Shown one piece after another: positions 1 to 64,000 of a stretch of 64,000 nt of DNA. Below the pieces are notes generated by a model. That model was not told the origin of the DNA and searched no databases. It was given only the letters and a program-made list of their open reading frames with translations. The stretch lies in contig NZ_LVYV01000056.1 in NCBI RefSeq assembly GCF_001618955.1, positions 1 to 64,000 of the forward strand. Direction: 5' to 3'. A program made the position numbers and the translations under genes. This DNA is from Tardiphaga robiniae (GTDB taxonomy: Bacteria > Pseudomonadota > Alphaproteobacteria > Rhizobiales > Xanthobacteraceae). Within the stretch, counting starts at the first letter, position 1, and every line of letters starts with the position of its first letter.

Positions 1-493
1 TGCACCCTTGGGCCTGATGCGAATGCGGTCTTCCGCAAGGATAATGCATCAGGACTTTCGGAGGCGCCGAGCGATTGCCCGACGTTCCGCATACGGTGTT
101 TTTTCGGTTGCTTGCGCGTTGCCATGGCGAACGATCCGATCACCAAAATTACAGTCCCAAGGCGAAGGGACAGGGTGCCTCAAGCGAGTAAGCCGAACGC
201 GTTTTGACCTGGTCGTCCGTCACTTGATCTGCAGGGTCTTGCCATCCGAAGGCGAACCGTGCCGCCTGTCCCAGTGGTATCCTGACCACAGACGATCCGG
301 CCTGCCCGAAGACAGCCCTCACCCACATCTCCCGTGACGCCGCATCTCCGGCGTCCACCGCATCCCACCCCGCGAACGTGACGATCGCGATCGCCCCTCT
401 CGGTGGGGCAGGACGAAAGGGAATATAAACCTGACGGAGATATTGTCAACGGGAGATAGGAAAAAATGTTTGGCGCTGTGTCCCGCCGCTCCA
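1..493. other. Intergenic stretch with no supportable gene
   Basis: Both strands carry several overlapping open frames of 70-130 codons here, but none has a recognisable domain, signal peptide or convincing ribosome binding site, and their composition (many Arg, Ser, Pro, Cys) looks like out-of-frame reading of GC-rich DNA. A short A/T-richer patch lies near 420-470. I cannot tell whether a gene truncated by the window edge once extended here. Confidence 0.5.
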
Positions 494-635
494 TCGTCAT
501 TCCGGGGCGCGGGCGCGCCTTCGCGTACGCGAACCCGGAATCTCGATATGGGAGTTTCTGATCGTGCAAAACACTTCGAGATTCCGGGTTCGCATTGCAG
601 CGGCTGCGCCGCTTTCATGCGCCCCGGAATGACGA
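494..635. repeat. Long inverted-repeat element, copy 1
   Basis: The outer arms TCGTCATTCCGGGGCGC and its reverse complement bound the element. An inner arm pair (about 527-545 and 582-600) repeats the 'gaacccggaat' core in opposite orientation, so the whole 142 bases can fold into one long hairpin. A second copy with the same outer and inner arms but a different loop lies at 13767-13898. It sits directly downstream of the emrB stop codon. It is not coding; it may act as a transcription terminator or be a non-autonomous mobile repeat. Confidence 0.85.
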
Positions 636-651
636 GAGAGAAGCTGTCCCC

Positions 652-2238
652 TCACCCCCGCGGCTTCGGCGTGAACGGTCCCTTCGGCGCATTTCCGATC
701 AGCGACACGACGATCAGCGCCGCCATCGCGAACCAGAAAGTGAGCCAGAAGCCGTCGATATAGGCCAGCGTATTGGCCTCGCGCTGCACGAGACTTGCGA
801 GCGTGCCGATGCCGCGCGCTTGTGCGAGACCCTCACCATGGCTGGCGAAGCGCCCGGTGAGTTTGGCAAGAATGCCAACGACATCGGCATCGCCGCTGGC
901 GACATGCTGGCCGAGCAGATTGGAATGGATCTGCTCGCGCACGCGCAGCCAGGTGCCCATCAGCGCGATGCCGATCTCGGCGCCGCCGAGCCGGAAGACC
1001 TGGATATAGGCCGCAAAAGCCGTCGCGCGCGACGGATCGGAATTCGACAGCGCGATGATCACGATGGGCAGTAATGTGAAGCTTTGCCCGAGCGAATGCA
1101 GCAACACCATCGGGATGAAATCGCCGAGCGCCCATTCATGGGTAAGCTGCGTGCCGAGCAAGCCCGCAGCGGCAAAGGCGGCAAGGCCGATGATCAGCGT
1201 CAGCTTCACGTCGTAGTAGCGAATGAGCCAGATCGATAGCGGCACCAGCACAATCATCGGCACGACGGCATAGAGCAGAAACAACATGCCGGACTGTTCC
1301 GGCCGCAACAGCGCGATGTTGGTCAGGAAATTCGGCGCCAGCGACGAATTGGACAGGCTGGTCATGGTGTAGAGAATGATCGTCAGCAGCGCGAGGCCGA
1401 TATTGCGCGACAGCAGCACTTCGGCATGGGCCCATGGCCGCTTGACCAGCGACTCATTGATGAAGAAGCCGACCGTCAGGACCGTACCGCCTGACAGCAG
1501 CGCCACCACGGTGCCCGAGCCGAGCCAGTCCAGCCGGTTGCCCTGATCGAGCCCGGCATAGATCATCGCCATACCAGTGCCGAGCAAGAGCATGCCGCCC
1601 CAATCGGCCTCGCATAGAACGAACCGGTTAATCGGCTCGCGCGGTGTGCCGAGCCAGACGAACAGCGCGAGCAGCGGCGCGATGATGACGTCCTGCCAGA
1701 ACATCCACTGCCAGCCCAGATGATCGACATAGAAGCCGACCAGCGCGGTGCCGGAATTGAGCGAGAAGCCGACGCGAATGGAATAGATCGCAATGGCCGG
1801 TAGCCACCACTTCATCGGCAGATTGCGAAAGATGATCAGCAGCGTTGCCGGCACGAAGGTGCCGAGCAGCATGCCGTGCACGATGTTCAGCACCAGCAGC
1901 AGATTGTAGTCACGCACCAGCGGGATCATCAGCGAGATCGCCGCATAGACCAGAGCGGGAATGCCGAGCACGCGGCGCAGCCCGAACACGGTAGCCATCC
2001 AGGCCACCGCCGGCGCGATGAAGATCTGCGACGCGGTGCCGGCGGTGGAGAGCCACGCGCCTTCGTCGAAACTCAGCCCCAGCGCCCCGCGCAGATCGGC
2101 GAGGCCGATAGAGAAGATACGCGTATCGAAATTGGCGAGGAACGCGCCGAGCAGCACCGCGCCGACCGCAAAGATCGGATGGTGCGAAACGCCCCCGGTC
2201 GAGACCGGGCCGCTTTCGATGACCTTACTTTCCGCCAT
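652..2238 (-). CDS. emrB: MFS multidrug efflux permease, DHA2/EmrB family
   Basis: This 528-residue integral membrane protein is rich in hydrophobic segments throughout and is consistent with the 14-helix DHA2 drug:H+ antiporter family. The first helix carries the FDTRIFSIGL segment typical of this family, near residue 37, and a FGLRRVLG loop follows helix 2. Its length matches EmrB (about 510 residues). It would expel hydrophobic toxic compounds across the inner membrane, working with the adaptor encoded just upstream. The ATG overlaps the last 14 bases of emrA, so the two are translationally coupled. The exported substrate cannot be read from sequence; the neighbouring MarR gene suggests an inducible pump. 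Confidence 0.9.
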   Translation of the reverse strand: MAESKVIESGPVSTGGVSHHPIFAVGAVLLGAFLANFDTRIFSIGLADLRGALGLSFDEGAWLSTAGTASQIFIAPAVAWMATVFGLRRVLGIPALVYAAISLMIPLVRDYNLLLVLNIVHGMLLGTFVPATLLIIFRNLPMKWWLPAIAIYSIRVGFSLNSGTALVGFYVDHLGWQWMFWQDVIIAPLLALFVWLGTPREPINRFVLCEADWGGMLLLGTGMAMIYAGLDQGNRLDWLGSGTVVALLSGGTVLTVGFFINESLVKRPWAHAEVLLSRNIGLALLTIILYTMTSLSNSSLAPNFLTNIALLRPEQSGMLFLLYAVVPMIVLVPLSIWLIRYYDVKLTLIIGLAAFAAAGLLGTQLTHEWALGDFIPMVLLHSLGQSFTLLPIVIIALSNSDPSRATAFAAYIQVFRLGGAEIGIALMGTWLRVREQIHSNLLGQHVASGDADVVGILAKLTGRFASHGEGLAQARGIGTLASLVQREANTLAYIDGFWLTFWFAMAALIVVSLIGNAPKGPFTPKPRG

Positions 2239-3406
2239 TGCCGGCCGCCGGCGCGTCGGTGTTGATGCTGGCGGTTACCGACATGCCCGGCAGCAACCTG
2301 TCCAACAAGGGTTGCCCCTTGTCGAGCGTGATGCGGACCGGCACGCGCTGAACGACCTTGGTGAAGTTGCCGGTGGCGTTATCCGGCGGCAGCAAGGCGA
2401 ATTGCGATCCCGACGCCGGCGAAACCCGCTCGACGCGGCCGCGCAGGGTCTCCGCCGAGAACGTGTCGACCACGATATCGACGGGCTGACCGGGCTTGAC
2501 GCGCGTGAGCTGCGTTTCCTTGAAATTCGCGATCACATAGACGTCGGGCAGCGGCACGATGCTGATCAGGCTGGAGCCGATATTCACATAATCGCCCGGC
2601 TGCACCTGACGCTCGCTGACCACGCCATCGAAGGGCGCTACGATCTTCGTGTAACCAAGGCGCAGCCTGGCGGCATCCAGCGTCGCCTTGGCGCCGAGCA
2701 GATCGGCAGCGCGCTGCTTGCGTGTACCGGCAAGCACTTCGAGCTGATGTTTCTGCGCGGCGATGACCGCGCCGCTCGCCTTCACATCGGCCTGCGCCTT
2801 GGCATAGGCGGCGGTGGCCTGTTCGAAGCGCTGCCGCGTGCCGGCTTCGGTCTGCGTCAGCGAAGCCTGACGTTCCCGCTCCTGCTGCGCCTGCACTTCC
2901 ATCGCTTGCGCAGACACGCGCTGCGCCTCGGCCTGCGCGATGGTCGCGTATTGCAGTTCGACCTGGTTGGCGAGATTGTCCAGCGCCGCCTGCGCACCGG
3001 CCACGCCGGCTTCGGCCTGCGCCACTTGCGCCTCGTAATCCGCCGGATCGATCTGGATCAGGAGATCACCGGCTTTGACGTGCTGGAAGTCGCTGACGGC
3101 AACGGCCTTCACCGCACCGGCCACTCGACTCGACAGCCGCGTCGTCTGCGCGCGGATATAGGCATCGTTGGTGGTTTGCACCGCGCGGTTGCCCATCCAG
3201 ATGTCCCAGCGCGTGGTGGCCAGAATGATGAAGACAAGCGCGGCAACAACGGCCAGCAAGGGAATCGCAAGACGACGCCAAGCCTGCTGCGCTGGCGTCA
3301 GCGCCGCAGGCTGCGCGGGCGGTTGCGCAGCCGGTTGTGCCGGTGTCGGCGCAACCGGTTGCGGTGGTGCCGGCTGTGGCGTTGGGGATGCATCAAGCTG
3401 GGACAT
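2225..3406 (-). CDS. emrA: HlyD/EmrA-type membrane fusion protein
   Basis: The 393-residue periplasmic adaptor has a Pro/Ala/Gln-rich cytoplasmic tail of about 45 residues and one membrane helix near residues 48-66. It then has the lipoyl-like half-motif, a long alpha-helical hairpin (Ala/Gln/Glu-rich, about 130-240) and the second lipoyl/beta-barrel part containing APFDGVVSERQVQPGDYV. This is the domain order of EmrA. It should bridge the EmrB permease to an outer-membrane channel, which is not encoded in this window. The proline-rich N-terminal tail is longer than in the E. coli protein. It is first gene of the emrA-emrB pair and lies 126 bases downstream of a MarR gene on the same strand. 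Confidence 0.9.
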   Translation of the reverse strand: MSQLDASPTPQPAPPQPVAPTPAQPAAQPPAQPAALTPAQQAWRRLAIPLLAVVAALVFIILATTRWDIWMGNRAVQTTNDAYIRAQTTRLSSRVAGAVKAVAVSDFQHVKAGDLLIQIDPADYEAQVAQAEAGVAGAQAALDNLANQVELQYATIAQAEAQRVSAQAMEVQAQQERERQASLTQTEAGTRQRFEQATAAYAKAQADVKASGAVIAAQKHQLEVLAGTRKQRAADLLGAKATLDAARLRLGYTKIVAPFDGVVSERQVQPGDYVNIGSSLISIVPLPDVYVIANFKETQLTRVKPGQPVDIVVDTFSAETLRGRVERVSPASGSQFALLPPDNATGNFTKVVQRVPVRITLDKGQPLLDRLLPGMSVTASINTDAPAAGNGGK

Positions 3407-3429
3407 GTCTTCCTCGCAGCGACCTGAGT

Positions 3430-3440
3430 GACATTATGTC
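3430..3440. promoter_or_regulatory. Short dyad upstream of emrA
   Basis: GACAT-T-ATGTC is a perfect 5-1-5 palindrome 24 bases upstream of the emrA start, in the 126-base gap after the MarR gene. It does not resemble the 23-bp dyad found at the other MarR-linked promoters. It could be a separate operator or chance. Confidence 0.25.
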
Positions 3441-3532
3441 TCATGTCGTCGCACGCGATTCAATCGCCCGATATTGGCATTCCATACCGGTGCCGCAGCA
3501 TTCGGGTTCGATTCGTACCAAAGACCGCAGAT

Positions 3533-4213
3533 TTATATCTTTTTGCGGCGTGGGGGCCTGTCGCCGTCACGAGATGGCGCCGGAGTATCCAGACCGCGCG
3601 GCTGCAGATAGCGTTGCAGCGCAATGGCGCGCTCGCTGGATTCGACCAGGCGTTCGACGCTCCCCAGCAATTGATGAAATTCGTCCGCGTTGAGACAATC
3701 GAACTGCACGTCGTTGACCTGACGCTGCGTCGGATTGAGGCTTGTCAGCAGCGCATCCCCCGCCTGTGTCACCGTAAGACGCAGACGCCTGCGATCGGCG
3801 GGATCCACGAGCTTGTCGAGCAGGCCCATCTGCTGCAGCTTGTTGGAGACGGTGGTGACGAAAGCGCCGCTGAGATGCAGATGCGCCGCGAGTTCGCGCA
3901 CGCTGACATGGCCTTCAGCGGCCAGATATTTCACCGAGATCAGCACGGTGTATTCGATCCCGGCCAGGCCGATCGCGGCAGCGTGCCCCTCACGCACGGT
4001 CTCGTGTCGCGCCAGAAAGGCCAGCAGCGTATGCACGAGTTGCCGGAATGCATGATCGGAGCCATCGACCAGCAGCGCCTTGCGCGACGTGGTCAGTGCC
4101 GGCGCCGGAAGTTTTGCCTTGAGCGCGGTTTTGGCTCCCGCCTTCACCGCGGGCTTTTCGGATTTACGCAGTGCCGGCGTCCTGGAGAGCGGCGCAACCT
4201 TGGAACGAGACAT
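3533..4213 (-). CDS. MarR-family transcriptional regulator (copy 1)
   Basis: This 226-residue protein has a basic, Lys/Ala/Pro-rich N-terminal extension of about 45 residues, then a MarR winged helix. The recognition region reads VRELAAHLHLSGAFVTTVSNKL (split here between residues near 107 and 128), and the wing contains DRRRLRLTVT. A basic C-terminal tail follows. A GGGAAG ribosome binding site precedes the ATG. It is closely similar to the MarR protein at 8144-8830 from residue 45 to about 208, so the two are paralogues. It lies upstream of emrAB on the same strand and divergent from the AA_synth gene, with a candidate operator in between. Likely a ligand-responsive repressor; the ligand is unknown. 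Confidence 0.9.
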   Translation of the reverse strand: MSRSKVAPLSRTPALRKSEKPAVKAGAKTALKAKLPAPALTTSRKALLVDGSDHAFRQLVHTLLAFLARHETVREGHAAAIGLAGIEYTVLISVKYLAAEGHVSVRELAAHLHLSGAFVTTVSNKLQQMGLLDKLVDPADRRRLRLTVTQAGDALLTSLNPTQRQVNDVQFDCLNADEFHQLLGSVERLVESSERAIALQRYLQPRGLDTPAPSRDGDRPPRRKKI

Positions 4214-4278
4214 ACCGCTTCCCAGTGAACGATCGCTACAGGATTGGCTGGCGCTCCCTGCTTCGTCAAGCGATTCCG

Positions 4279-4301
4279 CATACCTTCTTAATGAAGCTAT
4301 T
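4279..4301. promoter_or_regulatory. Candidate MarR operator, site 1
   Basis: The left arm CATACCTTC and right arm GAAGCTATT are separated by TTAAT. This fits the dyad AATAGCTTC-5 bases-GAAGCTATT deduced from three sites in this window (others at 8005-8027 and 9080-9102). It lies between the divergent MarR gene (start at 4213) and the AA_synth gene (start at 4356), 55-66 bases from each, where a repressor could control both promoters. The right arm is a perfect match; the left arm matches in the six positions ATA-CTTC apart from one base, plus one further mismatch at the outer end. Confidence 0.65.
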
Positions 4302-4355
4302 GATCAAATGCATTTACTGGGTCAGGATCGGCGCCAAATCTGACGGGAGAACATC

Positions 4356-4937
4356 ATGAAACTCGATATCAGGCGCCTGCTCTGCTTCACCGACCACAAG
4401 GAGGTCGAGGCCGGCCATCGGCACGACCAGCCGCTGCGCCGCGTCGCCGCCGTGGCCATCGTCGCCAACCCCTATGCCGGACGCTATGTCGAAGACCTCT
4501 CCGAGGCAATTGCTGCCAGCGTCGAGGTCGGCGCCGTGCTGGCGAAGCTCGCCGTCGAGGCGATGGGATCGTACAAGGTCGAGAGCTACGGCAAGGGCGG
4601 CGTTGTCGGCCTCGGCGGCGAACTCGAACACGCCAATGCGATGCTGACCACGACTTTCGCCACGCCGCTGCGCGAGGCCGTGGGCGGCGCCGAAGCCTGG
4701 ATCCCCTCCTTCACCAAACTCGCCGCCCCCGGCTGCCTGATCGACGTTCCCCTGGCGCACAAGGACGCGCTCTATGTCCGCTCGCATTACGACGGCGTCT
4801 CGGTGACACTGCCGCCCGACGCGCCGGCGGCCGATGAAGTTGCGCTGATCGTCTGTCTCGCCAATCGCGGGCGCCTCAATGCGCGGGTCGGCGGGTTGAA
4901 TGCCAGGGATATCGGCGGCAAGGACGGCTTGCGCTAG
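4356..4937 (+). CDS. AA_synth-family protein (DUF1185)
   Basis: The 193-residue soluble protein matches what I know of the PF06684 'amino acid synthesis' family. It has an N-terminal RRLLCFTDHKEVEAGH stretch, a conserved VAIVANPYAGRYVEDLS segment, a Gly-rich GKGGVVGLGGELEHANAM region and a C-terminal ALIVCLANRGRLNARVGGL segment. It has no signal peptide or membrane segment. The family name is historical and no reaction is established to my knowledge. The ATG is 50 bases upstream of the amidohydrolase gene's coding start when measured from its stop, so the two probably form one transcript starting at the 4279-4301 operator. Confidence 0.85.
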   Translation: MKLDIRRLLCFTDHKEVEAGHRHDQPLRRVAAVAIVANPYAGRYVEDLSEAIAASVEVGAVLAKLAVEAMGSYKVESYGKGGVVGLGGELEHANAMLTTTFATPLREAVGGAEAWIPSFTKLAAPGCLIDVPLAHKDALYVRSHYDGVSVTLPPDAPAADEVALIVCLANRGRLNARVGGLNARDIGGKDGLR

Positions 4938-4986
4938 GCTGCGGTTTTGTGCGGCCTTGGACGGCCTTGAGATTGCGGAGACGGGT

Positions 4987-6186
4987 ATGAAAACGGCCAT
5001 CGTCAATATCGGCACCATCGTCACCGGTGATCTCAAAGCGCCATTCGCCGACGGCGATGGCATCCTGATGCAGGACGGGCGCATCAGCGCGATCGGCACG
5101 CTGTCATCGGACCAGGTCTCATCGGCCGATGTGGTGATCGATGCCGCCGGCACCACGGCGATCCCCGGCCTGATCGACAGCCACGTCCACATCACCTTCG
5201 GCGATTACACGCCAAGGCAGCGCGTGGTCGGTTATCTCGAAAGCTACGTGCATGGCGGCACGACGACGTCGATCACGGCGTCCGAGGTGCACACGCCGGG
5301 CCGCCCGAAGGATCCGGCCGGGGTGAAGGCGCTGGCGCTGGCGGCGCGAGCCTGTTTCCTCGACTATCGCCCCGGCGGCATGCGCGTGCATGCCGGCTCG
5401 ATTATCCTTGAGCCGGGACTGACAGAGGCCGATCTGGAAGAACTGGTGAAGGCCGGTCTATGGCTCGCCAAGGCCGGCTTCGGCGCATTCGAGACACCGT
5501 TCGACTATGCGCCCTTGATGCTCGCCGCACGCAAGCTCGGCATGGTCACCACCATGCATACGGGCGGCTCATCGATCCCCGGCTCGTCGGGCATCTGGGC
5601 CGAACATGTGCTGAAATCGAATCCGAACGTCTCATTCCACGTCAATGGCGGACCGGTGGCGATGCCGGAAGCCGGCTTCGCGCGGCTGGTCAACGAAAGC
5701 GACATCGCGCTGCAGCTCTGCACTGCCGGCAATCTGCGCACCGCGCTGCTGACGGCGAAACTGCTCGACGACGCCAAACAGCCGGAGCGCCTGCTGATCG
5801 CGACCGACACGCCGACCGGCAGCGGGATCATGCCGCTCGGCATGTTCTACACCATCAGCCATCTCGCCAGCCTAGGCGGCATGCCGCCCGAACAGGCGAT
5901 CGCGGCGGCGACGGGCAACAATGCAACGGTCTATCGGCTGAACAGCGGTTTCCTGAAACCCGGCAAGGATGCCGATGTGGTGCTGATCGACGCGTGTGCG
6001 GGTGGTTCGCAGGACAATGCGCTGTCAGCGCTTGTGAATGGCGACGTACCGGCGGTCAGCGCCGTGATCACCGACAGCGTGCCGCGCTTCGTCGGCCGCA
6101 GCCGCAACACGCCGGCGGGTATGCGGAATGTCTGCGTGGCGGAGACGAAGCTGCCGCGGGATTTCTCGGGTGCTGCGGCGCATTGA
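4987..6186 (+). CDS. Metal-dependent amidohydrolase, enamidase/imidazolonepropionase-like
   Basis: This 399-residue amidohydrolase-superfamily enzyme has the metal-binding SHVHITFGD motif (His66, His68) after a small N-terminal beta domain. Further candidate ligands are the His in TTMHTGGSS (about 183) and in SFHVNGG (about 214), and the Asp in IATDTPTGSG (about 278). A C-terminal LKPGKDADVVLID segment closes the composite beta domain. The arrangement resembles enamidase of nicotinate fermentation more than urease or hydantoinase; there is no carboxylated-lysine motif. It should hydrolyse a cyclic or enamine-type C-N bond. The ATG at 4987 with upstream CGGAG is preferred over an open frame beginning at 4900, which would overlap the AA_synth gene. 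Confidence 0.85.
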   Translation: MKTAIVNIGTIVTGDLKAPFADGDGILMQDGRISAIGTLSSDQVSSADVVIDAAGTTAIPGLIDSHVHITFGDYTPRQRVVGYLESYVHGGTTTSITASEVHTPGRPKDPAGVKALALAARACFLDYRPGGMRVHAGSIILEPGLTEADLEELVKAGLWLAKAGFGAFETPFDYAPLMLAARKLGMVTTMHTGGSSIPGSSGIWAEHVLKSNPNVSFHVNGGPVAMPEAGFARLVNESDIALQLCTAGNLRTALLTAKLLDDAKQPERLLIATDTPTGSGIMPLGMFYTISHLASLGGMPPEQAIAAATGNNATVYRLNSGFLKPGKDADVVLIDACAGGSQDNALSALVNGDVPAVSAVITDSVPRFVGRSRNTPAGMRNVCVAETKLPRDFSGAAAH

Positions 6187-6221
6187 TCGGGATTGCAGGG
6201 AAGCAGCGGCACGCACCGTAG

Positions 6222-6434
6222 GCTCCCTCTCCCCGTTCCCAGCGAAGCGAAGCTTCGCAAGGCGGGGAGAGGGTTGGGGTGAGGGGCGAGGCAACATATC
6301 CGCCGCATTTGATCCCCCACAGATCGGCACGTTCTCCGAACTGCACATACTGCGCTTGCGTTGAACACCGAGAATGCCCCTCACCCGCCGCGAAGAGGCG
6401 GCGACCTCTCCCCGCAAAGCGCGGGGAGAGGTTA
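6222..6434. repeat. Inverted pair of G+C-rich repeat elements
   Basis: Bases 6222-6293 and 6377-6434 are two related elements in opposite orientation. Each contains an internal hairpin (for example CTCTCCCCG with CGGGGAGAG) followed by a 'gggtgaggggcga' tail or its complement. The same arrangement recurs at 17271-17462, 23861-24008 and 26308-26460. The pair fills the gap between two convergent genes (amidohydrolase and HpaB-like oxygenase). Likely a REP-like element that may double as a bidirectional terminator. Confidence 0.85.
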
Positions 6435-6450
6435 AGGAAGTGGCCGTGTC

Positions 6451-7956
6451 CTACTTCGCGCCAAACTCCGGCAAATCATACTTCGCCGTCATCTTCTCGG
6501 CCATGCCGCCCGCCCGCTCCCAGTCATAGGTGCGGTAGCTGTGGCCGCGGGTGACGAACTGGGCGCCGGCATAGAACATCTCATATTGCAGATGGCGCGA
6601 GGCGAATTCGGAGCCGACGGCGTCCCAGGTCAGCTTCAAGAGCTTGACGCGGTCCTGCCCCGACATCGCCGGCGAGATCTGCGTCAGCGCAATGATGTCC
6701 GCGATCTCGGGATTTGAGAAATCATCCACCGACGATGGCAGCATCAACAGTGCACCGCCGGCGAGTTCACGGATGGCGCTGATGATCTGCGGATACATCT
6801 CCTGCGATTGTACCTGCGCCGCATAGAGCAGATGCTTGTTCGGCAGGAAGTAATCGCCGCGCATCGCGCCGCCGGCTTCCATGCCGAGCACCATGCCCTC
6901 GATCAGCGCCGCCTGCGAGGCGAGCTTGCCGAGCACATCCACCACCGGCGGGAAATTGATGGTACCGATGGTCTTTGCGATGCCGCGGGCAAGGCCGACC
7001 AGGAAGCGCAGCTTCACCGAGAGGCGGATCTGCGCCTGATAGTTCTGATAGACGTGAGCCGGAGTATCATGGAGCTGGGCGCGGCACATGTCGGTGTTGC
7101 GGAGCAGGAACACGCGCTCCCACGGCACCTTCACGTCGTCGAAGAACACCAGCGCGTCGTTCTCGTCATAGCGATAGGCCAGCGGGTTGTCGTACTCGTT
7201 CGGTGCATGCGCTTCGAAACTCTTGCGTGACAGCATCTTGAGGCCCGGCGTATTCATCGGCAGCGCGCAGGAGAAAGCCAGATGCTCCTCGCCCAGCCGC
7301 AGCGGCTGGCCGGAGCCGACGAAGATCTCGTTGGCCATGATGGCTGACGTGGCGAACAGTTTGGCGCCGCGGATGGTGACGCCCGACGCATCCTCGTCGA
7401 CGATGCGCGCGACCATGTCCTGCGCATTCTTGCCCTGATCGCCGAACGCCTTGGAGCGATCGCCCTGCACATTGTTGATCACATAGGTCAGGAACAGGTC
7501 GCTCTTGCGGGCGTAGTCGTACCAGTCGCGGAACGCCTGCGCGCGTTTCGGATCGTAATTGTCGAACACCTCGATGCCCATCATCATGCCGGACATGGAT
7601 GAGGCGACGTGATCGGGCGAGCGGCCGAGGAAGCCGCCAGACAGTTCGGCCCATTCCACCAGCGCCTTGCGGCGCTCGACCAGTTCCGCGTAGCTGGTCG
7701 GCAATTGCCAGGCGCGATTGACGCGGCGGCCGCCACCGATATCGAAGGTCATGCGTTCGATATTGGCGGGGTCGGCCTGATAGTCATACAACGCGCCGGC
7801 CGAGGCGACTGCATGGCGATAGGCCGGATGGGTCGAGACGTCGTCGACCTTCTTGCCGTCGAGATAGACCGCACGACCGTCGCGCACAGCGGCGACATGC
7901 TGGGCGCCGTTCTTGACGCCGGCAACTGTCGCCCCGGATCCAAATGCCTTGTTCAT
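6451..7956 (-). CDS. HpaB-family flavin-dependent oxygenase component
   Basis: This 501-residue protein has the two-domain layout of 4-hydroxyphenylacetate 3-monooxygenase large subunits (acyl-CoA-dehydrogenase-like fold). It shows YRHAVASAGALYDYQAD early, a central DEDASGVTIRGAKLFATSA strand region, VPWERVFLLRN, and a C-terminal YEMFYAG segment. Family members use FADH2 supplied by a separate reductase (HpaC type) to hydroxylate phenols, pyrroles or related rings. No reductase gene is present in this window. The ATG at 7956 is preceded by GGAGAAG; a GTG one codon earlier is also possible. It is transcribed from the operator region at 8005-8027 and is convergent with the amidohydrolase gene. 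Confidence 0.88.
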   Translation of the reverse strand: MNKAFGSGATVAGVKNGAQHVAAVRDGRAVYLDGKKVDDVSTHPAYRHAVASAGALYDYQADPANIERMTFDIGGGRRVNRAWQLPTSYAELVERRKALVEWAELSGGFLGRSPDHVASSMSGMMMGIEVFDNYDPKRAQAFRDWYDYARKSDLFLTYVINNVQGDRSKAFGDQGKNAQDMVARIVDEDASGVTIRGAKLFATSAIMANEIFVGSGQPLRLGEEHLAFSCALPMNTPGLKMLSRKSFEAHAPNEYDNPLAYRYDENDALVFFDDVKVPWERVFLLRNTDMCRAQLHDTPAHVYQNYQAQIRLSVKLRFLVGLARGIAKTIGTINFPPVVDVLGKLASQAALIEGMVLGMEAGGAMRGDYFLPNKHLLYAAQVQSQEMYPQIISAIRELAGGALLMLPSSVDDFSNPEIADIIALTQISPAMSGQDRVKLLKLTWDAVGSEFASRHLQYEMFYAGAQFVTRGHSYRTYDWERAGGMAEKMTAKYDLPEFGAK

Positions 7957-8004
7957 CACTCTTCTCCGTCACTTGCTGCCGGCCGCGTGCCGGTCATCAC
8001 TATT

Positions 8005-8027
8005 AATAGCTATCATCCGAAGCTATT
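8005..8027. promoter_or_regulatory. Candidate MarR operator, site 2
   Basis: The arms AATAGCTAT and GAAGCTATT are separated by CATCC. The outer seven bases AATAGCT and AGCTATT form a perfect inverted repeat. The site lies 49 bases upstream of the oxygenase start and about 117 bases upstream of the divergent MarR gene's start. It shares length, spacing and right arm with the sites at 4279-4301 and 9080-9102. Confidence 0.7.
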
Positions 8028-8143
8028 TTGAAACCGTTGTCAAGCGGACCTGTAGCATTCGGGGTCCTGCGTCGTTTGTCGTGATTGCAATTGCGCTGCG
8101 AAGCCGCCAAGCTCGGGCAAGTTTTAATACATGGGATCATCAC

Positions 8144-8830
8144 GTGGCCAAATCCGCAGCGCGCTCCACTTCGATCGGCAAATCAGTAACTAGCAAGTCA
8201 GTTGGCAAGGAGATCAGCAAGAAGCCTGCCACAGGCCGGCCGGCGTCCCGCGCTGCATTGACGGTCTCCCGTCCGGAGCTGCTGGTGGACGGCTCGGACG
8301 CCCAGTTCCGCCGCCTCGTCCACAGCCTGTTCGGCTTTCTGGTCCGCCATCAGACCTTGCGCGAAGGTCACGCCGCCGTCATCGGCCTCGCCGGCATCGA
8401 ATACACGACCTTGATCTCGATCCGGCATCTGTCGGCGCAAGGCGACGTCCATGTGCGCGCCGTCGCCGATCACCTGCATCTGAGCGGCGCCTTCGTCACC
8501 ACCGTGACCAACAAGCTCGAAACCAAAGGGCTGATCACCAAGACCTCGCACACCGGCGACCGCCGCCGCATCAGCCTCGTGGTGACACCGCATGGCGCCG
8601 AGCTGCTGGAGCGACTGGCGCCCACGCAGGCCCAGGTGAACGACGTCCAGTTCGGTTGCCTCGGCACCCGGGAATTCCACCAGTTGCTGGACATGGTGCA
8701 GCGGCTCGTCGATTCCAGCGACCGCGCCATTGCGTTGCAGCGTTATCTGGCCGACACCAATGTGAAGCAGCTCTCCCCCGAAGCGCAATCGATCGCCGTC
8801 GCCAAGCGCGGCAAGCCGCGCAAGGGCTGA
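8144..8830 (+). CDS. MarR-family transcriptional regulator (copy 2)
   Basis: This 228-residue regulator starts with a basic Ser/Lys/Arg-rich extension, then the same core as the regulator at 3533-4213. Shared stretches include LLVDGSD, REGHAA-IGLAGIEYT, HLHLSGAFVTTV-NKL, DRRR in the wing and QVNDVQF near the C-terminus. I chose the GTG at 8144. The frame stays open upstream to 7913, but that extension covers the intergenic operator region and overlaps the divergent oxygenase gene's start. It probably controls the divergent oxygenase gene and itself through the dyad at 8005-8027, and perhaps the importer downstream. Which paralogue binds which site cannot be told from sequence. Confidence 0.88.
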   Translation: MAKSAARSTSIGKSVTSKSVGKEISKKPATGRPASRAALTVSRPELLVDGSDAQFRRLVHSLFGFLVRHQTLREGHAAVIGLAGIEYTTLISIRHLSAQGDVHVRAVADHLHLSGAFVTTVTNKLETKGLITKTSHTGDRRRISLVVTPHGAELLERLAPTQAQVNDVQFGCLGTREFHQLLDMVQRLVDSSDRAIALQRYLADTNVKQLSPEAQSIAVAKRGKPRKG

Positions 8831-9278
8831 ATCCTGCCTGCAATCTGACCCGTGTCAGGACCGGCGGTTGCACCCGGCCAAGGCCCCCGAGATAGCCACA
8901 GCCCGCGTCGCCATTGCTGCGACAAAACGGCACCGGGGAGCGCAGCCCCCGCCCGCCCAAGGGCGACGCGGGAATCAGCCGCGACGCGCCCGCAACATTC
9001 AAACACCCGTGAAACAGGCAGTTGCGCGCATTCCCGCCAGCTTCGAATTGCTGCATTTCCGGGCCGCACTGCCGCATAAATTAGCTTCTTAAGAGAACTA
9101 TTTTATAAAGATACTCAGAATGACGATTGTCAAAGCCTGAAATTTATTGGACGATCCGACCAACGCTGTCATTCCGCTGTCACAGCTGGCGATGGCACAT
9201 GGCGTGCATAGAAATCTTTATCTGGATTGTGCTGCGGATGACCGCAGCAAAAGCATCAGCAGAAGAGGACGATCGTCG
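8831..9278. other. Intergenic region upstream of the Liv importer
   Basis: This 448-base gap holds no convincing gene. Bases 8831-9060 are GC-rich with only spurious frames, while 9070-9140 is markedly A/T-rich and contains the third MarR-type dyad. The promoter for livKHMGF is expected near 9080-9200. An AGAAGAGGA ribosome binding site lies at 9261-9269. Confidence 0.6.
9080..9102. promoter_or_regulatory. Candidate MarR operator, site 3
   Basis: The arms ATTAGCTTC and AGAACTATT are separated by TTAAG. Compared with site 1 without gaps, 16 of 21 bases from 9082 to 9102 are identical. It lies 177 bases upstream of livK in an A/T-rich patch that also has the look of a promoter (TTTTATAAAG follows immediately). 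Confidence 0.6.
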
Positions 9279-10505
9279 ATGTCACGGATCAAATCGAATT
9301 TGCCGCGCGTATTGGGTACAGTTGCCGCCGTCACGCTTTCCGCCATGGTTGGCGGTCAGGCATGGGCGCAGGAGATCGCCATCGGCGCGGTGGTGCCGAG
9401 CTCCGGTCCGTTCGCCGAGTGGGGCCGCAGCAACACCGTGACGCTGAAGATGCTGGAACAGCAGACCAACGATGCCGGCGGCATCAATGGCGCGAAGCTG
9501 AAGATCACCATTCTCGACGACGCTGCCAAGCCGGCGCAAGCCGCAAGCTCGCTGCGCAAACTGGCCGGCGACGAAAAGGTTCTTGCCGTGGCCGGCCCGC
9601 TGACCTCGAGCGCCGCCGAAGTGACCTTCCCGGTCGCCAATGAAATGAAGGTGGTCTCCACCTCGCAGGCCTCCTCGAAGCCGGGCGTGGCGAAGCTCAA
9701 CCGTCCCTGGGCATTCCGCAACACCATCGACGAAGGCGTTCTCGCCAAGACCACCGTGCCTTTCTACAAGAAGGCCTTCAACATCAAGACCGTCGCCGTG
9801 ATCTTCGACGCCAAGGACGCCACGGCTTCCACCGTCGGCAAGGTGATCATGCCGGCTGTGCTGAAGGCCAATGACATCATCGTCGCCAACGAGAACGATC
9901 TGCTGTCGTTCAACACCGGCGACCTCGACGTGTCCGCACAGGTCACCAAGCTGAAGGCCCTCAACCCCGACGGCGTCGTTGTCAGCGCCGATTACAGCCA
10001 GGCCATCACCGTGCTGCGCGAGATGAAGCGCCAGGGTCTGATCAAACCGGTCGTCGGTGCCACCCAGCTGATCTCGTCAGCGATTCTCAAGGCTGCCCCG
10101 GAAATCCCGGTGATCGCACCCGCGACCTTCTACGCCACCATGACAGGCCCGGCACCCGAGAAATTCACGGCCACCCTGACACCGCTGCTGCGCAAGGAAT
10201 CCGGCCTGCCGAAGGACATCGAGCCCAGCATGTATGACGCCAACATCTACGAGATCGTCTCGATGTATATCGACGCGATCAAGAAGACCGGCGTCACCGG
10301 CAAGCCGGCCGATCTCGAAGCCGACCGCACCAAGATCCGCGATCATCTCGCCAAGCTCGAAGGCTTCGCCGGTCTCGGCGGCCCGATCGGCTTCAATGAC
10401 GATGGCGACGCGATCAAGGCCTTCTATGTGCTGCAGGGCCAGAACGGCGCCTGGAACACCAAGGTCAAGGGTTGCAGCTCGGCGCCCGGCCACCCGGCCT
10501 GCTGA
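9279..10505 (+). CDS. livK: Branched-chain-type ABC importer, periplasmic binding protein
   Basis: The 408-residue precursor has a signal peptide of about 30 residues ending in AWAQ, then a type I periplasmic-binding fold of the LivJ/LivK/AmiC class. Typical features are IAIGAVVPSSGPFAEWG at the start, the NDAGGINGAKL segment and the VAGPLTSSAA loop of the ligand pocket. The ATG at 9279 has a good AGAAGAGGA site; upstream in-frame codons would remove the signal peptide from the N-terminus. It is first gene of livKHMGF. Ligands of this family range from amino acids to aromatic acids and amides. The shared operator with the oxygenase and amidohydrolase genes suggests it brings in their substrate. 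Confidence 0.9.
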   Translation: MSRIKSNLPRVLGTVAAVTLSAMVGGQAWAQEIAIGAVVPSSGPFAEWGRSNTVTLKMLEQQTNDAGGINGAKLKITILDDAAKPAQAASSLRKLAGDEKVLAVAGPLTSSAAEVTFPVANEMKVVSTSQASSKPGVAKLNRPWAFRNTIDEGVLAKTTVPFYKKAFNIKTVAVIFDAKDATASTVGKVIMPAVLKANDIIVANENDLLSFNTGDLDVSAQVTKLKALNPDGVVVSADYSQAITVLREMKRQGLIKPVVGATQLISSAILKAAPEIPVIAPATFYATMTGPAPEKFTATLTPLLRKESGLPKDIEPSMYDANIYEIVSMYIDAIKKTGVTGKPADLEADRTKIRDHLAKLEGFAGLGGPIGFNDDGDAIKAFYVLQGQNGAWNTKVKGCSSAPGHPAC

Positions 10506-10525
10506 TCTCTCACATTATCCACGCC

Positions 10526-10554
10526 GCTGCGGCCGGGAAGTCCTCCCGGCCGCA
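10526..10554 (+). terminator. Stem-loop between livK and livH
   Basis: CTGCGGCCGGGA and its exact complement form a 12-bp stem around a 5-base loop (AGTCC), starting 20 bases after the livK stop. There is no T run, so it is more likely an mRNA-stabilising or partial-termination hairpin that keeps the binding protein more abundant than the membrane components. Confidence 0.6.
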
Positions 10555-10594
10555 GTCATGATGACGACCACCTGATTTAACGATTGCGATTCCC

Positions 10595-11473
10595 ATGCTG
10601 ATACAGCAACTCGTCAACGGCCTGACGCTCGGAGCGGTCTATACGCTGCTGGCGCTGTCGTTCTCGCTCGTGATGGGCATTCTCGGCATTCTCAATCTCG
10701 CGATTGCCGAACTCTTCATGATCGGCGGCTATCTCGGCTTCACGCTGATCACCGCAGGCTTCCCGCTTCCGGTCGCCGTGCTCGGCGGCATGCTCGGCGC
10801 AGCCGTGATCGCCATCGCCATCGAGAAGATCGGCTACCAGCCGCTGCGCGACGCGCCGCTGGTGACGCCGATGCTGTCGACGCTGGGTTTCTCGATCATC
10901 CTGCAGAACGTCGCCACCAACATCTGGGGCTCGGATCCTGCCCAGCTCCCCGACGAGTATTTCGGCAAGCAATATGCGCTCGGCCCGGTCAATATCGGCG
11001 AGATGCAGCTGATCGTTCTCGTCGCCACCGTCGTGCTGGTCGCACTGGTTGCTTATATCGTGCAGAAGACCCCGATGGGCCGCGCGCTGCGCGCCGTAGC
11101 CGAGAACCGCGAAGTCGCAAGAATCCTGGGCGTCTCCGCTGACCGCCTGACCATGCTGGCCTTCATCCTGTCGGGCTCGCTCGCCGGCGTTGCCGGCGTG
11201 TTGATCGCGCTGCATTACGGCACCATCACGCCCTATCTCGGCGTCGAGATCGGCCTCAAGGCCATCGCCGTGATGGTGATCGGCGGCACCCGCCAGATCT
11301 GGGGCGCGCTGGTCGCAGGTCCCTTGATCGGCATCGCCGAAGTGCTGACTGTCGCTTACGGCGGCTCTCAGGTCCGCGACTTCGTCGTCTACGGCTTCAT
11401 GATTTTGATTTTGTTGCTGCGTCCGCAAGGCCTGCTCGGCGGCGCACGATCCGATCAGGGGCAGCGCGTCTGA
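10595..11473 (+). CDS. livH: Branched-chain-type ABC importer permease LivH
   Basis: This 292-residue inner-membrane permease has about eight hydrophobic helices. It begins with LIQQLVNGLTLGAVYTLLALS, a hallmark start of LivH proteins, and carries GRALRAVAENREVARILGV, the cytoplasmic coupling loop that contacts the ATPases. The stop codon overlaps the livM start (TGATG). With LivM it forms the heterodimeric channel. Confidence 0.93.
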   Translation: MLIQQLVNGLTLGAVYTLLALSFSLVMGILGILNLAIAELFMIGGYLGFTLITAGFPLPVAVLGGMLGAAVIAIAIEKIGYQPLRDAPLVTPMLSTLGFSIILQNVATNIWGSDPAQLPDEYFGKQYALGPVNIGEMQLIVLVATVVLVALVAYIVQKTPMGRALRAVAENREVARILGVSADRLTMLAFILSGSLAGVAGVLIALHYGTITPYLGVEIGLKAIAVMVIGGTRQIWGALVAGPLIGIAEVLTVAYGGSQVRDFVVYGFMILILLLRPQGLLGGARSDQGQRV

Positions 11474-12309
11474 TGTCGACCTATTATGCAAGCCTGCTCG
11501 CCGAGTCCGGCATTCTCCTGCTCGGCGCGCTCAGCGTCTATATCATCCTCGCCACGGGCCAGCTCTCGCTCGGCAATGGCGCCTTCATGGGAATCGGCGC
11601 TTACCTGTCATCTTACCTCACCGTCGCGCTGAACGTGCCGCTGACACTCGCCTTGCTGATCTCGGCGATCGCCGCCGGCATCATCGGCGCCATCGTCGCC
11701 TTCCCTGCTTTGAGGTTAAAAGGCATCTATCTCGCCATGGCCACCGTCGGCTTCGGCGAAATGGTGCGCAGCTTCTTCCTCAATTTCGACGCCATGGGCG
11801 GCTCCGGCGGCTATCGCGGCATGCAGCACATTTCGGTTGGCTATGTCTGGCTGTGGGCCGGCGGCATCCTGATCGCCGTGATGCTGCTGGAGCGCTCGCG
11901 CGTCTGGCTGGAAATGCAGGCTGTCCATGATGACGAGACCGCAGCGGGCCTGATCGGACTCAACACCACCGTGACCAAGATCGGCGCCTTCGGTGTCGGC
12001 GCCGCGGTGGCCGCCATCTCCGGCGGATTGTTCGCGCATCACAACGTCTATATCGAGCCGGCGAATTTCGGCTTCGATCGCTCGATCGAATTCGTGCTGG
12101 CCGTGATCCTCGGCGGATCCACTGTCGGACCGGGCTCGCTGGTCGGCTCATTGCTGCTGGTGTTCCTGCCTGAATTCCTGCGTCCGATCGCCGACTGGCG
12201 CCTCGCCGCCTTCGGCACGCTACTGATTGTTGTGCTGCTGGTACGGCGTCAGGGCATTCTCGATCGTTCGCTGATCCGAACGCTCACCTTCCGGAGGGCC
12301 GCGGCATGA
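11473..12309 (+). CDS. livM: Branched-chain-type ABC importer permease LivM
   Basis: The 278-residue inner-membrane permease of the LivM family shows the early LATGQLSLGNGAFMGIGAY segment, the RLKGIYLAMATVGFGEM motif and a C-terminal FVLAVILGGSTVGPGSLVG stretch. It is somewhat shorter than E. coli LivM, which has an extra N-terminal region; this is usual in alphaproteobacteria. It overlaps livG by four bases (ATGA). Confidence 0.92.
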   Translation: MSTYYASLLAESGILLLGALSVYIILATGQLSLGNGAFMGIGAYLSSYLTVALNVPLTLALLISAIAAGIIGAIVAFPALRLKGIYLAMATVGFGEMVRSFFLNFDAMGGSGGYRGMQHISVGYVWLWAGGILIAVMLLERSRVWLEMQAVHDDETAAGLIGLNTTVTKIGAFGVGAAVAAISGGLFAHHNVYIEPANFGFDRSIEFVLAVILGGSTVGPGSLVGSLLLVFLPEFLRPIADWRLAAFGTLLIVVLLVRRQGILDRSLIRTLTFRRAAA

Positions 12310-13058
12310 GCAACGCGCTGCTTCAACTCACCGGCGTCACCAAGACGTTCGGCGGCATCCATGCGCTGTCCGGCATGGTCTGCGAAGTGCCGGAAGGCAA
12401 GATCGTCGGCGTGATCGGGCCCAACGGCGCCGGCAAGACGACACTGTTCAACACCATCACCGGCGCCTATCGCGCCGATGCCGGCGAAGTCAAACTCAAG
12501 GGCGTCGACGTCACGCAGTGGCCATCCTATCGCATCGTCCGCGAAGGCATCGCCCGCACCTTCCAGAATATCCGGCTGTTCGGCAGCATGACGGTGTGGG
12601 AACATCTGCTGGTGGCGCAGCCGCACAGCGAAAGCGCATGGCGGCGTCTGCTGCCGATCTCCTGGGCCAATCCGGCGGCGCAGGCCCGCGCCGAGGAAGT
12701 GATGGCGTTCTTCGGTCTCACCGAACTGCGCGACCGCCCCGCGAAATCCCTGCCCTACGGCATCCAGCGCAAGGTGGAAATGGCGCGCGCCGTCACCGCG
12801 AAGCCGAAGCTGCTGCTGCTCGATGAGCCCGTCGCCGGCATGAACCATGACGAGGCCGAGGAGATCCGCGCGCTGATGATCCGCTTGCGCGACACCGGCC
12901 TCACCATTCTCCTGATCGAACACGACATGAATTTCGTGATGCGGCTCTGCGACTATCTCTATGTCCTCGATTTCGGCGTGCTGATCGCCGAAGGCAAGCC
13001 CGAGGAAGTCCGCGCCAACCCGGTCGTCCTCGACGCCTATCTCGGAAAGGACAACTGA
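12306..13058 (+). CDS. livG: Branched-chain-type ABC importer ATPase LivG
   Basis: The 250-residue ATPase has Walker A GPNGAGKTT near residue 40, the LivG-typical RTFQNIRLFGSMTV Q-loop region, a signature loop LPYGIQRKVEMARA (YG in place of the common GG, usual for LivG) and Walker B LLLLDEPVAGMN. The switch His is in LLIEHDMNFV. It powers uptake together with LivF. Start and stop overlap the neighbouring genes. Confidence 0.93.
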   Translation: MSNALLQLTGVTKTFGGIHALSGMVCEVPEGKIVGVIGPNGAGKTTLFNTITGAYRADAGEVKLKGVDVTQWPSYRIVREGIARTFQNIRLFGSMTVWEHLLVAQPHSESAWRRLLPISWANPAAQARAEEVMAFFGLTELRDRPAKSLPYGIQRKVEMARAVTAKPKLLLLDEPVAGMNHDEAEEIRALMIRLRDTGLTILLIEHDMNFVMRLCDYLYVLDFGVLIAEGKPEEVRANPVVLDAYLGKDN

Positions 13059-13765
13059 TGCTCACGATCCGTGGTCTGCAGGTCCGCTACGGCGCCATCA
13101 CGGCCTTGCGCGGCGTCGATCTCGACATCAAGCAGGGCGAGATCGTAGCGCTGCTGGGCGCCAATGGCGCCGGCAAGAGCACGATTGCACGGTCCATCGC
13201 CGGGCTTCTGCCGTTCCAGGGCGACATCACCTATCAGGGCGAGAAGCTCGTGCCGAATGCCGCCGAGAAGAATCTCCGCCGCGGCATCGCGCTGGTGCCG
13301 GAAGGCCGCGGCATTCTCGCCCGCATGACGGTCTATGAAAATCTGCTGATGGGTATCTACACCCGATCGGACAAATCCGAAGCGATGGCCGATGTCGCCA
13401 AGATGCTGGAACGCTTCCCGATCCTCGGCAAGCGCCGCGACGGTCTCGCCAGCCTGTTGTCGGGCGGCGAACAGCAGATGCTGGCCATCGGACGTGCACT
13501 GCTGTCGAAGCCGAAGCTGCTGCTGCTGGACGAGCCGTCGCTCGGTCTCGCGCCTCTGATGACCGACACGCTGTTCAAGATGATCGCCCAGTTCCGTGAC
13601 GAAGGACTCACCGTGCTGCTGGTCGAGCAGAAGGCACGGCAGACGCTGAAGATCGTCGACCGGGCCTATCTGCTGGAAACTGGCCGCGTCGTGACCTCAG
13701 GCACGGCGCAGGCGCTGATCGACGATCCGACGGTGTCCGATGCGTTTTTGGGTGGGACGCATTAA
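13058..13765 (+). CDS. livF: Branched-chain-type ABC importer ATPase LivF
   Basis: This 235-residue ATPase has Walker A GANGAGKST, the LivF-typical IALVPEGRGILARMTVYENL segment, signature LSGGEQQMLAIGRAL and Walker B LLLLDEPSLGLAP. It overlaps livG by one base and ends two bases before the inverted-repeat element at 13767. It is last gene of the importer operon. Confidence 0.93.
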   Translation: MLTIRGLQVRYGAITALRGVDLDIKQGEIVALLGANGAGKSTIARSIAGLLPFQGDITYQGEKLVPNAAEKNLRRGIALVPEGRGILARMTVYENLLMGIYTRSDKSEAMADVAKMLERFPILGKRRDGLASLLSGGEQQMLAIGRALLSKPKLLLLDEPSLGLAPLMTDTLFKMIAQFRDEGLTVLLVEQKARQTLKIVDRAYLLETGRVVTSGTAQALIDDPTVSDAFLGGTH

Positions 13766-13766
13766 C

Positions 13767-13898
13767 TCGTCATTCCGGGGCGCGTGCGGCGCCAGCCGCA
13801 TGCGAACCCGGAACCTCAAACTAGTTGAAACTCCGGGGAGCCAAGCCACTCTGAGGTTCCGGGTTCGCTCACCTGCGGTGAGCGCCCCGGAATGACGA
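13767..13898. repeat. Long inverted-repeat element, copy 2
   Basis: The outer arms are the same as in the copy at 494-635 (TCGTCATTCCGGGGCGC and complement). The inner arms share the gaacccggaa core; the loop differs. It occupies the whole gap between the convergent livF and aldolase genes, so it is well placed to terminate both transcripts. Confidence 0.85.
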
Positions 13899-13906
13899 GC
13901 GCGTGG

Positions 13907-15022
13907 CTACGCCCCATACCGCGCCAGCACCGGCCAGGTCTCCACGCCATTATTATGCCCGACCACATGATACGCCGCGTGCAAATTCACCGTCGGATCG
14001 CAATGCGTCGTCAGCAGCAGCACGCGGCTGCCGAGCTTCGGCGCCTCAGCACCATCAGGCATGGTGATCATGCCATGCTCGTCGCCGCCGAAGCGATAGG
14101 TCGAACCTTCCGGCACACCTAACATCAGCGACGGCACCGGCCCGTTGAAGGCCATCGCCTTGACGCCGGCATCGACGGTGAATTCGCCGGCACGATTCAC
14201 CGACGTGACCGTCGCAAGAATGAACAAACTTGGATCGTAAGGCAGCGCACCACCCTCGTGCTCCAACTTGCCGTAGTCGGAATCCATGAACACGTAGGAA
14301 CCGACCTGCAGCTCCGTAAAGGTGCCCGTGACATCATAGGCGCAAGCGCCCGTGCCGCTGCCGGTGACGATCTCCGCCTTGACGCCGGCTTCCGCCAGCA
14401 CGTGCAGATGCTCATCGAGCATGGCGCGCACGCGCGCAGCACCCGCCCTGCGTTCCTGGGCATCGATCATGTGCTGCACATGACCGGCAAAGCCCTGGAT
14501 GCCGCCGAATGTCATGCCCGGCGTGGCGTCGATCAGTTGCGCCAGCGCAAGTGTCGATGCTGTGTCAACGATACCGGTGCGGCGCTGGCCGACATCGATA
14601 TCGATCAGCACCTGTAGCGGACGGCTGCCGGCATCGAGCAATTCATGCAGCACGTGAATCTGGTCGGCGTGATCGACGACGATACTGATATCGGATTGGT
14701 CGGCGACAGCGGCCAGACGCGCGAGCTTCGGTCGGTCGGCCACCGGCGTGGTCAGCAGCAGCCCTGTGATACCGGCCTGCGCAAAGGCCTCGATCTCGGC
14801 GACCGTCGCACAGGAGATACCCACCGCTCCCGCTTCGATCTGCAACTGCGCAATGCGCGTCGACTTGTGGGTCTTGGCATGCGGGCGAAGCGCAACGCCA
14901 TTCGCTTTGGCGAACTCTGCCATGGCAGTGATGTTGCGCTGAAGGGCCGAGGCATCCAGCACCAGCGCAGGCGTCTGGATATCCGCGAAGGCCGGCAGAT
15001 TGGGATCGAGCATGTTTGGCAT
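13907..15022 (-). CDS. D-threonine aldolase-like PLP enzyme (DSD1/alanine racemase N-terminal fold)
   Basis: This 371-residue enzyme has the fold-type III PLP barrel with RPHAKTHKS near residues 46-54, whose first Lys should bind PLP. The C-terminal beta domain contains TTHCDPTVNLH, the metal-binding His/Cys pair of D-threonine aldolase and D-serine dehydratase relatives. Expected reactions are cleavage of a D-beta-hydroxy-amino acid to glycine plus aldehyde, or a related D-specific step. The ATG at 15022 shares a base with the hydantoinase stop (TGATG), so the two are translationally coupled. This placement fits a D-amino acid released by the hydantoinase route. Aldolase versus dehydratase cannot be separated by eye. 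Confidence 0.85.
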   Translation of the reverse strand: MPNMLDPNLPAFADIQTPALVLDASALQRNITAMAEFAKANGVALRPHAKTHKSTRIAQLQIEAGAVGISCATVAEIEAFAQAGITGLLLTTPVADRPKLARLAAVADQSDISIVVDHADQIHVLHELLDAGSRPLQVLIDIDVGQRRTGIVDTASTLALAQLIDATPGMTFGGIQGFAGHVQHMIDAQERRAGAARVRAMLDEHLHVLAEAGVKAEIVTGSGTGACAYDVTGTFTELQVGSYVFMDSDYGKLEHEGGALPYDPSLFILATVTSVNRAGEFTVDAGVKAMAFNGPVPSLMLGVPEGSTYRFGGDEHGMITMPDGAEAPKLGSRVLLLTTHCDPTVNLHAAYHVVGHNNGVETWPVLARYGA

Positions 15023-16494
15023 CACAGCAGCTTCGCGCCAAAGTTCTTCGCCGGGTCCATTTCGGCAGCGAGCTTGCCTGACGGCGTCGCGGCCTTGCCG
15101 CCCTCGCGCAGCATCAGGCGTCCCTCGCCCGGCTTGCTGTTGAACGTATCGCCGTCGACAAGCACGCGGCCGCGCAACAACACCTTCTCGGGCCAGCCGG
15201 TGACGGTGCGGCCGGAGAACGGCGAGAAGCCGGTGAGATCGTGCATCATCTCGTCCGAGAGCGTGACCTTGCGCGCGGGATCCCAGATCGCAATATCGGC
15301 ATCGTTGCCGATGGCGATGGAGCCCTTCTTTGGCAGATTGTAGATCTGCGCCGGCGCGGTCGATGTGAGTTCGACGAATTTCGACAGGCCCAGGCGACCT
15401 TTCGACACCATGGCGTCGAACAGCAATGGCAGGCGCACTTCGAGGCCCGGCAGGCCGTTGGCGACCTGCTTGAATGTCGGGTTCGGCCCCGCGCGCAGCT
15501 TGCCGGTCTCGTCATAGCGATACGGTGCGTGATCCGACGAGATCAGTTGCAGATCGCCCAGCGCCAGCGCGTGCCACAGCGCTTCCTGATCGTCCGGAGT
15601 ACGCGCCGGGGGACTGCACATCCACTTCGCGCCTTCGGCGCCGGGCTTGTCCATGTCCTCGGCGGTGAGGAACAGATATTGCGGACAGGTCTCGGCGAAA
15701 ATCTTGACGCCGCGGCCCCGCGCCTCGCGGATCACCGCGGCACCTTCGCGGGTTGAGACGTGGAAGATCATCACCGGCTGGTCGAGCAATTCGCTGAACG
15801 CGATCAGCCGCGTGAAGGCTTCGGATTCCGAGACGCGCGCATGGCTGATGGCGTGATATTTCGGCGCGGTGTAGCCCTTGTCGATCAGCCGCTTCACCAT
15901 CCAGGCGATGACGCCGTGGTTCTCCGCGTGAACGCAGACCAGCGCCTTGGCTTCGCGCGCGGCGGCGAGAATATCCAGCAGCTTCTCGTCATCGACCTTG
16001 AGACGATCATAGGTCATGAAAATCTTGATCGAGGAATGGCCCTGTCTCACCAGCGCCGGAATATCCTCGGCAATGACCTTGTCGGTGACATCGGAGACGA
16101 TGATGTGGAAGGCGTAGTCAATCATCGCGCCTTTCTTCGCCAACGCCGTGTAATCGGTCACGACCTCCTGCACATCCATGCCGACATGCTGGGCGGCAAA
16201 GGAGATCACGCTGGTGGTGCCGCCAAAGGCCGCGGACCGCGTCGCGCTCTCGAAAGTGTCGGCATTCATGATGCCGGCGGCGGAGAGCTGTTCGATATGG
16301 GCATGGGCATCGACGCCGCCCGGCAGAACCAGCTTGCCTGTTGCATTGATTTCCGTCTTGCCGGCTGCAAGCCCGCTGCCCAGCGCCACGATGGTCTCGC
16401 CGGTAATGCCGACATCGGCGGCAAATACATCGCTCGATGTGGCGACGGTGCCACCGCGGATCATGAGGTCGTAGACGGGATCGGACAAGGGCAA
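15022..16494 (-). CDS. D-hydantoinase / dihydropyrimidinase
   Basis: The 490-residue amidohydrolase has all binuclear-site ligands of the cyclic amidase group: His64 and His66 (DAHAHIE), the Lys157 expected to be carboxylated (SSIKIFMTY), His189 (CVHAEN), His245 (IFHVST) and Asp321 (SSDHAPY). It opens hydantoins or dihydropyrimidines to N-carbamoyl amino acids. Length and motifs match cytoplasmic D-hydantoinases. It is first gene of the minus-strand pair with the aldolase-like gene and is divergent from the racemase gene, so all three can be induced from the 93-base region 16495-16587. Confidence 0.92.
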   Translation of the reverse strand: MPLSDPVYDLMIRGGTVATSSDVFAADVGITGETIVALGSGLAAGKTEINATGKLVLPGGVDAHAHIEQLSAAGIMNADTFESATRSAAFGGTTSVISFAAQHVGMDVQEVVTDYTALAKKGAMIDYAFHIIVSDVTDKVIAEDIPALVRQGHSSIKIFMTYDRLKVDDEKLLDILAAAREAKALVCVHAENHGVIAWMVKRLIDKGYTAPKYHAISHARVSESEAFTRLIAFSELLDQPVMIFHVSTREGAAVIREARGRGVKIFAETCPQYLFLTAEDMDKPGAEGAKWMCSPPARTPDDQEALWHALALGDLQLISSDHAPYRYDETGKLRAGPNPTFKQVANGLPGLEVRLPLLFDAMVSKGRLGLSKFVELTSTAPAQIYNLPKKGSIAIGNDADIAIWDPARKVTLSDEMMHDLTGFSPFSGRTVTGWPEKVLLRGRVLVDGDTFNSKPGEGRLMLREGGKAATPSGKLAAEMDPAKNFGAKLL

Positions 16495-16587
16495 AACTCC
16501 AGGGACTAGATCGGATATGCGAACATTTTACAGGCTTTGATGACGCGCACTTTCCGGTAATACTGCTGTCCTGACAAGGAGCCGAAT

Positions 16588-17247
16588 ATGCAGCCCCGCA
16601 AGAAGATTCTGGTGGTCAATCCGAACAGCAACCCGCAGGTGACGCGCAACCTCGCCGAAGCACTGCAACCGGTGATGTTCGAGGCCGGGCCCGAGATCGA
16701 ATGCGTCACGCTGGCGGAAGGACCATTGGGCGTGCAGACGCAGGCCGATCTCGAAAGCGTCACGATACCGCTGAGCCGGCTGGTGGCCGCGGACAATTCG
16801 GCCCATGCCTTCGTCATCGCCTGCTATTCCGATCCCGGCCTGCATGTCTGCCGCGAGGCGACGCAGCGCCCGGTCTTCGGCATCGCCGAATCCGGCGTGC
16901 TGACAGCGCTGTCACGCGGCGACCGCTTCGGCGTCATCGCAGTGGCGCAGGGCTCGATCGGCCGGCACCTGCGTTATCTCCGCCAGATGTGCCTGATGGA
17001 TCGCTTCGCCGGCGAACGTCCGCTCAACATGAGCGTGGCGGAAGCGGCCTCCGGCGATGACACGCTGGCGCGTATGATCAAGGTCGGCCGCCAGTTGAAG
17101 GACGAAGACGGCGCCAACGCCGTGGTGATGGGCTGCGCCGGCATGTCGCGTCATCGCAGCGCGCTCGAGGATGCGCTGGGCATTCCAGTGATCGATCCGA
17201 CGCAGGCTGCGGTGAGCATGGCGATCGGCACGGTGATGTTTCAGTAG
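16588..17247 (+). CDS. Hydantoin racemase, Asp/Glu racemase superfamily
   Basis: This 219-residue protein has the two cysteines used for two-base racemisation: Cys79 in VIACYSDPG and Cys183 in VMGCAGM. The N-terminal ILVVNPNSNPQVT is typical of hydantoin racemases. It would interconvert D- and L-5-substituted hydantoins so that all substrate reaches the D-specific hydantoinase. A clear AAGGAG site lies 7 bases upstream of the ATG. Allantoin racemase is the main alternative, but the neighbours favour hydantoin. Confidence 0.88.
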   Translation: MQPRKKILVVNPNSNPQVTRNLAEALQPVMFEAGPEIECVTLAEGPLGVQTQADLESVTIPLSRLVAADNSAHAFVIACYSDPGLHVCREATQRPVFGIAESGVLTALSRGDRFGVIAVAQGSIGRHLRYLRQMCLMDRFAGERPLNMSVAEAASGDDTLARMIKVGRQLKDEDGANAVVMGCAGMSRHRSALEDALGIPVIDPTQAAVSMAIGTVMFQ

Positions 17248-17270
17248 GTCTTTCACTCCGGCGGGAATGC

Positions 17271-17462
17271 GCTCCCTCTCCCGCTCCGCGCGGGGAGAGG
17301 GTTGGGGTGAGGGGCGAGGCACAAGGCTCAACCGAAATTCTGCAGCAATGCACTGCGCAACGGTCGACATGATAGCGCGGCAATGACGCAATTGCGGTGA
17401 ACCGCCCCTCACCCGCCGCGAAGGCGCGGCGACCTCTCCCCGTGCAGAACGGGGAGAGGTTA
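17271..17462. repeat. Inverted pair of G+C-rich repeat elements
   Basis: Elements at 17271-17321 and 17404-17462 face each other and share the 'ggggagagggttggggtgaggggcgaggc' type sequence class seen at 6222-6434, each with a short internal hairpin. The pair lies between the convergent racemase and N-carbamoylase genes. Confidence 0.85.
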
Positions 17463-17497
17463 GGTCTGCGCTTCACTTAAGCCAAAGAGCGATTCAC

Positions 17498-18427
17498 TTA
17501 CTCCGGCGGCAACACCACACCCGTCTGGCTGGTGATCCGCCCATAGTGCTCGATCCGCCGATGGCGCTTGAAGTCGAAGATGGTGTCCTTGCCGAACTTC
17601 GTGTCGTCGAGATCGACAGTCGCCACCAGCAGCTCATCGCCTTCGGTCTTGGCTTCGGCGAGAATGACGCCGTTGGGATCGACGATCAGCGAACCGCCGA
17701 TCAGGGGATGACCGTCTTCATCGCCGGCCTTGGCGACGGCGACGACGAAGGTCGAGTTCTGATAGGCGCCGGCCTGCACCGACAGGCGATTGTGGAACAG
17801 GCGCTGCTCCGGACCCTCGACCGACTTCTGCGAATTCACCGACGGCGTGTTGTAGCCGAGCACGATCATCTCGACGCCCTGCAGGCCCATCACGCGATAG
17901 GATTCCGGCCAGCGGCGATCGTTGCAGACCATCATGCCGAAGATGCCGCCCAGCGCGCGGAACACGGGAAAGCCGAGGTCGCCCGGTTCGAAATAACGCT
18001 TTTCCAGATGCTGGAAGGCACGCTCGGTATCGAATTCGACATGGCCGGGCAGATGCACCTTGCGATATTTGCCGACGATCTTGCCGGTCTTGTCGGTGAG
18101 AATCTGGGTGTTGAAGTGATGGCCGTCGGGCGTCAGTTCGGCATAGCCGATCGACAGCGCGATATTGGCCTTGGCGGCGGCGTCGAACAGCGGCTGCGTC
18201 GCAGCGTTCGGCATTTCGGATTCGAACCAGGTATCCACTTCGGTCTGGTCGGTCATGTACCAGCGCGGGAAAAATGTCGTCAGCGCCAACTCCGGATAGA
18301 CGACGAGATCGGCGCCCTTCCCCCTGGCGTCGTCCAGCAGCGCCAGCATACGCTTGACCACAACCTCGCGGCTTTCGGCTTTCTGGATCGGGCCCAATTG
18401 GGCGGCGGCGACGGTGAGTTTGCGCAT
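17498..18427 (-). CDS. N-carbamoyl-D-amino acid amidohydrolase, nitrilase superfamily
   Basis: The 309-residue enzyme carries the Glu-Lys-Cys triad: Glu46 (VVYPELAL), Lys123 (KYRKVHLPG) and Cys168 (MMVCNDRRWPE). These surroundings are characteristic of D-carbamoylases, and the length is close to the usual 304. Further typical segments are FFPRWYM and the EHYGRIT tail. It removes the carbamoyl group from N-carbamoyl-D-amino acids to give the free D-amino acid, CO2 and ammonia, completing the hydantoinase route. It is transcribed as a single gene convergent with the racemase gene and divergent from the peptide importer. Confidence 0.92.
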   Translation of the reverse strand: MRKLTVAAAQLGPIQKAESREVVVKRMLALLDDARGKGADLVVYPELALTTFFPRWYMTDQTEVDTWFESEMPNAATQPLFDAAAKANIALSIGYAELTPDGHHFNTQILTDKTGKIVGKYRKVHLPGHVEFDTERAFQHLEKRYFEPGDLGFPVFRALGGIFGMMVCNDRRWPESYRVMGLQGVEMIVLGYNTPSVNSQKSVEGPEQRLFHNRLSVQAGAYQNSTFVVAVAKAGDEDGHPLIGGSLIVDPNGVILAEAKTEGDELLVATVDLDDTKFGKDTIFDFKRHRRIEHYGRITSQTGVVLPPE

Positions 18428-18672
18428 GGGATCATCCGGATTGGAGTGGTCAAGACATCTGCGAGAAATGCATCAGGGCTTGTATCAGGTCCGGCCGCTC
18501 GCTTCGAGCCGAATGGGCAGGCGTTCCAAGCCCCGATAAACCCGGAATTTGCTTAGCCGAATAGCTTGCCTGCCTAACAATCGGGCGCAGCATTCATGCC
18601 AGGGAACACCTTGGTTCTGCAAGAATTCTCCCTCCCCCACTGGATTAGAGAATGACTCCCTCCGGCCTTGTG

Positions 18673-18704
18673 CCGTAGGTTGCGCGGAACCTCGCGCCCT
18701 ACGG
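18673..18704 (+). promoter_or_regulatory. Leader stem-loop upstream of the Dpp-type operon
   Basis: CCGTAGG pairs with CCTACGG, and inside it GCGCG pairs with CGCGC around GAACCT, leaving a two-base bulge. It lies 35 bases before the binding-protein ATG in the otherwise empty 311-base gap 18428-18738. It could protect the message or act in attenuation. I found no match to a known riboswitch. Confidence 0.4.
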
Positions 18705-18738
18705 TGCGCGCAGGCACGACGCAGGAGACTTCGACACC

Positions 18739-20352
18739 ATGACCCGCCTGGAAATGACCCGCCGCACGGCGCTGCTGACCTCCGCCGCCATTGCTGCCAA
18801 TGTCGCGAACCCGTTGCGCGCCTTCGCGCAGGAAACGCCCCGCAAGGGCGGCGTGTTCAATGTCCATTACGGTGCAGAACAGCGTCAGCTCAACCCCAGC
18901 ATTCAGGCCTCCACCGGTGTCTACATCATCGGCGGCAAGATCCAGGAAGCACTGGTCGATCTCGACGCCAATGGCCAGCCGGTCGGCGTGCTCGCGGAGA
19001 GCTGGGAATCCACGCCCGACGGCAAGACTATCACCTTCAAGTTGCGCAAGGGCGTGACCTGGCACGACGGCAAGCCGTTCACCTCGGCCGACGTCCAATT
19101 CACCGCCATGAACATGTGGAAGAAGATCCTGAATTACGGATCGACCCTGCAGCTGTTCCTCACCGCGGTGGAAACGCCCGACGCGCAAACCGCGATCTTC
19201 AAATATGAGCGCCCGATGCCGCTCGGCCTGCTGCTGCGCGCGCTGCCGGACCTCGGCTACATCTCCGCCAAGCACCTCTATGAGAGCAGCAGCGACATCC
19301 GCCAGAACCCCACCAACCTCGCTCCCGTCGGCACCGGCCCCTTCAAGTTCGTCAAATATGAGCGCGGCCAATACATCATCGCCGAGCGCAACGAGAACTA
19401 CTGGCGCCCGAACGCACCCTATCTCGATCGCATCGTCTGGAAGGTCGTGACCGACCGCGCAGCCGCCGCCGCCCAGATGGAAGCCGGCGACATCCAGTAC
19501 AGCCCGTTCACGGGTCTCACGATTTCCGATACGGCACGCCTGAGCAAGGACAAGCGCTTCATCGTCTCCACCAAGGGCAATGAAGGCAACGCGCGCACCA
19601 ACACCATAGAGTTCAACTTCCGCCGCAAGGAGCTGGCGGATATCCGCGTTCGCCGCGCCATTGCGCATGCGATCAATGTGCCGTTCTTCATCGAGAATTT
19701 CCTCGGCGATTTCGCCAAGCTCGGCACCGGCCCGATCCCCTCGGTCTCCACTGACTTCTATCCGGGTCCGGACACGCCGCAATATCCCTACGACAAGAAG
19801 AAGGCGATCGCGCTGCTCGACGAGGCCGGCTTCAAGCCGGGTGCTGGCGGCACCCGCTTCTCGCTGCGCCTGCTGCCCGCTCCCTGGGGCGAGGACATCT
19901 CGCTATGGGCGACCTTCATCCAGCAGTCGCTGGGCGAAGTCGGCATTCCCGTCGAGATCGTCCGCAACGACGGCGGCGGCTTCCTGAAGCAGGTCTATGA
20001 CGATCACGCCTTCGACCTCTCAACCGGCTGGCACCAGTATCGCAACGATCCCGCCGTCTCGACCACGGTCTGGTATCGCTCGGGCCAGCCGAAGGGCGCG
20101 CCGTGGACCAACCAGTGGGACTGGAAGAACGAGGCCATCGACAAGGTGATCGACGACGCGGCCACCGAAATCGATCCGGTCAAGCGCAAGGCGCTCTATG
20201 CGACCTTCGTCAAGGAAGCCAACACCGAACTGCCGGTGTGGATGCCGATCGAGCAGATCTTCGTCACCGTGATCAATGCGAAGGCGCGTAACCATTCCAA
20301 CACGCCGCGCTGGGGATCGTCGAGCTGGCACGATCTTTGGCTTTCCGCCTGA
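18739..20352 (+). CDS. Peptide/nickel-type ABC importer, periplasmic binding protein (SBP family 5)
   Basis: The 537-residue precursor has an N-terminal twin-arginine-like MTRRTALLTSAA segment and signal peptide ending near RAFAQ. The mature part has the DppA/OppA pattern: a conserved early GGVFNV strand, LAESWE, the ITFKLRKGVTWHDGKPFTSADV motif, GTGPFKFV and later DIRVRRAIAHAI. It binds oligopeptides or other compounds and delivers them to the permeases encoded next. The adjacent N-carbamoylase gene is divergent, so a D-amino-acid-containing substrate is conceivable but unproven. Confidence 0.92.
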   Translation: MTRLEMTRRTALLTSAAIAANVANPLRAFAQETPRKGGVFNVHYGAEQRQLNPSIQASTGVYIIGGKIQEALVDLDANGQPVGVLAESWESTPDGKTITFKLRKGVTWHDGKPFTSADVQFTAMNMWKKILNYGSTLQLFLTAVETPDAQTAIFKYERPMPLGLLLRALPDLGYISAKHLYESSSDIRQNPTNLAPVGTGPFKFVKYERGQYIIAERNENYWRPNAPYLDRIVWKVVTDRAAAAAQMEAGDIQYSPFTGLTISDTARLSKDKRFIVSTKGNEGNARTNTIEFNFRRKELADIRVRRAIAHAINVPFFIENFLGDFAKLGTGPIPSVSTDFYPGPDTPQYPYDKKKAIALLDEAGFKPGAGGTRFSLRLLPAPWGEDISLWATFIQQSLGEVGIPVEIVRNDGGGFLKQVYDDHAFDLSTGWHQYRNDPAVSTTVWYRSGQPKGAPWTNQWDWKNEAIDKVIDDAATEIDPVKRKALYATFVKEANTELPVWMPIEQIFVTVINAKARNHSNTPRWGSSSWHDLWLSA

Positions 20353-20376
20353 GCCAAACTTCGCCACAATAGCCAG

Positions 20377-21354
20377 ATGCGCATCCTGAGCCTTGCGGGG
20401 CGGCGGCTCGCCGCCTCGATACCCACACTATTCCTGATCCTGATCGGCGTATTCCTGCTGCTGCAATTCGCACCGGGAGACACCGTCGATGCCATGATGG
20501 CGCAGATGGGCGGCGGCGATGCCGCGACCGCGCGCGAGCTGCGGAAGTTCTATGGGCTCGACCTCTCGATCCCGATGCAACTCGGCAACTATCTGTGGCG
20601 GCTGATCCGGCTCGATCTCGGTTTCTCCTCGATCTACGGCAAGCCGGTCGCCACCGTCATCCTCGAGCGGCTGCCGCCGACGATCCTGCTGATGACCGCG
20701 TCGCTGTCCTTTGCGTTTTTCTTCGGTCTGCTGCTCGGCGTCATCGCCGCGCGCGGCGTCAACAAATGGCCGGATACGCTGATCTCCACCCTCGGCCTCG
20801 TCTTCTATGCCACCCCGTCGTTCTGGTTCGGCCTGATGGCCATCGTGGTGTTCTCGATCTATCTGCAATGGCTGCCGGCCGGCGGTTTCGAGGATATCGG
20901 TGCCGCACAGACCGGATTTGGCCGCACCATCGATATCGCGCTGCATCTGATCCTGCCGACGCTGACGCTGGGCCTGATCTTCCTCGCCATCTATCTGCGC
21001 ATCATGCGTGCCTCGATGCTGGAAGTGCTCAATCTCGATTTCGTCCGCACCGCGCGCGCCAAGGGTCTCGACGAGACCCGCGTGGTGGTGAAACACGTGC
21101 TACGCAACGCCCTGCTGCCGATGGTAACGCTGATCGGCCTGCAGGCCGGCACCATGCTCGGCGGTTCGGTCGTGGTGGAGAGCGTGTTCTCCCTGCCGGG
21201 CCTCGGACGTCTCGCCTACGAGTCCGTCGTGCAGCGCGATCTCAACACGCTGCTCGGCATCGTCTTCGTCTCGGCGCTGCTGGTGATCCTGGTCAATTTT
21301 CTCGTCGACCTTCTCTATGCCCGGCTCGATCCGCGCATCCAGGCGGAGGCATGA
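20377..21354 (+). CDS. Dpp/Opp-type ABC importer permease, DppB class
   Basis: This 325-residue inner-membrane protein starts with a typical RRLAASIPTLFLILIGVF helix and APGD motif. It carries YLRIMRASMLEVLNLDFVRTARAKG, the EAA-type coupling region of DppB proteins, followed by GGSVVVESVFSLPGLG. It follows the binding-protein gene after 24 bases. It pairs with the next permease. Confidence 0.92.
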   Translation: MRILSLAGRRLAASIPTLFLILIGVFLLLQFAPGDTVDAMMAQMGGGDAATARELRKFYGLDLSIPMQLGNYLWRLIRLDLGFSSIYGKPVATVILERLPPTILLMTASLSFAFFFGLLLGVIAARGVNKWPDTLISTLGLVFYATPSFWFGLMAIVVFSIYLQWLPAGGFEDIGAAQTGFGRTIDIALHLILPTLTLGLIFLAIYLRIMRASMLEVLNLDFVRTARAKGLDETRVVVKHVLRNALLPMVTLIGLQAGTMLGGSVVVESVFSLPGLGRLAYESVVQRDLNTLLGIVFVSALLVILVNFLVDLLYARLDPRIQAEA

Positions 21355-21355
21355 G

Positions 21356-22189
21356 ATGATGGACGCGGTCAAACGCTATTTCCGCAGCCCGGCCGCCGTC
21401 GTCGGCCTGTTGCTGTTGCTGGTGGTCATCGTCATGGCGATCACCGCGAGCTGGATCTATCCGCGCGATCCGCTCGCGCTCGCGGGACGGCCGCTGATCT
21501 GGCCGTTCTCCAATCCACGCTTCCTATTGGGCACCGACAATTCCGGCCGCGATATCGCCGCGCAGATTTTCTACGGCGCGCGCATCTCGCTGCTGATCGG
21601 CGGTGTCGCGACTGTCATCGCCGTGGTCATCGGCGTGCTGATCGGCGCCTTTGCCGGCTATTATGGTGGCTGGGTCGACACGGTCTTGATGCGCATCACC
21701 GAAGCGTTCCAGACGCTGCCGAATTTCGTGCTGCTGCTGGTGCTCGTCGCCGTGTTCGGCTCGACCATCACCACCGTGACCATCGCGGTCGGCATCGTGT
21801 CATGGCCGGCACCGGCGCGATTGACGCGCGCAGAATTTATGTCGCTGCGCAGCCGTGAATTCGTGCAGGCCGGACGCACGCTCGGGATGAAGGACATTCA
21901 GCTTATTCTGGGTGAGATCCTGCCCAATGCGCTACCGCCGGTCATCGTCTATGCCAGCGTGGTGATGGCCCTATCGATCCTGCTGGAAAGCGCGCTGGCC
22001 TTCCTGCGGCTGTCCGATCCCAATGTGGCGTCATGGGGCAACCTCATCGGTCTCGGCCGCGACGTGCTACGCGTGCAGTGGTACGTCTCCGCGATCCCCG
22101 GCATCGCGATCCTGCTCACGGTGCTCGCGGTGTCGCTGGTCGGCCAGGGGCTCAACGATGCGCTCAATCCGAGACTGAAGAGCCGATGA
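21356..22189 (+). CDS. Dpp/Opp-type ABC importer permease, DppC class
   Basis: This 277-residue permease has a first helix near residue 18, the GTDNSGRDIAAQIFYGARISL motif region that marks DppC proteins, and a coupling loop around SLRSREFVQAGRTLGM. The ATG at 21356 lies two bases after the dppB-like stop. A start further upstream at 21317 would overlap that gene and is unlikely. It overlaps the ATPase gene by four bases. Confidence 0.91.
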   Translation: MMDAVKRYFRSPAAVVGLLLLLVVIVMAITASWIYPRDPLALAGRPLIWPFSNPRFLLGTDNSGRDIAAQIFYGARISLLIGGVATVIAVVIGVLIGAFAGYYGGWVDTVLMRITEAFQTLPNFVLLLVLVAVFGSTITTVTIAVGIVSWPAPARLTRAEFMSLRSREFVQAGRTLGMKDIQLILGEILPNALPPVIVYASVVMALSILLESALAFLRLSDPNVASWGNLIGLGRDVLRVQWYVSAIPGIAILLTVLAVSLVGQGLNDALNPRLKSR

Positions 22190-23820
22190 GCGCCGTGGAC
22201 AATCCGATCCTCACCATCGACGGGCTCAGCGTGAAGCTGCCGAAAGGCGCCGATCGCTCACACGCGCTTGGCGGCGTCTCCATGGCGATTTCCGCCAACG
22301 AGATCGTCTGCGTGGTCGGCGAGTCCGGCTCCGGAAAATCTGTCATGGCCAATGCCATCATGCGGCTGCTGCCCGGCGAAGTCGCGATCGATGGCGGCCG
22401 CGTGCTGTTCGAGGGCAAGGATCTCGCCAGCGCCAGCAATGCCGAGATGCGCAAGGTGCGCGGCGCCGGGATCGCGATGATCTTCCAGGAGCCGATGACG
22501 GCGCTCAATCCGCTGCGCACCATCGGCGACCAGATCGGCGAGATGTTCGAGATCCATACCGAACTCTCCAAGACCGAGATCAAGGCGCGCGTGCTGGCGT
22601 TGCTGCAAGACGTGCACATTCCCGATCCCGCGCAGGCCGCGCGTGCCTATCCGCACGAACTCTCCGGCGGCCAGCGTCAGCGCGCGATGATCGCCATGGC
22701 GCTGGCGCTCGATCCGCGCCTGCTGATCGCGGATGAGCCGACCACCGCGCTCGACGTCACCACGCAGGCGCAGATCCTCAAGCTGATCAAGGAACTGCAG
22801 AGCCGCAGGAATACCGCAGTGCTGTTCATCACCCACGATTTCGGCGTGGTCGCCGAGATCGCCGACCGTGTCGTGGTGATGCAGCACGGCAATGTCGTCG
22901 AACAGGGCGCGGTGAAGGATGTGCTGAGCAATCCGCAGCATCCCTATACGCAGCAACTGATCGCCGCGGTGCCACCGCTGACGGCGCCACCGCCGCGCGC
23001 ACTGTCCGACGACATCATCCTGACGCTCGACAACGTGTCGAAGACCTATCGCAATGGCGGCTTTCTCGGACGCGGCGTGCGTGTGACCCATGCCGTGAAG
23101 TCCGTCTCGCTGAAACTGCCGCGTGGTGCGACGCTGGGCATTGTCGGCGAGTCAGGTTCGGGCAAATCGACGCTGGCCCGCTGCATCATCAGGCTGATCG
23201 ATCCCGATGGGGGATCGATCGTGCTGGAAGGCAAGGACTGGGCAAAGCTCACGCGCGACGAGGTTCGCCGCGAGACCAAGCACATCCAGATGGTGTTTCA
23301 GGACCCGTTCGCCTCGCTGAACCCGCGCCGCAAGGCTGGCGATCTCGTCGCGCAGGGGCCGATCGTGCACGGTACGCCGCGTGCGCAGGCAGTGGCACAG
23401 GCGAAGGAGCTGTTTCGGCTGGTCGGCCTCGATCCCTCAGCCATCGATCGCTTCCCGCACGAATTCTCCGGCGGCCAGCGCCAGCGCATCGGCCTCGCGC
23501 GTGCGCTCGCGCTGAAGCCCGACGTGCTGGTGGCAGATGAAGCCGTATCCGCGCTCGACGTCTCCGTGCAGGCGCAGGTGCTGAAGATGCTGCACGAATT
23601 GCGCGAGCGGCTTGGGCTCTCGATCGTCTTCATCACGCACGATCTGCGCGTTGCCGCGCAGATCTGTGATCTCGTCGCTGTGATGAAGGACGGCGAAGTC
23701 GTCGAGCACGGACTGGCCGGCGAGGTGTTCGGCAATCCGCAGCACGCTTATACCAAGGCGCTGCTGGCCTCGATTCCCGGCGGCGACTTTGCGCGCAGCC
23801 GGAAGCCGGTGACGGTGTAG
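22186..23820 (+). CDS. Fused double ABC ATPase, DppD-DppF type
   Basis: This 544-residue protein contains two complete nucleotide-binding domains. The first has Walker A GESGSGKS near 46, signature [14 protein letters not shown] and Walker [13 protein letters not shown]. The second has GESGSGKST near 328, [15 protein letters not shown] and [12 protein letters not shown]. Each is followed by the oligopeptide-type C-terminal segment (NPQHPYTQ and NPQHAYTK). Such fusions (compare GsiA and YejF) replace separate DppD and DppF. The ATG overlaps the permease stop. Last gene of the importer. Confidence 0.92.
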
Positions 23821-23860
23821 CTTTTATTTGAGCGTTGCTGAAATCGCGCGCCGGCCGTGC

Positions 23861-24008
23861 GCTCCCTCGCCCCGCTCTTGCGGGGAGAGGGGTGGGGTGA
23901 TGGGCTCTTCGATCCGCGCGCGCCGGTGATGAGATTAGCATTGTGCCCCGCCCCTCACCCGCCGCGAAGGCGCGGCGACCTCTCCCCGCGCAGAGCGGGG
24001 AGAGGTAA
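23861..24008. repeat. Inverted pair of G+C-rich repeat elements
   Basis: Elements at 23861-23905 and 23950-24008 are in opposite orientation and of the same family as those at 6222-6434. They fill the junction between the convergent ATPase and FAD oxidoreductase genes. Confidence 0.85.
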
Positions 24009-24017
24009 GAAAGAGCG

Positions 24018-25322
24018 CTACGCCATCTCCTTCGCATCGCGCCGCCGATAGACCAGCAGCATGAACGGCGCTAGCAGGCGCATCAGCCCGTGGGCTGCGA
24101 TCGGCACCGGCTCGGAAAACGGCAGCGCCAGTTCGCTCTCCGGCAAGCCGCGCACCACCTTCGAGAATTCATCGCCAAGCGCCACCGACAGTGCGACACC
24201 GCGGCCGTTGCAGCCGGTCCAGCCATAGGCATTGGGCCCGAGTCTGTGCATGCGCGGCAGGAAGTCCGTGGTCATGCCGACATAGCCGTTCCAGACATAA
24301 TCGAACTTGATATCGCCGATCTGTGGCCACAGCCGCTTCAGCCGTTCGGCGACCATGACTTTCAGCCGCTCCGTCTTGTCGCCGAGCCCGACCACATTGC
24401 CGCCAGTGACCAGACGATTGCGCGCGTCGTAGCGCGCGAAATACAGTTCGCCATGCGTATCCGACATCGACTGCCGACCGGGGATGATGGTCTTGCGTGC
24501 CTCGTCCGACAGCGGCTGCGTCGCCATCTGCCAGGACAGCACCGGCATCACTTCGCTGGCGATGCCTGGGGAGAGTTGCTTGGAGAATTCACCGGTATAG
24601 GCATTGGTGGCGACGATCAGGCTGCGCGCGCTGATCTCACCATTCTTCGTCCTGACGATCCAGCGATCGCCCTTGCGCTCGTAACTCTCCACCGGCGAGC
24701 GCGCATAGATGCGGCCGCCCTGCTCCAGCACCACGCGCGCAAGGCCACGCGCCAGCGCCAGCGGATTGATATGGCCGCCGGTCTTGTTCCAGAAGCCGCC
24801 GAACCATGCATCGGAGCCGAGCAGCGTGCGCATCTGTTCGCGCGACAACAACTCGACCGGCGCGCCATGTTTCGACCACTGCCGTACGCGGCGCTCCGCG
24901 ATCTTGATGCGGCCCGGCGAATGCACCGGCTGGATCCAGCCATTTTGTTCGGCCTCGGCCTGGATCTGATAGCGGCGCGTGAGATCGAACAGGATCGAGG
25001 CGCTGTCGCGGATCAGCCCGACGAGGCGCTCGCCGGCGGCGCCATAGCGCTTGATGATGTCTTCGGGATCGGGCCGCGACAGCGTCGGAATGACCTGACC
25101 ATTATTGCGCCCCGACGCGCCCCAGCCCGGCTCCATCGCCTCGATAACAGCAACATCCACACCCGCCTCGCGCAGATGCAGCGCCGTCGAGAGCCCCGTG
25201 AAGCCAGCGCCGATGACGACCACATCGGCCTCGACCGGGCCTGTCAGCTCCGGCAAGTCCGGACCCGGAGGCGTGACGCCGGCCCAGAGCGACTTCGGCC
25301 AGGGCACGTTTGCGGTATCCAT
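24018..25322 (-). CDS. FAD-dependent amine/amino-acid oxidoreductase (DAO family)
   Basis: The 434-residue protein has the dinucleotide-binding motif VVVIGAGFTGLSTALHLREAG at residues about 33-53, followed by GWGASGRNNGQ, a signature of gamma-glutamylputrescine-oxidase-like and related deaminating oxidases. A C-terminal GCNGRGVALSVALG segment completes the FAD site. It probably oxidises a secondary or primary amine to imine plus H2O2. The frame stays open far upstream on this strand, but that part is antisense to the VOC gene; the ATG at 25322 with upstream AAAGG is the sensible start. Substrate unknown. Confidence 0.88.
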   Translation of the reverse strand: MDTANVPWPKSLWAGVTPPGPDLPELTGPVEADVVVIGAGFTGLSTALHLREAGVDVAVIEAMEPGWGASGRNNGQVIPTLSRPDPEDIIKRYGAAGERLVGLIRDSASILFDLTRRYQIQAEAEQNGWIQPVHSPGRIKIAERRVRQWSKHGAPVELLSREQMRTLLGSDAWFGGFWNKTGGHINPLALARGLARVVLEQGGRIYARSPVESYERKGDRWIVRTKNGEISARSLIVATNAYTGEFSKQLSPGIASEVMPVLSWQMATQPLSDEARKTIIPGRQSMSDTHGELYFARYDARNRLVTGGNVVGLGDKTERLKVMVAERLKRLWPQIGDIKFDYVWNGYVGMTTDFLPRMHRLGPNAYGWTGCNGRGVALSVALGDEFSKVVRGLPESELALPFSEPVPIAAHGLMRLLAPFMLLVYRRRDAKEMA

Positions 25323-25445
25323 CGTCACGCCTTTCTGCAGCATCAATCGTGCATTGCGCCGCGCAACCGAACATAACCGTTCTCTTGCGGCACCCCTGCA
25401 TTCTGCATAGTTTACGCGCCTGATCCATTGCAAGGTAATGAGCAC

Positions 25446-26303
25446 GTGACGCTGAAAAACATCGTTGGAATCGACCACGCCGTGGTCGTCGTCAAGGACC
25501 TCGACGCTGCTGCTGCGAACTGGAAGAGCCTCGGCTTTACGGTGTCGCCGCGCGGCACCCACAGCGCCAAGATGGGCTCCGGCAATTACACCATGATGCT
25601 CGGCCCGGACTATGTGGAGCTCTTGGGCGTGCTCAACGAGACCGAGCACAATGCGCCGACGCGGGCCTTCCTCGCCAAGCGCGGCGACGGCATCGAGCGC
25701 ATCGCCTTCACCACCACCGACGCCGCCGTCGGCGCCGAGGAAATCCGCGCGCGCGGCTATACGCCGATCGGCCCGACCGATTTCGAACGCCCGGTGACGA
25801 TGCCGGATGGCAGCCTGAGCGCGGCGAAATTCGCCACCTATCAGTGGCCCTATGAGGAAGCCCCCGGCGGCCTCCGCATCTTCGCCTGCCAGCACAAGAC
25901 CCGCGAGACCGTCTGGATTCCGGAGCTGCAGGTGCATGCCAATACGGCGAAGCGCCTGAAGAAGGTGTTCATCGTCACGCCGGAGCCGGAGACAGACGCG
26001 CAGCATATGGCGAAGCTGATCGACGGATCGGCGAAGACGGAAGCCGATGGCGCTGTGACCGTGCCGTCAGGTGGCGATCGTGCGGACTTCGTGTTCGTCA
26101 CCAAGGATGTGCTGGCTAAACACTTCCCCGGCACATCGCTGGCCGGCATTCCGGAGCGCGGCGGCATTTCGCTGGTGTTCGGCGTGGCCGATATTGCGGC
26201 AGCCGAGAAAGCCGCGGGTTCGGCGGACAGCCGCAGCGATGTCGGCGTCGTCGTGCCGCCGAGCAAGGGCAATGGCGTGCTGCTGGCATTTGTGAAGGAT
26301 TGA
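25446..26303 (+). CDS. VOC/glyoxalase-like protein
   Basis: The 285-residue soluble protein begins with IVGIDHAVVVVKDLDAAAANWKSLGF, a glyoxalase-fold betaalphabetabetabeta module with the metal-type His. It shows a second, weaker module from about residue 150. It resembles the glyoxalase-like domain family PF13468. GTG at 25446 with AAGG ten bases upstream is the likely start; a TTG at 25428 is possible. Divergent from the FAD oxidoreductase (about 120 bases apart), so they may be co-regulated. No reaction can be assigned. Confidence 0.8.
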   Translation: MTLKNIVGIDHAVVVVKDLDAAAANWKSLGFTVSPRGTHSAKMGSGNYTMMLGPDYVELLGVLNETEHNAPTRAFLAKRGDGIERIAFTTTDAAVGAEEIRARGYTPIGPTDFERPVTMPDGSLSAAKFATYQWPYEEAPGGLRIFACQHKTRETVWIPELQVHANTAKRLKKVFIVTPEPETDAQHMAKLIDGSAKTEADGAVTVPSGGDRADFVFVTKDVLAKHFPGTSLAGIPERGGISLVFGVADIAAAEKAAGSADSRSDVGVVVPPSKGNGVLLAFVKD

Positions 26304-26307
26304 TCTT

Positions 26308-26460
26308 GACTTACCTCGCCCCGCTTGCGGGGAGAGGTCGACTTTCACTTGCGCGAGCAAGTGGAAGTCGGGTGAGGGGGAGCCAGTGTTTCACTCGCTG
26401 GCTCCCCCTCACCCGTCTCCCCGCCTAGCGAAGCTTCGCTTCGCCGGGCGGGGCGAGGGA
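26308..26460. repeat. Inverted pair of G+C-rich repeat elements
   Basis: This 153-base gap contains two facing elements of the repeat family. GGGTGAGGGGGAGCCAG at about 26371-26387 and its complement at about 26398-26414 form one inverted pair, and local hairpins such as CGAAGCTTCG flank it. It separates the convergent VOC and M20 peptidase genes. Confidence 0.8.
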
Positions 26461-26461
26461 C

Positions 26462-27847
26462 CTACGACGCCCGGCTCTTCACTTCACCCAGATCCCAGAA
26501 CAGCCCTGCCATGATGTTCAACGCTTCCTCCGTCACCGGCAGGAGAATGTGCTCATCGGGCGCATGCTGCGAGCAGCCGGGATAGGAATGCGGCACCCAC
26601 ACGGTGGGCAGGCCGAGAATATCCGTGAATACGTCATTCGGCAGCGAGCCGCCGAAATTCGGCAGCAACGCCGGCGCGCTACCCGTGGTCTTGCGGACGG
26701 ACTCGACGGCCCAGCCGACCCAGGGATTGTCGATATCCGTACGCGAGGCCGAAAAATATTGCGACTGGCTCACCTTGATATCAGCGAAGCCGTTTTCAGC
26801 GAGATGCTTCTGAATGGCCGGTACGACATTCTCGATATCGGTGCCGACGACGAAGCGAAGCTGCAGCACCGCATTCGCCTTGCCGGGAATGGCATTGGCG
26901 GGATTGTTGATATTGCCGGCATTGATCGCCAGCACTTCCAGCGTATTCCACGCATAGAGCCGCTCAGCCGGCGATAATCCGTCTTCGCCCCAATTGTCGG
27001 AGATTGCGGGTTCATCTGCGGTGGGCTCGACCACCACATCGGCCAAGGCTGCACGGATCTGATTGGTGATCCGTGGCGGCTTCAGTGCATCGAGCAGGAT
27101 GCGGCCATTCTTGTCGACCAACGTCGCGATCGCCGAAGCAAGGATCGTCGCGGGATTGGCGAGCAGCCCGCCCCAATTGCCGGAATGATGCGCGCCCTCG
27201 CGCAATTCAATGTCCAGATGAATACGCCGGCCGCCGCGGCAGCCGAGGAAGATCGTGGGCCGCTCGGCGGAGAGCCGCGGCCCGTCGGAGGCGAGGAACA
27301 GATCGGCCTTGAGCGCATCGCGATGGGCTTCGCAGACCTTCGGCAGATCCGGCGAGCCGATCTCCTCACCCATTTCGATGATGAACTTCGCATTGAAGCC
27401 GAGCTTGCCGCCACGCGCTTCATGCACCGCGCGGAGCGCCGCGATATTGATGGCGTGCTGCCCCTTGTTGTCCGCCGTGCCCCGGCCATAGACGCGCTCG
27501 CCAACGGTTGTGCAGCGCCATGGATCGAGCCCATCGCGCCACTCGCCTTCCATGCCCGGCACAACATCGCCATGGCCATACATCAGCACCGTCGGCAGAT
27601 CCGCGCTCTCGCGATAGTCGGCGAGCAGACACGGCCCCTTGCCGCTCGGTGACCGGACCAGCTTTGTCGTGAAGCCGAGCGCCGTGAAGGCCGGCGTCAG
27701 TTCCTGCTCGAGATAGGCGCGCAGATCGTCGGCGCGCTTGTCGCTCTGGCTCTCGGTCTTGTAGCCGACCATGCGATCGAGCGTGGCGAGGAAATCACCT
27801 GACGTGAATTGCGCGTTGACCCGCGCGATGGCATCGGTCCGCGTCAT
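26462..27847 (-). CDS. M20-family metallopeptidase (dipeptidase/deacylase type)
   Basis: This 461-residue M20 enzyme shows the zinc ligands in order: His/Asp in YGHGDVVPG (about 90-98), Asp in GRGTADNKGQ, the catalytic Glu pair in EMGEEIGSPD, Asp in LASDGPR and the final His in GCSQHAPDE. A lid domain lies between about residues 205 and 330. It should cleave dipeptides or N-acyl amino acids. It starts one base after the aminotransferase stop and is the last gene of the kinase-aminotransferase-peptidase operon. Confidence 0.9.
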   Translation of the reverse strand: MTRTDAIARVNAQFTSGDFLATLDRMVGYKTESQSDKRADDLRAYLEQELTPAFTALGFTTKLVRSPSGKGPCLLADYRESADLPTVLMYGHGDVVPGMEGEWRDGLDPWRCTTVGERVYGRGTADNKGQHAINIAALRAVHEARGGKLGFNAKFIIEMGEEIGSPDLPKVCEAHRDALKADLFLASDGPRLSAERPTIFLGCRGGRRIHLDIELREGAHHSGNWGGLLANPATILASAIATLVDKNGRILLDALKPPRITNQIRAALADVVVEPTADEPAISDNWGEDGLSPAERLYAWNTLEVLAINAGNINNPANAIPGKANAVLQLRFVVGTDIENVVPAIQKHLAENGFADIKVSQSQYFSASRTDIDNPWVGWAVESVRKTTGSAPALLPNFGGSLPNDVFTDILGLPTVWVPHSYPGCSQHAPDEHILLPVTEEALNIMAGLFWDLGEVKSRAS

Positions 27848-27848
27848 C

Positions 27849-29192
27849 TCAGAGCGACGCCATCACGGCTTCGGCCTCGGTCAGCAACCGATCAGCATTG
27901 GCTTCGGTGAAGACCAGCGGCGGGCGCACCTTCAGAACATTGGCATGGGGACCAGTCGCCGAAATCAATACGCGGCGTGCACGCAGACCATTGACCACGG
28001 CCGATGCAGCCGCAGCATCCGGTTCCTTGGTGCTGCGATCCTTCACGAGTTCGACGCCGACATACAGCCCCGAGCCACGCACATCGCCGATCTGCTCATA
28101 TTTCTTCGCCAGCGTGTGGAAGCCGTCGCGCAGGATCTTGCCGACGCGGAGCGAATTCTCGACCAGTTTCTCGTCGCGAATGACGCTCAGCACGGCCTGT
28201 GCGGCCGCCATCGCCACCGTATTGCCGCCGAACGTATTGAAATAGCGGTTATCGCGGCCGAATTTCTCAACGATCTCCGGCAGCATCACGGCGGCAGCAA
28301 CGGGGTAGCCGTTGCCCATCGGCTTGCCCATGGTGATGATATCCGGCGTGATGCCGTGGCGCTGATAGCCCCACAATTTCTCGCCGCTGCGGCCGAAGCC
28401 GGACTGCACTTCGTCGGCGATGAACACGCCGCCCGCCTTGTGCACGACATCAATCACCGGCTTCAGTACATCGGTCGGATGCGAGAAGATACCATCGGAC
28501 GAGAACATCGAGTCCGCGATGAAGGCAGCGACTCCGACGCCGCGGCGTTGCAGATCAACGATCTGCTCCGACACTTTCTCGGCCATCCACGCACCGATCT
28601 TCTCCGGCGCGATGCGATAGGAATCCGGCGCGGGCACGCGGCGCACATAGGTGCCGAGCGGCGAATACGGCCCGAGCGATGGCGAGAAGCCCGCGGTCAG
28701 CTCCGAATTGCCGTGATAGGCCTCTTCGGTGATGATGATACCCTGATTGCCGGTGTGATGCTTGGCCATGCGGACGGCCAGATCGTTCGCTTCCGAACCG
28801 GTGCAGGTGAACATCGCATGGCGCTTCGGCCCATCGAAGGTGCCGAGCAGATCCTCGGCGTAATCGAGAATGCCCTTCTGGATGTAGCGCGTGTGGGTGC
28901 AGATGGTCTGCGCCTGCTGCGTGATCGCGTCGACCACGCGCGGATGGCAGTGGCCGACCGAGACCACGTTATTATAGGCGTCGAGATATTCGTTGCCTTC
29001 CGAGTCATAGAGCAGCACGCCTTTGGCACGCGCGACCTCGACGGGGTTGCTGTAGAACAGCCGGTAGGCCGGGCCGAGCAGATCGCTGCGGCGCTTCACG
29101 AGCTCGCGGCTCTCCTCAGTGAGGCCGGTCGCCGTTGCGGGGTCGAAGCCGTTGACCATCTTGCCGCGCGGCGCGCTGGTGACTGCGGTCAT
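27849..29192 (-). CDS. Class III aminotransferase-fold enzyme, probable phospho-lyase
   Basis: The 447-residue PLP enzyme has the class III motifs FTCTGSEANDLAVRMAKHHTG, FIADEVQSGFGRSGEKLWG and the PLP Lys in IITMGKPMGNGYPV. The MGKPMGNG form, rather than a plain ω-aminotransferase sequence, is typical of the AGXT2L group, which removes phosphate from O-phosphoethanolamine or 5-phosphohydroxylysine. The upstream kinase gene supports that role. The ATG at 29192 has AGAGGA eight bases upstream; a longer start at 29243 would overlap the kinase gene. A true transaminase remains possible. Confidence 0.85.
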   Translation of the reverse strand: MTAVTSAPRGKMVNGFDPATATGLTEESRELVKRRSDLLGPAYRLFYSNPVEVARAKGVLLYDSEGNEYLDAYNNVVSVGHCHPRVVDAITQQAQTICTHTRYIQKGILDYAEDLLGTFDGPKRHAMFTCTGSEANDLAVRMAKHHTGNQGIIITEEAYHGNSELTAGFSPSLGPYSPLGTYVRRVPAPDSYRIAPEKIGAWMAEKVSEQIVDLQRRGVGVAAFIADSMFSSDGIFSHPTDVLKPVIDVVHKAGGVFIADEVQSGFGRSGEKLWGYQRHGITPDIITMGKPMGNGYPVAAAVMLPEIVEKFGRDNRYFNTFGGNTVAMAAAQAVLSVIRDEKLVENSLRVGKILRDGFHTLAKKYEQIGDVRGSGLYVGVELVKDRSTKEPDAAAASAVVNGLRARRVLISATGPHANVLKVRPPLVFTEANADRLLTEAEAVMASL

Positions 29193-29232
29193 ATTGTTGT
29201 TTCCTCTGGAAGCAGGGTCGGATGTGGCGGAG

Positions 29233-30231
29233 TTATTTAGCAAAGCTCATGAGTTGATCGGAGATCTCGTCCATCGAACGAGCGATGAACCAGTCCATCT
29301 GGACCCAGGTCTGCTCATTGTTGCGCAGGACATAAGCCGCAACGGACGGCACGCGGTTGGCCATGGCCGTGGACAGCAGCAGGCGCGTCGCCAGACGGGA
29401 GAAGATCAGATGCGGAATGAGGCTGAGTTCTTCAGCGGTCAGATCGGCGATGGAGAGATAGCCACCCAGGAGATCGCGGCCATCGGCAAAGACATCGCCG
29501 TCCATCGCGACAGGGAGCTGGTTAAGCATCGCCGTCGACGCATCGATGGCGATGGCGGTGCGGACCGTATCGCCGAAATCGATGATGCCGCTGACGAAAC
29601 CCGGCAGCGACTCATCGACGACGACATTGGAGCGGGTGAAATCATTATGCAGCACCTGCGTACGGCACTGCTTGAGCCGGGTTTCGATCGCCGCGAAGCG
29701 CTCCAGCGCAGCCTCGACCTTGCGGCGCCGTGCAGCATCGGTGATTTCCGCCAGCAGATCGCGCAGCGTCAGCAGATTCTTCACGTCCCACGCGACAACC
29801 CGGGAATCCGACGGATGGCTGAAATCCGCCAGTGCGAGGCGGAGCCGCGCCAGCAACTTGCCGATCTCGGCCCGCCCCGATGCTGTGGACGGCACCTCAC
29901 TCAAAGGCTGGCCTTCGAGATAGGACATCATCCGCACCTGCCGGCGCTGGCCGGCACGATCCAGATAATTGAAATGCCGCTCGCCCTTGTCGTTGGGGAT
30001 GACACGCGGCACCGGCAGATCGGGCGCACGCGCCGCGACGTGATCGAGAACCTGCACCTGCAGATCAATCTCGGGGATGTCCTCGATGGGGTTCGCAACC
30101 TTCAGGATAAAGCGCGGCCCGCTTGCCGGCGCGATTCGGAAGGTGTCGTCCTTCTCGGTGGCAAAGCGCGTGGGACGGCCTTCGATGCCAAAACGCTCGC
30201 GGGCGAGATCGACGGCCTCATCATCCGTCAT
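29233..30231 (-). CDS. APH-fold small-molecule kinase, hydroxylysine-kinase-like
   Basis: The 332-residue protein has the aminoglycoside/choline kinase fold. The catalytic loop is VLHNDFTRSNVVVDE (Asp near 190) and the metal-binding segment is GIIDFGD. An N-terminal TRFATEKDDTFRI and FILKVANP strand pair carries the ATP-site Lys. With the next gene, a class III phospho-lyase-like enzyme, it forms the same pair as animal hydroxylysine kinase and its phospho-lyase, so phosphorylation of a hydroxy-amino acid or amino alcohol is likely. The start is uncertain: ATG 30231 is used here, but ATG 30264 is in frame. Confidence 0.8.
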   Translation of the reverse strand: MTDDEAVDLARERFGIEGRPTRFATEKDDTFRIAPASGPRFILKVANPIEDIPEIDLQVQVLDHVAARAPDLPVPRVIPNDKGERHFNYLDRAGQRRQVRMMSYLEGQPLSEVPSTASGRAEIGKLLARLRLALADFSHPSDSRVVAWDVKNLLTLRDLLAEITDAARRRKVEAALERFAAIETRLKQCRTQVLHNDFTRSNVVVDESLPGFVSGIIDFGDTVRTAIAIDASTAMLNQLPVAMDGDVFADGRDLLGGYLSIADLTAEELSLIPHLIFSRLATRLLLSTAMANRVPSVAAYVLRNNEQTWVQMDWFIARSMDEISDQLMSFAK

Positions 30232-30576
30232 ATTTATATACGATGCCGCGAGTCCGCCCTGCATTGCACCCGGACGCGCGGAAGGCTCAAATGTCACCTG
30301 AACTGATCCATCTCGATTCGGAACCCGGCACGTCGCGACCGGTACGCGCGACCATAGCAACGCTGTTCCCGCTTGTCAGGGCGTCCGCGCGGATGCGGGC
30401 ATTTTCGACGAATTAAGCCCGTATTTTCTGCCTTTGCTGCCCATTTGGGCATGGATGCCACGAAAGCCACATCGCATACGCGCGGCCTCGATCCGCCGGG
30501 CGCCATCAACGCCCAAGGCGCTGGCCGACCGGCGATATAGCAGGCAACGGCGTAAGCGCCGTTGCGGTGCCCTTGA
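30232..30576. other. Gap with terminator-like stem-loop
   Basis: No convincing gene. GCAACGGCG at 30544-30552 pairs perfectly with CGCCGTTGC at 30557-30565 around TAAG. It lies 12 bases beyond the stop of the minus-strand gene at 30577-30816. It may end that transcript, although no T run follows. The rest of the stretch only holds the upstream region of the kinase operon. Confidence 0.5.
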
Positions 30577-30816
30577 CTATTTGCCTCTGATGGCACCGGG
30601 GCCGCGAACATCGCTGATCGGCACACAGCTCTTCTTGCGACGCTGGTTGTTCGGCGCACCTTGCACCTTCAGTACCTTGCCCGCCGAACACGACCCGTTG
30701 TCGACGAACACGGTCGCATACGGATCCATCATCAGAGGTTCGAAGGAGAGAAATTTTTGCGCGAAACACGGCTGGGCGACGGCCGTCAGGAACAGTCCAA
30801 GCAGAATAGTACGCAC
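30577..30816 (-). CDS. Small secreted protein of unknown function
   Basis: This 79-residue precursor has a clear signal peptide (VRTILLGLFLTAVAQPCFAQ, cleavage after PCFA) and a mature domain of about 60 residues with two cysteines (GSCSAGKVL and KKSCVPI) that could form a disulphide. I recall small proteins of this pattern as a conserved uncharacterised family in rhizobia. GTG at 30816 is chosen because it places the signal peptide at the N-terminus; ATG 30888 would not. It begins five bases after the stop of the small membrane protein gene, suggesting one transcript. Confidence 0.7.
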   Translation of the reverse strand: MRTILLGLFLTAVAQPCFAQKFLSFEPLMMDPYATVFVDNGSCSAGKVLKVQGAPNNQRRKKSCVPISDVRGPGAIRGK

Positions 30817-30821
30817 GACGA

Positions 30822-31001
30822 TTATCTCACATAGATGACAAGACCGCCGATGATCACCAGGGCCGCGATCGCAAGAATATGGGCGCATGCGATCGAAACC
30901 GCCTCAACGGCGGAACCGACCTTCTGCCTGAGCTTCGACTCCTTGAATCGGAGCATAGGCATGCGAGACGCCACTTGCGCCTTGAAACGAGAGTCAGTCA
31001 A
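30822..31001 (-). CDS. Small single-span membrane protein
   Basis: The 59-codon frame starts at TTG 31001 with GGGGA about eight bases upstream; ATG at 30962 or 30956 would give shorter versions. It encodes a basic N-terminal half (RFKESKLRQK) and a strongly hydrophobic C-terminal helix (ACAHILAIAALVIIGGLVIYV) ending in Arg and the stop. The pattern of amphipathic basic segment plus one helix fits a small tail-anchored inner-membrane protein. It sits five bases upstream of the small secreted protein gene. No family is recognised. Confidence 0.55.
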   Translation of the reverse strand: MTDSRFKAQVASRMPMLRFKESKLRQKVGSAVEAVSIACAHILAIAALVIIGGLVIYVR

Positions 31002-31123
31002 TGAGCAGTCCCCAAATGCCGGCGCAAGATGTGTCCCACTTTGCCGACAAGCAAAGACTTGCGGTCAAATGAGGCGACAGTGAGTCAGGGCAACAGCCGC
31101 CAATGATCGCCGGGATTCGCCGG

Positions 31124-31459
31124 TCAGTTGGATTCCAGAATCCATGCCCTGCCCGCTTGCGCGACGGACGGCGCTACATCGCGGCCGCAGAACTCCGCAG
31201 CGCGCTCGAATTGTTCCTGAATTTCCGATGTTACCACCCCATTGGCGGCATCGAGTTCCCGCAGTGAGATGGTCGATGTAAAGGTTCCGGCAAAACAGCT
31301 GCAGAACTTTTTGGAATCGCTCGAAGGTTTGTTCGGCCGCTTGCGAAAGTGGTTCGAACAGCTTGTTTCCAGATTGTTCGCCATCTGATCGATTTCGTTC
31401 GCATAGGCCGGCGATGCGATGACGGCGGCAAGCGCCAATGCAAGTGCAGTCTGTTTCAT
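31124..31459 (-). CDS. Small periplasmic protein of unknown function
   Basis: This 111-residue precursor has a signal peptide (MKQTALALALAAVIASPAYA) and a mature part with four cysteines: one in LETSCSNHF, two in KFCSCFAG and one in EFCGRD. These could form two disulphides. The ATG at 31459 is chosen over an in-frame upstream start because it begins the signal peptide. Overlapping frames in other phases are shadows. No family recognised. Confidence 0.7.
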   Translation of the reverse strand: MKQTALALALAAVIASPAYANEIDQMANNLETSCSNHFRKRPNKPSSDSKKFCSCFAGTFTSTISLRELDAANGVVTSEIQEQFERAAEFCGRDVAPSVAQAGRAWILESN

Positions 31460-31867
31460 GGTGCAATAATAACCTCGGTACTCCAGCAACACATCGTCAC
31501 TCTGTCGTCATCCTCAGGTTCCACGGGAGAAGCTGGTGCTCACGCGCCTGTGTTCGGTATTCCGACATTCTGGGTTGAATTGTTGCAATTGTGACGGTTG
31601 AACAAATGAGCCGCATTGGCGATGTTCGCGAATGGGGCGGATGCCGAAAGTGATTGTGATTCTGCGATCAGCGGTCTGAGCGCCGCATTATTCGCTTATT
31701 CGATCGGTTCTCTGCTACGCGACGATCTCGGCATTTCCAGCAGACATGTCAGGTCGACAACGCTACACTGTCCGGGATTGATTGCGCTGTTGCTTGCGCT
31801 CGAATTCCTGAGCACCAACTGGACCACGCCGTTGCAGGATAGCGGCATGCCCCACAGGGACGCCTTC
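31460..31867. other. Intergenic stretch without a confident gene
   Basis: This stretch between the small periplasmic protein and the next small membrane protein has mixed composition and only weak open frames. One frame in phase with the following gene runs back to 31616, but the upstream part lacks a recognisable domain and has a poor ribosome binding site. Confidence 0.4.
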
Positions 31868-32101
31868 ATGGACAAGATCGCTCCGCATAAAGTCACGAAG
31901 GCCGATATCGTCTTCTCAGTCGGCCGCGGCCTCGTGATGGCCGCAGCTATCATCGGCGCCACATATTTCCTCGGAAGCTGGTATCTCGGCGGCAGCGACC
32001 TGGAATCGATCTATCAGACCGAAAGCTATAACGACGCCTCCACGACGCCGCGAATCGAACATGCGACTGCGCCCGGAACAACGGAGGAAGCGACGCAGTA
32101 A
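31868..32101 (+). CDS. Small membrane protein of unknown function
   Basis: The 77-residue frame has one hydrophobic helix (about residues 20-40: GLVMAAAIIGATYFLGSWYL) and a polar, Thr/Glu-rich C-terminal tail. ATG 31868 has AGGGACG eight bases upstream; starts at 31847 or 31616 are in frame. It is convergent with ugd, 32 bases away. No family recognised, and it could be a spurious frame. Confidence 0.5.
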   Translation: MDKIAPHKVTKADIVFSVGRGLVMAAAIIGATYFLGSWYLGGSDLESIYQTESYNDASTTPRIEHATAPGTTEEATQ

Positions 32102-32133
32102 GACACTGCGCGCCTCCCCCGCATTCGCGTAGA

Positions 32134-33453
32134 CTAGTAGGCCACCGCTTGTGGCCGCCCGACGCCGCTATACAGAAAACCGTTCCGCGTCACTTCATCC
32201 GGCGAATAGATGTTGCGGAGATCGATGATCACCGGACAGGCCATGATCGCCGCCATCTCCTTGAGATCGAGCGCGCGGAACTGCTCCCATTCGGTGACAA
32301 TGACCATGGCATGGCACCCGCGGGCACATTCATATGGGCCTTCGCAAAAGGTGACGTTTTCAAACACCTTCTTCGCCTGCTCCATGCCAACGGGATCGTA
32401 GACCCGCACCTCTGCGCCCATATCCTGCAAGGCCGTGATCAACGGGATCGACGGCGCGTCGCGCATGTCATCGGTGTTCGGCTTGAAGGTCACGCCGAGA
32501 ATGGCAATGGACTTGCCGCGCAGATTGCCGCCGAAGGCATGCGCGACCTTGCGCGCCATCGCGCGCTTGCGCTGGTCGTTGACGGCAACCACGGTCTCGA
32601 CGATGCGCAGCGGCGCTTCGTAATCCTGGCCCGTCTTGATCAGTGCCAGCGTGTCCTTCGGAAAACACGAGCCGCCATAGCCCGGTCCGGCGTGCAGGAA
32701 CTTCAGGCCGATCCGGTTGTCGAGGCCGATGCCCCGCGCGACTTCCTGTACATTGGCACCAACCTTCTCGGCGAGGTCGGCGATCTCGTTGATGAAGGCG
32801 ACCTTGGTCGCCAGGAACGAGTTGGCGGCGTATTTGGTCAGTTCGGCCGTGCGGCGATCCGTATACATGATCGGCGACGAGTTCAGATGCAGCGGCCGGT
32901 AGACTTCCGCCATGACATCCTTGGCGCGCTGATCGCTGGAACCGATGACGATACGATCGGGATGTTTGAAGTCTCTGATAGCAGCGCCTTCGCGCAGGAA
33001 TTCCGGATTCGAGACCACGGCGAATTCGGCATCCGGATTCTCCTCGCGAATGATGCGCTCGACCTCGTCGCCGGAACCGACCGGCACCGTCGACTTGTTG
33101 ACCACCACGGTGAACTTCTTGATGGCCTTCGCGATCTCGAGCGCCGCTGCATAGACATAGGACAGGTCCGCATGACCGTCACCGCGCCGCGACGGCGTGC
33201 CGACGGCGATGAACACCACCTCAGCCGCACCGACAGCAGATGCGACATCGGTGACGAATTTCAGCCGTCCCTGCTTGACGTTGCTCGCGACCAGCGCATC
33301 GAGACCGGGCTCATGGATCGGGATCTCACCGTTGTTCAGCGCATCGATCTTTCCCTGATCGGTATCGACGCAGGTGACGTGATGGCCGAAGTCCGAAAAG
33401 CACGCCCCCGACACGAGCCCCACATAGCCAGCGCCAATCATGGCAATTCGCAT
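32134..33453 (-). CDS. ugd: UDP-glucose 6-dehydrogenase
   Basis: The 439-residue enzyme begins with the NAD-binding MIGAGYVGLVSGACFSDFGH motif. It carries the catalytic Cys in GPGYGGSCFPKDT (near 260), preceded by a conserved FINEIADLAEKVGAN stretch and followed by the C-terminal domain with GVTFKPNTDDMRDAPS. It oxidises UDP-glucose to UDP-glucuronate in the cytoplasm, supplying an acidic sugar for the polysaccharide made by this locus. It is probably transcribed after the FkbM and sugar-transferase genes on the same strand. Confidence 0.96.
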   Translation of the reverse strand: MRIAMIGAGYVGLVSGACFSDFGHHVTCVDTDQGKIDALNNGEIPIHEPGLDALVASNVKQGRLKFVTDVASAVGAAEVVFIAVGTPSRRGDGHADLSYVYAAALEIAKAIKKFTVVVNKSTVPVGSGDEVERIIREENPDAEFAVVSNPEFLREGAAIRDFKHPDRIVIGSSDQRAKDVMAEVYRPLHLNSSPIMYTDRRTAELTKYAANSFLATKVAFINEIADLAEKVGANVQEVARGIGLDNRIGLKFLHAGPGYGGSCFPKDTLALIKTGQDYEAPLRIVETVVAVNDQRKRAMARKVAHAFGGNLRGKSIAILGVTFKPNTDDMRDAPSIPLITALQDMGAEVRVYDPVGMEQAKKVFENVTFCEGPYECARGCHAMVIVTEWEQFRALDLKEMAAIMACPVIIDLRNIYSPDEVTRNGFLYSGVGRPQAVAY

Positions 33454-33524
33454 TGCATGTCCTGTCTTGTAAACAGTCCGCGGTCAGAACGACCCGGACA
33501 TCCCCCGAGAATTCCGCATGCGCC

Positions 33525-34325
33525 TCAGCTGTTGAGGATCAACTCGCCGTCGAGATGCTGCGGAAAGAAAAAGAAGTTGTTGACGTAAGCTTGCCCGGGT
33601 TTACGGCCACCATTGGGCAGCAGCGCATCGGCGTCCTGCATTTCCCCAGCGTTGAAATGATCGATGGAGATCACCTCGTCGTCCTGAAGGAAGAAGCCGC
33701 GATAGGATTTGTCGCGAAAGAAATCGAACACCGAGCGCGTCGCCTCGGCACGGTGGCGATCCTCTGCCTCGACAAGGAAGACCGGCTGGCACCGGTCGAT
33801 CAGGCCGACGGCTCCATGCAAGACGCTCAACTCGTGCCCCTCGACGTCCACCTTCACGAAGGACACGTCCTCGCGCACGACACCATCGAGACGCGCCAAT
33901 GGAACATGCGTCGTGATCAGTTGCTTCACCGACGGCTCATATTGCTGTTCAAGCGATGCCCGCCCGTAAACAAGGCCATCCTCGCCTTGCGGCGTGTAAA
34001 GCTCGGCATCGCCTTCATGATCCGATAGTGCAACTTCATGGATGAGGACATTGGACGCCGAGGTGCGCCGGAGCAGATCGGCCATCTCATGCGACGGCTC
34101 GAACGCATGGACCTGACCGGACAGCCGCGCCAGTTGCTGGGTATAGAGACCGCAATTAGCGCCGACATCCACCGTGACAGCACCCTGCGGCACGATCTTG
34201 TCGAGATAGGCCAGTTCACGCTCCGCCGACTTGGGACGCTTCAGGAAGCGCCAGCGCAAATACATCGACGGGAAAGCGTCTTTCAGGAGCTGCTTGGTCC
34301 GTTGCGTCGCCGTCATGGCTGTCAC
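33525..34325 (-). CDS. FkbM-family methyltransferase
   Basis: This 266-residue SAM-dependent methyltransferase has motif I VTVDVGANCGLYTQQLARL (near 52-70), the acidic HAFEPSHEMADLL segment and VSFVKVDVEGHELSVLHGA, which is the FkbM hallmark. It has no membrane segment. In this setting it may O-methylate a sugar of the exopolysaccharide repeat. It lies between the priming transferase and ugd on the same strand. Confidence 0.9.
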   Translation of the reverse strand: MTAMTATQRTKQLLKDAFPSMYLRWRFLKRPKSAERELAYLDKIVPQGAVTVDVGANCGLYTQQLARLSGQVHAFEPSHEMADLLRRTSASNVLIHEVALSDHEGDAELYTPQGEDGLVYGRASLEQQYEPSVKQLITTHVPLARLDGVVREDVSFVKVDVEGHELSVLHGAVGLIDRCQPVFLVEAEDRHRAEATRSVFDFFRDKSYRGFFLQDDEVISIDHFNAGEMQDADALLPNGGRKPGQAYVNNFFFFPQHLDGELILNS

Positions 34326-34441
34326 CCTTGTTCGAGGCTGGTTTCAAGGCAAAACAATTCCGGGCGCCGGACGGAGGTCCGCCAGCGCAATGTCTGCAAT
34401 GTGTGGTGTGATCGATGCCGCCGCTCAATCGGTCGTGGGCA

Positions 34442-35209
34442 TCAGAAGGCATTACCGGAGAGGAATTCGCGCCGGACGGTTTGCACGATGATCATGATGT
34501 CCATACGCATCGACCATTTCTCGATATATTCGAGGTCGTAATCGATGCGCGAGATCGCCCGGGGCGCCTCGACAGTGCTGCCGCGGCAGCCGCTCACCTG
34601 GGCCAGGCCGGTGATGCCGGGCCGTGCGCTGTGACGCGTAAAGTAATACGGCACGAGATCTTCATAAAGCACGTTGGCGGCCAGCATGCCCGGTACATGG
34701 GGCCGCGGCCCAACCAGAGACATATCGCCCTTGAGCACGTTGATAAGCTGCGGAATTTCGTCGAGGCTGGTCTTGCGCAGCAGCTTGCCGATCCGCGTCA
34801 CCCGGGCGTCGCCTTCGACCGTCTGCTGAATGCCGCGCTTGTCGCCGGCATCGGTGCGCATCGAGCGAAACTTGTAGATCTTGAAGAAGCGGTTGCGGTA
34901 GCCGTAGCGATACTGGGTGAAGAACACCGGTCCCGGCGAGGTCGCCTTGATGATGATTGCGATGGTGATCAGCAGCGGCGCGAGAAACAGCAGGGCCGAG
35001 CCTGCGGCTGCAATGTCGAACAATCGCTTGGCAATCGACTCCGACGGCTCGCACCGGGCAACCTGGTTCGTCCGGCGGCTGCGATAGGCGCTGTTCCGAT
35101 AGGACCCGTGGCCGGCAAACTCGACCGGTCGCACTGAAATGAACTGCCGCTCCTTCCAGAGCGGCGTCACCTTGTTGCGATCAAAACCAACTGAAACTGT
35201 AGAGGCCAT
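34442..35209 (-). CDS. Priming sugar-phosphate transferase (small PHPT type)
   Basis: This 255-residue protein has one N-terminal membrane-inserting helix (about 82-105) followed by the catalytic domain: [47 protein letters not shown] and [12 protein letters not shown]. It transfers a sugar-1-phosphate to undecaprenyl phosphate, the first step of repeat-unit assembly. It lacks the four-helix N-terminal domain of WbaP and so belongs with the monotopic short forms such as ExoY or PssY. The ATG at 35209 has an AGGGAG site; the frame is open further upstream but without a good start. Confidence 0.93.
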
Positions 35210-35404
35210 GCTCTCGCTCCCTGCTGGAACTTTGGTGCGCGAAAATCGAACAGAAACATGCCTATGTGGCAGGCATGCGAATTCAGAACCCTTCCCTTCG
35301 ACGAACATTCGCAATTGCGAAACCATCTTCGTCGATCAGCAAGAACCTTCATCCCTGAAGATTTCTTAACTGTGCGAACGAATTAGGGCGGCAAAACGGT
35401 ATTG

Positions 35405-35440
35405 GCGTGTAACATTACGCAGTCGCAATATTGATATAAT
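35405..35440 (+). promoter_or_regulatory. Possible promoter with overlapping dyad
   Basis: In the A/T-rich divergent region 35210-36027, TATAAT at 35435-35440 could be a -10 element. GTAA-CA-TTAC, flanked by GCGT and GC (35405-35420), forms a dyad where the -35 element would lie. No good -35 consensus is visible. The rest of this 818-base region holds only the small frame listed next and no other supported feature. Confidence 0.3.
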
Positions 35441-35669
35441 TGTGCGGCGCGCAAAATTCTTTGTGCACGGAAGCGCTTAGATCGTTTTATCTGTTTGCTG
35501 CACTGCATCCAGCTCACGGCAGCCATGCAAAATAATTGCGCTACGCAGAGCGATGAATTGCATCGCGTCGTTGCGAGATCGGGTGCATGATCTTCGCAAT
35601 TAACAAATCGCCACCAAGCGGCAATCGATTCGAGCTTGATTTTTCACTCGATACTAAAGCGCGCCCATT

Positions 35670-35933
35670 ATGTTGCGCACTGAGAATGCTCACTCCGCAG
35701 ATATTTTCGGCATCGCCATGGTCGCTCGACGAACACCTCAGATGACTACAGGGGACATTTCATTTCCCCCGCGCGCGATCGCCGTGGATAAGGCGGCGAT
35801 CTCCAGCCCTGTGGATAGTTCTACCTGCGACGTTCACAACGCATCCGGCCGCAAACTGCGAAACAGACTTCTTCTTATCAATGCGGCCGTCTGGGTCGCT
35901 GTGATCGTGGCCTGCCGCATCATTTTCTTCTGA
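35670..35933 (+). CDS. Possible small C-terminally anchored membrane protein
   Basis: The 87-residue frame ends in KLRNRLLLINAAVWVAVIVACRIIFF, a basic stretch plus one hydrophobic helix at the extreme C-terminus. The first part is polar and featureless. Alternative ATG codons lie at 35718 and 35742; none has a strong ribosome binding site. It lies between the divergent arms of the exopolysaccharide locus. No family recognised. Confidence 0.4.
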   Translation: MLRTENAHSADIFGIAMVARRTPQMTTGDISFPPRAIAVDKAAISSPVDSSTCDVHNASGRKLRNRLLLINAAVWVAVIVACRIIFF

Positions 35934-36027
35934 GCTCTTCGCTATCCCCAAAGCTTTATGAGTCCCAAGGCGTTGCGCGGTCGATTGAATTTGACCGCGA
36001 CGGTTCCCTGATCGTAGTTTGCGCGAA

Positions 36028-36756
36028 ATGCCGCGCTCCCCCTCCAGGTCAAGTTCGAACAAGGCGGCACTGCCGCCCGATACGCGTATCTATGCTATCG
36101 GCGACATTCACGGGCGCGCCGACCTGCTGCAGGAGACCATCGCGCGTATCGATGAGGACATCCAACGTCGCCCGATCACCTATGCGGCGGAAGTCTATAT
36201 CGGCGATTACATCGATCGTGGCGCGGATTCGAAAGGTGTGATCGATTTGCTGGCAGTCCGTATGGTGCACAACCATGCAATCTGCCTACGGGGCAATCAC
36301 GAAGCCATCATGGAAGACTTCCTGGAGGATGCCAGCGTGCTTGAGCACTGGCGCCAACTGGGCGGACTTCAGACTCTCGCGTCCTATGGCGTTTCTCCAT
36401 CGCGCACGGCAACGGCGAGCGACGTGCAGAATGCCTTTCACGCCGCATTCCCCCCGGCGCATGGCGCTTTCTTGCGTTGCCTGCGGAACAATATCAGATG
36501 TGGCGACTTCCTGTTCGTTCACGCGGGCATTCGTCCCAATGTTCCGCTGTCGTCTCAAGATCCGCATGATCTGATGTGGATTAGGGACGAGTTTCTGGAT
36601 TCAAAGCGCGATCATGGCGTCTATGTGGTGCACGGACACACGCCGGTTCCCCATGCGGATATTAGAGATAACCGTGTGAATATTGACACAGGTGCGTGGC
36701 GCAGCGGCATTCTCACGTGCATTGCCATCGAAGGCACCGAGATTCTGGTTCTCTAA
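36028..36756 (+). CDS. PPP-type metallophosphatase (serine/threonine protein phosphatase family)
   Basis: The 242-residue enzyme has the metal-binding motifs in order: AIGDIHGRADLL (near 26), GDYIDRGADSKGV (near 63), LRGNHEA (near 90), a later FVHAGIRPN and the final VHGHTP. This matches bacterial PrpA/ApaH-related calcineurin-like phosphatases that dephosphorylate proteins. The ATG at 36028 is preferred; a TTG three codons earlier is possible. It lies just before the export genes in the same direction, so a link to phosphorylation control of polymer assembly is plausible but not shown. Confidence 0.88.
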   Translation: MPRSPSRSSSNKAALPPDTRIYAIGDIHGRADLLQETIARIDEDIQRRPITYAAEVYIGDYIDRGADSKGVIDLLAVRMVHNHAICLRGNHEAIMEDFLEDASVLEHWRQLGGLQTLASYGVSPSRTATASDVQNAFHAAFPPAHGAFLRCLRNNIRCGDFLFVHAGIRPNVPLSSQDPHDLMWIRDEFLDSKRDHGVYVVHGHTPVPHADIRDNRVNIDTGAWRSGILTCIAIEGTEILVL

Positions 36757-36842
36757 GAAGACATTAGTACGCAATCTGCGCACTCTCTGAGTACGCCACA
36801 TTCTTTCGCCGTTTTTTGCCGGACACTCTCGCGCAATTGTCG

Positions 36843-36873
36843 TCTGCATCAATTGTCATCGAATTGATGCAGA
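36843..36873. promoter_or_regulatory. Long perfect inverted repeat before the export genes
   Basis: TCTGCATCAATT and its exact complement AATTGATGCAGA (12 bases each) flank a 7-base spacer, ending 32 bases before the start of the export-protein gene. The arms are A/T-balanced rather than GC-rich and no T run follows, so an operator for a dimeric regulator is more likely than a terminator of the phosphatase transcript; an RNA hairpin in the leader is also possible. Confidence 0.6.
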
Positions 36874-36905
36874 TGATCACATTGATGTTGTGTTGGGGGT
36901 CTACC

Positions 36906-37487
36906 ATGTTGCGAACGAACCGATGCGCCGGCATTTTGATAGTACCGGTGCTTTCATTTTTCCTTGCTGGCGTCGCTCCGTCGATCGCGCTCGCACAGGA
37001 CCAGCGGGTTTCTGCGGCTTCGCCGTCAGGCACCTATCTTCTTGGACCAACTGACAGGATTCGTCTGAAGGTCTATGGCGAAGCTGATATCACCGGTGAA
37101 TATGAAGTCGACAGCAACGGATTTGTATCGATTCCCCTTGCGGGCCACGTGAAGGCCGTTGGACTGACCACGCGGCAATTAGAGAAGGGCATCTCCTCCG
37201 CGTTGGCCAAGGGAATCGTGCGAGACCCACGCGTGAATGTGGAAATCGCGCTGTATCGACCCTTCTATATCCTCGGCGAAGTGAAGAAGAGTGGCGAGTA
37301 TCCTTATCGCATGGGCCTGACCGTGATGGATGCCGTCGCGACCGCAGGCGGGTTCACCTACCGTGCCAATGAGAACAAAGTGTATTTGCGGCGGTCGGGC
37401 TCAACCGTCGAAGAGATCTATGCGCTCGATTCGCCAGTCCTGGTATTTCCCGGCGACAATGTGCGTGTCCCAGAACGATACTTCTGA
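36906..37487 (+). CDS. Polysaccharide export protein, short Wza/GumB type
   Basis: This 193-residue precursor has a signal peptide ending in ALAQ near residue 31. A Poly_export domain follows (LLGPTDRIRLKVYGEADITGEY, then VDSNGFVSIPLAGHVKAVGLT), and then one SLBB-like domain (YRPFYILGEVKKSGEYPY, MDAVATAGGFTYRANENKVYLRR). It lacks the lipobox and the long C-terminal part of E. coli Wza (about 380 residues), ending with PGDNVRVPERYF. It should form the periplasmic part of the export channel. The start at 36906 has a GGGGG ribosome binding site. Confidence 0.92.
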   Translation: MLRTNRCAGILIVPVLSFFLAGVAPSIALAQDQRVSAASPSGTYLLGPTDRIRLKVYGEADITGEYEVDSNGFVSIPLAGHVKAVGLTTRQLEKGISSALAKGIVRDPRVNVEIALYRPFYILGEVKKSGEYPYRMGLTVMDAVATAGGFTYRANENKVYLRRSGSTVEEIYALDSPVLVFPGDNVRVPERYF

Positions 37488-37796
37488 ACTCATCATTTTT
37501 GATTTTGTCTGATGTGTAGTGACCGATGCGCGCCTTCATGTCGCGCGTCGCCATAGTCTCGACTTTTTGCGGTGCGTATTCTTGTGCAGTGCGACGAACT
37601 TTACTTCGTACTTCGCATTGTGGGCAGCAAAGAGAAGGGCGTTTCATCAGACGAGTGTTGAGTGCGCTAGTGGGGGCGCGACATTCATCACGGGCTTGCT
37701 GAGTTTGTAAGCGCCGGGATGAATTTCTAAGCGGCAATCAAGTCTCGACGACAATTCGATAGCGGAGGAATGCATGTCCTTCGCAAGGGATGAGTG
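37488..37796. other. Gap between export protein and barrel genes
   Basis: This 309-base stretch is lower in G+C than the genes around it. It contains a 63-codon frame without recognisable features, and no stem-loop that convinces me. The end holds two tiny frames with good ribosome binding sites (starting 37770 and 37774) that stop at or near the next start codon. Confidence 0.4.
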
Positions 37797-39221
37797 ATGA
37801 AATGTACGTTTGTATCAGCAGGATCGGATGCGATCGGCGAAGGACCGGAGGGGCTGCGGCCGATTCCCGTCACGCGCCGCGTTCTCCGTATCGCGCCATG
37901 GCCGGTGACGGCGATTCTGCTTGGTATTGCATCACCCGCCAATGCCCAGGCGATCCCGGCAACCAGCGACGAGCTCGCGCCGCCCTGGAATGCGCAACGG
38001 ATTTTCGAACCGTCCGCGCTGCCCGATCTGGTCGACCGGGATAACCGCGAAGCAGTAGCGCCAGAGGACATGCCAGTAAAAAAGCGACAGCAACCTGGTT
38101 ATGAACCCGTCGGCATCCGCCAGGGATCCTGGATGTTCAACCCGTCGCTGATGACGGGCGCGCTCTATGACAGCAATGTGTTTGCCTCGAACACCCAGAA
38201 GCGCGGCGACGTTGCAGCGGTGATCGAACCCAGCCTGCGTGCGCACACGCTGTGGGAACGACACGGCATCGACATCAAGCTCAATTCACGAACCACGGCC
38301 TATAATGAAAACTCGAGCCTCGACCAGACCGATGTGAGCCTGAAGGGCGCCGGCTGGATCGATATCGCCAACGACATGGTCGTGCTGGGCAGTTTCCAGA
38401 TCGCGCATCTCAATGAGGGTGTGGGTTCGCTGAGCTCGCCCTCCAATGCCGTGACACCGACTCCTTATAATCTGATGTCCGGCGACCTGACCGTCCGCAA
38501 GGAATTTAACCGGCTGGCGACATCGATCGGCGCACGCGTCGACTCCTACGATTACGGCACGGCGCGCGCACAGGATGGCAGTCTGATCGACCAGAGCAGC
38601 CGCGACGGCCAGATCTATGCGCTTCATGGGCGTGTCGATTATGCGTTCTCGCCTGTGCTCGGCTGGTTCGGCGGCGTCGAAGGCAACCAGCGCAACATCC
38701 GCGGCGTACCCGGCCAGACGCTGGACTCCACCGGCTATCGCGCGTTGTCCGGCTTGACCGTCGGTTTCGGCAATCTGCTCCGCGGCGAATTCGGCGGCGG
38801 CTATGTCGAGCAGCGTTTCGACAATCCTCTGATTGGCACCGTCGACGGGCCATCCTATCGCGCCAAGCTCACATGGAGCCCGACGCGATTGATGGACATC
38901 CACGTCAAGGCCGAACAACTGGTCACGCAGACATCCGATACCAGCTCGACCGGCGTGCTGGCCAATGCGGTGCAGGTCGGCGTCGACTACGAACTGCGTC
39001 GCAACGTCATCCTGTCGCTGGCGGGCGCCTATGAGATCGATCGCTTCTTCGGCCAGGCCCGCAAGGACCGCGTGACCACGACCAATGCCAGCGTGAAGTA
39101 TTTGATGAACCGCTTCAGCGCGATCTCGGCCTATCACCGCTACACATCGCGCGACAGCGATATACCCACCTTCAGTTACGACAAACACCAGGTAGGGCTC
39201 AATGTTACAGCGCAATTTTGA
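37797..39221 (+). CDS. Outer-membrane beta-barrel protein of the exopolysaccharide locus
   Basis: The 474-residue protein has an N-terminal hydrophobic segment (about 30-45, ending in ANAQA) that acts as signal peptide. A linker rich in charged residues follows. From about residue 105 there are alternating amphipathic strands with many aromatic and Gly/Asn turns (MTGALYDSNVFAS, LKGAGWIDIANDMVVLGSF and similar), ending in a strand closing with VGLNVTAQF. The C-terminal Phe is typical of barrels. It fits the BBP2-type barrel family found with alphaproteobacterial polysaccharide genes. It probably provides the outer-membrane pore. ATG 37797 overlaps a tiny upstream frame's TGA; the 3' end overlaps the kinase gene by 20 bases. 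Confidence 0.87.
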   Translation: MKCTFVSAGSDAIGEGPEGLRPIPVTRRVLRIAPWPVTAILLGIASPANAQAIPATSDELAPPWNAQRIFEPSALPDLVDRDNREAVAPEDMPVKKRQQPGYEPVGIRQGSWMFNPSLMTGALYDSNVFASNTQKRGDVAAVIEPSLRAHTLWERHGIDIKLNSRTTAYNENSSLDQTDVSLKGAGWIDIANDMVVLGSFQIAHLNEGVGSLSSPSNAVTPTPYNLMSGDLTVRKEFNRLATSIGARVDSYDYGTARAQDGSLIDQSSRDGQIYALHGRVDYAFSPVLGWFGGVEGNQRNIRGVPGQTLDSTGYRALSGLTVGFGNLLRGEFGGGYVEQRFDNPLIGTVDGPSYRAKLTWSPTRLMDIHVKAEQLVTQTSDTSSTGVLANAVQVGVDYELRRNVILSLAGAYEIDRFFGQARKDRVTTTNASVKYLMNRFSAISAYHRYTSRDSDIPTFSYDKHQVGLNVTAQF

Positions 39222-41514
39222 TCAGCCTTATCCGGCGGCACCGGAACCGGTTCCGACCGCCGTTGCCGGTTGGCAGGCGCCGACCGTCGATCTCCGGGAA
39301 ATGGCGCGCATCCTGCGCCGGCGCTGGCGCGCGGTCGTGCTGCCCGCCGCTGTGCTCGGCGGTATCGCCCTCGCCTATGTGGCGACGGCGACCACACTCT
39401 ATACTGCGAACTCCACCGTACTGGTCGATCCCCGGCGCGCCAATGTGGTCGAAACCAATCAATCGGTGCTGACCAATTTCGGCACGGACGATGCGACCAT
39501 CGAGAGCCAGACGCTGCTGATCCAGTCGCTCTCGATCCTGCAGCGCGTGGTCGACAAGTTGAAGCTGACGCAGGATCTCGAGTTCATGCCAAAGCCCGGC
39601 CTGCTCGATCCGATCCGCAATCTGTTCCGCAGCAGCAGCCCGGTCGATGGCGTGAGCCCCGAAGACGCCGCGCGTGCATACTCTATATATCTGCTCCAGC
39701 GCCGCATGAAGGTGACACGACAAGGCACGACATTCCTGGTCGATATCGCCGTCAGCTCGGAATCGCCGCAGAAAGCCGCGACCATCGCCAATGCGGTGGC
39801 TGACGCCTATTTCGAGGAACAGGTCCGCGCCAAATTCGACGCGACGCGCATCGCAGCCAAATGGCTCGGCGGCCAGATCGATGCGCTGAAGAACCGCGTC
39901 GTCACCTCCGAACAGGCCGTCGCGGACTATCGTTCCGCTAATAACCTCGCGGTCTCGCAGGGCGTGACCGTCAACGACCAGCAGATCACCGATCTCAACA
40001 GCAAGCTGATTGCTGCCCGGGTGCAGACCGCCGAGGCGCGCGCCAAGTTCGATCAGGTGCAGCAATTGGCGAAAACCGGCGGCGATGCCGGCGGACTCAA
40101 TGCCGCCGTCTCCTCGGAAATGGTCACCAAGCTGCGCGCGCAATATGCCGATATCGCCAAGAACGAAGCCGACCTGACCAGCAAATATGGTCCGCGGCAT
40201 CCGCAGGTGGCCAATGTGCGGGCGCAGCTCAAGGACACGCAGCGGCTGATCAACGAGGAAATCGGGCGCATCGTGCAGGGCACGGCGCATGATTATGACG
40301 TTGCGAAATCGCGCGAGGCGTCGCTGCAGGACAGTTTCGACAAGCTGCAGGGCGTGTCCAGCACGTCCGGTCAGGCCGTGGTCCGGTTGCATGAGCTGCA
40401 GCGCGAGGCCGAGGCCAACCGCACGCTCTATGAGTCATATCTGGCGCGCTCGAAGGAGACGACGGCGCAGGAGAGCCTGGAGATGCCGGACTCCCGCATC
40501 GTCAGCTTTGCCAGCATCCCGCTCAAGCCCTCCGCGCCGAAGACCATGCTTATTCTCGGCTTCGCCATCCTGCTCGGCCTCGGCGGCGGCACGGTGCTGG
40601 CATTCCTGACCGACTATCTCGACGGACGGATCAAGACCCTCGAACAGGCCGAAGAGATTTCGGGCGTTCCCGCCCTGGCAGCCCTGCCGTCAATCAGCAG
40701 CCGCGAACTCGCCGGGCGCGCCAAACGCGGCCGCACCGAACTCGGCAATTACGATCCGCGCACCATGCGGCTGCTGCCGGCTGCATTGCAGCCACCACTG
40801 ATGCGCTATGCCATCGAGGAGCCCGGCACATTCTTCGCCGAAGCGATTCGTGCCGTGCGTCTGGCGATCCAGCGTGCGCGCAAGATCGACACGGTCAAGG
40901 TCGTGCTGGTGACGTCGGGCCTCGAAAGTGAAGGCAAGACGACCTTCGCCGGCAATCTCGCATTGTCCTTCGCCACGCTGGGCATCAAGACGCTGCTGAT
41001 CGACGGCGATCTGCGCAATCCCGGCCTGACCCGCGCCGTCAGCCCCAATGCCGATGCCGGTCTCCTGCAGGTGGCAACCGGCGAAGTGACGCTGGAGCGC
41101 GCCATCCTGCTCGATCGCAGCACCGGCCTCTCGATCCTGCCCTCGCCTGCCATCAAGGACGTCGATGCCATCACCGAGCTGATGTTCTCCGAGCAGATCG
41201 TCGAAATCCTCGACCGCCTGAAGTCGCATTATGAACTGATCATCATCGACTCGCCGCCGCTGATTCCGCTGGTCGACGGCCCGGCACTGGCCGAACTCGC
41301 CGATCGTATCCTGCTGGCCATGGCCTGGAATCAGACACCGCGCGAAGTCGTCGCCCACACGATGGAGCTGCTGGCTCCGGTGCATGATCGCATCCTCGGT
41401 ACCGTGCTGACCCAGGTCGATCTCAGCAAGATCCGCTTCTACGACTATTATCGCAGCTCGGCCTATCTGAAGCCCTATGGCGTCGCCGCCGCCAGTGCGG
41501 GAGCTGCGCGTTGA
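39202..41514 (+). CDS. Polysaccharide co-polymerase fused to BY-kinase (Wzc/ExoP type)
   Basis: The 770-residue inner-membrane protein has a Wzz domain starting near residue 27 (VDLREMARILRRRWRAVVLP), with TM1 about 45-65, a long periplasmic coiled coil (about 190-420) and TM2 about 448-468. The cytoplasmic BY-kinase domain has Walker A SGLESEGKTTFAGNLA near 572, Walker A' LLIDGDLRNPGL and Walker B LIIIDSPPLIPLVDGPAL near 680. The tail YDYYRSSAYLKPYG is Tyr-rich, as expected for autophosphorylation. It controls chain length and polymer export. The Walker A is more Glu-rich than the usual form. Confidence 0.94.
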   Translation: MLQRNFDQPYPAAPEPVPTAVAGWQAPTVDLREMARILRRRWRAVVLPAAVLGGIALAYVATATTLYTANSTVLVDPRRANVVETNQSVLTNFGTDDATIESQTLLIQSLSILQRVVDKLKLTQDLEFMPKPGLLDPIRNLFRSSSPVDGVSPEDAARAYSIYLLQRRMKVTRQGTTFLVDIAVSSESPQKAATIANAVADAYFEEQVRAKFDATRIAAKWLGGQIDALKNRVVTSEQAVADYRSANNLAVSQGVTVNDQQITDLNSKLIAARVQTAEARAKFDQVQQLAKTGGDAGGLNAAVSSEMVTKLRAQYADIAKNEADLTSKYGPRHPQVANVRAQLKDTQRLINEEIGRIVQGTAHDYDVAKSREASLQDSFDKLQGVSSTSGQAVVRLHELQREAEANRTLYESYLARSKETTAQESLEMPDSRIVSFASIPLKPSAPKTMLILGFAILLGLGGGTVLAFLTDYLDGRIKTLEQAEEISGVPALAALPSISSRELAGRAKRGRTELGNYDPRTMRLLPAALQPPLMRYAIEEPGTFFAEAIRAVRLAIQRARKIDTVKVVLVTSGLESEGKTTFAGNLALSFATLGIKTLLIDGDLRNPGLTRAVSPNADAGLLQVATGEVTLERAILLDRSTGLSILPSPAIKDVDAITELMFSEQIVEILDRLKSHYELIIIDSPPLIPLVDGPALAELADRILLAMAWNQTPREVVAHTMELLAPVHDRILGTVLTQVDLSKIRFYDYYRSSAYLKPYGVAAASAGAAR

Positions 41515-42932
41515 CATTGGCCCGGACCGCGCCGCTCAGGCTGCATCGCAACGGCGCCCTCGCCGCGGCGGGCTCGCGTGCACGCGTTCCGCAACGACGT
41601 CAGATCGTCAATACGGCCCAGCTCATCAATTTCATGATAATGGGCGTCCTGCTGGGCGCCGTCGTCGCGATCTTCACGCTGTCCGGCGGCGTTCTGACCA
41701 ATCTCAAAATTCACTATCTGACACCCGGCGGCAATTTTCTGGAGAAGCTCCACCCCGGCACCTATGCGACTTTCATCGCGACGCTTCTGCTGCTGATGCG
41801 CGACGGTGATCCGATCGGCGAGATCAACCGCGCCTTCACCGACGCCAAGCTTTTGCTGGTGCATCTGTTCTGCTGGTTCGTCCTGCTGATCCAGATGTTC
41901 GTGCTGGAACGCCCGTTTACGGTCATCATCGACACGTTCCTGCTGCCGGTCCTGCTGTGCCTGCTGATCTGGCGGCTGACGCCAGCGCAGCGGCGGCCGC
42001 TGGTCTGGGCCATCCATGCGACACTGCTGCTCAACATCCTGATTGGTTATTACGAATATTTTTCCGGCCATCGCATCATTCCGCTGACGCTCGGCAGCGT
42101 GCTGGTGGTCGGTGAATGGCGCTCGGCTGCGCTTCTCGGCCATCCGCTGACGGCCTCGGGCATCGTCGGCGCCTATATCATGGCGCTGGTGCTGCGACCG
42201 GCCATCTGCCCGCCGATCATGATCCGCGTGCCATTGATCGCCTTCAGTCTGGGCTCACTGATGGCCTTCGGCGGCCGTACCGCGCTGATGACGGTATTGT
42301 TCGTACTGGCTTGCCTCGGTCTGCTTGAGACGATCCGGCTAATCCGCGGCAAGCGCGTGCCGCTGCTGTTCGCTGTCGGCGCAATCTGCTTTCTTTTTGC
42401 GGCGGCAGGCGTCGTGTTTGCTGCGCTCTATCTCGGCATCTTCGACAAGATGCTGCTGCGCTTCTCGTCGGACAAAGGCAGCGCCCTGGCGCGCTTTGCG
42501 ACCTTCGACATGCTCAATCATTTCCAGTGGAGCGAATTGATTCTCGGACCCAATCCGGTTCGCGTGAACGCGCTGCAGTCGCAGCTCGGTTTGAATTATG
42601 GCATCGAGAACTTCTGGGTGTCCTGCATCGTGCAATTTGGCCTGATCCACACCATCCTGATCACGCTCGGCCTGACCTGCTTCTTCATCGAATTGCTGCG
42701 CCGGTCGGACCGCGCAGCCTTCGCCATCTTGCTGCTGATCCTGATGATTGCGGCAAGCTCGGTGAGCTTCTCGTCGAAGAACATCCAGCTCGCGCAGCTC
42801 GTTCTACTCATCGCGCTGCTGTTGCCGCGCGAACGCGCGCCGGCCGTGGCGCCACCCCGCCATGTCCATCAGCGGCCGCCGATGGCGGCCCCGCATGTCC
42901 GCGCCGTCCCCCGGGATCAGGAGTTTGCATGA
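41511..42932 (+). CDS. Polysaccharide polymerase/O-antigen ligase-like protein (Wzy type)
   Basis: This 473-residue polytopic membrane protein has roughly a dozen hydrophobic helices and a larger periplasmic loop region containing KGSALARFATFDMLNHFQWSELILGPNP. This pattern is the O-antigen ligase/Wzy-like region. The C-terminal tail is Pro/Arg-rich and cytoplasmic. It probably polymerises the repeat units on the periplasmic side. TTG start at 41511 overlapping the kinase stop, with GGGAG upstream; it overlaps the next gene by four bases. Assignment rests on topology and context because this family diverges quickly. Confidence 0.82.
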   Translation: MTLARTAPLRLHRNGALAAAGSRARVPQRRQIVNTAQLINFMIMGVLLGAVVAIFTLSGGVLTNLKIHYLTPGGNFLEKLHPGTYATFIATLLLLMRDGDPIGEINRAFTDAKLLLVHLFCWFVLLIQMFVLERPFTVIIDTFLLPVLLCLLIWRLTPAQRRPLVWAIHATLLLNILIGYYEYFSGHRIIPLTLGSVLVVGEWRSAALLGHPLTASGIVGAYIMALVLRPAICPPIMIRVPLIAFSLGSLMAFGGRTALMTVLFVLACLGLLETIRLIRGKRVPLLFAVGAICFLFAAAGVVFAALYLGIFDKMLLRFSSDKGSALARFATFDMLNHFQWSELILGPNPVRVNALQSQLGLNYGIENFWVSCIVQFGLIHTILITLGLTCFFIELLRRSDRAAFAILLLILMIAASSVSFSSKNIQLAQLVLLIALLLPRERAPAVAPPRHVHQRPPMAAPHVRAVPRDQEFA

Positions 42933-44011
42933 CCATCTATGTCGATCACACCCATCTCGGACGCCATGTGACCGGGCTCGAACGGATCACACTAGAGCTG
43001 TTTTCGCAGCAGGCGCTGGCGCCGCTCGATGTCGTGCCCATCACCTCGCGCGGCACCGGCCAGATGGTAGCGACGCAGACTTTCGGTCTGCCGATGCGCC
43101 TGGCATCTCCCTCGTCGTTCCTGCTGTGCCCCGGCTTTCCGCCAAGCCCGCTGCTGCGGATGTTTTCATCACGTGTGCTGCCCTATATGCACGACGACTT
43201 CCTGCTGACGCGACAGGCCGATCTCAATGCCCGCGCGCGACTCTATATGGCGACGCCTTTCAAGATCGCGCTCAAGAACTATCCACGCTTCCTGACCAAT
43301 TCGCACGACACCCAGCGCAAGCTCGCCGAGCATTGCCGCCCGGACGCCGAGATCACGCTGTATCGCCCGCCAGTGCGCAACGTGTTCAAGCTGGAATCCG
43401 CCGAGCGCACCGAGCGCGAGCCCGAGACGTCGCCGCTGCGCGTCGTGGCGCTCGGCACCGTGGAGCCACGCAAGAACTTCATCGCCGCGGCCAATATCGT
43501 ACGTGAATTGCGCCAGCACGGTTTTCCCGGCGCCACCCTCGACATCGTTGGCCGCAAGGGCTGGGGCGATGACTGGAAGACGCTGGAACGCATGTCGTGC
43601 GTGACCCTGCATGGCTATCAATCGTCCGAGAACGTGGCGCGCATTCTCAATGAGGCCGATATTTTCCTTTGCACCTCGCATGATGAAGGTCTCGGCCTGC
43701 CACTACTCGAAGCCCAATATGCCGGCCTGCCGATCGTGGCGCCGAATGCGCCCGTCTTCCATGAAGTACTGGGCACATCCGGCATCTTCATCGATCCGTC
43801 GGACCACGGCACCGCAGCGTCGCAGATCGGCGGGGCTATCGCGGCTTCGCAGTGGCGTCGACATTATGTTGCGGCAGCTACCGAGAACCTCGCGCGCTGG
43901 AACGCGCTGGCAGCGAGCGACCACGACATCGTCATCGACCTGATCGCCGAACTCGCCGGCGGGCAGTTGGCCGGCCGTCGTTCGGCAGCGAAGCCCAACG
44001 TCGCGCATTAA
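42929..44011 (+). CDS. Glycosyltransferase family 4
   Basis: The 360-residue cytoplasmic GT-B enzyme has an N-terminal MTIYVDHTHLGRHVTGLERIT segment and ALGTVEPRKNF at the start of the donor-binding domain (near 172). The GT4 motif CTSHDEGLGLPLLEAQYAGLP is near 250-270, where the two Glu residues contact the nucleotide sugar. It adds one sugar of the repeat unit. The ATG overlaps the polymerase stop; upstream in-frame starts lie inside that gene and are rejected. Confidence 0.9.
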   Translation: MTIYVDHTHLGRHVTGLERITLELFSQQALAPLDVVPITSRGTGQMVATQTFGLPMRLASPSSFLLCPGFPPSPLLRMFSSRVLPYMHDDFLLTRQADLNARARLYMATPFKIALKNYPRFLTNSHDTQRKLAEHCRPDAEITLYRPPVRNVFKLESAERTEREPETSPLRVVALGTVEPRKNFIAAANIVRELRQHGFPGATLDIVGRKGWGDDWKTLERMSCVTLHGYQSSENVARILNEADIFLCTSHDEGLGLPLLEAQYAGLPIVAPNAPVFHEVLGTSGIFIDPSDHGTAASQIGGAIAASQWRRHYVAAATENLARWNALAASDHDIVIDLIAELAGGQLAGRRSAAKPNVAH

Positions 44012-44075
44012 GATCGTGACGCCGGCGTCCATGCCGGATCGGGGCCACACCTGGTCCGTTCAACAGGGGACACTC

Positions 44076-45182
44076 TTGCAGGATATCGACACCAGCACAC
44101 GACATCTGGACGGGCTGCGCATCGTTGCGGCCAGCGCCGTCGTGGTCCTGCATTATTCCGATTACATCAAGGAACTGCCAATTGGTCGCTTCATGGTGGA
44201 CCACACCTGGCACTTCAATCTGTTCGTCGACCTGTTCTTCGTCATCTCCGGCTTCGTCATTGCCAGCCAGTATCTGGCGAAAGTTGACTCACCCGCCGCG
44301 GTCGGCCGCTTCCTGTGGCGGCGCCTCGCGCGGATCTATCCCCTGCATCTAGCAACGCTGGCTTTCTATATAGTGATCGCACTGGCGCTTCATGCCGGCA
44401 TCGCCAAGACCGACAACCCGGCGCGCTATCCATTCTCCGATCTGCCGGCGCAGTTCCTGCTGCTGCACGCCATCGATGGCGACCGGCTGACCTTCAATTT
44501 TCCGAGCTGGTCGCTGTCGGCAGAATTCTTCTGCTACGTGCTGTTTCCACTGATGGTGCTGGCGATCGCGCGGAGCAGGACGGTGATTGTGGCCCTCGTC
44601 GTGCTGCCGCTGCTGGCCAACAGCATCTATGCCGTTGCCATGGGCACCGAGCCCTGGCCGGACTGGATCAACAAGGGCGGCGCCTTCCGCGCTTTGCCTG
44701 CCTTCAATCTCGGCATCGCCTGCTGGCTGTTTCGCGACCGGATTGCGCGGCTTCCGGCAATACCAGGCCTGCTGACCACGGCCCTCGTCCTGTTCCTGAT
44801 CTTCGGCGCGCAGCTTCCGATCATGGCAGCACTGGCAGTCATCTATCTCATCGCCGCACTCGCCATCCATCACGACCTCTCCGGCCAGACCACCCTGTTC
44901 TCGCGCCTTGGCTTGGAGCGCTGGTCGTCGCTGACCTATTCCTCCTACATGCTGCATATTCCGGTCGCGACCGTCGTCCTCACGCTGGCGGCTCGCTTCC
45001 TTGCCCCCGTCATTCCCGGCGGCAAGCTCGCCCTGGTGCCGCTGGCCATCGCCGTTCTTGCCGCCGCCAGTATTCTGTCCCTGCGCTATTTCGAGACGCC
45101 CATGCGGCGCGCTCTCAATGAGGCTTATGATCGCCATTTCAGCACGCGAATTGCCGCGGCGACGGTGCCAAGGCAGACGTGA
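44076..45182 (+). CDS. Membrane acyltransferase, family 3 (OafA/ExoZ type), first copy
   Basis: This is a 368-residue polytopic protein with about ten helices and the family's N-terminal HLDGLRIVAASAVVVLHY motif, whose final His is catalytic. RLARIYPLHL and the FNFPSWSLSAEFFCY segment are further hallmarks. It O-acetylates, or adds another acyl group to, sugars of the polysaccharide. TTG 44076 has AGGGGAC eight bases upstream and puts the motif close to the N-terminus; GTG 44016 or ATG 44031 would extend the protein. It is followed by a second acyltransferase gene. Confidence 0.88.
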   Translation: MQDIDTSTRHLDGLRIVAASAVVVLHYSDYIKELPIGRFMVDHTWHFNLFVDLFFVISGFVIASQYLAKVDSPAAVGRFLWRRLARIYPLHLATLAFYIVIALALHAGIAKTDNPARYPFSDLPAQFLLLHAIDGDRLTFNFPSWSLSAEFFCYVLFPLMVLAIARSRTVIVALVVLPLLANSIYAVAMGTEPWPDWINKGGAFRALPAFNLGIACWLFRDRIARLPAIPGLLTTALVLFLIFGAQLPIMAALAVIYLIAALAIHHDLSGQTTLFSRLGLERWSSLTYSSYMLHIPVATVVLTLAARFLAPVIPGGKLALVPLAIAVLAAASILSLRYFETPMRRALNEAYDRHFSTRIAAATVPRQT

Positions 45183-45186
45183 CCTG

Positions 45187-46239
45187 ATGGTGGATGCAAC
45201 GCAGACAATGTCCGGGACGGCGCGGCCGCTGACTCAAACGAGGACGGCCAGCCGGGATGTGGCCATCGACAGCATGCGCGGCCTCGCCATTCTGATGGTG
45301 ATCGGCATCCATTCGCTGCAGCAACCGCTCGATGCATCGTGGAAGACCATGCTCGATGCGGCGTTGCGTCCCTGTGTGCCGATCTTCCTGTTCGCATCCG
45401 GCTATCTGACCGCCCTGTCGGGCCGCGTTCCACTCGGCAAGCGCGTCATGGCCGCATTGATCCCCTACGCCATCGCTTTCGCTGCGGCCTATCTCTACAT
45501 GGCGCTGCAGAACCCGGCGATGGACCACCGCCCGACGACAACGGCTGCCCGCTTCGTGCTCGCTTACGTGTTCGTGTATTATTATGTCTTCGTCTATCTC
45601 GGTTGTACGCTCATGCTCTGGCTGACCCTGTGGTTTGCCCATCGTGTACCCGCGCAATCCAACGAGCGACTGCGCGTCGCCCTGATGCTCGCCCTCATCT
45701 TCGGCCTGATCATCGGCAGCTATGTCGATCCCCTGCTGATCCAGCGCGGGCTGTCCGAAGGGCTGATCGAGGAAGTGCGCATGCGCGATATCCCGTTCTG
45801 GTTCAGCTTCGTGGCGCTGGGGATGTTCGTTGGCGGATCTTCGGTGAGGCCTGTCCTTCGCCAGATGCGCCTGACGCTAACCGCTGCGGCACTGCTGGCC
45901 TATGTGATCTATGCGGCAGCGAGACTGCTCAAGATCGGCGACGCAGCCGATTATGATTCGATGGCGTTCTTCGGCTATGCTGCGGCGCTCTGCGTCCTGT
46001 TGCTCGCACTCGGCATCCGCGCGCCGGTCCTGGCCATGCTTGGATCCGGCAGCTACTTCATCTATCTCTGGCATATTTTCATTGTCATGGCCTTGCGCGA
46101 TCATGGCGGACTGCGCCAGTTCGGCCCGGTTGCGGGGACATTTCTGATGTATGCGATCACCGTCGCCTTGAGCCTTGTCGCGTTGCTCGCCGTGCAACGA
46201 TGGGCGCCGCCGCGCGCGGCCCGCTGGCTCGGAGCCTGA
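45187..46239 (+). CDS. Membrane acyltransferase, family 3, second copy
   Basis: The 350-residue polytopic protein begins with DVAIDSMRGLAILMVIGIHS, the family 3 N-terminal motif with its His. PCVPIFLFASGYL follows in the next helix, and the C-terminus has SYFIYLWHIFIVMAL. It is only distantly similar to the preceding acyltransferase, so this is not a recent duplication. ATG 45187 is four bases after the previous stop. The earlier in-frame start at 45001 lies within the previous gene. Confidence 0.87.
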   Translation: MVDATQTMSGTARPLTQTRTASRDVAIDSMRGLAILMVIGIHSLQQPLDASWKTMLDAALRPCVPIFLFASGYLTALSGRVPLGKRVMAALIPYAIAFAAAYLYMALQNPAMDHRPTTTAARFVLAYVFVYYYVFVYLGCTLMLWLTLWFAHRVPAQSNERLRVALMLALIFGLIIGSYVDPLLIQRGLSEGLIEEVRMRDIPFWFSFVALGMFVGGSSVRPVLRQMRLTLTAAALLAYVIYAAARLLKIGDAADYDSMAFFGYAAALCVLLLALGIRAPVLAMLGSGSYFIYLWHIFIVMALRDHGGLRQFGPVAGTFLMYAITVALSLVALLAVQRWAPPRAARWLGA

Positions 46240-46241
46240 TC

Positions 46242-47681
46242 ATGCTGCTGAAGCGCACGATCCTTTATCTTCCCGCCCAGATCGTCGGGCCGATGTTCCA
46301 GCTGGTCGCAATGATCGTGTGGACCCATGTGGTCAACGAGCATACGCTGGGTGTGATCACGCTGATCACTGCAACGCATGAACTGCTGCAGATCGCGTTC
46401 CTCGCGTGGTGGTCGCAATATGCGCTGCGCTTCTTCGGTCGCTATCAGGACGGCGAGCAGGCCGAACGATTCTATCGCACCGAGAATGTCGTCATTCTTG
46501 TTTCGCTGGTGCTGCAGAGCGCCGCCGTCATCGGCGTTCTCTATACAGTCATTGCCACGGACACCAACCCGGCACTGCTCGGCGCGACCGTCGCTTATGT
46601 CATCAGCCGCTCCCTGAATCTCTATATCGCCGAACGCGCCCGGGTCCGGCACCAGATCGGCGTCTACTCGATCCAGCAGATCGTCGGGCCGTCGATCGGC
46701 TTCATTCTCGGCCTGGTGCTCATCAAGCTGATCGGCCCGTCGCCGGAATGGCCGCTGCTGGGCTATGCCGCCGCGCAGTTCTTTGCCGCTTTGGTCGTCC
46801 TGCCCCATATCGGCTACAGCCGCCGTTTGTGGCCGATCGATCGCGAGATCATTCGCCATGCGGTGAGCTACGGCATTCCGCTGATCATCGGCGGCGCGCT
46901 GGGCTGGGTCGGCCTCAATGCCTCGCGCTTCATCGTCAACGACATGCTCGGCGTCGCCGCCGCCGGCCTCTTTGCCGTTGGTTATGGTCTGGGCCAGCGC
47001 GCCGCGGCAGTGGCCGCGATGCTGGTGACGGCAGCGGCTTTCCCCCTGGCGGTCAAGAGCATGGAGCAAGGCGGCAGCAAGGCTGCGATGCGCCAGCTTG
47101 CCGATAACAGTGCACTGCTTATCGGCATTCTGGCGCCAAGCATTGCGGGCATCTTCCTGCTACGAGCCGAGATCGTGCACCTGCTGATCGCCACGCCGTT
47201 CCAACAGGTGACGCTGGCAATTCTGCCTCTCTCGGCCCTGGCGGGTTCGATCCGCAACATCCGTGCCCATTTCGGTGATCAGGTGTTTCTCCTGCACAGC
47301 AAGACCCAGCTGATGATCGTCGTCTCGAGCATCGACGCACTGGTCACGATCGTGGCGAGCTTCATCTGCATCCACTATTGGGGACTCGTTGGCGCAGCCG
47401 GCGCAACAGTGCTGTCCGCCATTGCCGCAGCGCTGGTCAGTTTCATCATCGGCTTTTCCAAATTCGGCCTGACCCTGCCCTGGGCGCATCTCGCCCGCAT
47501 CGTCCTCGCAACCGGGGCCATGGCGGCACTGCTGACGCAACTGCCCGAAGCGCCGAACCATGTCTTACTGGCAGCACATGTCGCCGCGGGTGCGGCGATC
47601 TACGTGTTGGTCCTTGCCATCCTTTACGGGCCGACATTGCTTCGGATGCTGCGCCGTCAACCGCAACTCTCCGAGCTCTGA
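46242..47681 (+). CDS. Repeat-unit flippase (Wzx / MOP superfamily)
   Basis: The 479-residue protein has 12-14 hydrophobic helices and the MOP-type pattern: N-terminal LKRTILYLPAQIVGPMFQLV, YGIPLIIGGALGWVGLNASRFIVNDMLG in the middle, and a hydrophobic C-terminal pair of helices. It moves lipid-linked repeat units across the inner membrane. It starts two bases after the acyltransferase stop; an in-frame GTG at 46200 is less likely. It is convergent with the GH10 gene, with only 13 bases between stops. Confidence 0.88.
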   Translation: MLLKRTILYLPAQIVGPMFQLVAMIVWTHVVNEHTLGVITLITATHELLQIAFLAWWSQYALRFFGRYQDGEQAERFYRTENVVILVSLVLQSAAVIGVLYTVIATDTNPALLGATVAYVISRSLNLYIAERARVRHQIGVYSIQQIVGPSIGFILGLVLIKLIGPSPEWPLLGYAAAQFFAALVVLPHIGYSRRLWPIDREIIRHAVSYGIPLIIGGALGWVGLNASRFIVNDMLGVAAAGLFAVGYGLGQRAAAVAAMLVTAAAFPLAVKSMEQGGSKAAMRQLADNSALLIGILAPSIAGIFLLRAEIVHLLIATPFQQVTLAILPLSALAGSIRNIRAHFGDQVFLLHSKTQLMIVVSSIDALVTIVASFICIHYWGLVGAAGATVLSAIAAALVSFIIGFSKFGLTLPWAHLARIVLATGAMAALLTQLPEAPNHVLLAAHVAAGAAIYVLVLAILYGPTLLRMLRRQPQLSEL

Positions 47682-47694
47682 TGTCGCAAAATCG

Positions 47695-48792
47695 TCACGA
47701 CCGTTTGGCGGTCTCCAGTGCACGGGCCATTGCGTACCACAGCGGCTTTTTCTGCATGTTCTCATCGAACGGGAGCGGCCGTGGCAGTCGCTCTGCGAGA
47801 GGATTCTTCTTTCTCGCGGCGTCCGTATAGAATGAATAGTGATCGGACAGCTGCCACGCAATCACGGCCTTGACAGCCGGGACCTGCAGCACCGTTTCGA
47901 GGAATTTCCCGCCGGTCTCCGCGATCATCTTGTCGCGCGTGGCCACGTCATCCGGGAACGTGTCGTCGCGGACATCGAATTCGGTGATGTAGATGTCGAC
48001 CTTGCGTTCGGCGAGCGCGTGGACGAATTCCAGAAACCGCTGGGGATCATGCGGATAGCGCGGCTGCAAGTGGCCCTGCAGGCCGACGACATCAAGCCGG
48101 ACGCCGGCATGCTGCAACTCGTCGACCAGACGCAACAATCCCGCGCGCACCGCAAGACCGACATCGTCATCGCGTTCCGCCTGTGCCTCATTGAGCACAA
48201 GTTTAGTCTTCTTATCCACAGCACCGGCCCGCGCGAAGGCGCGCCTGATATAATCAGTGCCAAAGGCATCGTACCACGGGCCGAGGCGATAGCCCCCGGG
48301 TGCCTTGTGACCGGGCCAGAACGGCTCATTCACGACGTCCCATGACTGCAATTGGCCGGCATAACGTCCTGCGACTTCATCGATATAACTATCGAAGAAG
48401 GCCTGACGCTCTGTATTGCTCATGGACTTGATCCACTGCGGAACCCATTCGTTCCAGATCAGACAATGACCGCGCATGGGAATGCGATTGCTCGCACAAA
48501 ATTGTAGCAATCGATCAGCGCTCTCGAATCGTTTCGGACCAGCCATCGGCGCAAGCGTGCCCATTTTCAGAGCGATGTCCGTCGTTATAATTTTCGTCTG
48601 TGTTGTGTAAAGCTCACGATATCCCACATCCTTGTCGATCACCGGTCCCGCAGCCGCGCCAAACATCAAGCCATTTTTTGCCGCAATTGTACCAAGGCTC
48701 TGCGTTTGAGTCGCGCCGACTGCATGTCCTTGCATAGCAACTGTCGCGCCGGCGATGACTGCGAACGACTTTCTCCTTGAACATTCGAACAT
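47695..48792 (-). CDS. GH10 endo-beta-1,4-xylanase-like glycoside hydrolase
   Basis: This 365-residue exported enzyme has the GH10 signature residues: acid/base Glu156 in SWDVVNEPFWPG and nucleophile Glu271 in IYITEFDVRDD, plus MRGHCLIWNEWVPQW and GLQGHLQP. The N-terminus CSRRKSFAVIAGA looks like a twin-arginine-type signal. GGAGAG lies before ATG 48792; a longer start at 48891 is possible. Within a polysaccharide locus it may trim or release the locus's own polymer rather than degrade plant xylan. Confidence 0.92.
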   Translation of the reverse strand: MFECSRRKSFAVIAGATVAMQGHAVGATQTQSLGTIAAKNGLMFGAAAGPVIDKDVGYRELYTTQTKIITTDIALKMGTLAPMAGPKRFESADRLLQFCASNRIPMRGHCLIWNEWVPQWIKSMSNTERQAFFDSYIDEVAGRYAGQLQSWDVVNEPFWPGHKAPGGYRLGPWYDAFGTDYIRRAFARAGAVDKKTKLVLNEAQAERDDDVGLAVRAGLLRLVDELQHAGVRLDVVGLQGHLQPRYPHDPQRFLEFVHALAERKVDIYITEFDVRDDTFPDDVATRDKMIAETGGKFLETVLQVPAVKAVIAWQLSDHYSFYTDAARKKNPLAERLPRPLPFDENMQKKPLWYAMARALETAKRS

Positions 48793-48999
48793 ATCCACTC
48801 TCCATCGATTCAAAATCGTGACTGCTATCTTTTCCATGTTGCGCAACAGCATCGCCATCGTTGCGTCGCAATAGTTCGTTTTGATGTCCATGACGTCGAG
48901 GAGATGATTTTCGACTCACTTTTCTTCGCTGCATCGGCAGCAAGCAGGTGTGCACTTCGTTCAAGCGTACCTCGGCTACATCGTCATCAGGGGACCGAC

Positions 49000-49794
49000 A
49001 TGTCGAAGACGCAGGCGCCACACGCCAAAAATCTCACCGTTGACGGAGTCACCGTGAACGTTTCATCGCTCGACGAAGCCGTTTCATCGATCGTGGAAGC
49101 CGCCGAACGCGGCGATAACTTCAGTGTATGCACGCTCAATCTCGATCATGTCGTTCATCTGCAACAAAAGCCCGACTTTCGCGCGGCCTATCGGCGCGCA
49201 CGCTTCGTGACTGCGGATGGCTTTCCGATCGTCATTCTCAGCCATCTGCTCGGCAGGCCTATTTCACGAACAACCGGTGCCGATCTTGCTGCTCCCTTGT
49301 GCGAAGCTGCAGGCAAGAAGGGGCTTCCCATCTTTCTGTTCGGTTCCGACAGGCCGACGCTGGACAAGACTGCAGCGGAATTGCGCAAACGATATCAGGG
49401 CTTGCAGATCGTCGGCACCTTCGCGCCTGGTCGCAACTTCGACGCCTATTCAGCGGAGGCCGATACAGCGATTGCACAGATCCGCGCATCCGGTGCAAAG
49501 CTCTGCTTCCTTGCACTGGGCGCACCGCGACAGGAAGTGTTTGCGTCGCGCTGTATCGATGAGTTGGACGGGACGGGCTGCCTGTGTTTCGGCGCGGCGC
49601 TGGACTTCATTGCAGGTACACAGGTTCGCGCACCGATGTTCACCCAGCGTGCCGGTCTTGAATGGGCCTGGCGCATGTTGCGGGATCCACGCCGCCTTGC
49701 GCCCCGTTACGCCCGCTGCGCTGCCGCCGTGCCACGTTTGATCGCCGGTACGCTTCCACAAATCCTGAATGCTCGCATGAGGAAAGCCGCATGA
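49000..49794 (+). CDS. WecG/TagA/CpsF glycosyltransferase (GT26)
   Basis: The 264-residue enzyme has the family pattern: VDGVTVNVSSLDEAV near the start, FSVCTLNLDHVVHL, TADGFPIVILSHLLGRP, and the C-terminal LGAPRQEVFASR and CLCFGAALDFIAGTQVRAP blocks. It would add a sugar to the lipid-linked intermediate, membrane-associated through its C-terminus. ATG 49000 has AGGGGAC upstream. It overlaps the following GT4 gene by four bases and is divergent from the GH10 gene. Confidence 0.93.
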   Translation: MSKTQAPHAKNLTVDGVTVNVSSLDEAVSSIVEAAERGDNFSVCTLNLDHVVHLQQKPDFRAAYRRARFVTADGFPIVILSHLLGRPISRTTGADLAAPLCEAAGKKGLPIFLFGSDRPTLDKTAAELRKRYQGLQIVGTFAPGRNFDAYSAEADTAIAQIRASGAKLCFLALGAPRQEVFASRCIDELDGTGCLCFGAALDFIAGTQVRAPMFTQRAGLEWAWRMLRDPRRLAPRYARCAAAVPRLIAGTLPQILNARMRKAA

Positions 49795-51071
49795 CCTCGA
49801 CACTTACTCTGGGCCTTCGCGCCCGGAACGCAGCGCCGGCCAAGCAACGCTATCAGATCTGTCTCATCCACCCGTTCGATCCGCGCGGCCAGAAGGTGGG
49901 TGGGTTGGAGACCTATATCCGCGACTTCATCACGTTCCATCCCACGGACACGGACATCCTATTCGTCGGCGTGGATTCGATCGGCGACCTCAAGCTCGGC
50001 GAAGTGCGACGGCTGACTTTCCGCGGGCGCGACTTCGACTTTCTCCCGATCCTGCACTATTCCGACCAGCAGGCCCGAGAAGCCGCGCGCACCATCCGCT
50101 CGTCACTCACCGGCCAGTTCTTCATGGCGTTGCTGCGCTATTTCGGCCCGGTGTCGCGGTTAATTCGCGAGCGCGGCTGCACGGTCGATCTGCGCCGCGT
50201 CGAGTTTTCCTGGTTGCCGACGCTGTTGCGTCGCCCGTTCATCCAGATGCTGCATGGCGAGGGTGCGCCGAAGCTGCAGATGGATTCGCTGCTACGCAAA
50301 TATTCGTTCGTGCACAATATCGGCGAGCGTTTCGCGGTCACGACCAGCGCAAAATTTCTGTGCGTGAATCCGTTCATCACCGAACGGCTGCAAAAGACCT
50401 ATCCCGGTCAGAGCGGCAAGATCGACACGCTGTGGACCTGGGTTAATACCGACATCTTCAAGCCACAGCCGTTTCCGGCGATGACCGAGCCGTTCCGAAT
50501 CATCTTCGCGGGACGCCTTGACGAGTTCAAGGATCCGCCGTTGATGTTCAGCACCATCGCCCGCCTGCGCGAGCGGCTGCATGGCCATCTCGAATTCCAT
50601 TATATCGGGACCAGCGATCCGCATCGCTTTGCCGAATTCGCTGCGATCGAAGACATCACGATCCGGCACGGCTTCAAGGACGCTGTCGGCATGGCCGCAA
50701 CACTGGCCAATGCCCATGCAGGCATCCTGACGTCGGAATTCGAGGGCATGCCACGCTGCGTACTCGAGACGCTTGCCGTCGGCCGCCCGGTCGTCGCCGT
50801 GCACCTGCCGCAGCTGGAATCGGTGATCCATGATGGCGAGAGTGGCTATCTCATTTCCCGCAGCTCATCTCGCGACGAGATGATCGAGAACCTGGCCCAA
50901 CGTTTCCTCGATACCCGCGATGCGATCGGCACCGGCGAGATCAACCCGACGCAGGTTGCCAGCGCGATCGATAATTTCACACCAGCGACACAGCTGGCGC
51001 GCGTCTTTACCTATCATCAGGATATCCAGAATGCGCGCAACATGACGATGACGCCCTCCGCGGCACACTGA
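49791..51071 (+). CDS. Glycosyltransferase family 4
   Basis: The 426-residue GT-B enzyme has QICLIHPFDPRGQKVGGLETYI at the N-terminal acceptor domain and IIFAGRLDEFKDPPLM at the start of the donor domain (near 238). The motif LTSEFEGMPRCVLETLAVGRPVVA carries the nucleotide-sugar-contacting Glu residues. Probably cytoplasmic. The start overlaps the preceding WecG-type stop. Confidence 0.92.
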   Translation: MTSTLTLGLRARNAAPAKQRYQICLIHPFDPRGQKVGGLETYIRDFITFHPTDTDILFVGVDSIGDLKLGEVRRLTFRGRDFDFLPILHYSDQQAREAARTIRSSLTGQFFMALLRYFGPVSRLIRERGCTVDLRRVEFSWLPTLLRRPFIQMLHGEGAPKLQMDSLLRKYSFVHNIGERFAVTTSAKFLCVNPFITERLQKTYPGQSGKIDTLWTWVNTDIFKPQPFPAMTEPFRIIFAGRLDEFKDPPLMFSTIARLRERLHGHLEFHYIGTSDPHRFAEFAAIEDITIRHGFKDAVGMAATLANAHAGILTSEFEGMPRCVLETLAVGRPVVAVHLPQLESVIHDGESGYLISRSSSRDEMIENLAQRFLDTRDAIGTGEINPTQVASAIDNFTPATQLARVFTYHQDIQNARNMTMTPSAAH

Positions 51072-51079
51072 GGTTATCT

Positions 51080-52270
51080 GTGAATATCCTGTTGCTATCG
51101 AGCGAATATGCTCCCGCACGCGGCGGGATAGGTACCTACGCCCACGAGATTGCATTGGCTGCAACACAGCTCGGCGCGCGGGTGACGCTGGTCGCTCCCG
51201 ATTACGCACAGGATATGTCAGTCGACGATCGCGCCATGCCCTTCGCAATCCACCGCTTCAGCGGCGGATTGCATTCGGCCCGCGATTTGCCCGCCAAGAT
51301 CATGCTGGCGCGCAGCCGCATCGGTACGGCTCCGTTCGATGTGGTGCATGCCGCCGACTGGCCCTTCTTCATTCCGGTCGCACTCGCGCGCGGCCGCACG
51401 CCGGCCCGGATGCTGATGACCGTGCACGGCACAGAGATCAATGAGACGCAGACGCCACTGAAGCGGCTGGCGATCCGCTTCAGTGGCGTGTTCGGGCCAC
51501 GCACCGAGGTCGCTGCCAATAGCAACTTTACACGTGACCTGTTCCGCAAAAGATTCGCGATCGACGAACGCCGCATCCATGCCATTCGCCTTGGCGTCTC
51601 CGATTTCTGGTCCGGCCGGCGCAGCGACCGCGCTGCCACGCGCGCGATCTATGACATTGCGCCAGACCGGATCGTCATGGTCACCGTGGCGCGGCTCACG
51701 CGCCGCAAGGGACACCACCTCACGCTCGCCGCGCTCGCGCAGCTCCCTGACGAATTACGTCAGCGCGTCACCTGGCTGGTCATCGGTCCGCAGGGGGAAG
51801 CGGATTATGTCGATGAGCTTCGCGGCATGATCACGGCGTCGGACTGCGACATCAGGCTACTTGGCGCGCTATCGAATGAAGAAATTCGCGACATCTACGG
51901 TGCGGCGGACTTCTTTTGTCTAACCGGTGTGCCGGATTCGTCCGGCCGCGTCGAAGGCTTCGGTCTCGTCTATCTCGAGGCCGGTGCCACAGGCCTGCCG
52001 AGCGTCGCGAGCAACATCGGAGGCGTGCCCGATGCGGTGCTCGCCGGCCAGTCTGGCCTTCTGGTCGCTCCCCGCGTCGATATGATCACCCATGTGATCC
52101 GGCAATTGGCCGAGGACGACGCTCTGCGGGCGCGCCTCGGCGCTGGTGCCGCCGCACATGCGCGTGATCTGTCGTGGGAGCGCTGCGCCGCAGAAACCTA
52201 TGGTTTGAAGCGGCCATCACCGTCGGAGGATGCCTTGCAGACCAGATCGGAGTTGAGGGCATCGGCATGA
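51080..52270 (+). CDS. Glycosyltransferase family 4
   Basis: This 396-residue GT-B enzyme has the GGIGTYAHEIALAATQLGARV loop for the acceptor side, ANSNFTRDLFRKRF, and VARLTRRKGHHLTL at the donor domain. The FGLVYLEAGATGLPSVASNIGGVPDAV region has the typical E-x7-E spacing. It starts at GTG 51080, eight bases after the previous stop, preceded by GAGGTTAT. It overlaps the next small gene by four bases. Confidence 0.92.
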   Translation: MNILLLSSEYAPARGGIGTYAHEIALAATQLGARVTLVAPDYAQDMSVDDRAMPFAIHRFSGGLHSARDLPAKIMLARSRIGTAPFDVVHAADWPFFIPVALARGRTPARMLMTVHGTEINETQTPLKRLAIRFSGVFGPRTEVAANSNFTRDLFRKRFAIDERRIHAIRLGVSDFWSGRRSDRAATRAIYDIAPDRIVMVTVARLTRRKGHHLTLAALAQLPDELRQRVTWLVIGPQGEADYVDELRGMITASDCDIRLLGALSNEEIRDIYGAADFFCLTGVPDSSGRVEGFGLVYLEAGATGLPSVASNIGGVPDAVLAGQSGLLVAPRVDMITHVIRQLAEDDALRARLGAGAAAHARDLSWERCAAETYGLKRPSPSEDALQTRSELRASA

Positions 52271-52674
52271 AACAGCTCGCTGCCATCGTCACACTGCTCG
52301 TGCTCACCGCAGGTGCCGCGCAGGCCGACAATTGCAACAAGAGCCGGGAGTATCTGCTCGGCGGCCTTGCAGGCGATCTCACCATGCCGCCACAGGCCTA
52401 TGAAGGCCTGTTCAAGGTCTGCACCGCGACGGCGACGATGCCGAACGTCAAAGATGCCTACATCCTGAAGGATGGGGGCATCGCGGTGATTCCGAAACAG
52501 GACACGGTGGCCGCCACCGCCGCGACGCTATCGCGATTCTGCGACGCCAACCCCAGAGCCACGCTACGCTTCATCTCCGCCAAGGAGCTCGTGCTAACGA
52601 AATCGACATCGGGCATTGTGCAGATGTCGTCAGGCTCCGCAACATCGTGTAAGAAGATCAAGGGTCTCACCTGA
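52267..52674 (+). CDS. Small periplasmic protein of unknown function
   Basis: The 135-residue precursor has a signal peptide (MKQLAAIVTLLVLTAGAAQA) and a mature domain with four cysteines (DNCNKSREY, KVCTATAT, SRFCDANP, ATSCKKIKG) that could form two disulphides. It is translationally coupled to the last glycosyltransferase gene through ATGA, so a role in the polysaccharide pathway is likely. No family recognised. Confidence 0.75.
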   Translation: MKQLAAIVTLLVLTAGAAQADNCNKSREYLLGGLAGDLTMPPQAYEGLFKVCTATATMPNVKDAYILKDGGIAVIPKQDTVAATAATLSRFCDANPRATLRFISAKELVLTKSTSGIVQMSSGSATSCKKIKGLT

Positions 52675-52693
52675 GCCAGAGGGAAATGCCGCC

Positions 52694-53089
52694 ATGCTGA
52701 AGCGCATCTTTCGCTCCTCGTCCGAGACATTCCGGACGCGCTCACCGGAGCGCGACCGCATCACCGATGAACGCCTGGTTCTTGCCATTGCGGCGACCAT
52801 CGACTCCGGCCTGCGCAGCGCAGAATATGAGCATGACGGCCTGAAGCGTCGGCTGGAAGACGTCATCTCCATCGCCGCAATTGTCGGCGGTAACGAGATC
52901 GAGGACGTCAACAGCCAGTCGGACCCGCGGGCGGAACTCCTGCAGAAATCAGACGACGAGATCCGCATCGGCGAAGCACGGCTGCGGACGCTCGAAAACA
53001 ATATCGAGAATTTCAGATCGCTGAAGCGGGACCTGAGACGGCGTTTCCCGGGCATCAATCTCGATGCCGCCGAGCCGGCACCGAAATAG
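52694..53089 (+). CDS. Small charged coiled-coil protein of unknown function
   Basis: The 131-residue hydrophilic protein has no signal peptide or membrane helix. A basic N-terminus is followed by a helical segment (RLVLAIAATIDSGLRSAEYEHDGLKRRLEDV), and then a heptad-like region with EARLRTLENNIENFRSLKRDL near the C-terminus, suggesting a coiled coil. ATG 52694 has GAGGGAAA upstream. It is last gene in the direction of the exopolysaccharide genes. No family recognised. Confidence 0.65.
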   Translation: MLKRIFRSSSETFRTRSPERDRITDERLVLAIAATIDSGLRSAEYEHDGLKRRLEDVISIAAIVGGNEIEDVNSQSDPRAELLQKSDDEIRIGEARLRTLENNIENFRSLKRDLRRRFPGINLDAAEPAPK

Positions 53090-53341
53090 CGGTTTTCCAC
53101 CGGTCAAGACCAGCCGATCAAGATTCGGCCGATCAGCACGCCATGCGCGGGTCAGCGACGCCACGACACCCTTCAGGGTGATCGATGCCTCGTAGCCGAG
53201 TTCGATACGATCAGGCATACTGATCGTGTAAATGCTATCCCTCACCTCGTCGCTGGCCGCCACCCGTATTGTGATCGGCTGCGCATGACTGAATCCCGCC
53301 CCAAGGCTTCGCCAAGGGGATCGACCGGAGTATCCGCATCC

Positions 53342-54517
53342 ATGACTGATCGCGCCGACGCCATTGCCGCCAGGATCGAGACCTTCATTCGCGCCGAAGT
53401 CATTCCCTATGAGAAAGATCCGCGGACAGGTGCTCACGGCCCGAGCGACGAACTGGTGCAAGAGCTGCGCGACAAGGCCCGCAAGGCCGGCGTTTTGACC
53501 CCGCACATTCTCGCGGACGGGTCGCATCTGACGCAGCGCGAAACGGCAAAGGCCCTGATCAAATCCGGTCTTTCGCCGCTGGGTCCGCTTGCCTGCAACA
53601 CGATGGCGCCCGATGAGGGCAATATGTACCTGCTCGGCAAGGTCGGCACTGCCGAACAGAAGACGCGTTTTCTCGAACCGCTGGTGTCAGGGAAAGCGCG
53701 TTCGGCATTCTTCATGACCGAGCCGGCCGACGCCGGCGGCGCAGGCTCCGATCCGTCGATGATGCAGACCACCTGCAGGCTCGATGGCAATCATTGGGTC
53801 ATCAACGGGCGGAAGAAGTTCATCACCGGCGCGGAAGGCGCCAAGGTCGGCATCGTCATGGCGAAGTCCGAGGACGGCGCCTGCATGTTCCTCGTCGATC
53901 TGCCCGATCCTGCGATCCGCACCCTGCGCGTGCTGGATACGATCGACAACTCGATGCCCGGAGGCCATGCAGAGATCGAGATCGACAACCTGCGTGTCCC
54001 CGCAGACCAGATGCTTGGCGCGTCAGGCGACGGTTTCAAATACGCGCAGATCCGCCTCAGCCCGGCGCGCCTGTCGCATTGCATGCGTTGGCTGGGTCTT
54101 GCGATCCGCGCCAACGAGATCGCGACCGACTATGCCTGTCGTCGCCATGCATTCGGAAAGGCCCTGATCGATCACGAAGGCGTCGGCTTCATGCTGGCGG
54201 AAAACCTGATCGATCTCAAACAGTCGGAATTGATGATCGATTGGTGCGCCGACGTGCTCGACACCGGCTCGCTCGGCACGGCCGAAAGTTCGATGGCCAA
54301 GGTGGCCGTGTCGGAAGCGCTGATGCGGATTGCCGACCGTTGCGTGCAGGTGATGGGCGGCACCGGCGTTTCCGGCGAAACCATCGTCGAACAGGCCTTC
54401 CGCGAGATCCGCGCGTTCCGCATCTATGACGGCCCAACCGAAGTCCACAAATGGTCGCTCGCCAAGAAGATCAAGCGCGACTGGAAGACTGATCAGCCAA
54501 GCATACCGGCCGCCTAG
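53342..54517 (+). CDS. Acyl-CoA dehydrogenase family protein
   Basis: This 391-residue FAD enzyme shows SAFFMTEPADAGGAGSDPSMM and HWVINGRKKFITGAEGAK of the middle domain, and RCVQVMGGTGVSGETIVEQAFREIRAFRIYDGPTEVHK near the C-terminus. The usual catalytic Glu of the C-terminal half is likely in the YDGPTEVH region, though dehydrogenases of different classes place it differently. It would oxidise an acyl-CoA, passing electrons to ETF. ATG 53342 is used; ATG 53285 is in frame. Its stop overlaps by four bases, tail to tail, the last gene of the Liv-type operon. Confidence 0.9.
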   Translation: MTDRADAIAARIETFIRAEVIPYEKDPRTGAHGPSDELVQELRDKARKAGVLTPHILADGSHLTQRETAKALIKSGLSPLGPLACNTMAPDEGNMYLLGKVGTAEQKTRFLEPLVSGKARSAFFMTEPADAGGAGSDPSMMQTTCRLDGNHWVINGRKKFITGAEGAKVGIVMAKSEDGACMFLVDLPDPAIRTLRVLDTIDNSMPGGHAEIEIDNLRVPADQMLGASGDGFKYAQIRLSPARLSHCMRWLGLAIRANEIATDYACRRHAFGKALIDHEGVGFMLAENLIDLKQSELMIDWCADVLDTGSLGTAESSMAKVAVSEALMRIADRCVQVMGGTGVSGETIVEQAFREIRAFRIYDGPTEVHKWSLAKKIKRDWKTDQPSIPAA

Positions 54518-55038
54518 ACGTCCACTTCGACTTGCAGGACGTCGTTGAAGCGATTGAACGCGCCGCACAGCGCGATCCGCCAGGTCAGTTCGACGATCTG
54601 TGCATCGTTGAAATGCGCGCGCAGGCGCTCGAACATCGCGTCGCGGATTCGATGCCAGTTGCTGGTGACCGCGATCGCGTATTCGACCACGAGCCGATCG
54701 ACTTCGGTGAGTTCGGGATGCTTCTCCCAGTCGAGCAGGTTTGCCGCACCTTCCGTCGTGATACCTTCGACCGCGAGCTTCGGCGTGTGCTGCGCAACGC
54801 AGAAGTCGCATTGATTGACCAGCGAGACAGCGACAATGGCGAGTTCGAGATATCGCTTGGGCAACACGCCCTCATCGGCCAGTTGGGTGAGAAGGCGCCA
54901 CATGTGCTCGAACACCGGCAGCCGGTTGGCCATCGCCGCGGCCTGCCCTTCGAACGGTCCATATGTGGTCATGCGATCCCACAAAGCCCTCAGGTGTTCG
55001 GGCAGTTGATCTCTTTTTTGCAGGGCGACGCGGGCCAT
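54514..55038 (-). CDS. Carboxymuconolactone decarboxylase/AhpD-family protein
   Basis: The 174-residue helical protein has the AhpD-like redox motif CDFCVAQHT near residues 78-86, preceded by LELAIVAVSLVNQ. Members act as decarboxylases, alkylhydroperoxidases or unknown dismutating enzymes. ATG 55038 is chosen; the frame runs further upstream into the importer gene. It is the last gene of the minus-strand Liv-type operon, 16 bases after livM. Confidence 0.85.
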   Translation of the reverse strand: MARVALQKRDQLPEHLRALWDRMTTYGPFEGQAAAMANRLPVFEHMWRLLTQLADEGVLPKRYLELAIVAVSLVNQCDFCVAQHTPKLAVEGITTEGAANLLDWEKHPELTEVDRLVVEYAIAVTSNWHRIRDAMFERLRAHFNDAQIVELTWRIALCGAFNRFNDVLQVEVDV

Positions 55039-55054
55039 ATCGAAACTCCGGTTA

Positions 55055-55969
55055 TCAGAAACGAGAGGATGTCTTGTCCGCGAGCGCAGAGCGCGGCTCA
55101 CGGCCAAAACCATCCGGCTTGAAGATCAGCAGTGCCACCAGCCCCACGCCAACGAGGAACAGGCGAATGGCGGCAAGTTCTGACGCCCCAAGACCAGGAA
55201 CGAGGTCTATCAGAAACCGGCTGCCTTCCAGAAGGAAGATCAGCGTGAAGGCGCTGGCAACGACGCCGCGGTTGCTGCCACGCCCGCCCACCACCACGGC
55301 CATGAAGGCATAGGCGGTGATGATCGGGCCGAATTGCGTAGGGTCGATGTAACTGTAATAGAACGCGTGCAAGCTGCCTGCGAGACCGAGGATCGCGCCA
55401 CCGATGGCAAACACCCGCACGCGTACGCCGAGCACGGACTTTCCGAGCGCTTCCACGACGCCGGGGTCGTCGCGCGTCGCACGCACAAGGCGCCCGAAGG
55501 GGGAGCGAGCCAGCGCCTGCAGGACGGTGTAGACGATCAGCACAGCCAGCAACGCCAGAAGTAAAAAGCCTGTATCGCCCCAACCGCGGGGCCACCATGC
55601 CTGGAGCGGTCGTTCGATCCCGGAAACACCGAGCATGCCGCGGGTCAGCCAGCCTTCGTAGCTGATGACGAGGCGTAGGCATTCAGCAAAACCAAGCGTC
55701 ACGATCGCTAGATAGTCTTCGGACAATCGCACGGAGATGAGCGCGCTGAGCGCACTCAGCGCTGCCACGCCGAGCATGGCCACCCCAAGAGCGACCAGAG
55801 GCGGCAACCCCTGCACGGTCAGCAGGCCGGCGATATAGGCGCCGAGCATGTAGAAGCCGAACAGGCCGAAATTGACCAGACCGCCCATTCCCCATTGCAG
55901 ATTGAGCGCGAGCCCTGCCAGCGCCGCGATCGCAACAAGCGTCAGAGTGGCGATGAGATAGACCGTCAT
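55055..55969 (-). CDS. livM: Branched-chain-type ABC importer permease LivM (second system)
   Basis: The 304-residue permease has LNLQWGMGGLVNFGLFGFYMLGAYIAG, VRLSEDYLAIVTLGFAECLRLV and the coupling loop SPFGRLVRATRDDPGVVEALGK. ATG 55969 overlaps the livH stop (ATGA), so it is preferred over 56002. Confidence 0.91.
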   Translation of the reverse strand: MTVYLIATLTLVAIAALAGLALNLQWGMGGLVNFGLFGFYMLGAYIAGLLTVQGLPPLVALGVAMLGVAALSALSALISVRLSEDYLAIVTLGFAECLRLVISYEGWLTRGMLGVSGIERPLQAWWPRGWGDTGFLLLALLAVLIVYTVLQALARSPFGRLVRATRDDPGVVEALGKSVLGVRVRVFAIGGAILGLAGSLHAFYYSYIDPTQFGPIITAYAFMAVVVGGRGSNRGVVASAFTLIFLLEGSRFLIDLVPGLGASELAAIRLFLVGVGLVALLIFKPDGFGREPRSALADKTSSRF

Positions 55970-56829
55970 TTGGTAACCCACCGCGTTCCAAACAGGCCCC
56001 ATGGCCGCACGAGCAGAAGCGCGACCATCACAAGGAATGTCACGATCATCCGGTAGTGCACGGGCATCACCAGCGTCGCCAGCTCCTCCGCGAGGCCAAG
56101 CGTCAGCGCACCAGCGACGGCAGCCATCGGATTGGCAATGCCGCCGAGAATGGCCGCCGTGAATACGGGCAGCAGATAAGTCCAGCCCATCTGCGGCTCG
56201 ACATTGGCATCCAGCCCGACGAGCACGCCGGACAGCGTTGTCAACATTCCAGCGATCAGCCAGACATACGCGACGACGCGTGACCGCGAGATGCCGCGCA
56301 CTGCTGCAAGGTCCGGGTTATCCGCCACGGCGCGCATCATTCGGCCAAGCCGCGTAAAGCGAAAAATGATCCACACCACAGCGAGCGCCGCGAAGACCGC
56401 AACGAGAATGGTGAGCTGTTCGTGGTTCAGCCGGATATCGCCAAAACGCATCGGTCGCGCCACGGGCACGTTATAGGCCCGCGGCAAATTGCCGGCAAAG
56501 AAACGGATCACGTTCTCCAGCGCGATGGCGACTCCCATCGAGGCCACCAGCAGCGTCACGCCCCCTCGATCGCGAAGCGGGCGATAGGCAAGCCAGTCGA
56601 TACCGACAGCAATCACCGCAAAGAGTGCCGCGCCGGCACTAGCCGCAAGCCACAGCGGCATGCCCAGTACGACATTGCCGATATAGACGAGATAAGCGCC
56701 GCAGGAGAGATAGGATCCGACCGCATAATTGGCAAAGCGCAACACGCTGAAGGTCAGCGACAGCGCAAGCGCCGGTAATGCGAGCAGCAGACCGGCGACA
56801 ATGCCGTTGACGAGAAGCTGACCCATCAT
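55966..56829 (-). CDS. livH: Branched-chain-type ABC importer permease LivH (second system)
   Basis: The 287-residue permease starts with QLLVNGIVAGLLLALPALALS and has the coupling loop LGRMMRAVADNPDLAAVRGI. ATGA overlaps with the genes on both sides. The ligand may differ from that of the 9.3-13.8 kb system; the binding proteins are only distantly alike. Confidence 0.92.
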   Translation of the reverse strand: MMGQLLVNGIVAGLLLALPALALSLTFSVLRFANYAVGSYLSCGAYLVYIGNVVLGMPLWLAASAGAALFAVIAVGIDWLAYRPLRDRGGVTLLVASMGVAIALENVIRFFAGNLPRAYNVPVARPMRFGDIRLNHEQLTILVAVFAALAVVWIIFRFTRLGRMMRAVADNPDLAAVRGISRSRVVAYVWLIAGMLTTLSGVLVGLDANVEPQMGWTYLLPVFTAAILGGIANPMAAVAGALTLGLAEELATLVMPVHYRMIVTFLVMVALLLVRPWGLFGTRWVTK

Positions 56830-57530
56830 GCCCCTCCGAGATAGAGGCGACGGATATCCGGATCGGCGAGCACCTCGGCGGCGGGCGCGGCAAGGCGTAT
56901 CCGCCCACCCACCAGAACCACGCCGTGATCCGCAGCGCCGAGCCCGAGGCGCGTGTTCTGCTCGACGATCAGCAGCGTCACTCCCGAGGCGGCCACCCGG
57001 CCGATCACCTCGAACAAAATCTCCGCATTGCGCGGTGACAATCCGGCGGAAGGTTCGTCCAGCGCAAGGACGGACGGTTCAGGCATCAGCGCCGCTGCCA
57101 TGGCCACCATCTGCCGCTGGCCACCACTGAGATACCCGGCCGTGCTACGCAGCTTGGCGCGAATTTCCGGAAACAGGTCCAGCACGGCATCGAGCCGCTT
57201 GCCGAACGATGGCGCCGAATGCGATGCCACGAACTCATAGCCGACCTGCAAGTTCTCCAGAACCGTCATGTTGCGGAAGATGTTAGCCTCCTGGGGCACG
57301 TTAGCGAGGCCCCGTGCGGCACGCGCAGGCGCACCGAGCGTCGTGACGTTCGCTTCACCGAACAGGACTTGGCCTGAGATCGGACGCAACAGGCCAACGG
57401 CCGTCTTCATCAGTGTCGATTTGCCGGAGCCATTGGGGCCGACCACGACAAGTGTTTCACCTGCGCGAACCGAGAAGCTCACACCATGCAGGATCGGGTG
57501 GCCGCCATAGCCAGCCACCACGTCGCGCAA
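56826..57530 (-). CDS. livF: Branched-chain-type ABC importer ATPase LivF (second system)
   Basis: The 234-residue ATPase has Walker A GPNGSGKST near 33, signature LSGGQRQMVAMAAAL and Walker B VLALDEPSAGLSP. TTG at 57530 with AGGA six bases before it is the best start. The codons further upstream in frame hold no ATG or GTG before the livG stop. Confidence 0.9.
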   Translation of the reverse strand: MRDVVAGYGGHPILHGVSFSVRAGETLVVVGPNGSGKSTLMKTAVGLLRPISGQVLFGEANVTTLGAPARAARGLANVPQEANIFRNMTVLENLQVGYEFVASHSAPSFGKRLDAVLDLFPEIRAKLRSTAGYLSGGQRQMVAMAAALMPEPSVLALDEPSAGLSPRNAEILFEVIGRVAASGVTLLIVEQNTRLGLGAADHGVVLVGGRIRLAAPAAEVLADPDIRRLYLGGA

Positions 57531-57553
57531 TTCCAGTCCTGTTGCGGAGGTCG

Positions 57554-58312
57554 TTATGACTGCGCCCCCAGATAGGCCGATGCGACCTCCGTATTGGCGA
57601 TGACATCATCAAACCGGCCTTCGGTCAGCACCTGCCCCTCGGCCAGAACATAGACGTGGTCGCACAGCAAACGGACCATGCCCATATTGTGCTCCACCAG
57701 ACCGAAAGTGGTGCCTTCCGCGCGCAGCGCCTGAACGAATTCCACGATCTCGCCGATCCGCGTCGGGTTCACGCCCGCACTCGGCTCATCCATCAACACG
57801 ATACGCGGATCGAGCATCAGCGCGCGGCAGATTTCCAGCAGCTTCTTCTGCCCGCCCGACAGTGTGCCGGCAGGCGCGTCTGCAAGTTTCCAGAGATCAA
57901 CGCGCTGCAGCAGTGCGCGGGCCTTGTCGATGGCTGCGTCCTCCTCGTCACGCACCGCGCGGCGGGACCAGAGCAGCGACAGGACATTTTCTCCGCGCAT
58001 ATGAGGCTGCGCGACAAGGACGTTCTCAAGCACCGTGAGGCTTGCTAGTTCGCGCGAAAGCTGAAACGTCCGCGCCAGCCCGCGACGCGCCCGCCATGCC
58101 GGGCCATGCTGCGTCACGATCTCGCCGCCGAGCCGCACCTCACCGGCAACAGGCCGCACCGCGCCGGCCAGCACCCCGAACAGTGTCGACTTGCCGGCGC
58201 CGTTGGGACCGATAAGTCCCGTGACGGTGCCCGCAGCGAGCTGCACCGACGCGCCATTCAGCGCCTTGAAGCCGCCTTCGTAGATCACACTGACGTTGAC
58301 GGCCTCGAGCAT
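57554..58312 (-). CDS. livG: Branched-chain-type ABC importer ATPase LivG (second system)
   Basis: This 252-residue ATPase has Walker A GPNGAGKST near 38, RTFQLSRELASLTVLENVLVA, signature LSGGQKKLLEICRAL and Walker B IVLMDEPSAGVNP. ATG 58312 lies four bases beyond the livK stop; the in-frame start at 58333 would overlap livK. Confidence 0.92.
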   Translation of the reverse strand: MLEAVNVSVIYEGGFKALNGASVQLAAGTVTGLIGPNGAGKSTLFGVLAGAVRPVAGEVRLGGEIVTQHGPAWRARRGLARTFQLSRELASLTVLENVLVAQPHMRGENVLSLLWSRRAVRDEEDAAIDKARALLQRVDLWKLADAPAGTLSGGQKKLLEICRALMLDPRIVLMDEPSAGVNPTRIGEIVEFVQALRAEGTTFGLVEHNMGMVRLLCDHVYVLAEGQVLTEGRFDDVIANTEVASAYLGAQS

Positions 58313-58316
58313 CGGT

Positions 58317-59537
58317 TCAGCGGATCTCGCCAACCAGCTTGCTGTCGCCTGCCTTGATCAGGAAGTGCCCGAAAGTCAGGTCGGTCTGGTCGCCATTGGG
58401 GGCGAAGCGGAAATCCGACGCTGCGCCCGCATAACGGAACGGCTTGCCTGCACGCAGCGCCTTGAGCGCTTCGGCCGGATCGCCGATCGAGGGGGCGTCG
58501 GCATTCACCAGTGCAGGAACTTCCACGCCGAAACGGACACCATCAGTGCTCTTGGCCTTCTCGATGGCCAGTGCCGTCAGCACGATCTGGTCGAACACCT
58601 GCGCACCGAAGGTCATGATGGTGCCGTCCGGCTTGCCGATTTCCTTCAGATAGCGGCTATAGGCGGCGGATTTTCCGACAGGCACCTGCTGGGTGTGATG
58701 TACGCCTTCGGCGACTTCGGCCCCGACATTCTTGACGAACTGACCGTTGCTACCGGCAGCGTTGCCAAACGCATAGATCTTGCTGTCATAGCCCGAGCGG
58801 AAAGCTTCCTTGGCGATGGCACTGAGCTCGTTGATGTAGGCAGCAACGAACACGGCGTCCGGCTTCTTGCCGAAGATGCGCTCCACCTCGACCCGATAGG
58901 ACGGCTGGCCAGCGTTGAAGCTGACTTCGTCCAGCACCTTGCCGCCGGCGTCCGTGAAGCTCTTGCGGAACGGCTGAATGGTGCTCTGCGTAAAGGGCGT
59001 CTGCAGCACGAGAATCGAGGCGGTCTTGATGCCGTCCTTGGCCATCGCCTTGCTGAAGGCCTCGCCCCAGCTCTTGCCATTGGTCTGGAAACGCCAGACC
59101 AGATTCTTGTTGTCGCCGTCGGTGATTTCATCGGCTGAGCCGTTGACGGTGAGAAGCACGCCCTTCTCAAGCGTGATCGGCTTGACCGCCAGTGCGACGG
59201 CACTGCTCCATACGCCTGCGATCGATGCGACCTTGTCCACGTCAATCAGCTTGCGTGCGGCAGCGACACCGGCGGTCGGCTGCGTCTCGTCATCCGCCAC
59301 GATCAGTTCCAGCGAGCGACCGAGAACCCCACCGGCGTCGTTGATAATTTTCACGGCGGCGCGAGCCGCTTGCTCTTCCTCCTGGCCGTAAGGTCCGCCG
59401 ATCCCTGTCAACGGAGCGAGCAATCCGATACGAATCGGTGATTGCTGAGCGAGCGACATTGGCGGTGAAGCGAGGCTCGCTGCGAGCGCAACCGATGTAG
59501 CCAAAAGAGCGCGGCGGGACAGATACGTGGTAAGCAC
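58317..59537 (-). CDS. livK: Branched-chain-type ABC importer, periplasmic binding protein (second system)
   Basis: The 406-residue precursor has a twin-arginine-like SRRALLATSVALAASLA signal ending in SLAQ. The type I binding fold follows with IRIGLLAPLTGIGGPYG, NDAGGVLGRSLELIVADDE and GVWSSAVALAVKPI in the pocket. First gene of the livKGFHM-CMD operon, divergent from the sulfonate genes. Confidence 0.91.
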   Translation of the reverse strand: MLTTYLSRRALLATSVALAASLASPPMSLAQQSPIRIGLLAPLTGIGGPYGQEEEQAARAAVKIINDAGGVLGRSLELIVADDETQPTAGVAAARKLIDVDKVASIAGVWSSAVALAVKPITLEKGVLLTVNGSADEITDGDNKNLVWRFQTNGKSWGEAFSKAMAKDGIKTASILVLQTPFTQSTIQPFRKSFTDAGGKVLDEVSFNAGQPSYRVEVERIFGKKPDAVFVAAYINELSAIAKEAFRSGYDSKIYAFGNAAGSNGQFVKNVGAEVAEGVHHTQQVPVGKSAAYSRYLKEIGKPDGTIMTFGAQVFDQIVLTALAIEKAKSTDGVRFGVEVPALVNADAPSIGDPAEALKALRAGKPFRYAGAASDFRFAPNGDQTDLTFGHFLIKAGDSKLVGEIR

Positions 59538-60097
59538 GATGATCTCCAGGATGCGTCACGGGCGAGCCCATGGAACAGATCTCTGCCCATGCCGGCCGTC
59601 GAACGCTGCAAGCCGTGAAACAGCCATGACGTACATGTCAATGCTGCCCACGAAAGAAGCGCTTTTAGCCTCGTTTGTACCGCTATGGAACCTCGCGCGA
59701 ACCGGGTCACAGCCGGGAAAGAGATTTTTATTCCCGCACTCATAAGACGCATAGTACTTGCAATAACCTGAATGGGTGTATCGATTTCGCGTCTCCAATC
59801 CGCCCGTATCGCGGGACGTCAGCACAACTTCCGGCATGGAAGGAGCCGCGGGCAGGCCTCGTCAAACAGACAAGCTGGCTCTTCATTCGGTCGCCTATCG
59901 AGAGCAAACCGCCTTCTCTCTTCGCAACGATTTCGAGAAAAACCGTCTCACATCGATCGTTGCGCCAGTGGGCTTGTTCTGAAGATGGTGCCATCGCATC
60001 TGCACGCTGGACGCGTTGCCTGATTTCCTGAAGTGTAGTTGCAACTTCTCCAAAGCGCACACTTATGCCGTATCAGCGGGCACCGAAGAGACATATC
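59538..60097. other. Divergent intergenic region
   Basis: This 560-base region between the Liv-type operon and the sulfonate genes holds no convincing gene. GGGAA at 59715-59719 and TTCCC at 59731-59735 can pair around an A/T-rich loop. A lower-G+C patch at 59720-59770 is a plausible promoter area for one or both operons. No T run or riboswitch-like fold is visible. Confidence 0.5.
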
Positions 60098-61105
60098 ATG
60101 AAGACAGCAAGATTTCTGCACGTCGGCGCGCTCGCATTGGGCTTTGTCGCGGCGACCATGCAAGGCGTTCGAGCCGAGACGGCCCAACTCCGCATCGCGC
60201 AGCAGTTCGGGATCGCCTATCTCCCGCTCATCGTCGCGAGCGAACGAGGCTTGATCGAGGACGAAGCCAAGGCGCTTGGCATCACGCCGCCGAAGATCGA
60301 ATGGCTGCGACTCTCGGGTGCCGCATCGATGAATGAAGCACTGATTTCCGGCGGTCTCGATTTTGCGACCGCCGGCATCACACCGATGATCCTGACCTGG
60401 GACAAGACGCGGACCACCGCGAAGATCATCGGCGTCGCCGCCTTGGGATCGATGGCCAATATCCTGACCACCAACAACCCGAACATCAAGACACTCGCTG
60501 ACTTCACCGAGAAGGACCGCATCGCGCTGCCGTCAGTCAAGGTCGGCTTCCAGCCGATCGTGCTGCAGATGGCGGCCGACAAGGCGTTCGGCAAATTCGA
60601 CAAGCTGGATGAACTCACCGTCAGCATGCCGCATCCAGATGCAACGGCGCAGATCCTGTCGGGTCGCTCCGAGATCACCGCGCATTTCACGTCGCCACCG
60701 TTCTCGCAACAGCAACTGGCCAGCGGAAAAGTGCACCAGGTGCTGAACAGCTACGACGTGCTCGGCGGCCCGCATACTTTCAACGTGGTCTATGCCACCA
60801 CCAAATTCGTCAACGACAATCCGAAGACGATCCAGGCTTTCGTACGCGGCCTCGACCGCGCCAATGACTGGATCAAGGCCAATCCGAAGGAAGCCACTGC
60901 GCTTTACATCAAGGCGGAAAACTCGAAGCTTGCGCCGGATTTCGTCGAGAGCATCATCCGCGACAAGAACATCAACTTCACGACAATTCCCGAAGGCGCG
61001 CAGAAATTCGCCGACTTCGAGGCCAAGGTCGGCCTGATCAAGCAGGCACCGGCGTCGTGGCGGGATCTGTTCTGGTCCGGCCTCGGGGAAAAGCCGGGAA
61101 GCTGA
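60098..61105 (+). CDS. Nitrate/sulfonate/taurine-type ABC importer, periplasmic binding protein
   Basis: The 335-residue precursor has a signal peptide ending in GVRAE near residue 27. The SsuA/TauA-type fold follows: LRIAQQFGIAYLPLIVASERGLIEDEA, then LISGGLDFATAGITPMIL and the TLADFTEKDRIALPSVKVGF segment. ATG 60098 begins the signal peptide; an in-frame start at 60065 is less likely. It is followed one base later by the ATPase gene. Its relation to the second binding protein at 62914 is unclear. Confidence 0.88.
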   Translation: MKTARFLHVGALALGFVAATMQGVRAETAQLRIAQQFGIAYLPLIVASERGLIEDEAKALGITPPKIEWLRLSGAASMNEALISGGLDFATAGITPMILTWDKTRTTAKIIGVAALGSMANILTTNNPNIKTLADFTEKDRIALPSVKVGFQPIVLQMAADKAFGKFDKLDELTVSMPHPDATAQILSGRSEITAHFTSPPFSQQQLASGKVHQVLNSYDVLGGPHTFNVVYATTKFVNDNPKTIQAFVRGLDRANDWIKANPKEATALYIKAENSKLAPDFVESIIRDKNINFTTIPEGAQKFADFEAKVGLIKQAPASWRDLFWSGLGEKPGS

Positions 61106-61106
61106 A

Positions 61107-61922
61107 GTGAACGTCGCGCCGCGATCGGCTGACTTCGTCGGCGACGCCGTAACGGCGCCGCTGCTGGCGCTCGACCATGTCAGCATCAGCTATCCCACGC
61201 GCGACGGCATCCTCACCGCTGTCGAGGATGTCAGCTTCACGCTCTCGGCCGGCGAACGGCTGGTCCTGCTCGGCCCGTCGGGCTGCGGCAAGTCCACGCT
61301 GCTGCGCGCAGTCGGCGGTTTTCTGAAGCCAAGCACCGGCGAGATCCGGCTACACGGGCGGCGCATCGATGCGCCCGGCCCCGATCGTATGACGGTGTTT
61401 CAGGAATTCGACCAGTTGCTGCCGTGGCGCACGGTGCTGGGCAATGTCCGCTACGCGCTGCAACGCGGCAAGTCGCTGCCGCGCCCGCAGGCGGAAGAGG
61501 TGGCGCGCCACTGGCTCAGCCGCGTCGGGCTGAAGAATTTCGTCGATGCCTATCCGCATACGCTGTCCGGCGGCATGAAGCAGCGCGTCGCCATTGCCCG
61601 CGCCTTCGCGCTGGAGCCGGCGTTGCTGCTGATGGACGAGCCGTTTGCGGCACTGGATGCGCTGACGCGCCGGCAAATGCAGGACGAACTGCTGAAGCTT
61701 TGCGAGGAGACCGGCAGCACGACCCTGTTCGTCACCCATGGCATCGACGAGGCAATCCGCGTCGGCACCCGCATCCTCGCACTGACGCCGCATCCCGGCC
61801 GGCTGGCCGCGACATTCGACGTGCCGCCCGACACCCGCATCCGCGGCACCGCGCGCTTCGCCGAGCTGGAACGACAGATCCAGCAGAGCGTTTTCGCCGA
61901 TCCGGAAACCGAACATGTCTGA
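61107..61922 (+). CDS. ssuB: Sulfonate/nitrate-type ABC importer ATPase (SsuB type)
   Basis: The 271-residue ATPase has Walker A GPSGCGKSTLLRAVGGF near 55, the Q-loop VFQEFDQLLPWRTVLGNV, signature LSGGMKQRVAIARAF and Walker B LLLMDEPFAALDALTR. It starts at GTG 61107, and the stop overlaps the permease gene by eight bases. The EFDQLLPWRTV form is typical of the SsuB/TauB/NrtD group. Confidence 0.9.
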   Translation: MNVAPRSADFVGDAVTAPLLALDHVSISYPTRDGILTAVEDVSFTLSAGERLVLLGPSGCGKSTLLRAVGGFLKPSTGEIRLHGRRIDAPGPDRMTVFQEFDQLLPWRTVLGNVRYALQRGKSLPRPQAEEVARHWLSRVGLKNFVDAYPHTLSGGMKQRVAIARAFALEPALLLMDEPFAALDALTRRQMQDELLKLCEETGSTTLFVTHGIDEAIRVGTRILALTPHPGRLAATFDVPPDTRIRGTARFAELERQIQQSVFADPETEHV

Positions 61923-62739
61923 TATTGCTGCGCCGAAACTGGTGCGCGCGCCCGCTTTGCGGCGCGTGTTCGATGGTACGCCGTGGCGCCGCGCCGTGAT
62001 CCTCGCGGGCTTTGCACTGATCTGGGAGCTTTATGCGCGCTGGCTCGACAACGCGCTGCTGCTGCCGACCATGGGCGCGACTTTGTCGGCGCTGTGGGCG
62101 GCTATCGTCTCCGGTGAACTGCCGGACCGCACCCTGACGTCGCTGCGCGTCCTGATCACCGGCTATGCGCTGGGCGTCGCCGTCGCCGCAGCGCTCACCA
62201 CCCTCGCCGCGCTGTCGCGCTGGGGCAACGAGGCGCTCGGCCTGCTGACATCCATGTTCAATCCGCTTCCGGCCATCGCGCTGCTGCCGGTTGCGCTGCT
62301 GTGGTTCGGCATCGGCACGCCGAGCCTGATCTTCGTCCTCGTCCATTCGGTGCTGTGGCCGGTGGCGCTGGCCTGCTATGGCGGCTTCCTCGCCGTGCCG
62401 TCGACGCTGCGGATGGCTGGCCGCAATCTCGGCCTGTCCGGTGGCCGGTTCGTGGTGGAGATCCTGGTGCCTGCGGCATTCCCGCAAATACTGTCGGGCC
62501 TGCGGATCGGCTGGGCCTTCGCATGGCGGACCTTGATCGCTGCCGAACTCGTGTTCGGCGTCAGCGCGCGCTCCGGCGGCCTCGGATGGTTCATCTACAC
62601 CAGCCGCGCACAGTTGGAGACCGCCAGCGTATTCGCGGGACTGCTCACGGTCATCCTGATCGGGCTAATCGTCGAAGGGGTGATCTTTCGCACCCTGACT
62701 CGCATCACAGTTCAGCGCTGGGGCCAGGAGCAAGCCTGA
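61915..62739 (+). CDS. ssuC: Sulfonate/nitrate-type ABC importer permease (SsuC type)
   Basis: The 274-residue permease has about six hydrophobic helices and the EAA-like segment RMAGRNLGLSGGRFVVEILVPAAFPQILSGLRIGWAFAWRTLIAAEL, shown here only as landmark words (MAGRNLGLSGG, FPQILSGLRIG). It pairs with the preceding ATPase. Confidence 0.9.
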   Translation: MSDIAAPKLVRAPALRRVFDGTPWRRAVILAGFALIWELYARWLDNALLLPTMGATLSALWAAIVSGELPDRTLTSLRVLITGYALGVAVAAALTTLAALSRWGNEALGLLTSMFNPLPAIALLPVALLWFGIGTPSLIFVLVHSVLWPVALACYGGFLAVPSTLRMAGRNLGLSGGRFVVEILVPAAFPQILSGLRIGWAFAWRTLIAAELVFGVSARSGGLGWFIYTSRAQLETASVFAGLLTVILIGLIVEGVIFRTLTRITVQRWGQEQA

Positions 62740-62913
62740 GCGAGCAATCTGCGGCGGCAATGCCAGGGGCACAACGTTCTCCGGATAGCGGCATTGTGCA
62801 GAGCGATCAACCCATGATCGTCCTGGTTTTTGGAATTCCCCAGATCGCCTGCTTGGGACTCTAATGCGTCATCAGTGATGGTGCCTTTCACGCCCCAATG
62901 CAGGACAACGACA

Positions 62914-63885
62914 ATGCATGCCAGACGAATGATCTTGAAAGCCGCCATCGCCATGGGTCTCGGCGTGGCTGTCGTCTCCGCTCCCGCGCTGATCGGTTCC
63001 GCATCAGCGCAAGCGCAGGAAAAAACCGTCCGGATCGGCTTCCAGAAATACGGCAAGCTGGTTCTGCTGAAGAGCAAAGGCAGTTTGGAGCCGCGCCTGA
63101 GGGCGCTTGGCTGGAACATCAAGTGGACGGAGTTTTCGGCAGGCCCCGCGCTGCTGGAAGCGATCAATGTCGGTGCGCTCGATTTCGGCAACACCGGCGA
63201 GGCGCCGCCGATCTTCGCGCAAGCTGCTGGCGCACCGATCCGCTATGTCGCCTATGAGCCGCCAGCGCCCAAGGGCGAAGCGATCTTGGTGCCGAAAGGC
63301 AGTCCGATCAAATCGGTCACTGAGTTGAAGGGCAAGAAGGTCGCACTCAACAAGGGCTCAAACGTTCACTATCTCCTCGTCAAGGCGCTGGAGAAAGCGA
63401 ACGTCAAATATTCCGACATCACGCCGGTGTTCTTGGCGCCGGCCGACGCGCGGGCAGCGTTCGAGCGCGGCGCGGTCGATGCCTGGGTGATCTGGGACCC
63501 GTTCCAGGCGGCCGCTGAAGCCGCGATCGAGGCGACGGTTCTCGCCGACGGCACCGATACGGTTTCGAACTATCAGTTCTATCTGTCATCGCAGAAATTC
63601 CTGGAATCCGATCCCAAGGTGGTCGATGCGATTCTCGAAGGCCTGCGGGAAGTCGACGACTGGGCCAAGACAGACATCAAGGCCGTGGCCGAACAGTTGA
63701 GCCCGTCGGTCGGCCTGCCGGTTCCTGTACTGGAGGTCGCGCTCAAGCGGCAGGCCTACGGGATCAAGCCGATTGATCGCAAGGTCATCACCGAGCAGCA
63801 GCAACTGGCCGATACGTTTCTCGCGCTCGGACTGATCCCGAAAGCCATTGCCGTAGCCGACGCCGCCGGGACACCCGCACCATGA
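62914..63885 (+). CDS. ssuA: Aliphatic sulfonate-binding periplasmic protein
   Basis: This 323-residue precursor has a signal peptide ending in SASAQ near residue 33, followed by the strongly conserved SsuA sequence: [55 protein letters not shown] and [19 protein letters not shown]. It delivers alkanesulfonates to the permease. ATG 62914 is used; a start at 62830 would add a non-signal stretch. It overlaps the monooxygenase gene by four bases. Confidence 0.95.
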
Positions 63886-64000
63886 CCGCTGTCGACGACG
63901 CTCTCAAGATTCTCTGGTTCCTGCCGACCAGCGGCGACGGCCACTATCTCGGAACCACGGCCGGTGCGCGCGAGGTCGATTTCGACTATCTGCGGCAGAT
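63882..64000 (+). CDS. ssuD: Alkanesulfonate monooxygenase SsuD, truncated by window edge
   Basis: Only the first 39 residues are present. [19 protein letters not shown] is the typical SsuD N-terminus of FMNH2-dependent sulfonate monooxygenases, which cut sulfite from alkanesulfonates. ATGA overlaps the ssuA stop. The rest lies beyond base 64000. Confidence 0.85.

What the first reader, a model, noticed from the sequence alone, without database searches (positions are those of the whole stretch)
4279..9102. One 23-bp dyad at three promoters defines a MarR regulon
Sites at 4279-4301, 8005-8027 and 9080-9102 each fit AATAGCTTC-5 bases-GAAGCTATT (mismatches in one or both arms). They lie before the AA_synth-amidohydrolase pair, between the oxygenase and MarR copy 2, and before livKHMGF, and also beside MarR copy 1. 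This ties an importer, an oxygenase and a ring-opening-type amidohydrolase into one inducible pathway, probably for a nitrogen heterocycle or cyclic amide.
Basis: partly seen in the sequence, partly recalled or inferred. Interest (0 to 1): 0.75.

Follow-up and report, generated by a model that had tools for sequence, protein, structure and literature searches.

The report
MarR operator network for N-heterocycle breakdown
A short mirror-image DNA sequence found at three promoters is very probably the landing site of two related MarR switch proteins that control an importer, an oxygenase and a ring-opening enzyme pair; the switch is of a common type, but the degradation pathway it controls appears to be undescribed.

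Summary
The three dyads exist as described: two differ from AATAGCTTC-N5-GAAGCTATT at 2 of 18 positions, the livK one at 4. They behave as a conserved operator. In 71 loci of more distant relatives the core TAGCT-N9-AGCTA (<=1 mismatch) occurs 27 times in 37 kb upstream of module genes and 10 times in 1.13 Mb elsewhere; 59 permuted half-sites average 0.9 upstream. It is seen in 20 of the 71 loci. The sites persist between Tardiphaga and Bradyrhizobium while surrounding DNA diverges (weakest at AA_synth). In the 6.36-Mb genome the two best matches are both here. The amidohydrolase is close to enamidase, which opens a cyclic enamide. HpaB, AA_synth, enamidase, MarR and Liv-importer genes recur together (26 of 79 loci). 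AA_synth-enamidase pairs also sit beside other hydroxylases and, twice, succinate-semialdehyde dehydrogenase, which fits oxidation of an N-heterocycle to a lactam followed by hydrolysis. Binding, inducer and substrate are inferred. The regulator type is ordinary; ten literature searches gave no description of the pathway.

The parts
4279..4301 (.). Dyad 1 (operator), between divergent MarR1 and AA_synth-enamidase
   Evidence: 2 of 18 mismatches; present in 3 Tardiphaga loci at 16 of 18 and, with one weak arm, in Bradyrhizobium
8005..8027 (.). Dyad 2 (operator), between divergent HpaB oxygenase and MarR2
   Evidence: 2 of 18 mismatches; 16 of 18 arm columns invariant in 9 Tardiphaga/Bradyrhizobium sequences against 85 of 277 other columns
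9080..9102 (.). Dyad 3 (operator), upstream of livKHMGF
   Evidence: 4 of 18 mismatches; 16 of 18 arm columns invariant against 106 of 277 others
8038..8043 (-). Probable -35 element TTGACA of the HpaB promoter, 10 bases before dyad 2, so that the dyad would cover the spacer and -10 region
   Evidence: TTGACA present in 9 of 9 aligned sequences; read by eye, the consensus scan did not report a promoter here
3533..4213 (-). MarR1
   Evidence: Pfam MarR_2/MarR; 63% identical to MarR2 over 175 residues
4356..4937 (+). AA_synth (DUF1185) protein
   Evidence: PF06684 214 bits; PDB 2qtp and 3byq
4987..6186 (+). Enamidase-like amidohydrolase
   Evidence: 2vun 340 bits over residues 2-380
6451..7956 (-). 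HpaB-family FADH2-dependent monooxygenase (HpaB1)
   Evidence: PF11794 and PF03241; below the NCBIfam HpaB equivalog cut-offs
8144..8830 (+). MarR2
   Evidence: Pfam MarR; start codon not certain
9279..13765 (+). livKHMGF: Liv-type ABC importer
   Evidence: Peripla_BP_6, two BPD_transp_2 permeases and two ABC_tran ATPases
652..3406 (-). HlyD-family and MFS efflux genes behind MarR1, same direction
   Evidence: Pfam HlyD_3 and MFS_1; same order in L008-L010, not found in L011-L014 and L025

Best explanation
The dyad is the operator of a small family of MarR regulators (MarR1 and MarR2, 63% identical, nearly the same recognition helix). At rest a MarR dimer sits on the dyad and blocks the promoters of MarR2/HpaB, MarR1-efflux/AA_synth-enamidase and livKHMGF; an imported substrate or an intermediate releases it. 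The enzymes then work in sequence: the Liv importer takes up the compound, the HpaB-type flavin monooxygenase hydroxylates an N-heteroaromatic next to the ring nitrogen to give a cyclic enamide (lactam), and the enamidase homologue, with AA_synth as partner, opens the ring and frees ammonia, leaving a semialdehyde or keto acid. Reduced flavin probably comes from a reductase in an unlinked locus that carries a sister dyad and a third MarR. Shown: the sites, their rarity and conservation, the gene families and their clustering. Inferred: who binds, repression rather than activation, the order of reactions, the substrate class (a pyrrole-type compound is my favourite single guess, perhaps 0.15).
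For: Sites and rarity. Footprint in relatives: (only spacing 9 stands out: 27 upstream hits; spacings 6-8 and 10-13 give 0-1; spacing 5 gives 6, of which those I listed largely overlap the same sites). Of the 10 hits elsewhere, several precede further pathway genes: flavin reductase (L026, L045), amidase (L026), Liv permease genes (L072, L079). Five genomes of the genus hold both 2-mismatch sites, and the same five hold HpaB1 at >=96% identity. Gene clustering: Enam, AAsyn, MarR and LivK all present in 26 of 79 loci, 21 of 50 with both flanks over 6 kb; a compact MarR-HpaB-AAsyn-Enam run in L058. Unlinked sister locus with dyad, flavin reductase and HpaB2. Enamidase similarity with matching HxH, MHTGG, H(I/V)NGG and DxPxG stretches. 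SSADH in Falsochrobactrum (655 bits, cut-off 646) and Mesorhizobium pWSM4875 (674 bits) beside the enzyme pair. Alternative hydroxylases beside the pair: FAD_binding_3 on A. vitis pAt, molybdenum hydroxylases on pWSM4875 and a Sulfitobacter plasmid.
Against: 51 of 71 distant loci have no upstream core dyad at <=1 mismatch, so other clades use another site or regulator; plasmid relatives have GntR genes instead. Dyad 3 is weak (4 mismatches) and lies 177-199 bases before the livK start. In Bradyrhizobium only one arm of the AA_synth site is kept (12 of 18 arm columns; 28 of 277 windows as conserved). G016 has HpaB1 but no second oxygenase match at E<=1e-120, so the unlinked locus is not indispensable. 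On the Shinella plasmid the enzyme pair has no oxygenase in the listed genes (that table is incomplete). The consensus promoter scan found nothing at the dyads.
Confidence: 0.65

Rival explanations
1. Same operator and regulators, but the MarR proteins activate, or one of the two (MarR1) only controls the efflux genes as an EmrR/MprA-like detox switch while MarR2 controls catabolism.
For: Dyad 1 is centred about 45 bases before a start point inferred by eye, a place where activators can also act; dyad 3 lies far upstream of livK; MarR1 is followed by HlyD and MFS genes in the same direction.
Against: MarR1 and MarR2 have nearly the same recognition helix (LSGAFVTTV(S/T)NKL) and the same type of site; dyad 2 sits right behind a conserved TTGACA.
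Confidence: 0.25
2. The pathway is for a phenolic or other aromatic acid, as in classic HpaB systems, and the enamidase-like protein acts on something other than a ring nitrogen compound.
For: HpaB-family enzymes mostly hydroxylate phenols (PDB matches are 4-HPA, chlorophenol and nitrophenol enzymes); Bradyrhizobium loci add a UbiD decarboxylase and a TctC transporter gene.
Against: P0003 is far below the HpaB equivalog cut-offs (274 of 885 and 273 of 480 bits); the enamidase match is uniquely strong; molybdenum hydroxylases, amidases and SSADH accompany the module or its enzyme pair.
Confidence: 0.2
3. The dyads are the site of an unrelated regulator, and the MarR genes are neighbours only.
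For: No binding was measured; 3 of 4 exact core places were examined outside the dyad-2 site and two of them (C34, C6) have no MarR gene in the ORFs I listed.
Against: The dyad lies beside MarR genes in many lineages and in the unlinked third MarR locus, and its sub-type roughly follows the MarR clade.
Confidence: 0.07
4. Chance similarity of three AT-rich promoter patches.
For: Dyad 3 alone is not unusual genome-wide.
Against: 81-fold enrichment in other species with permuted-motif and spacing controls.
Confidence: 0.01

Closest known systems
MarR-family catabolic repressors (HpaR, CouR and similar)
   Same: Winged-helix regulator divergent from an oxygenase gene, near-palindromic operator in the shared promoter; CouR known to me here from a search listing and abstract.
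   Different: Far below the HpaR cut-off (38 and 26 of 121 bits); two paralogues at one cluster plus a third elsewhere; operator TAGCT-N9-AGCTA; targets not described in the papers found.
Enamidase of nicotinate fermentation (Eubacterium barkeri, PDB 2vun)
   Same: 340-bit full-length match and shared histidine and aspartate stretches. Reaction (6-oxo-tetrahydronicotinate to ammonia and 2-formylglutarate) as stated in passages of PMC7356986.
   Different: Beside a flavin monooxygenase and AA_synth in an aerobic-type setting, under MarR control.
HpaB/HpaC two-component flavin monooxygenases, including pyrrole-2-carboxylate monooxygenase (group D, listed in passages of PMC6165268)
   Same: HpaB_N and HpaB domains; a flavin reductase gene in the sister locus.
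   Different: Not an HpaB equivalog; no reductase among the 16 cluster products scanned. Sequence of the pyrrole enzyme was not available to compare.
4-hydroxypyridine kpi cluster of Arthrobacter sp. IN13 (passages of PMC7356986)
   Same: Flavin monooxygenase followed by an amidohydrolase-superfamily protein (28% identical to enamidase in that paper) that opens the ring.
   Different: Its monooxygenase is Pfam01494, not HpaB; its KpiC is a dioxygenase.

Membership tests
MarR regulon | Winged-helix MarR domain in the candidate regulators | tested here: met
   PF01047/PF12802 above cut-off for MarR1 and MarR2 and MarR3
MarR regulon | Near-palindromic operator at the regulator's own and its target promoters, conserved in relatives | tested here: met
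   present in 20 of 71 distant loci
MarR regulon | Binding of the operator and release by a ligand | not testable with these tools
   Needs purified protein
HpaR (NCBIfam TIGR02337) | Score above the curated cut-off of 121.2 bits | tested here: not met
   MarR2 38.0 and MarR1 25.6 bits
Enamidase | Full-length similarity to solved enamidase with its metal-site stretches | tested here: met
   340 bits, residues 2-380; HxH, MHTGG, H(V)NGG, D-x-P-x-G aligned. That these are the metal ligands is recalled
Enamidase | Hydrolysis of a cyclic enamide | not testable with these tools
   Needs enzyme assay
4-hydroxyphenylacetate 3-monooxygenase (HpaB equivalogs TIGR02309/TIGR02310) | Score above curated cut-off | tested here: not met
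   273 of 480.2 and 274.4 of 885.2 bits; it is of the HpaB superfamily by Pfam
Two-component flavin monooxygenase | Flavin reductase partner encoded with the oxygenase | tested here: inconclusive
   None among 16 scanned products of the cluster; one in the unlinked dyad locus; adjacent in some relatives such as L015
Hydantoin-utilisation cluster next door (13907-18427) | Shares the dyad, so belongs to the same regulon | tested here: not met
   Only the three sites of the finding fall in the window at <=1 core mismatch
Barbiturase / RidA-like fold for AA_synth | Clear structural match | tested here: inconclusive

The most novel reading that the evidence does not exclude
An undescribed aerobic route for nitrogen heterocycles, common in Alphaproteobacteria, in which an HpaB-type monooxygenase makes a cyclic enamide that an AA_synth-enamidase pair opens (giving AA_synth/DUF1185, a family without known function, its first role), under a family of MarR regulators whose paralogues and operators have diverged together (TAGCTTC against TAGCTTT half-sites) and which jointly serve two unlinked oxygenase loci.
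Probability: 0.4. Interest if true: 0.62.

Novelty: new member of a known kind. Interest (0 to 1): 0.45.

Why it matters
It gives a testable operator and regulator set for a gene module that recurs in many soil and water Alphaproteobacteria but bears only generic annotations ('amidohydrolase family protein', 'amino acid synthesis family protein'). It would give a function to DUF1185/AA_synth, extend enamidase chemistry from an anaerobic fermentation to aerobic catabolism, and provide a natural set of paired MarR recognition helices and operator sub-types.

Tried and rejected
Substrate by literature: ten full-text searches gave no paper describing this gene set; the library lacks most subscription papers. 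'Xanthobacter tagetidis' with 'pyrrole' gave 0 papers, so my recollection that this species grows on pyrrole-2-carboxylate stays a recollection, and its locus L024 has a MarR and HpaB1 relative but no enamidase or AA_synth hit in the stretch held.

Hydantoinase genes as part of the regulon: rejected, no dyad. Further genome dyads as regulon members: C34:320466 (82 bp from an ORF that looks like a TonB-dependent receptor by eye; the site is kept in G016), C6:30804 (near a porin-like ORF by eye) and G010:C1:4292518 were looked at and no pathway gene was recognised among the ORFs listed; left open.

A strict regulator-operator code: MarR3-type helices (TIEINKL) go with TAGCTTT-N5-AAAGCTA and MarR1/2-type (TTV(S/T)NKL) with TAGCTTC in most cases, but L019, of the MarR2 side, has a TAGCTTT-type site, and many members of other clades had no clear site, so I keep it as a tendency.

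A UbiD decarboxylase in the window's genome: none found, though the tool warns that an empty answer without a positive control shows little. UbiD with an upstream dyad is seen in Bradyrhizobium L013, L014 and L025; L012 has the dyad but I did not call its UbiD gene. Its best PDB match 6h6v (312 bits) is, from memory, furandicarboxylate decarboxylase HmfF.

A first version of the enrichment count (26 per 34,352 bp against 11 per 1,128,889 bp) had an index offset; one search replaces it. Shuffle test: 72 of 228 upstream regions had a best dyad reached by at most 2 of 200 shuffles; regions scoring under 13 of 18 were not shuffled, and close relatives are included.
Full report
Observation. The three dyads are at the stated coordinates. 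Against AATAGCTTC-N5-GAAGCTATT the first two have 2 mismatches of 18, the third 4.

Specificity in the genome. The window lies in a 6.36-Mb genome of 56 contigs. Its genus is inferred to be Tardiphaga: the same-genus genome G009 has a 223,092-base contig with the cluster, the length of the Tardiphaga robiniae contig of L008. The 18-letter pattern at <=3 mismatches has 3 places in the genome: dyads 2 and 1 (2 mismatches each) and C34:320466 (3 mismatches); the control has 2. The 14-letter pattern TAGCTTC-N5-GAAGCTA has 6 places at <=2 mismatches, three of them dyads 1 and 2 and a place beside a third MarR gene; at <=3 it has 115 against 375 for the control, so loose matches are no evidence. The core TAGCT-N9-AGCTA has 4 exact places and 32 at <=1 mismatch, all three dyads among them.

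Conservation. Of 237 relatives of the oxygenase found, the best 80 were kept as 79 loci. In three Tardiphaga-group loci (L008-L010) and five Bradyrhizobium loci (L011-L014, L025) dyads stand at the matching places. In nine aligned upstream sequences the arms are invariant at 16 of 18 columns for the HpaB site (other columns 85 of 277), 16 of 18 for livK (106 of 277) and 12 of 18 for AA_synth (47 of 277); the last is the weakest, with one arm degraded in Bradyrhizobium. Leaving those eight loci out, 71 loci hold 27 core dyads in 37,491 bp upstream of HpaB, MarR, AA_synth, enamidase and LivK genes and 10 in 1,125,750 bp elsewhere, about 81-fold; 59 permuted half-sites give a mean of 0.9 and a maximum of 5 upstream, and spacings other than 9 give 0-1, apart from 6 at spacing 5, which are mostly the same places in another register. 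The hits come from 20 of 71 loci. Of the 10 hits elsewhere, two precede genes of the flavin-reductase cluster (L026, L045), one an amidase (L026), two Liv permease genes (L072, L079) and one a luciferase-like monooxygenase beside a MarR gene (L016); two more, in L055, include the same site sequence as in L045.

In a search of 61 related genomes the 18-letter pattern with 2 mismatches occurs in seven: five of the 18 genomes of the genus, each with both sites, and two others with one site each. The five are the five that hold HpaB1 at >=96% identity in a family-wide search of 149 genomes.

A wider network. MarR3 (C1:1146907-1147488) is divergent from a flavin reductase, a second HpaB (57% identical to the first) and a cupin-like protein, and between them stands TATAGCTTTGTTATAAAGCTAAT. 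No flavin reductase was found among the 16 products of 652-18427 that I scanned, so the sister locus may supply the reduced flavin; but G016 has HpaB1 without a second HpaB match at E<=1e-120. In Bradyrhizobium the two loci stand side by side, and L013, L014 and L025 have a further dyad before a UbiD decarboxylase gene. MarR3-type proteins mostly pair with TAGCTTT sites and MarR1/2-type with TAGCTTC, with at least one exception, L019. MarR1 is followed by HlyD and MFS genes in the same direction, an arrangement shared by L008-L010.

Function. The amidohydrolase matches solved enamidase 2vun with 340 bits, the next entry with 32. Enamidase hydrolyses 6-oxo-1,4,5,6-tetrahydronicotinate to ammonia and 2-formylglutarate (passages of PMC7356986). 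The oxygenase is of the HpaB superfamily but below the HpaB equivalog cut-offs; a known group-D member acts on pyrrole-2-carboxylate (table in PMC6165268, passages). Among the 79 loci 39 have an enamidase, 37 an AA_synth, 32 both, 51 a MarR, 43 a LivK relative, 26 all four (matches over 60 bits to the window proteins, so distant LivK paralogues count). L058 has MarR-HpaB-AA_synth-enamidase in one run. L026 has, in order, AA_synth, enamidase, an SSADH-subfamily dehydrogenase, a member of the flavin-reductase cluster, HpaB and an amidase. On plasmids the pair AA_synth-enamidase (69-73% identity) stands beside an FAD_binding_3 monooxygenase (A. vitis), and beside SSADH and a molybdenum hydroxylase (Mesorhizobium); a 42% relative stands beside a molybdenum hydroxylase and two AA_synth genes (Sulfitobacter); a Shinella plasmid shows no oxygenase in its listed genes. 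Different hydroxylases with the same pair fit the idea that the hydroxylase makes a lactam and the pair opens it.

Mechanism. A TTGACA is present in 9 of 9 sequences 10 bases before dyad 2, so a bound dimer would cover the -10 region; this is read by eye and the consensus scan did not list it. I take repression relieved by ligand as most likely. The AA_synth fold is known only from two structures without function.

Verdict. The regulator type is ordinary; the pathway seems undescribed in the library I could search. Interest 0.45.

Noticed in passing
652-4213: MarR1 is followed in the same direction by HlyD and MFS genes, an EmrAB-like efflux set seen in Tardiphaga loci but not in the Bradyrhizobium loci.
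   Followed up: partly
13907-18427: Hydantoin-type genes next door (D-threonine-aldolase-like, hydantoinase passing the PRK13404 and D-hydantoinase cut-offs, Asp/Glu/hydantoin racemase, carbon-nitrogen hydrolase) without the dyad.
   Followed up: partly
L092 8467-8489 (own genome C34:320466-320488): A dyad AATAGCTCTAAAGCAAAGCTATT 82 bp from an ORF that looks like a TonB-dependent receptor; kept in G016.
   Followed up: partly
3533-4213 and 8144-8830: MarR1 and MarR2 have lysine- and alanine-rich N-terminal tails of about 40 residues before the MarR domain.
   Followed up: no
L131 887-7953 (Sulfitobacter plasmid): Two adjacent AA_synth genes with a UPF0280 protein, an unassigned 495-residue protein and a molybdenum hydroxylase beside an enamidase relative.
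   Followed up: partly
L087 10755-11135; cluster of 21 loci: A 126-residue cupin-like protein (below the Pfam cut-off, no PDB sequence match) recurs beside HpaB and flavin reductase genes.
   Followed up: no
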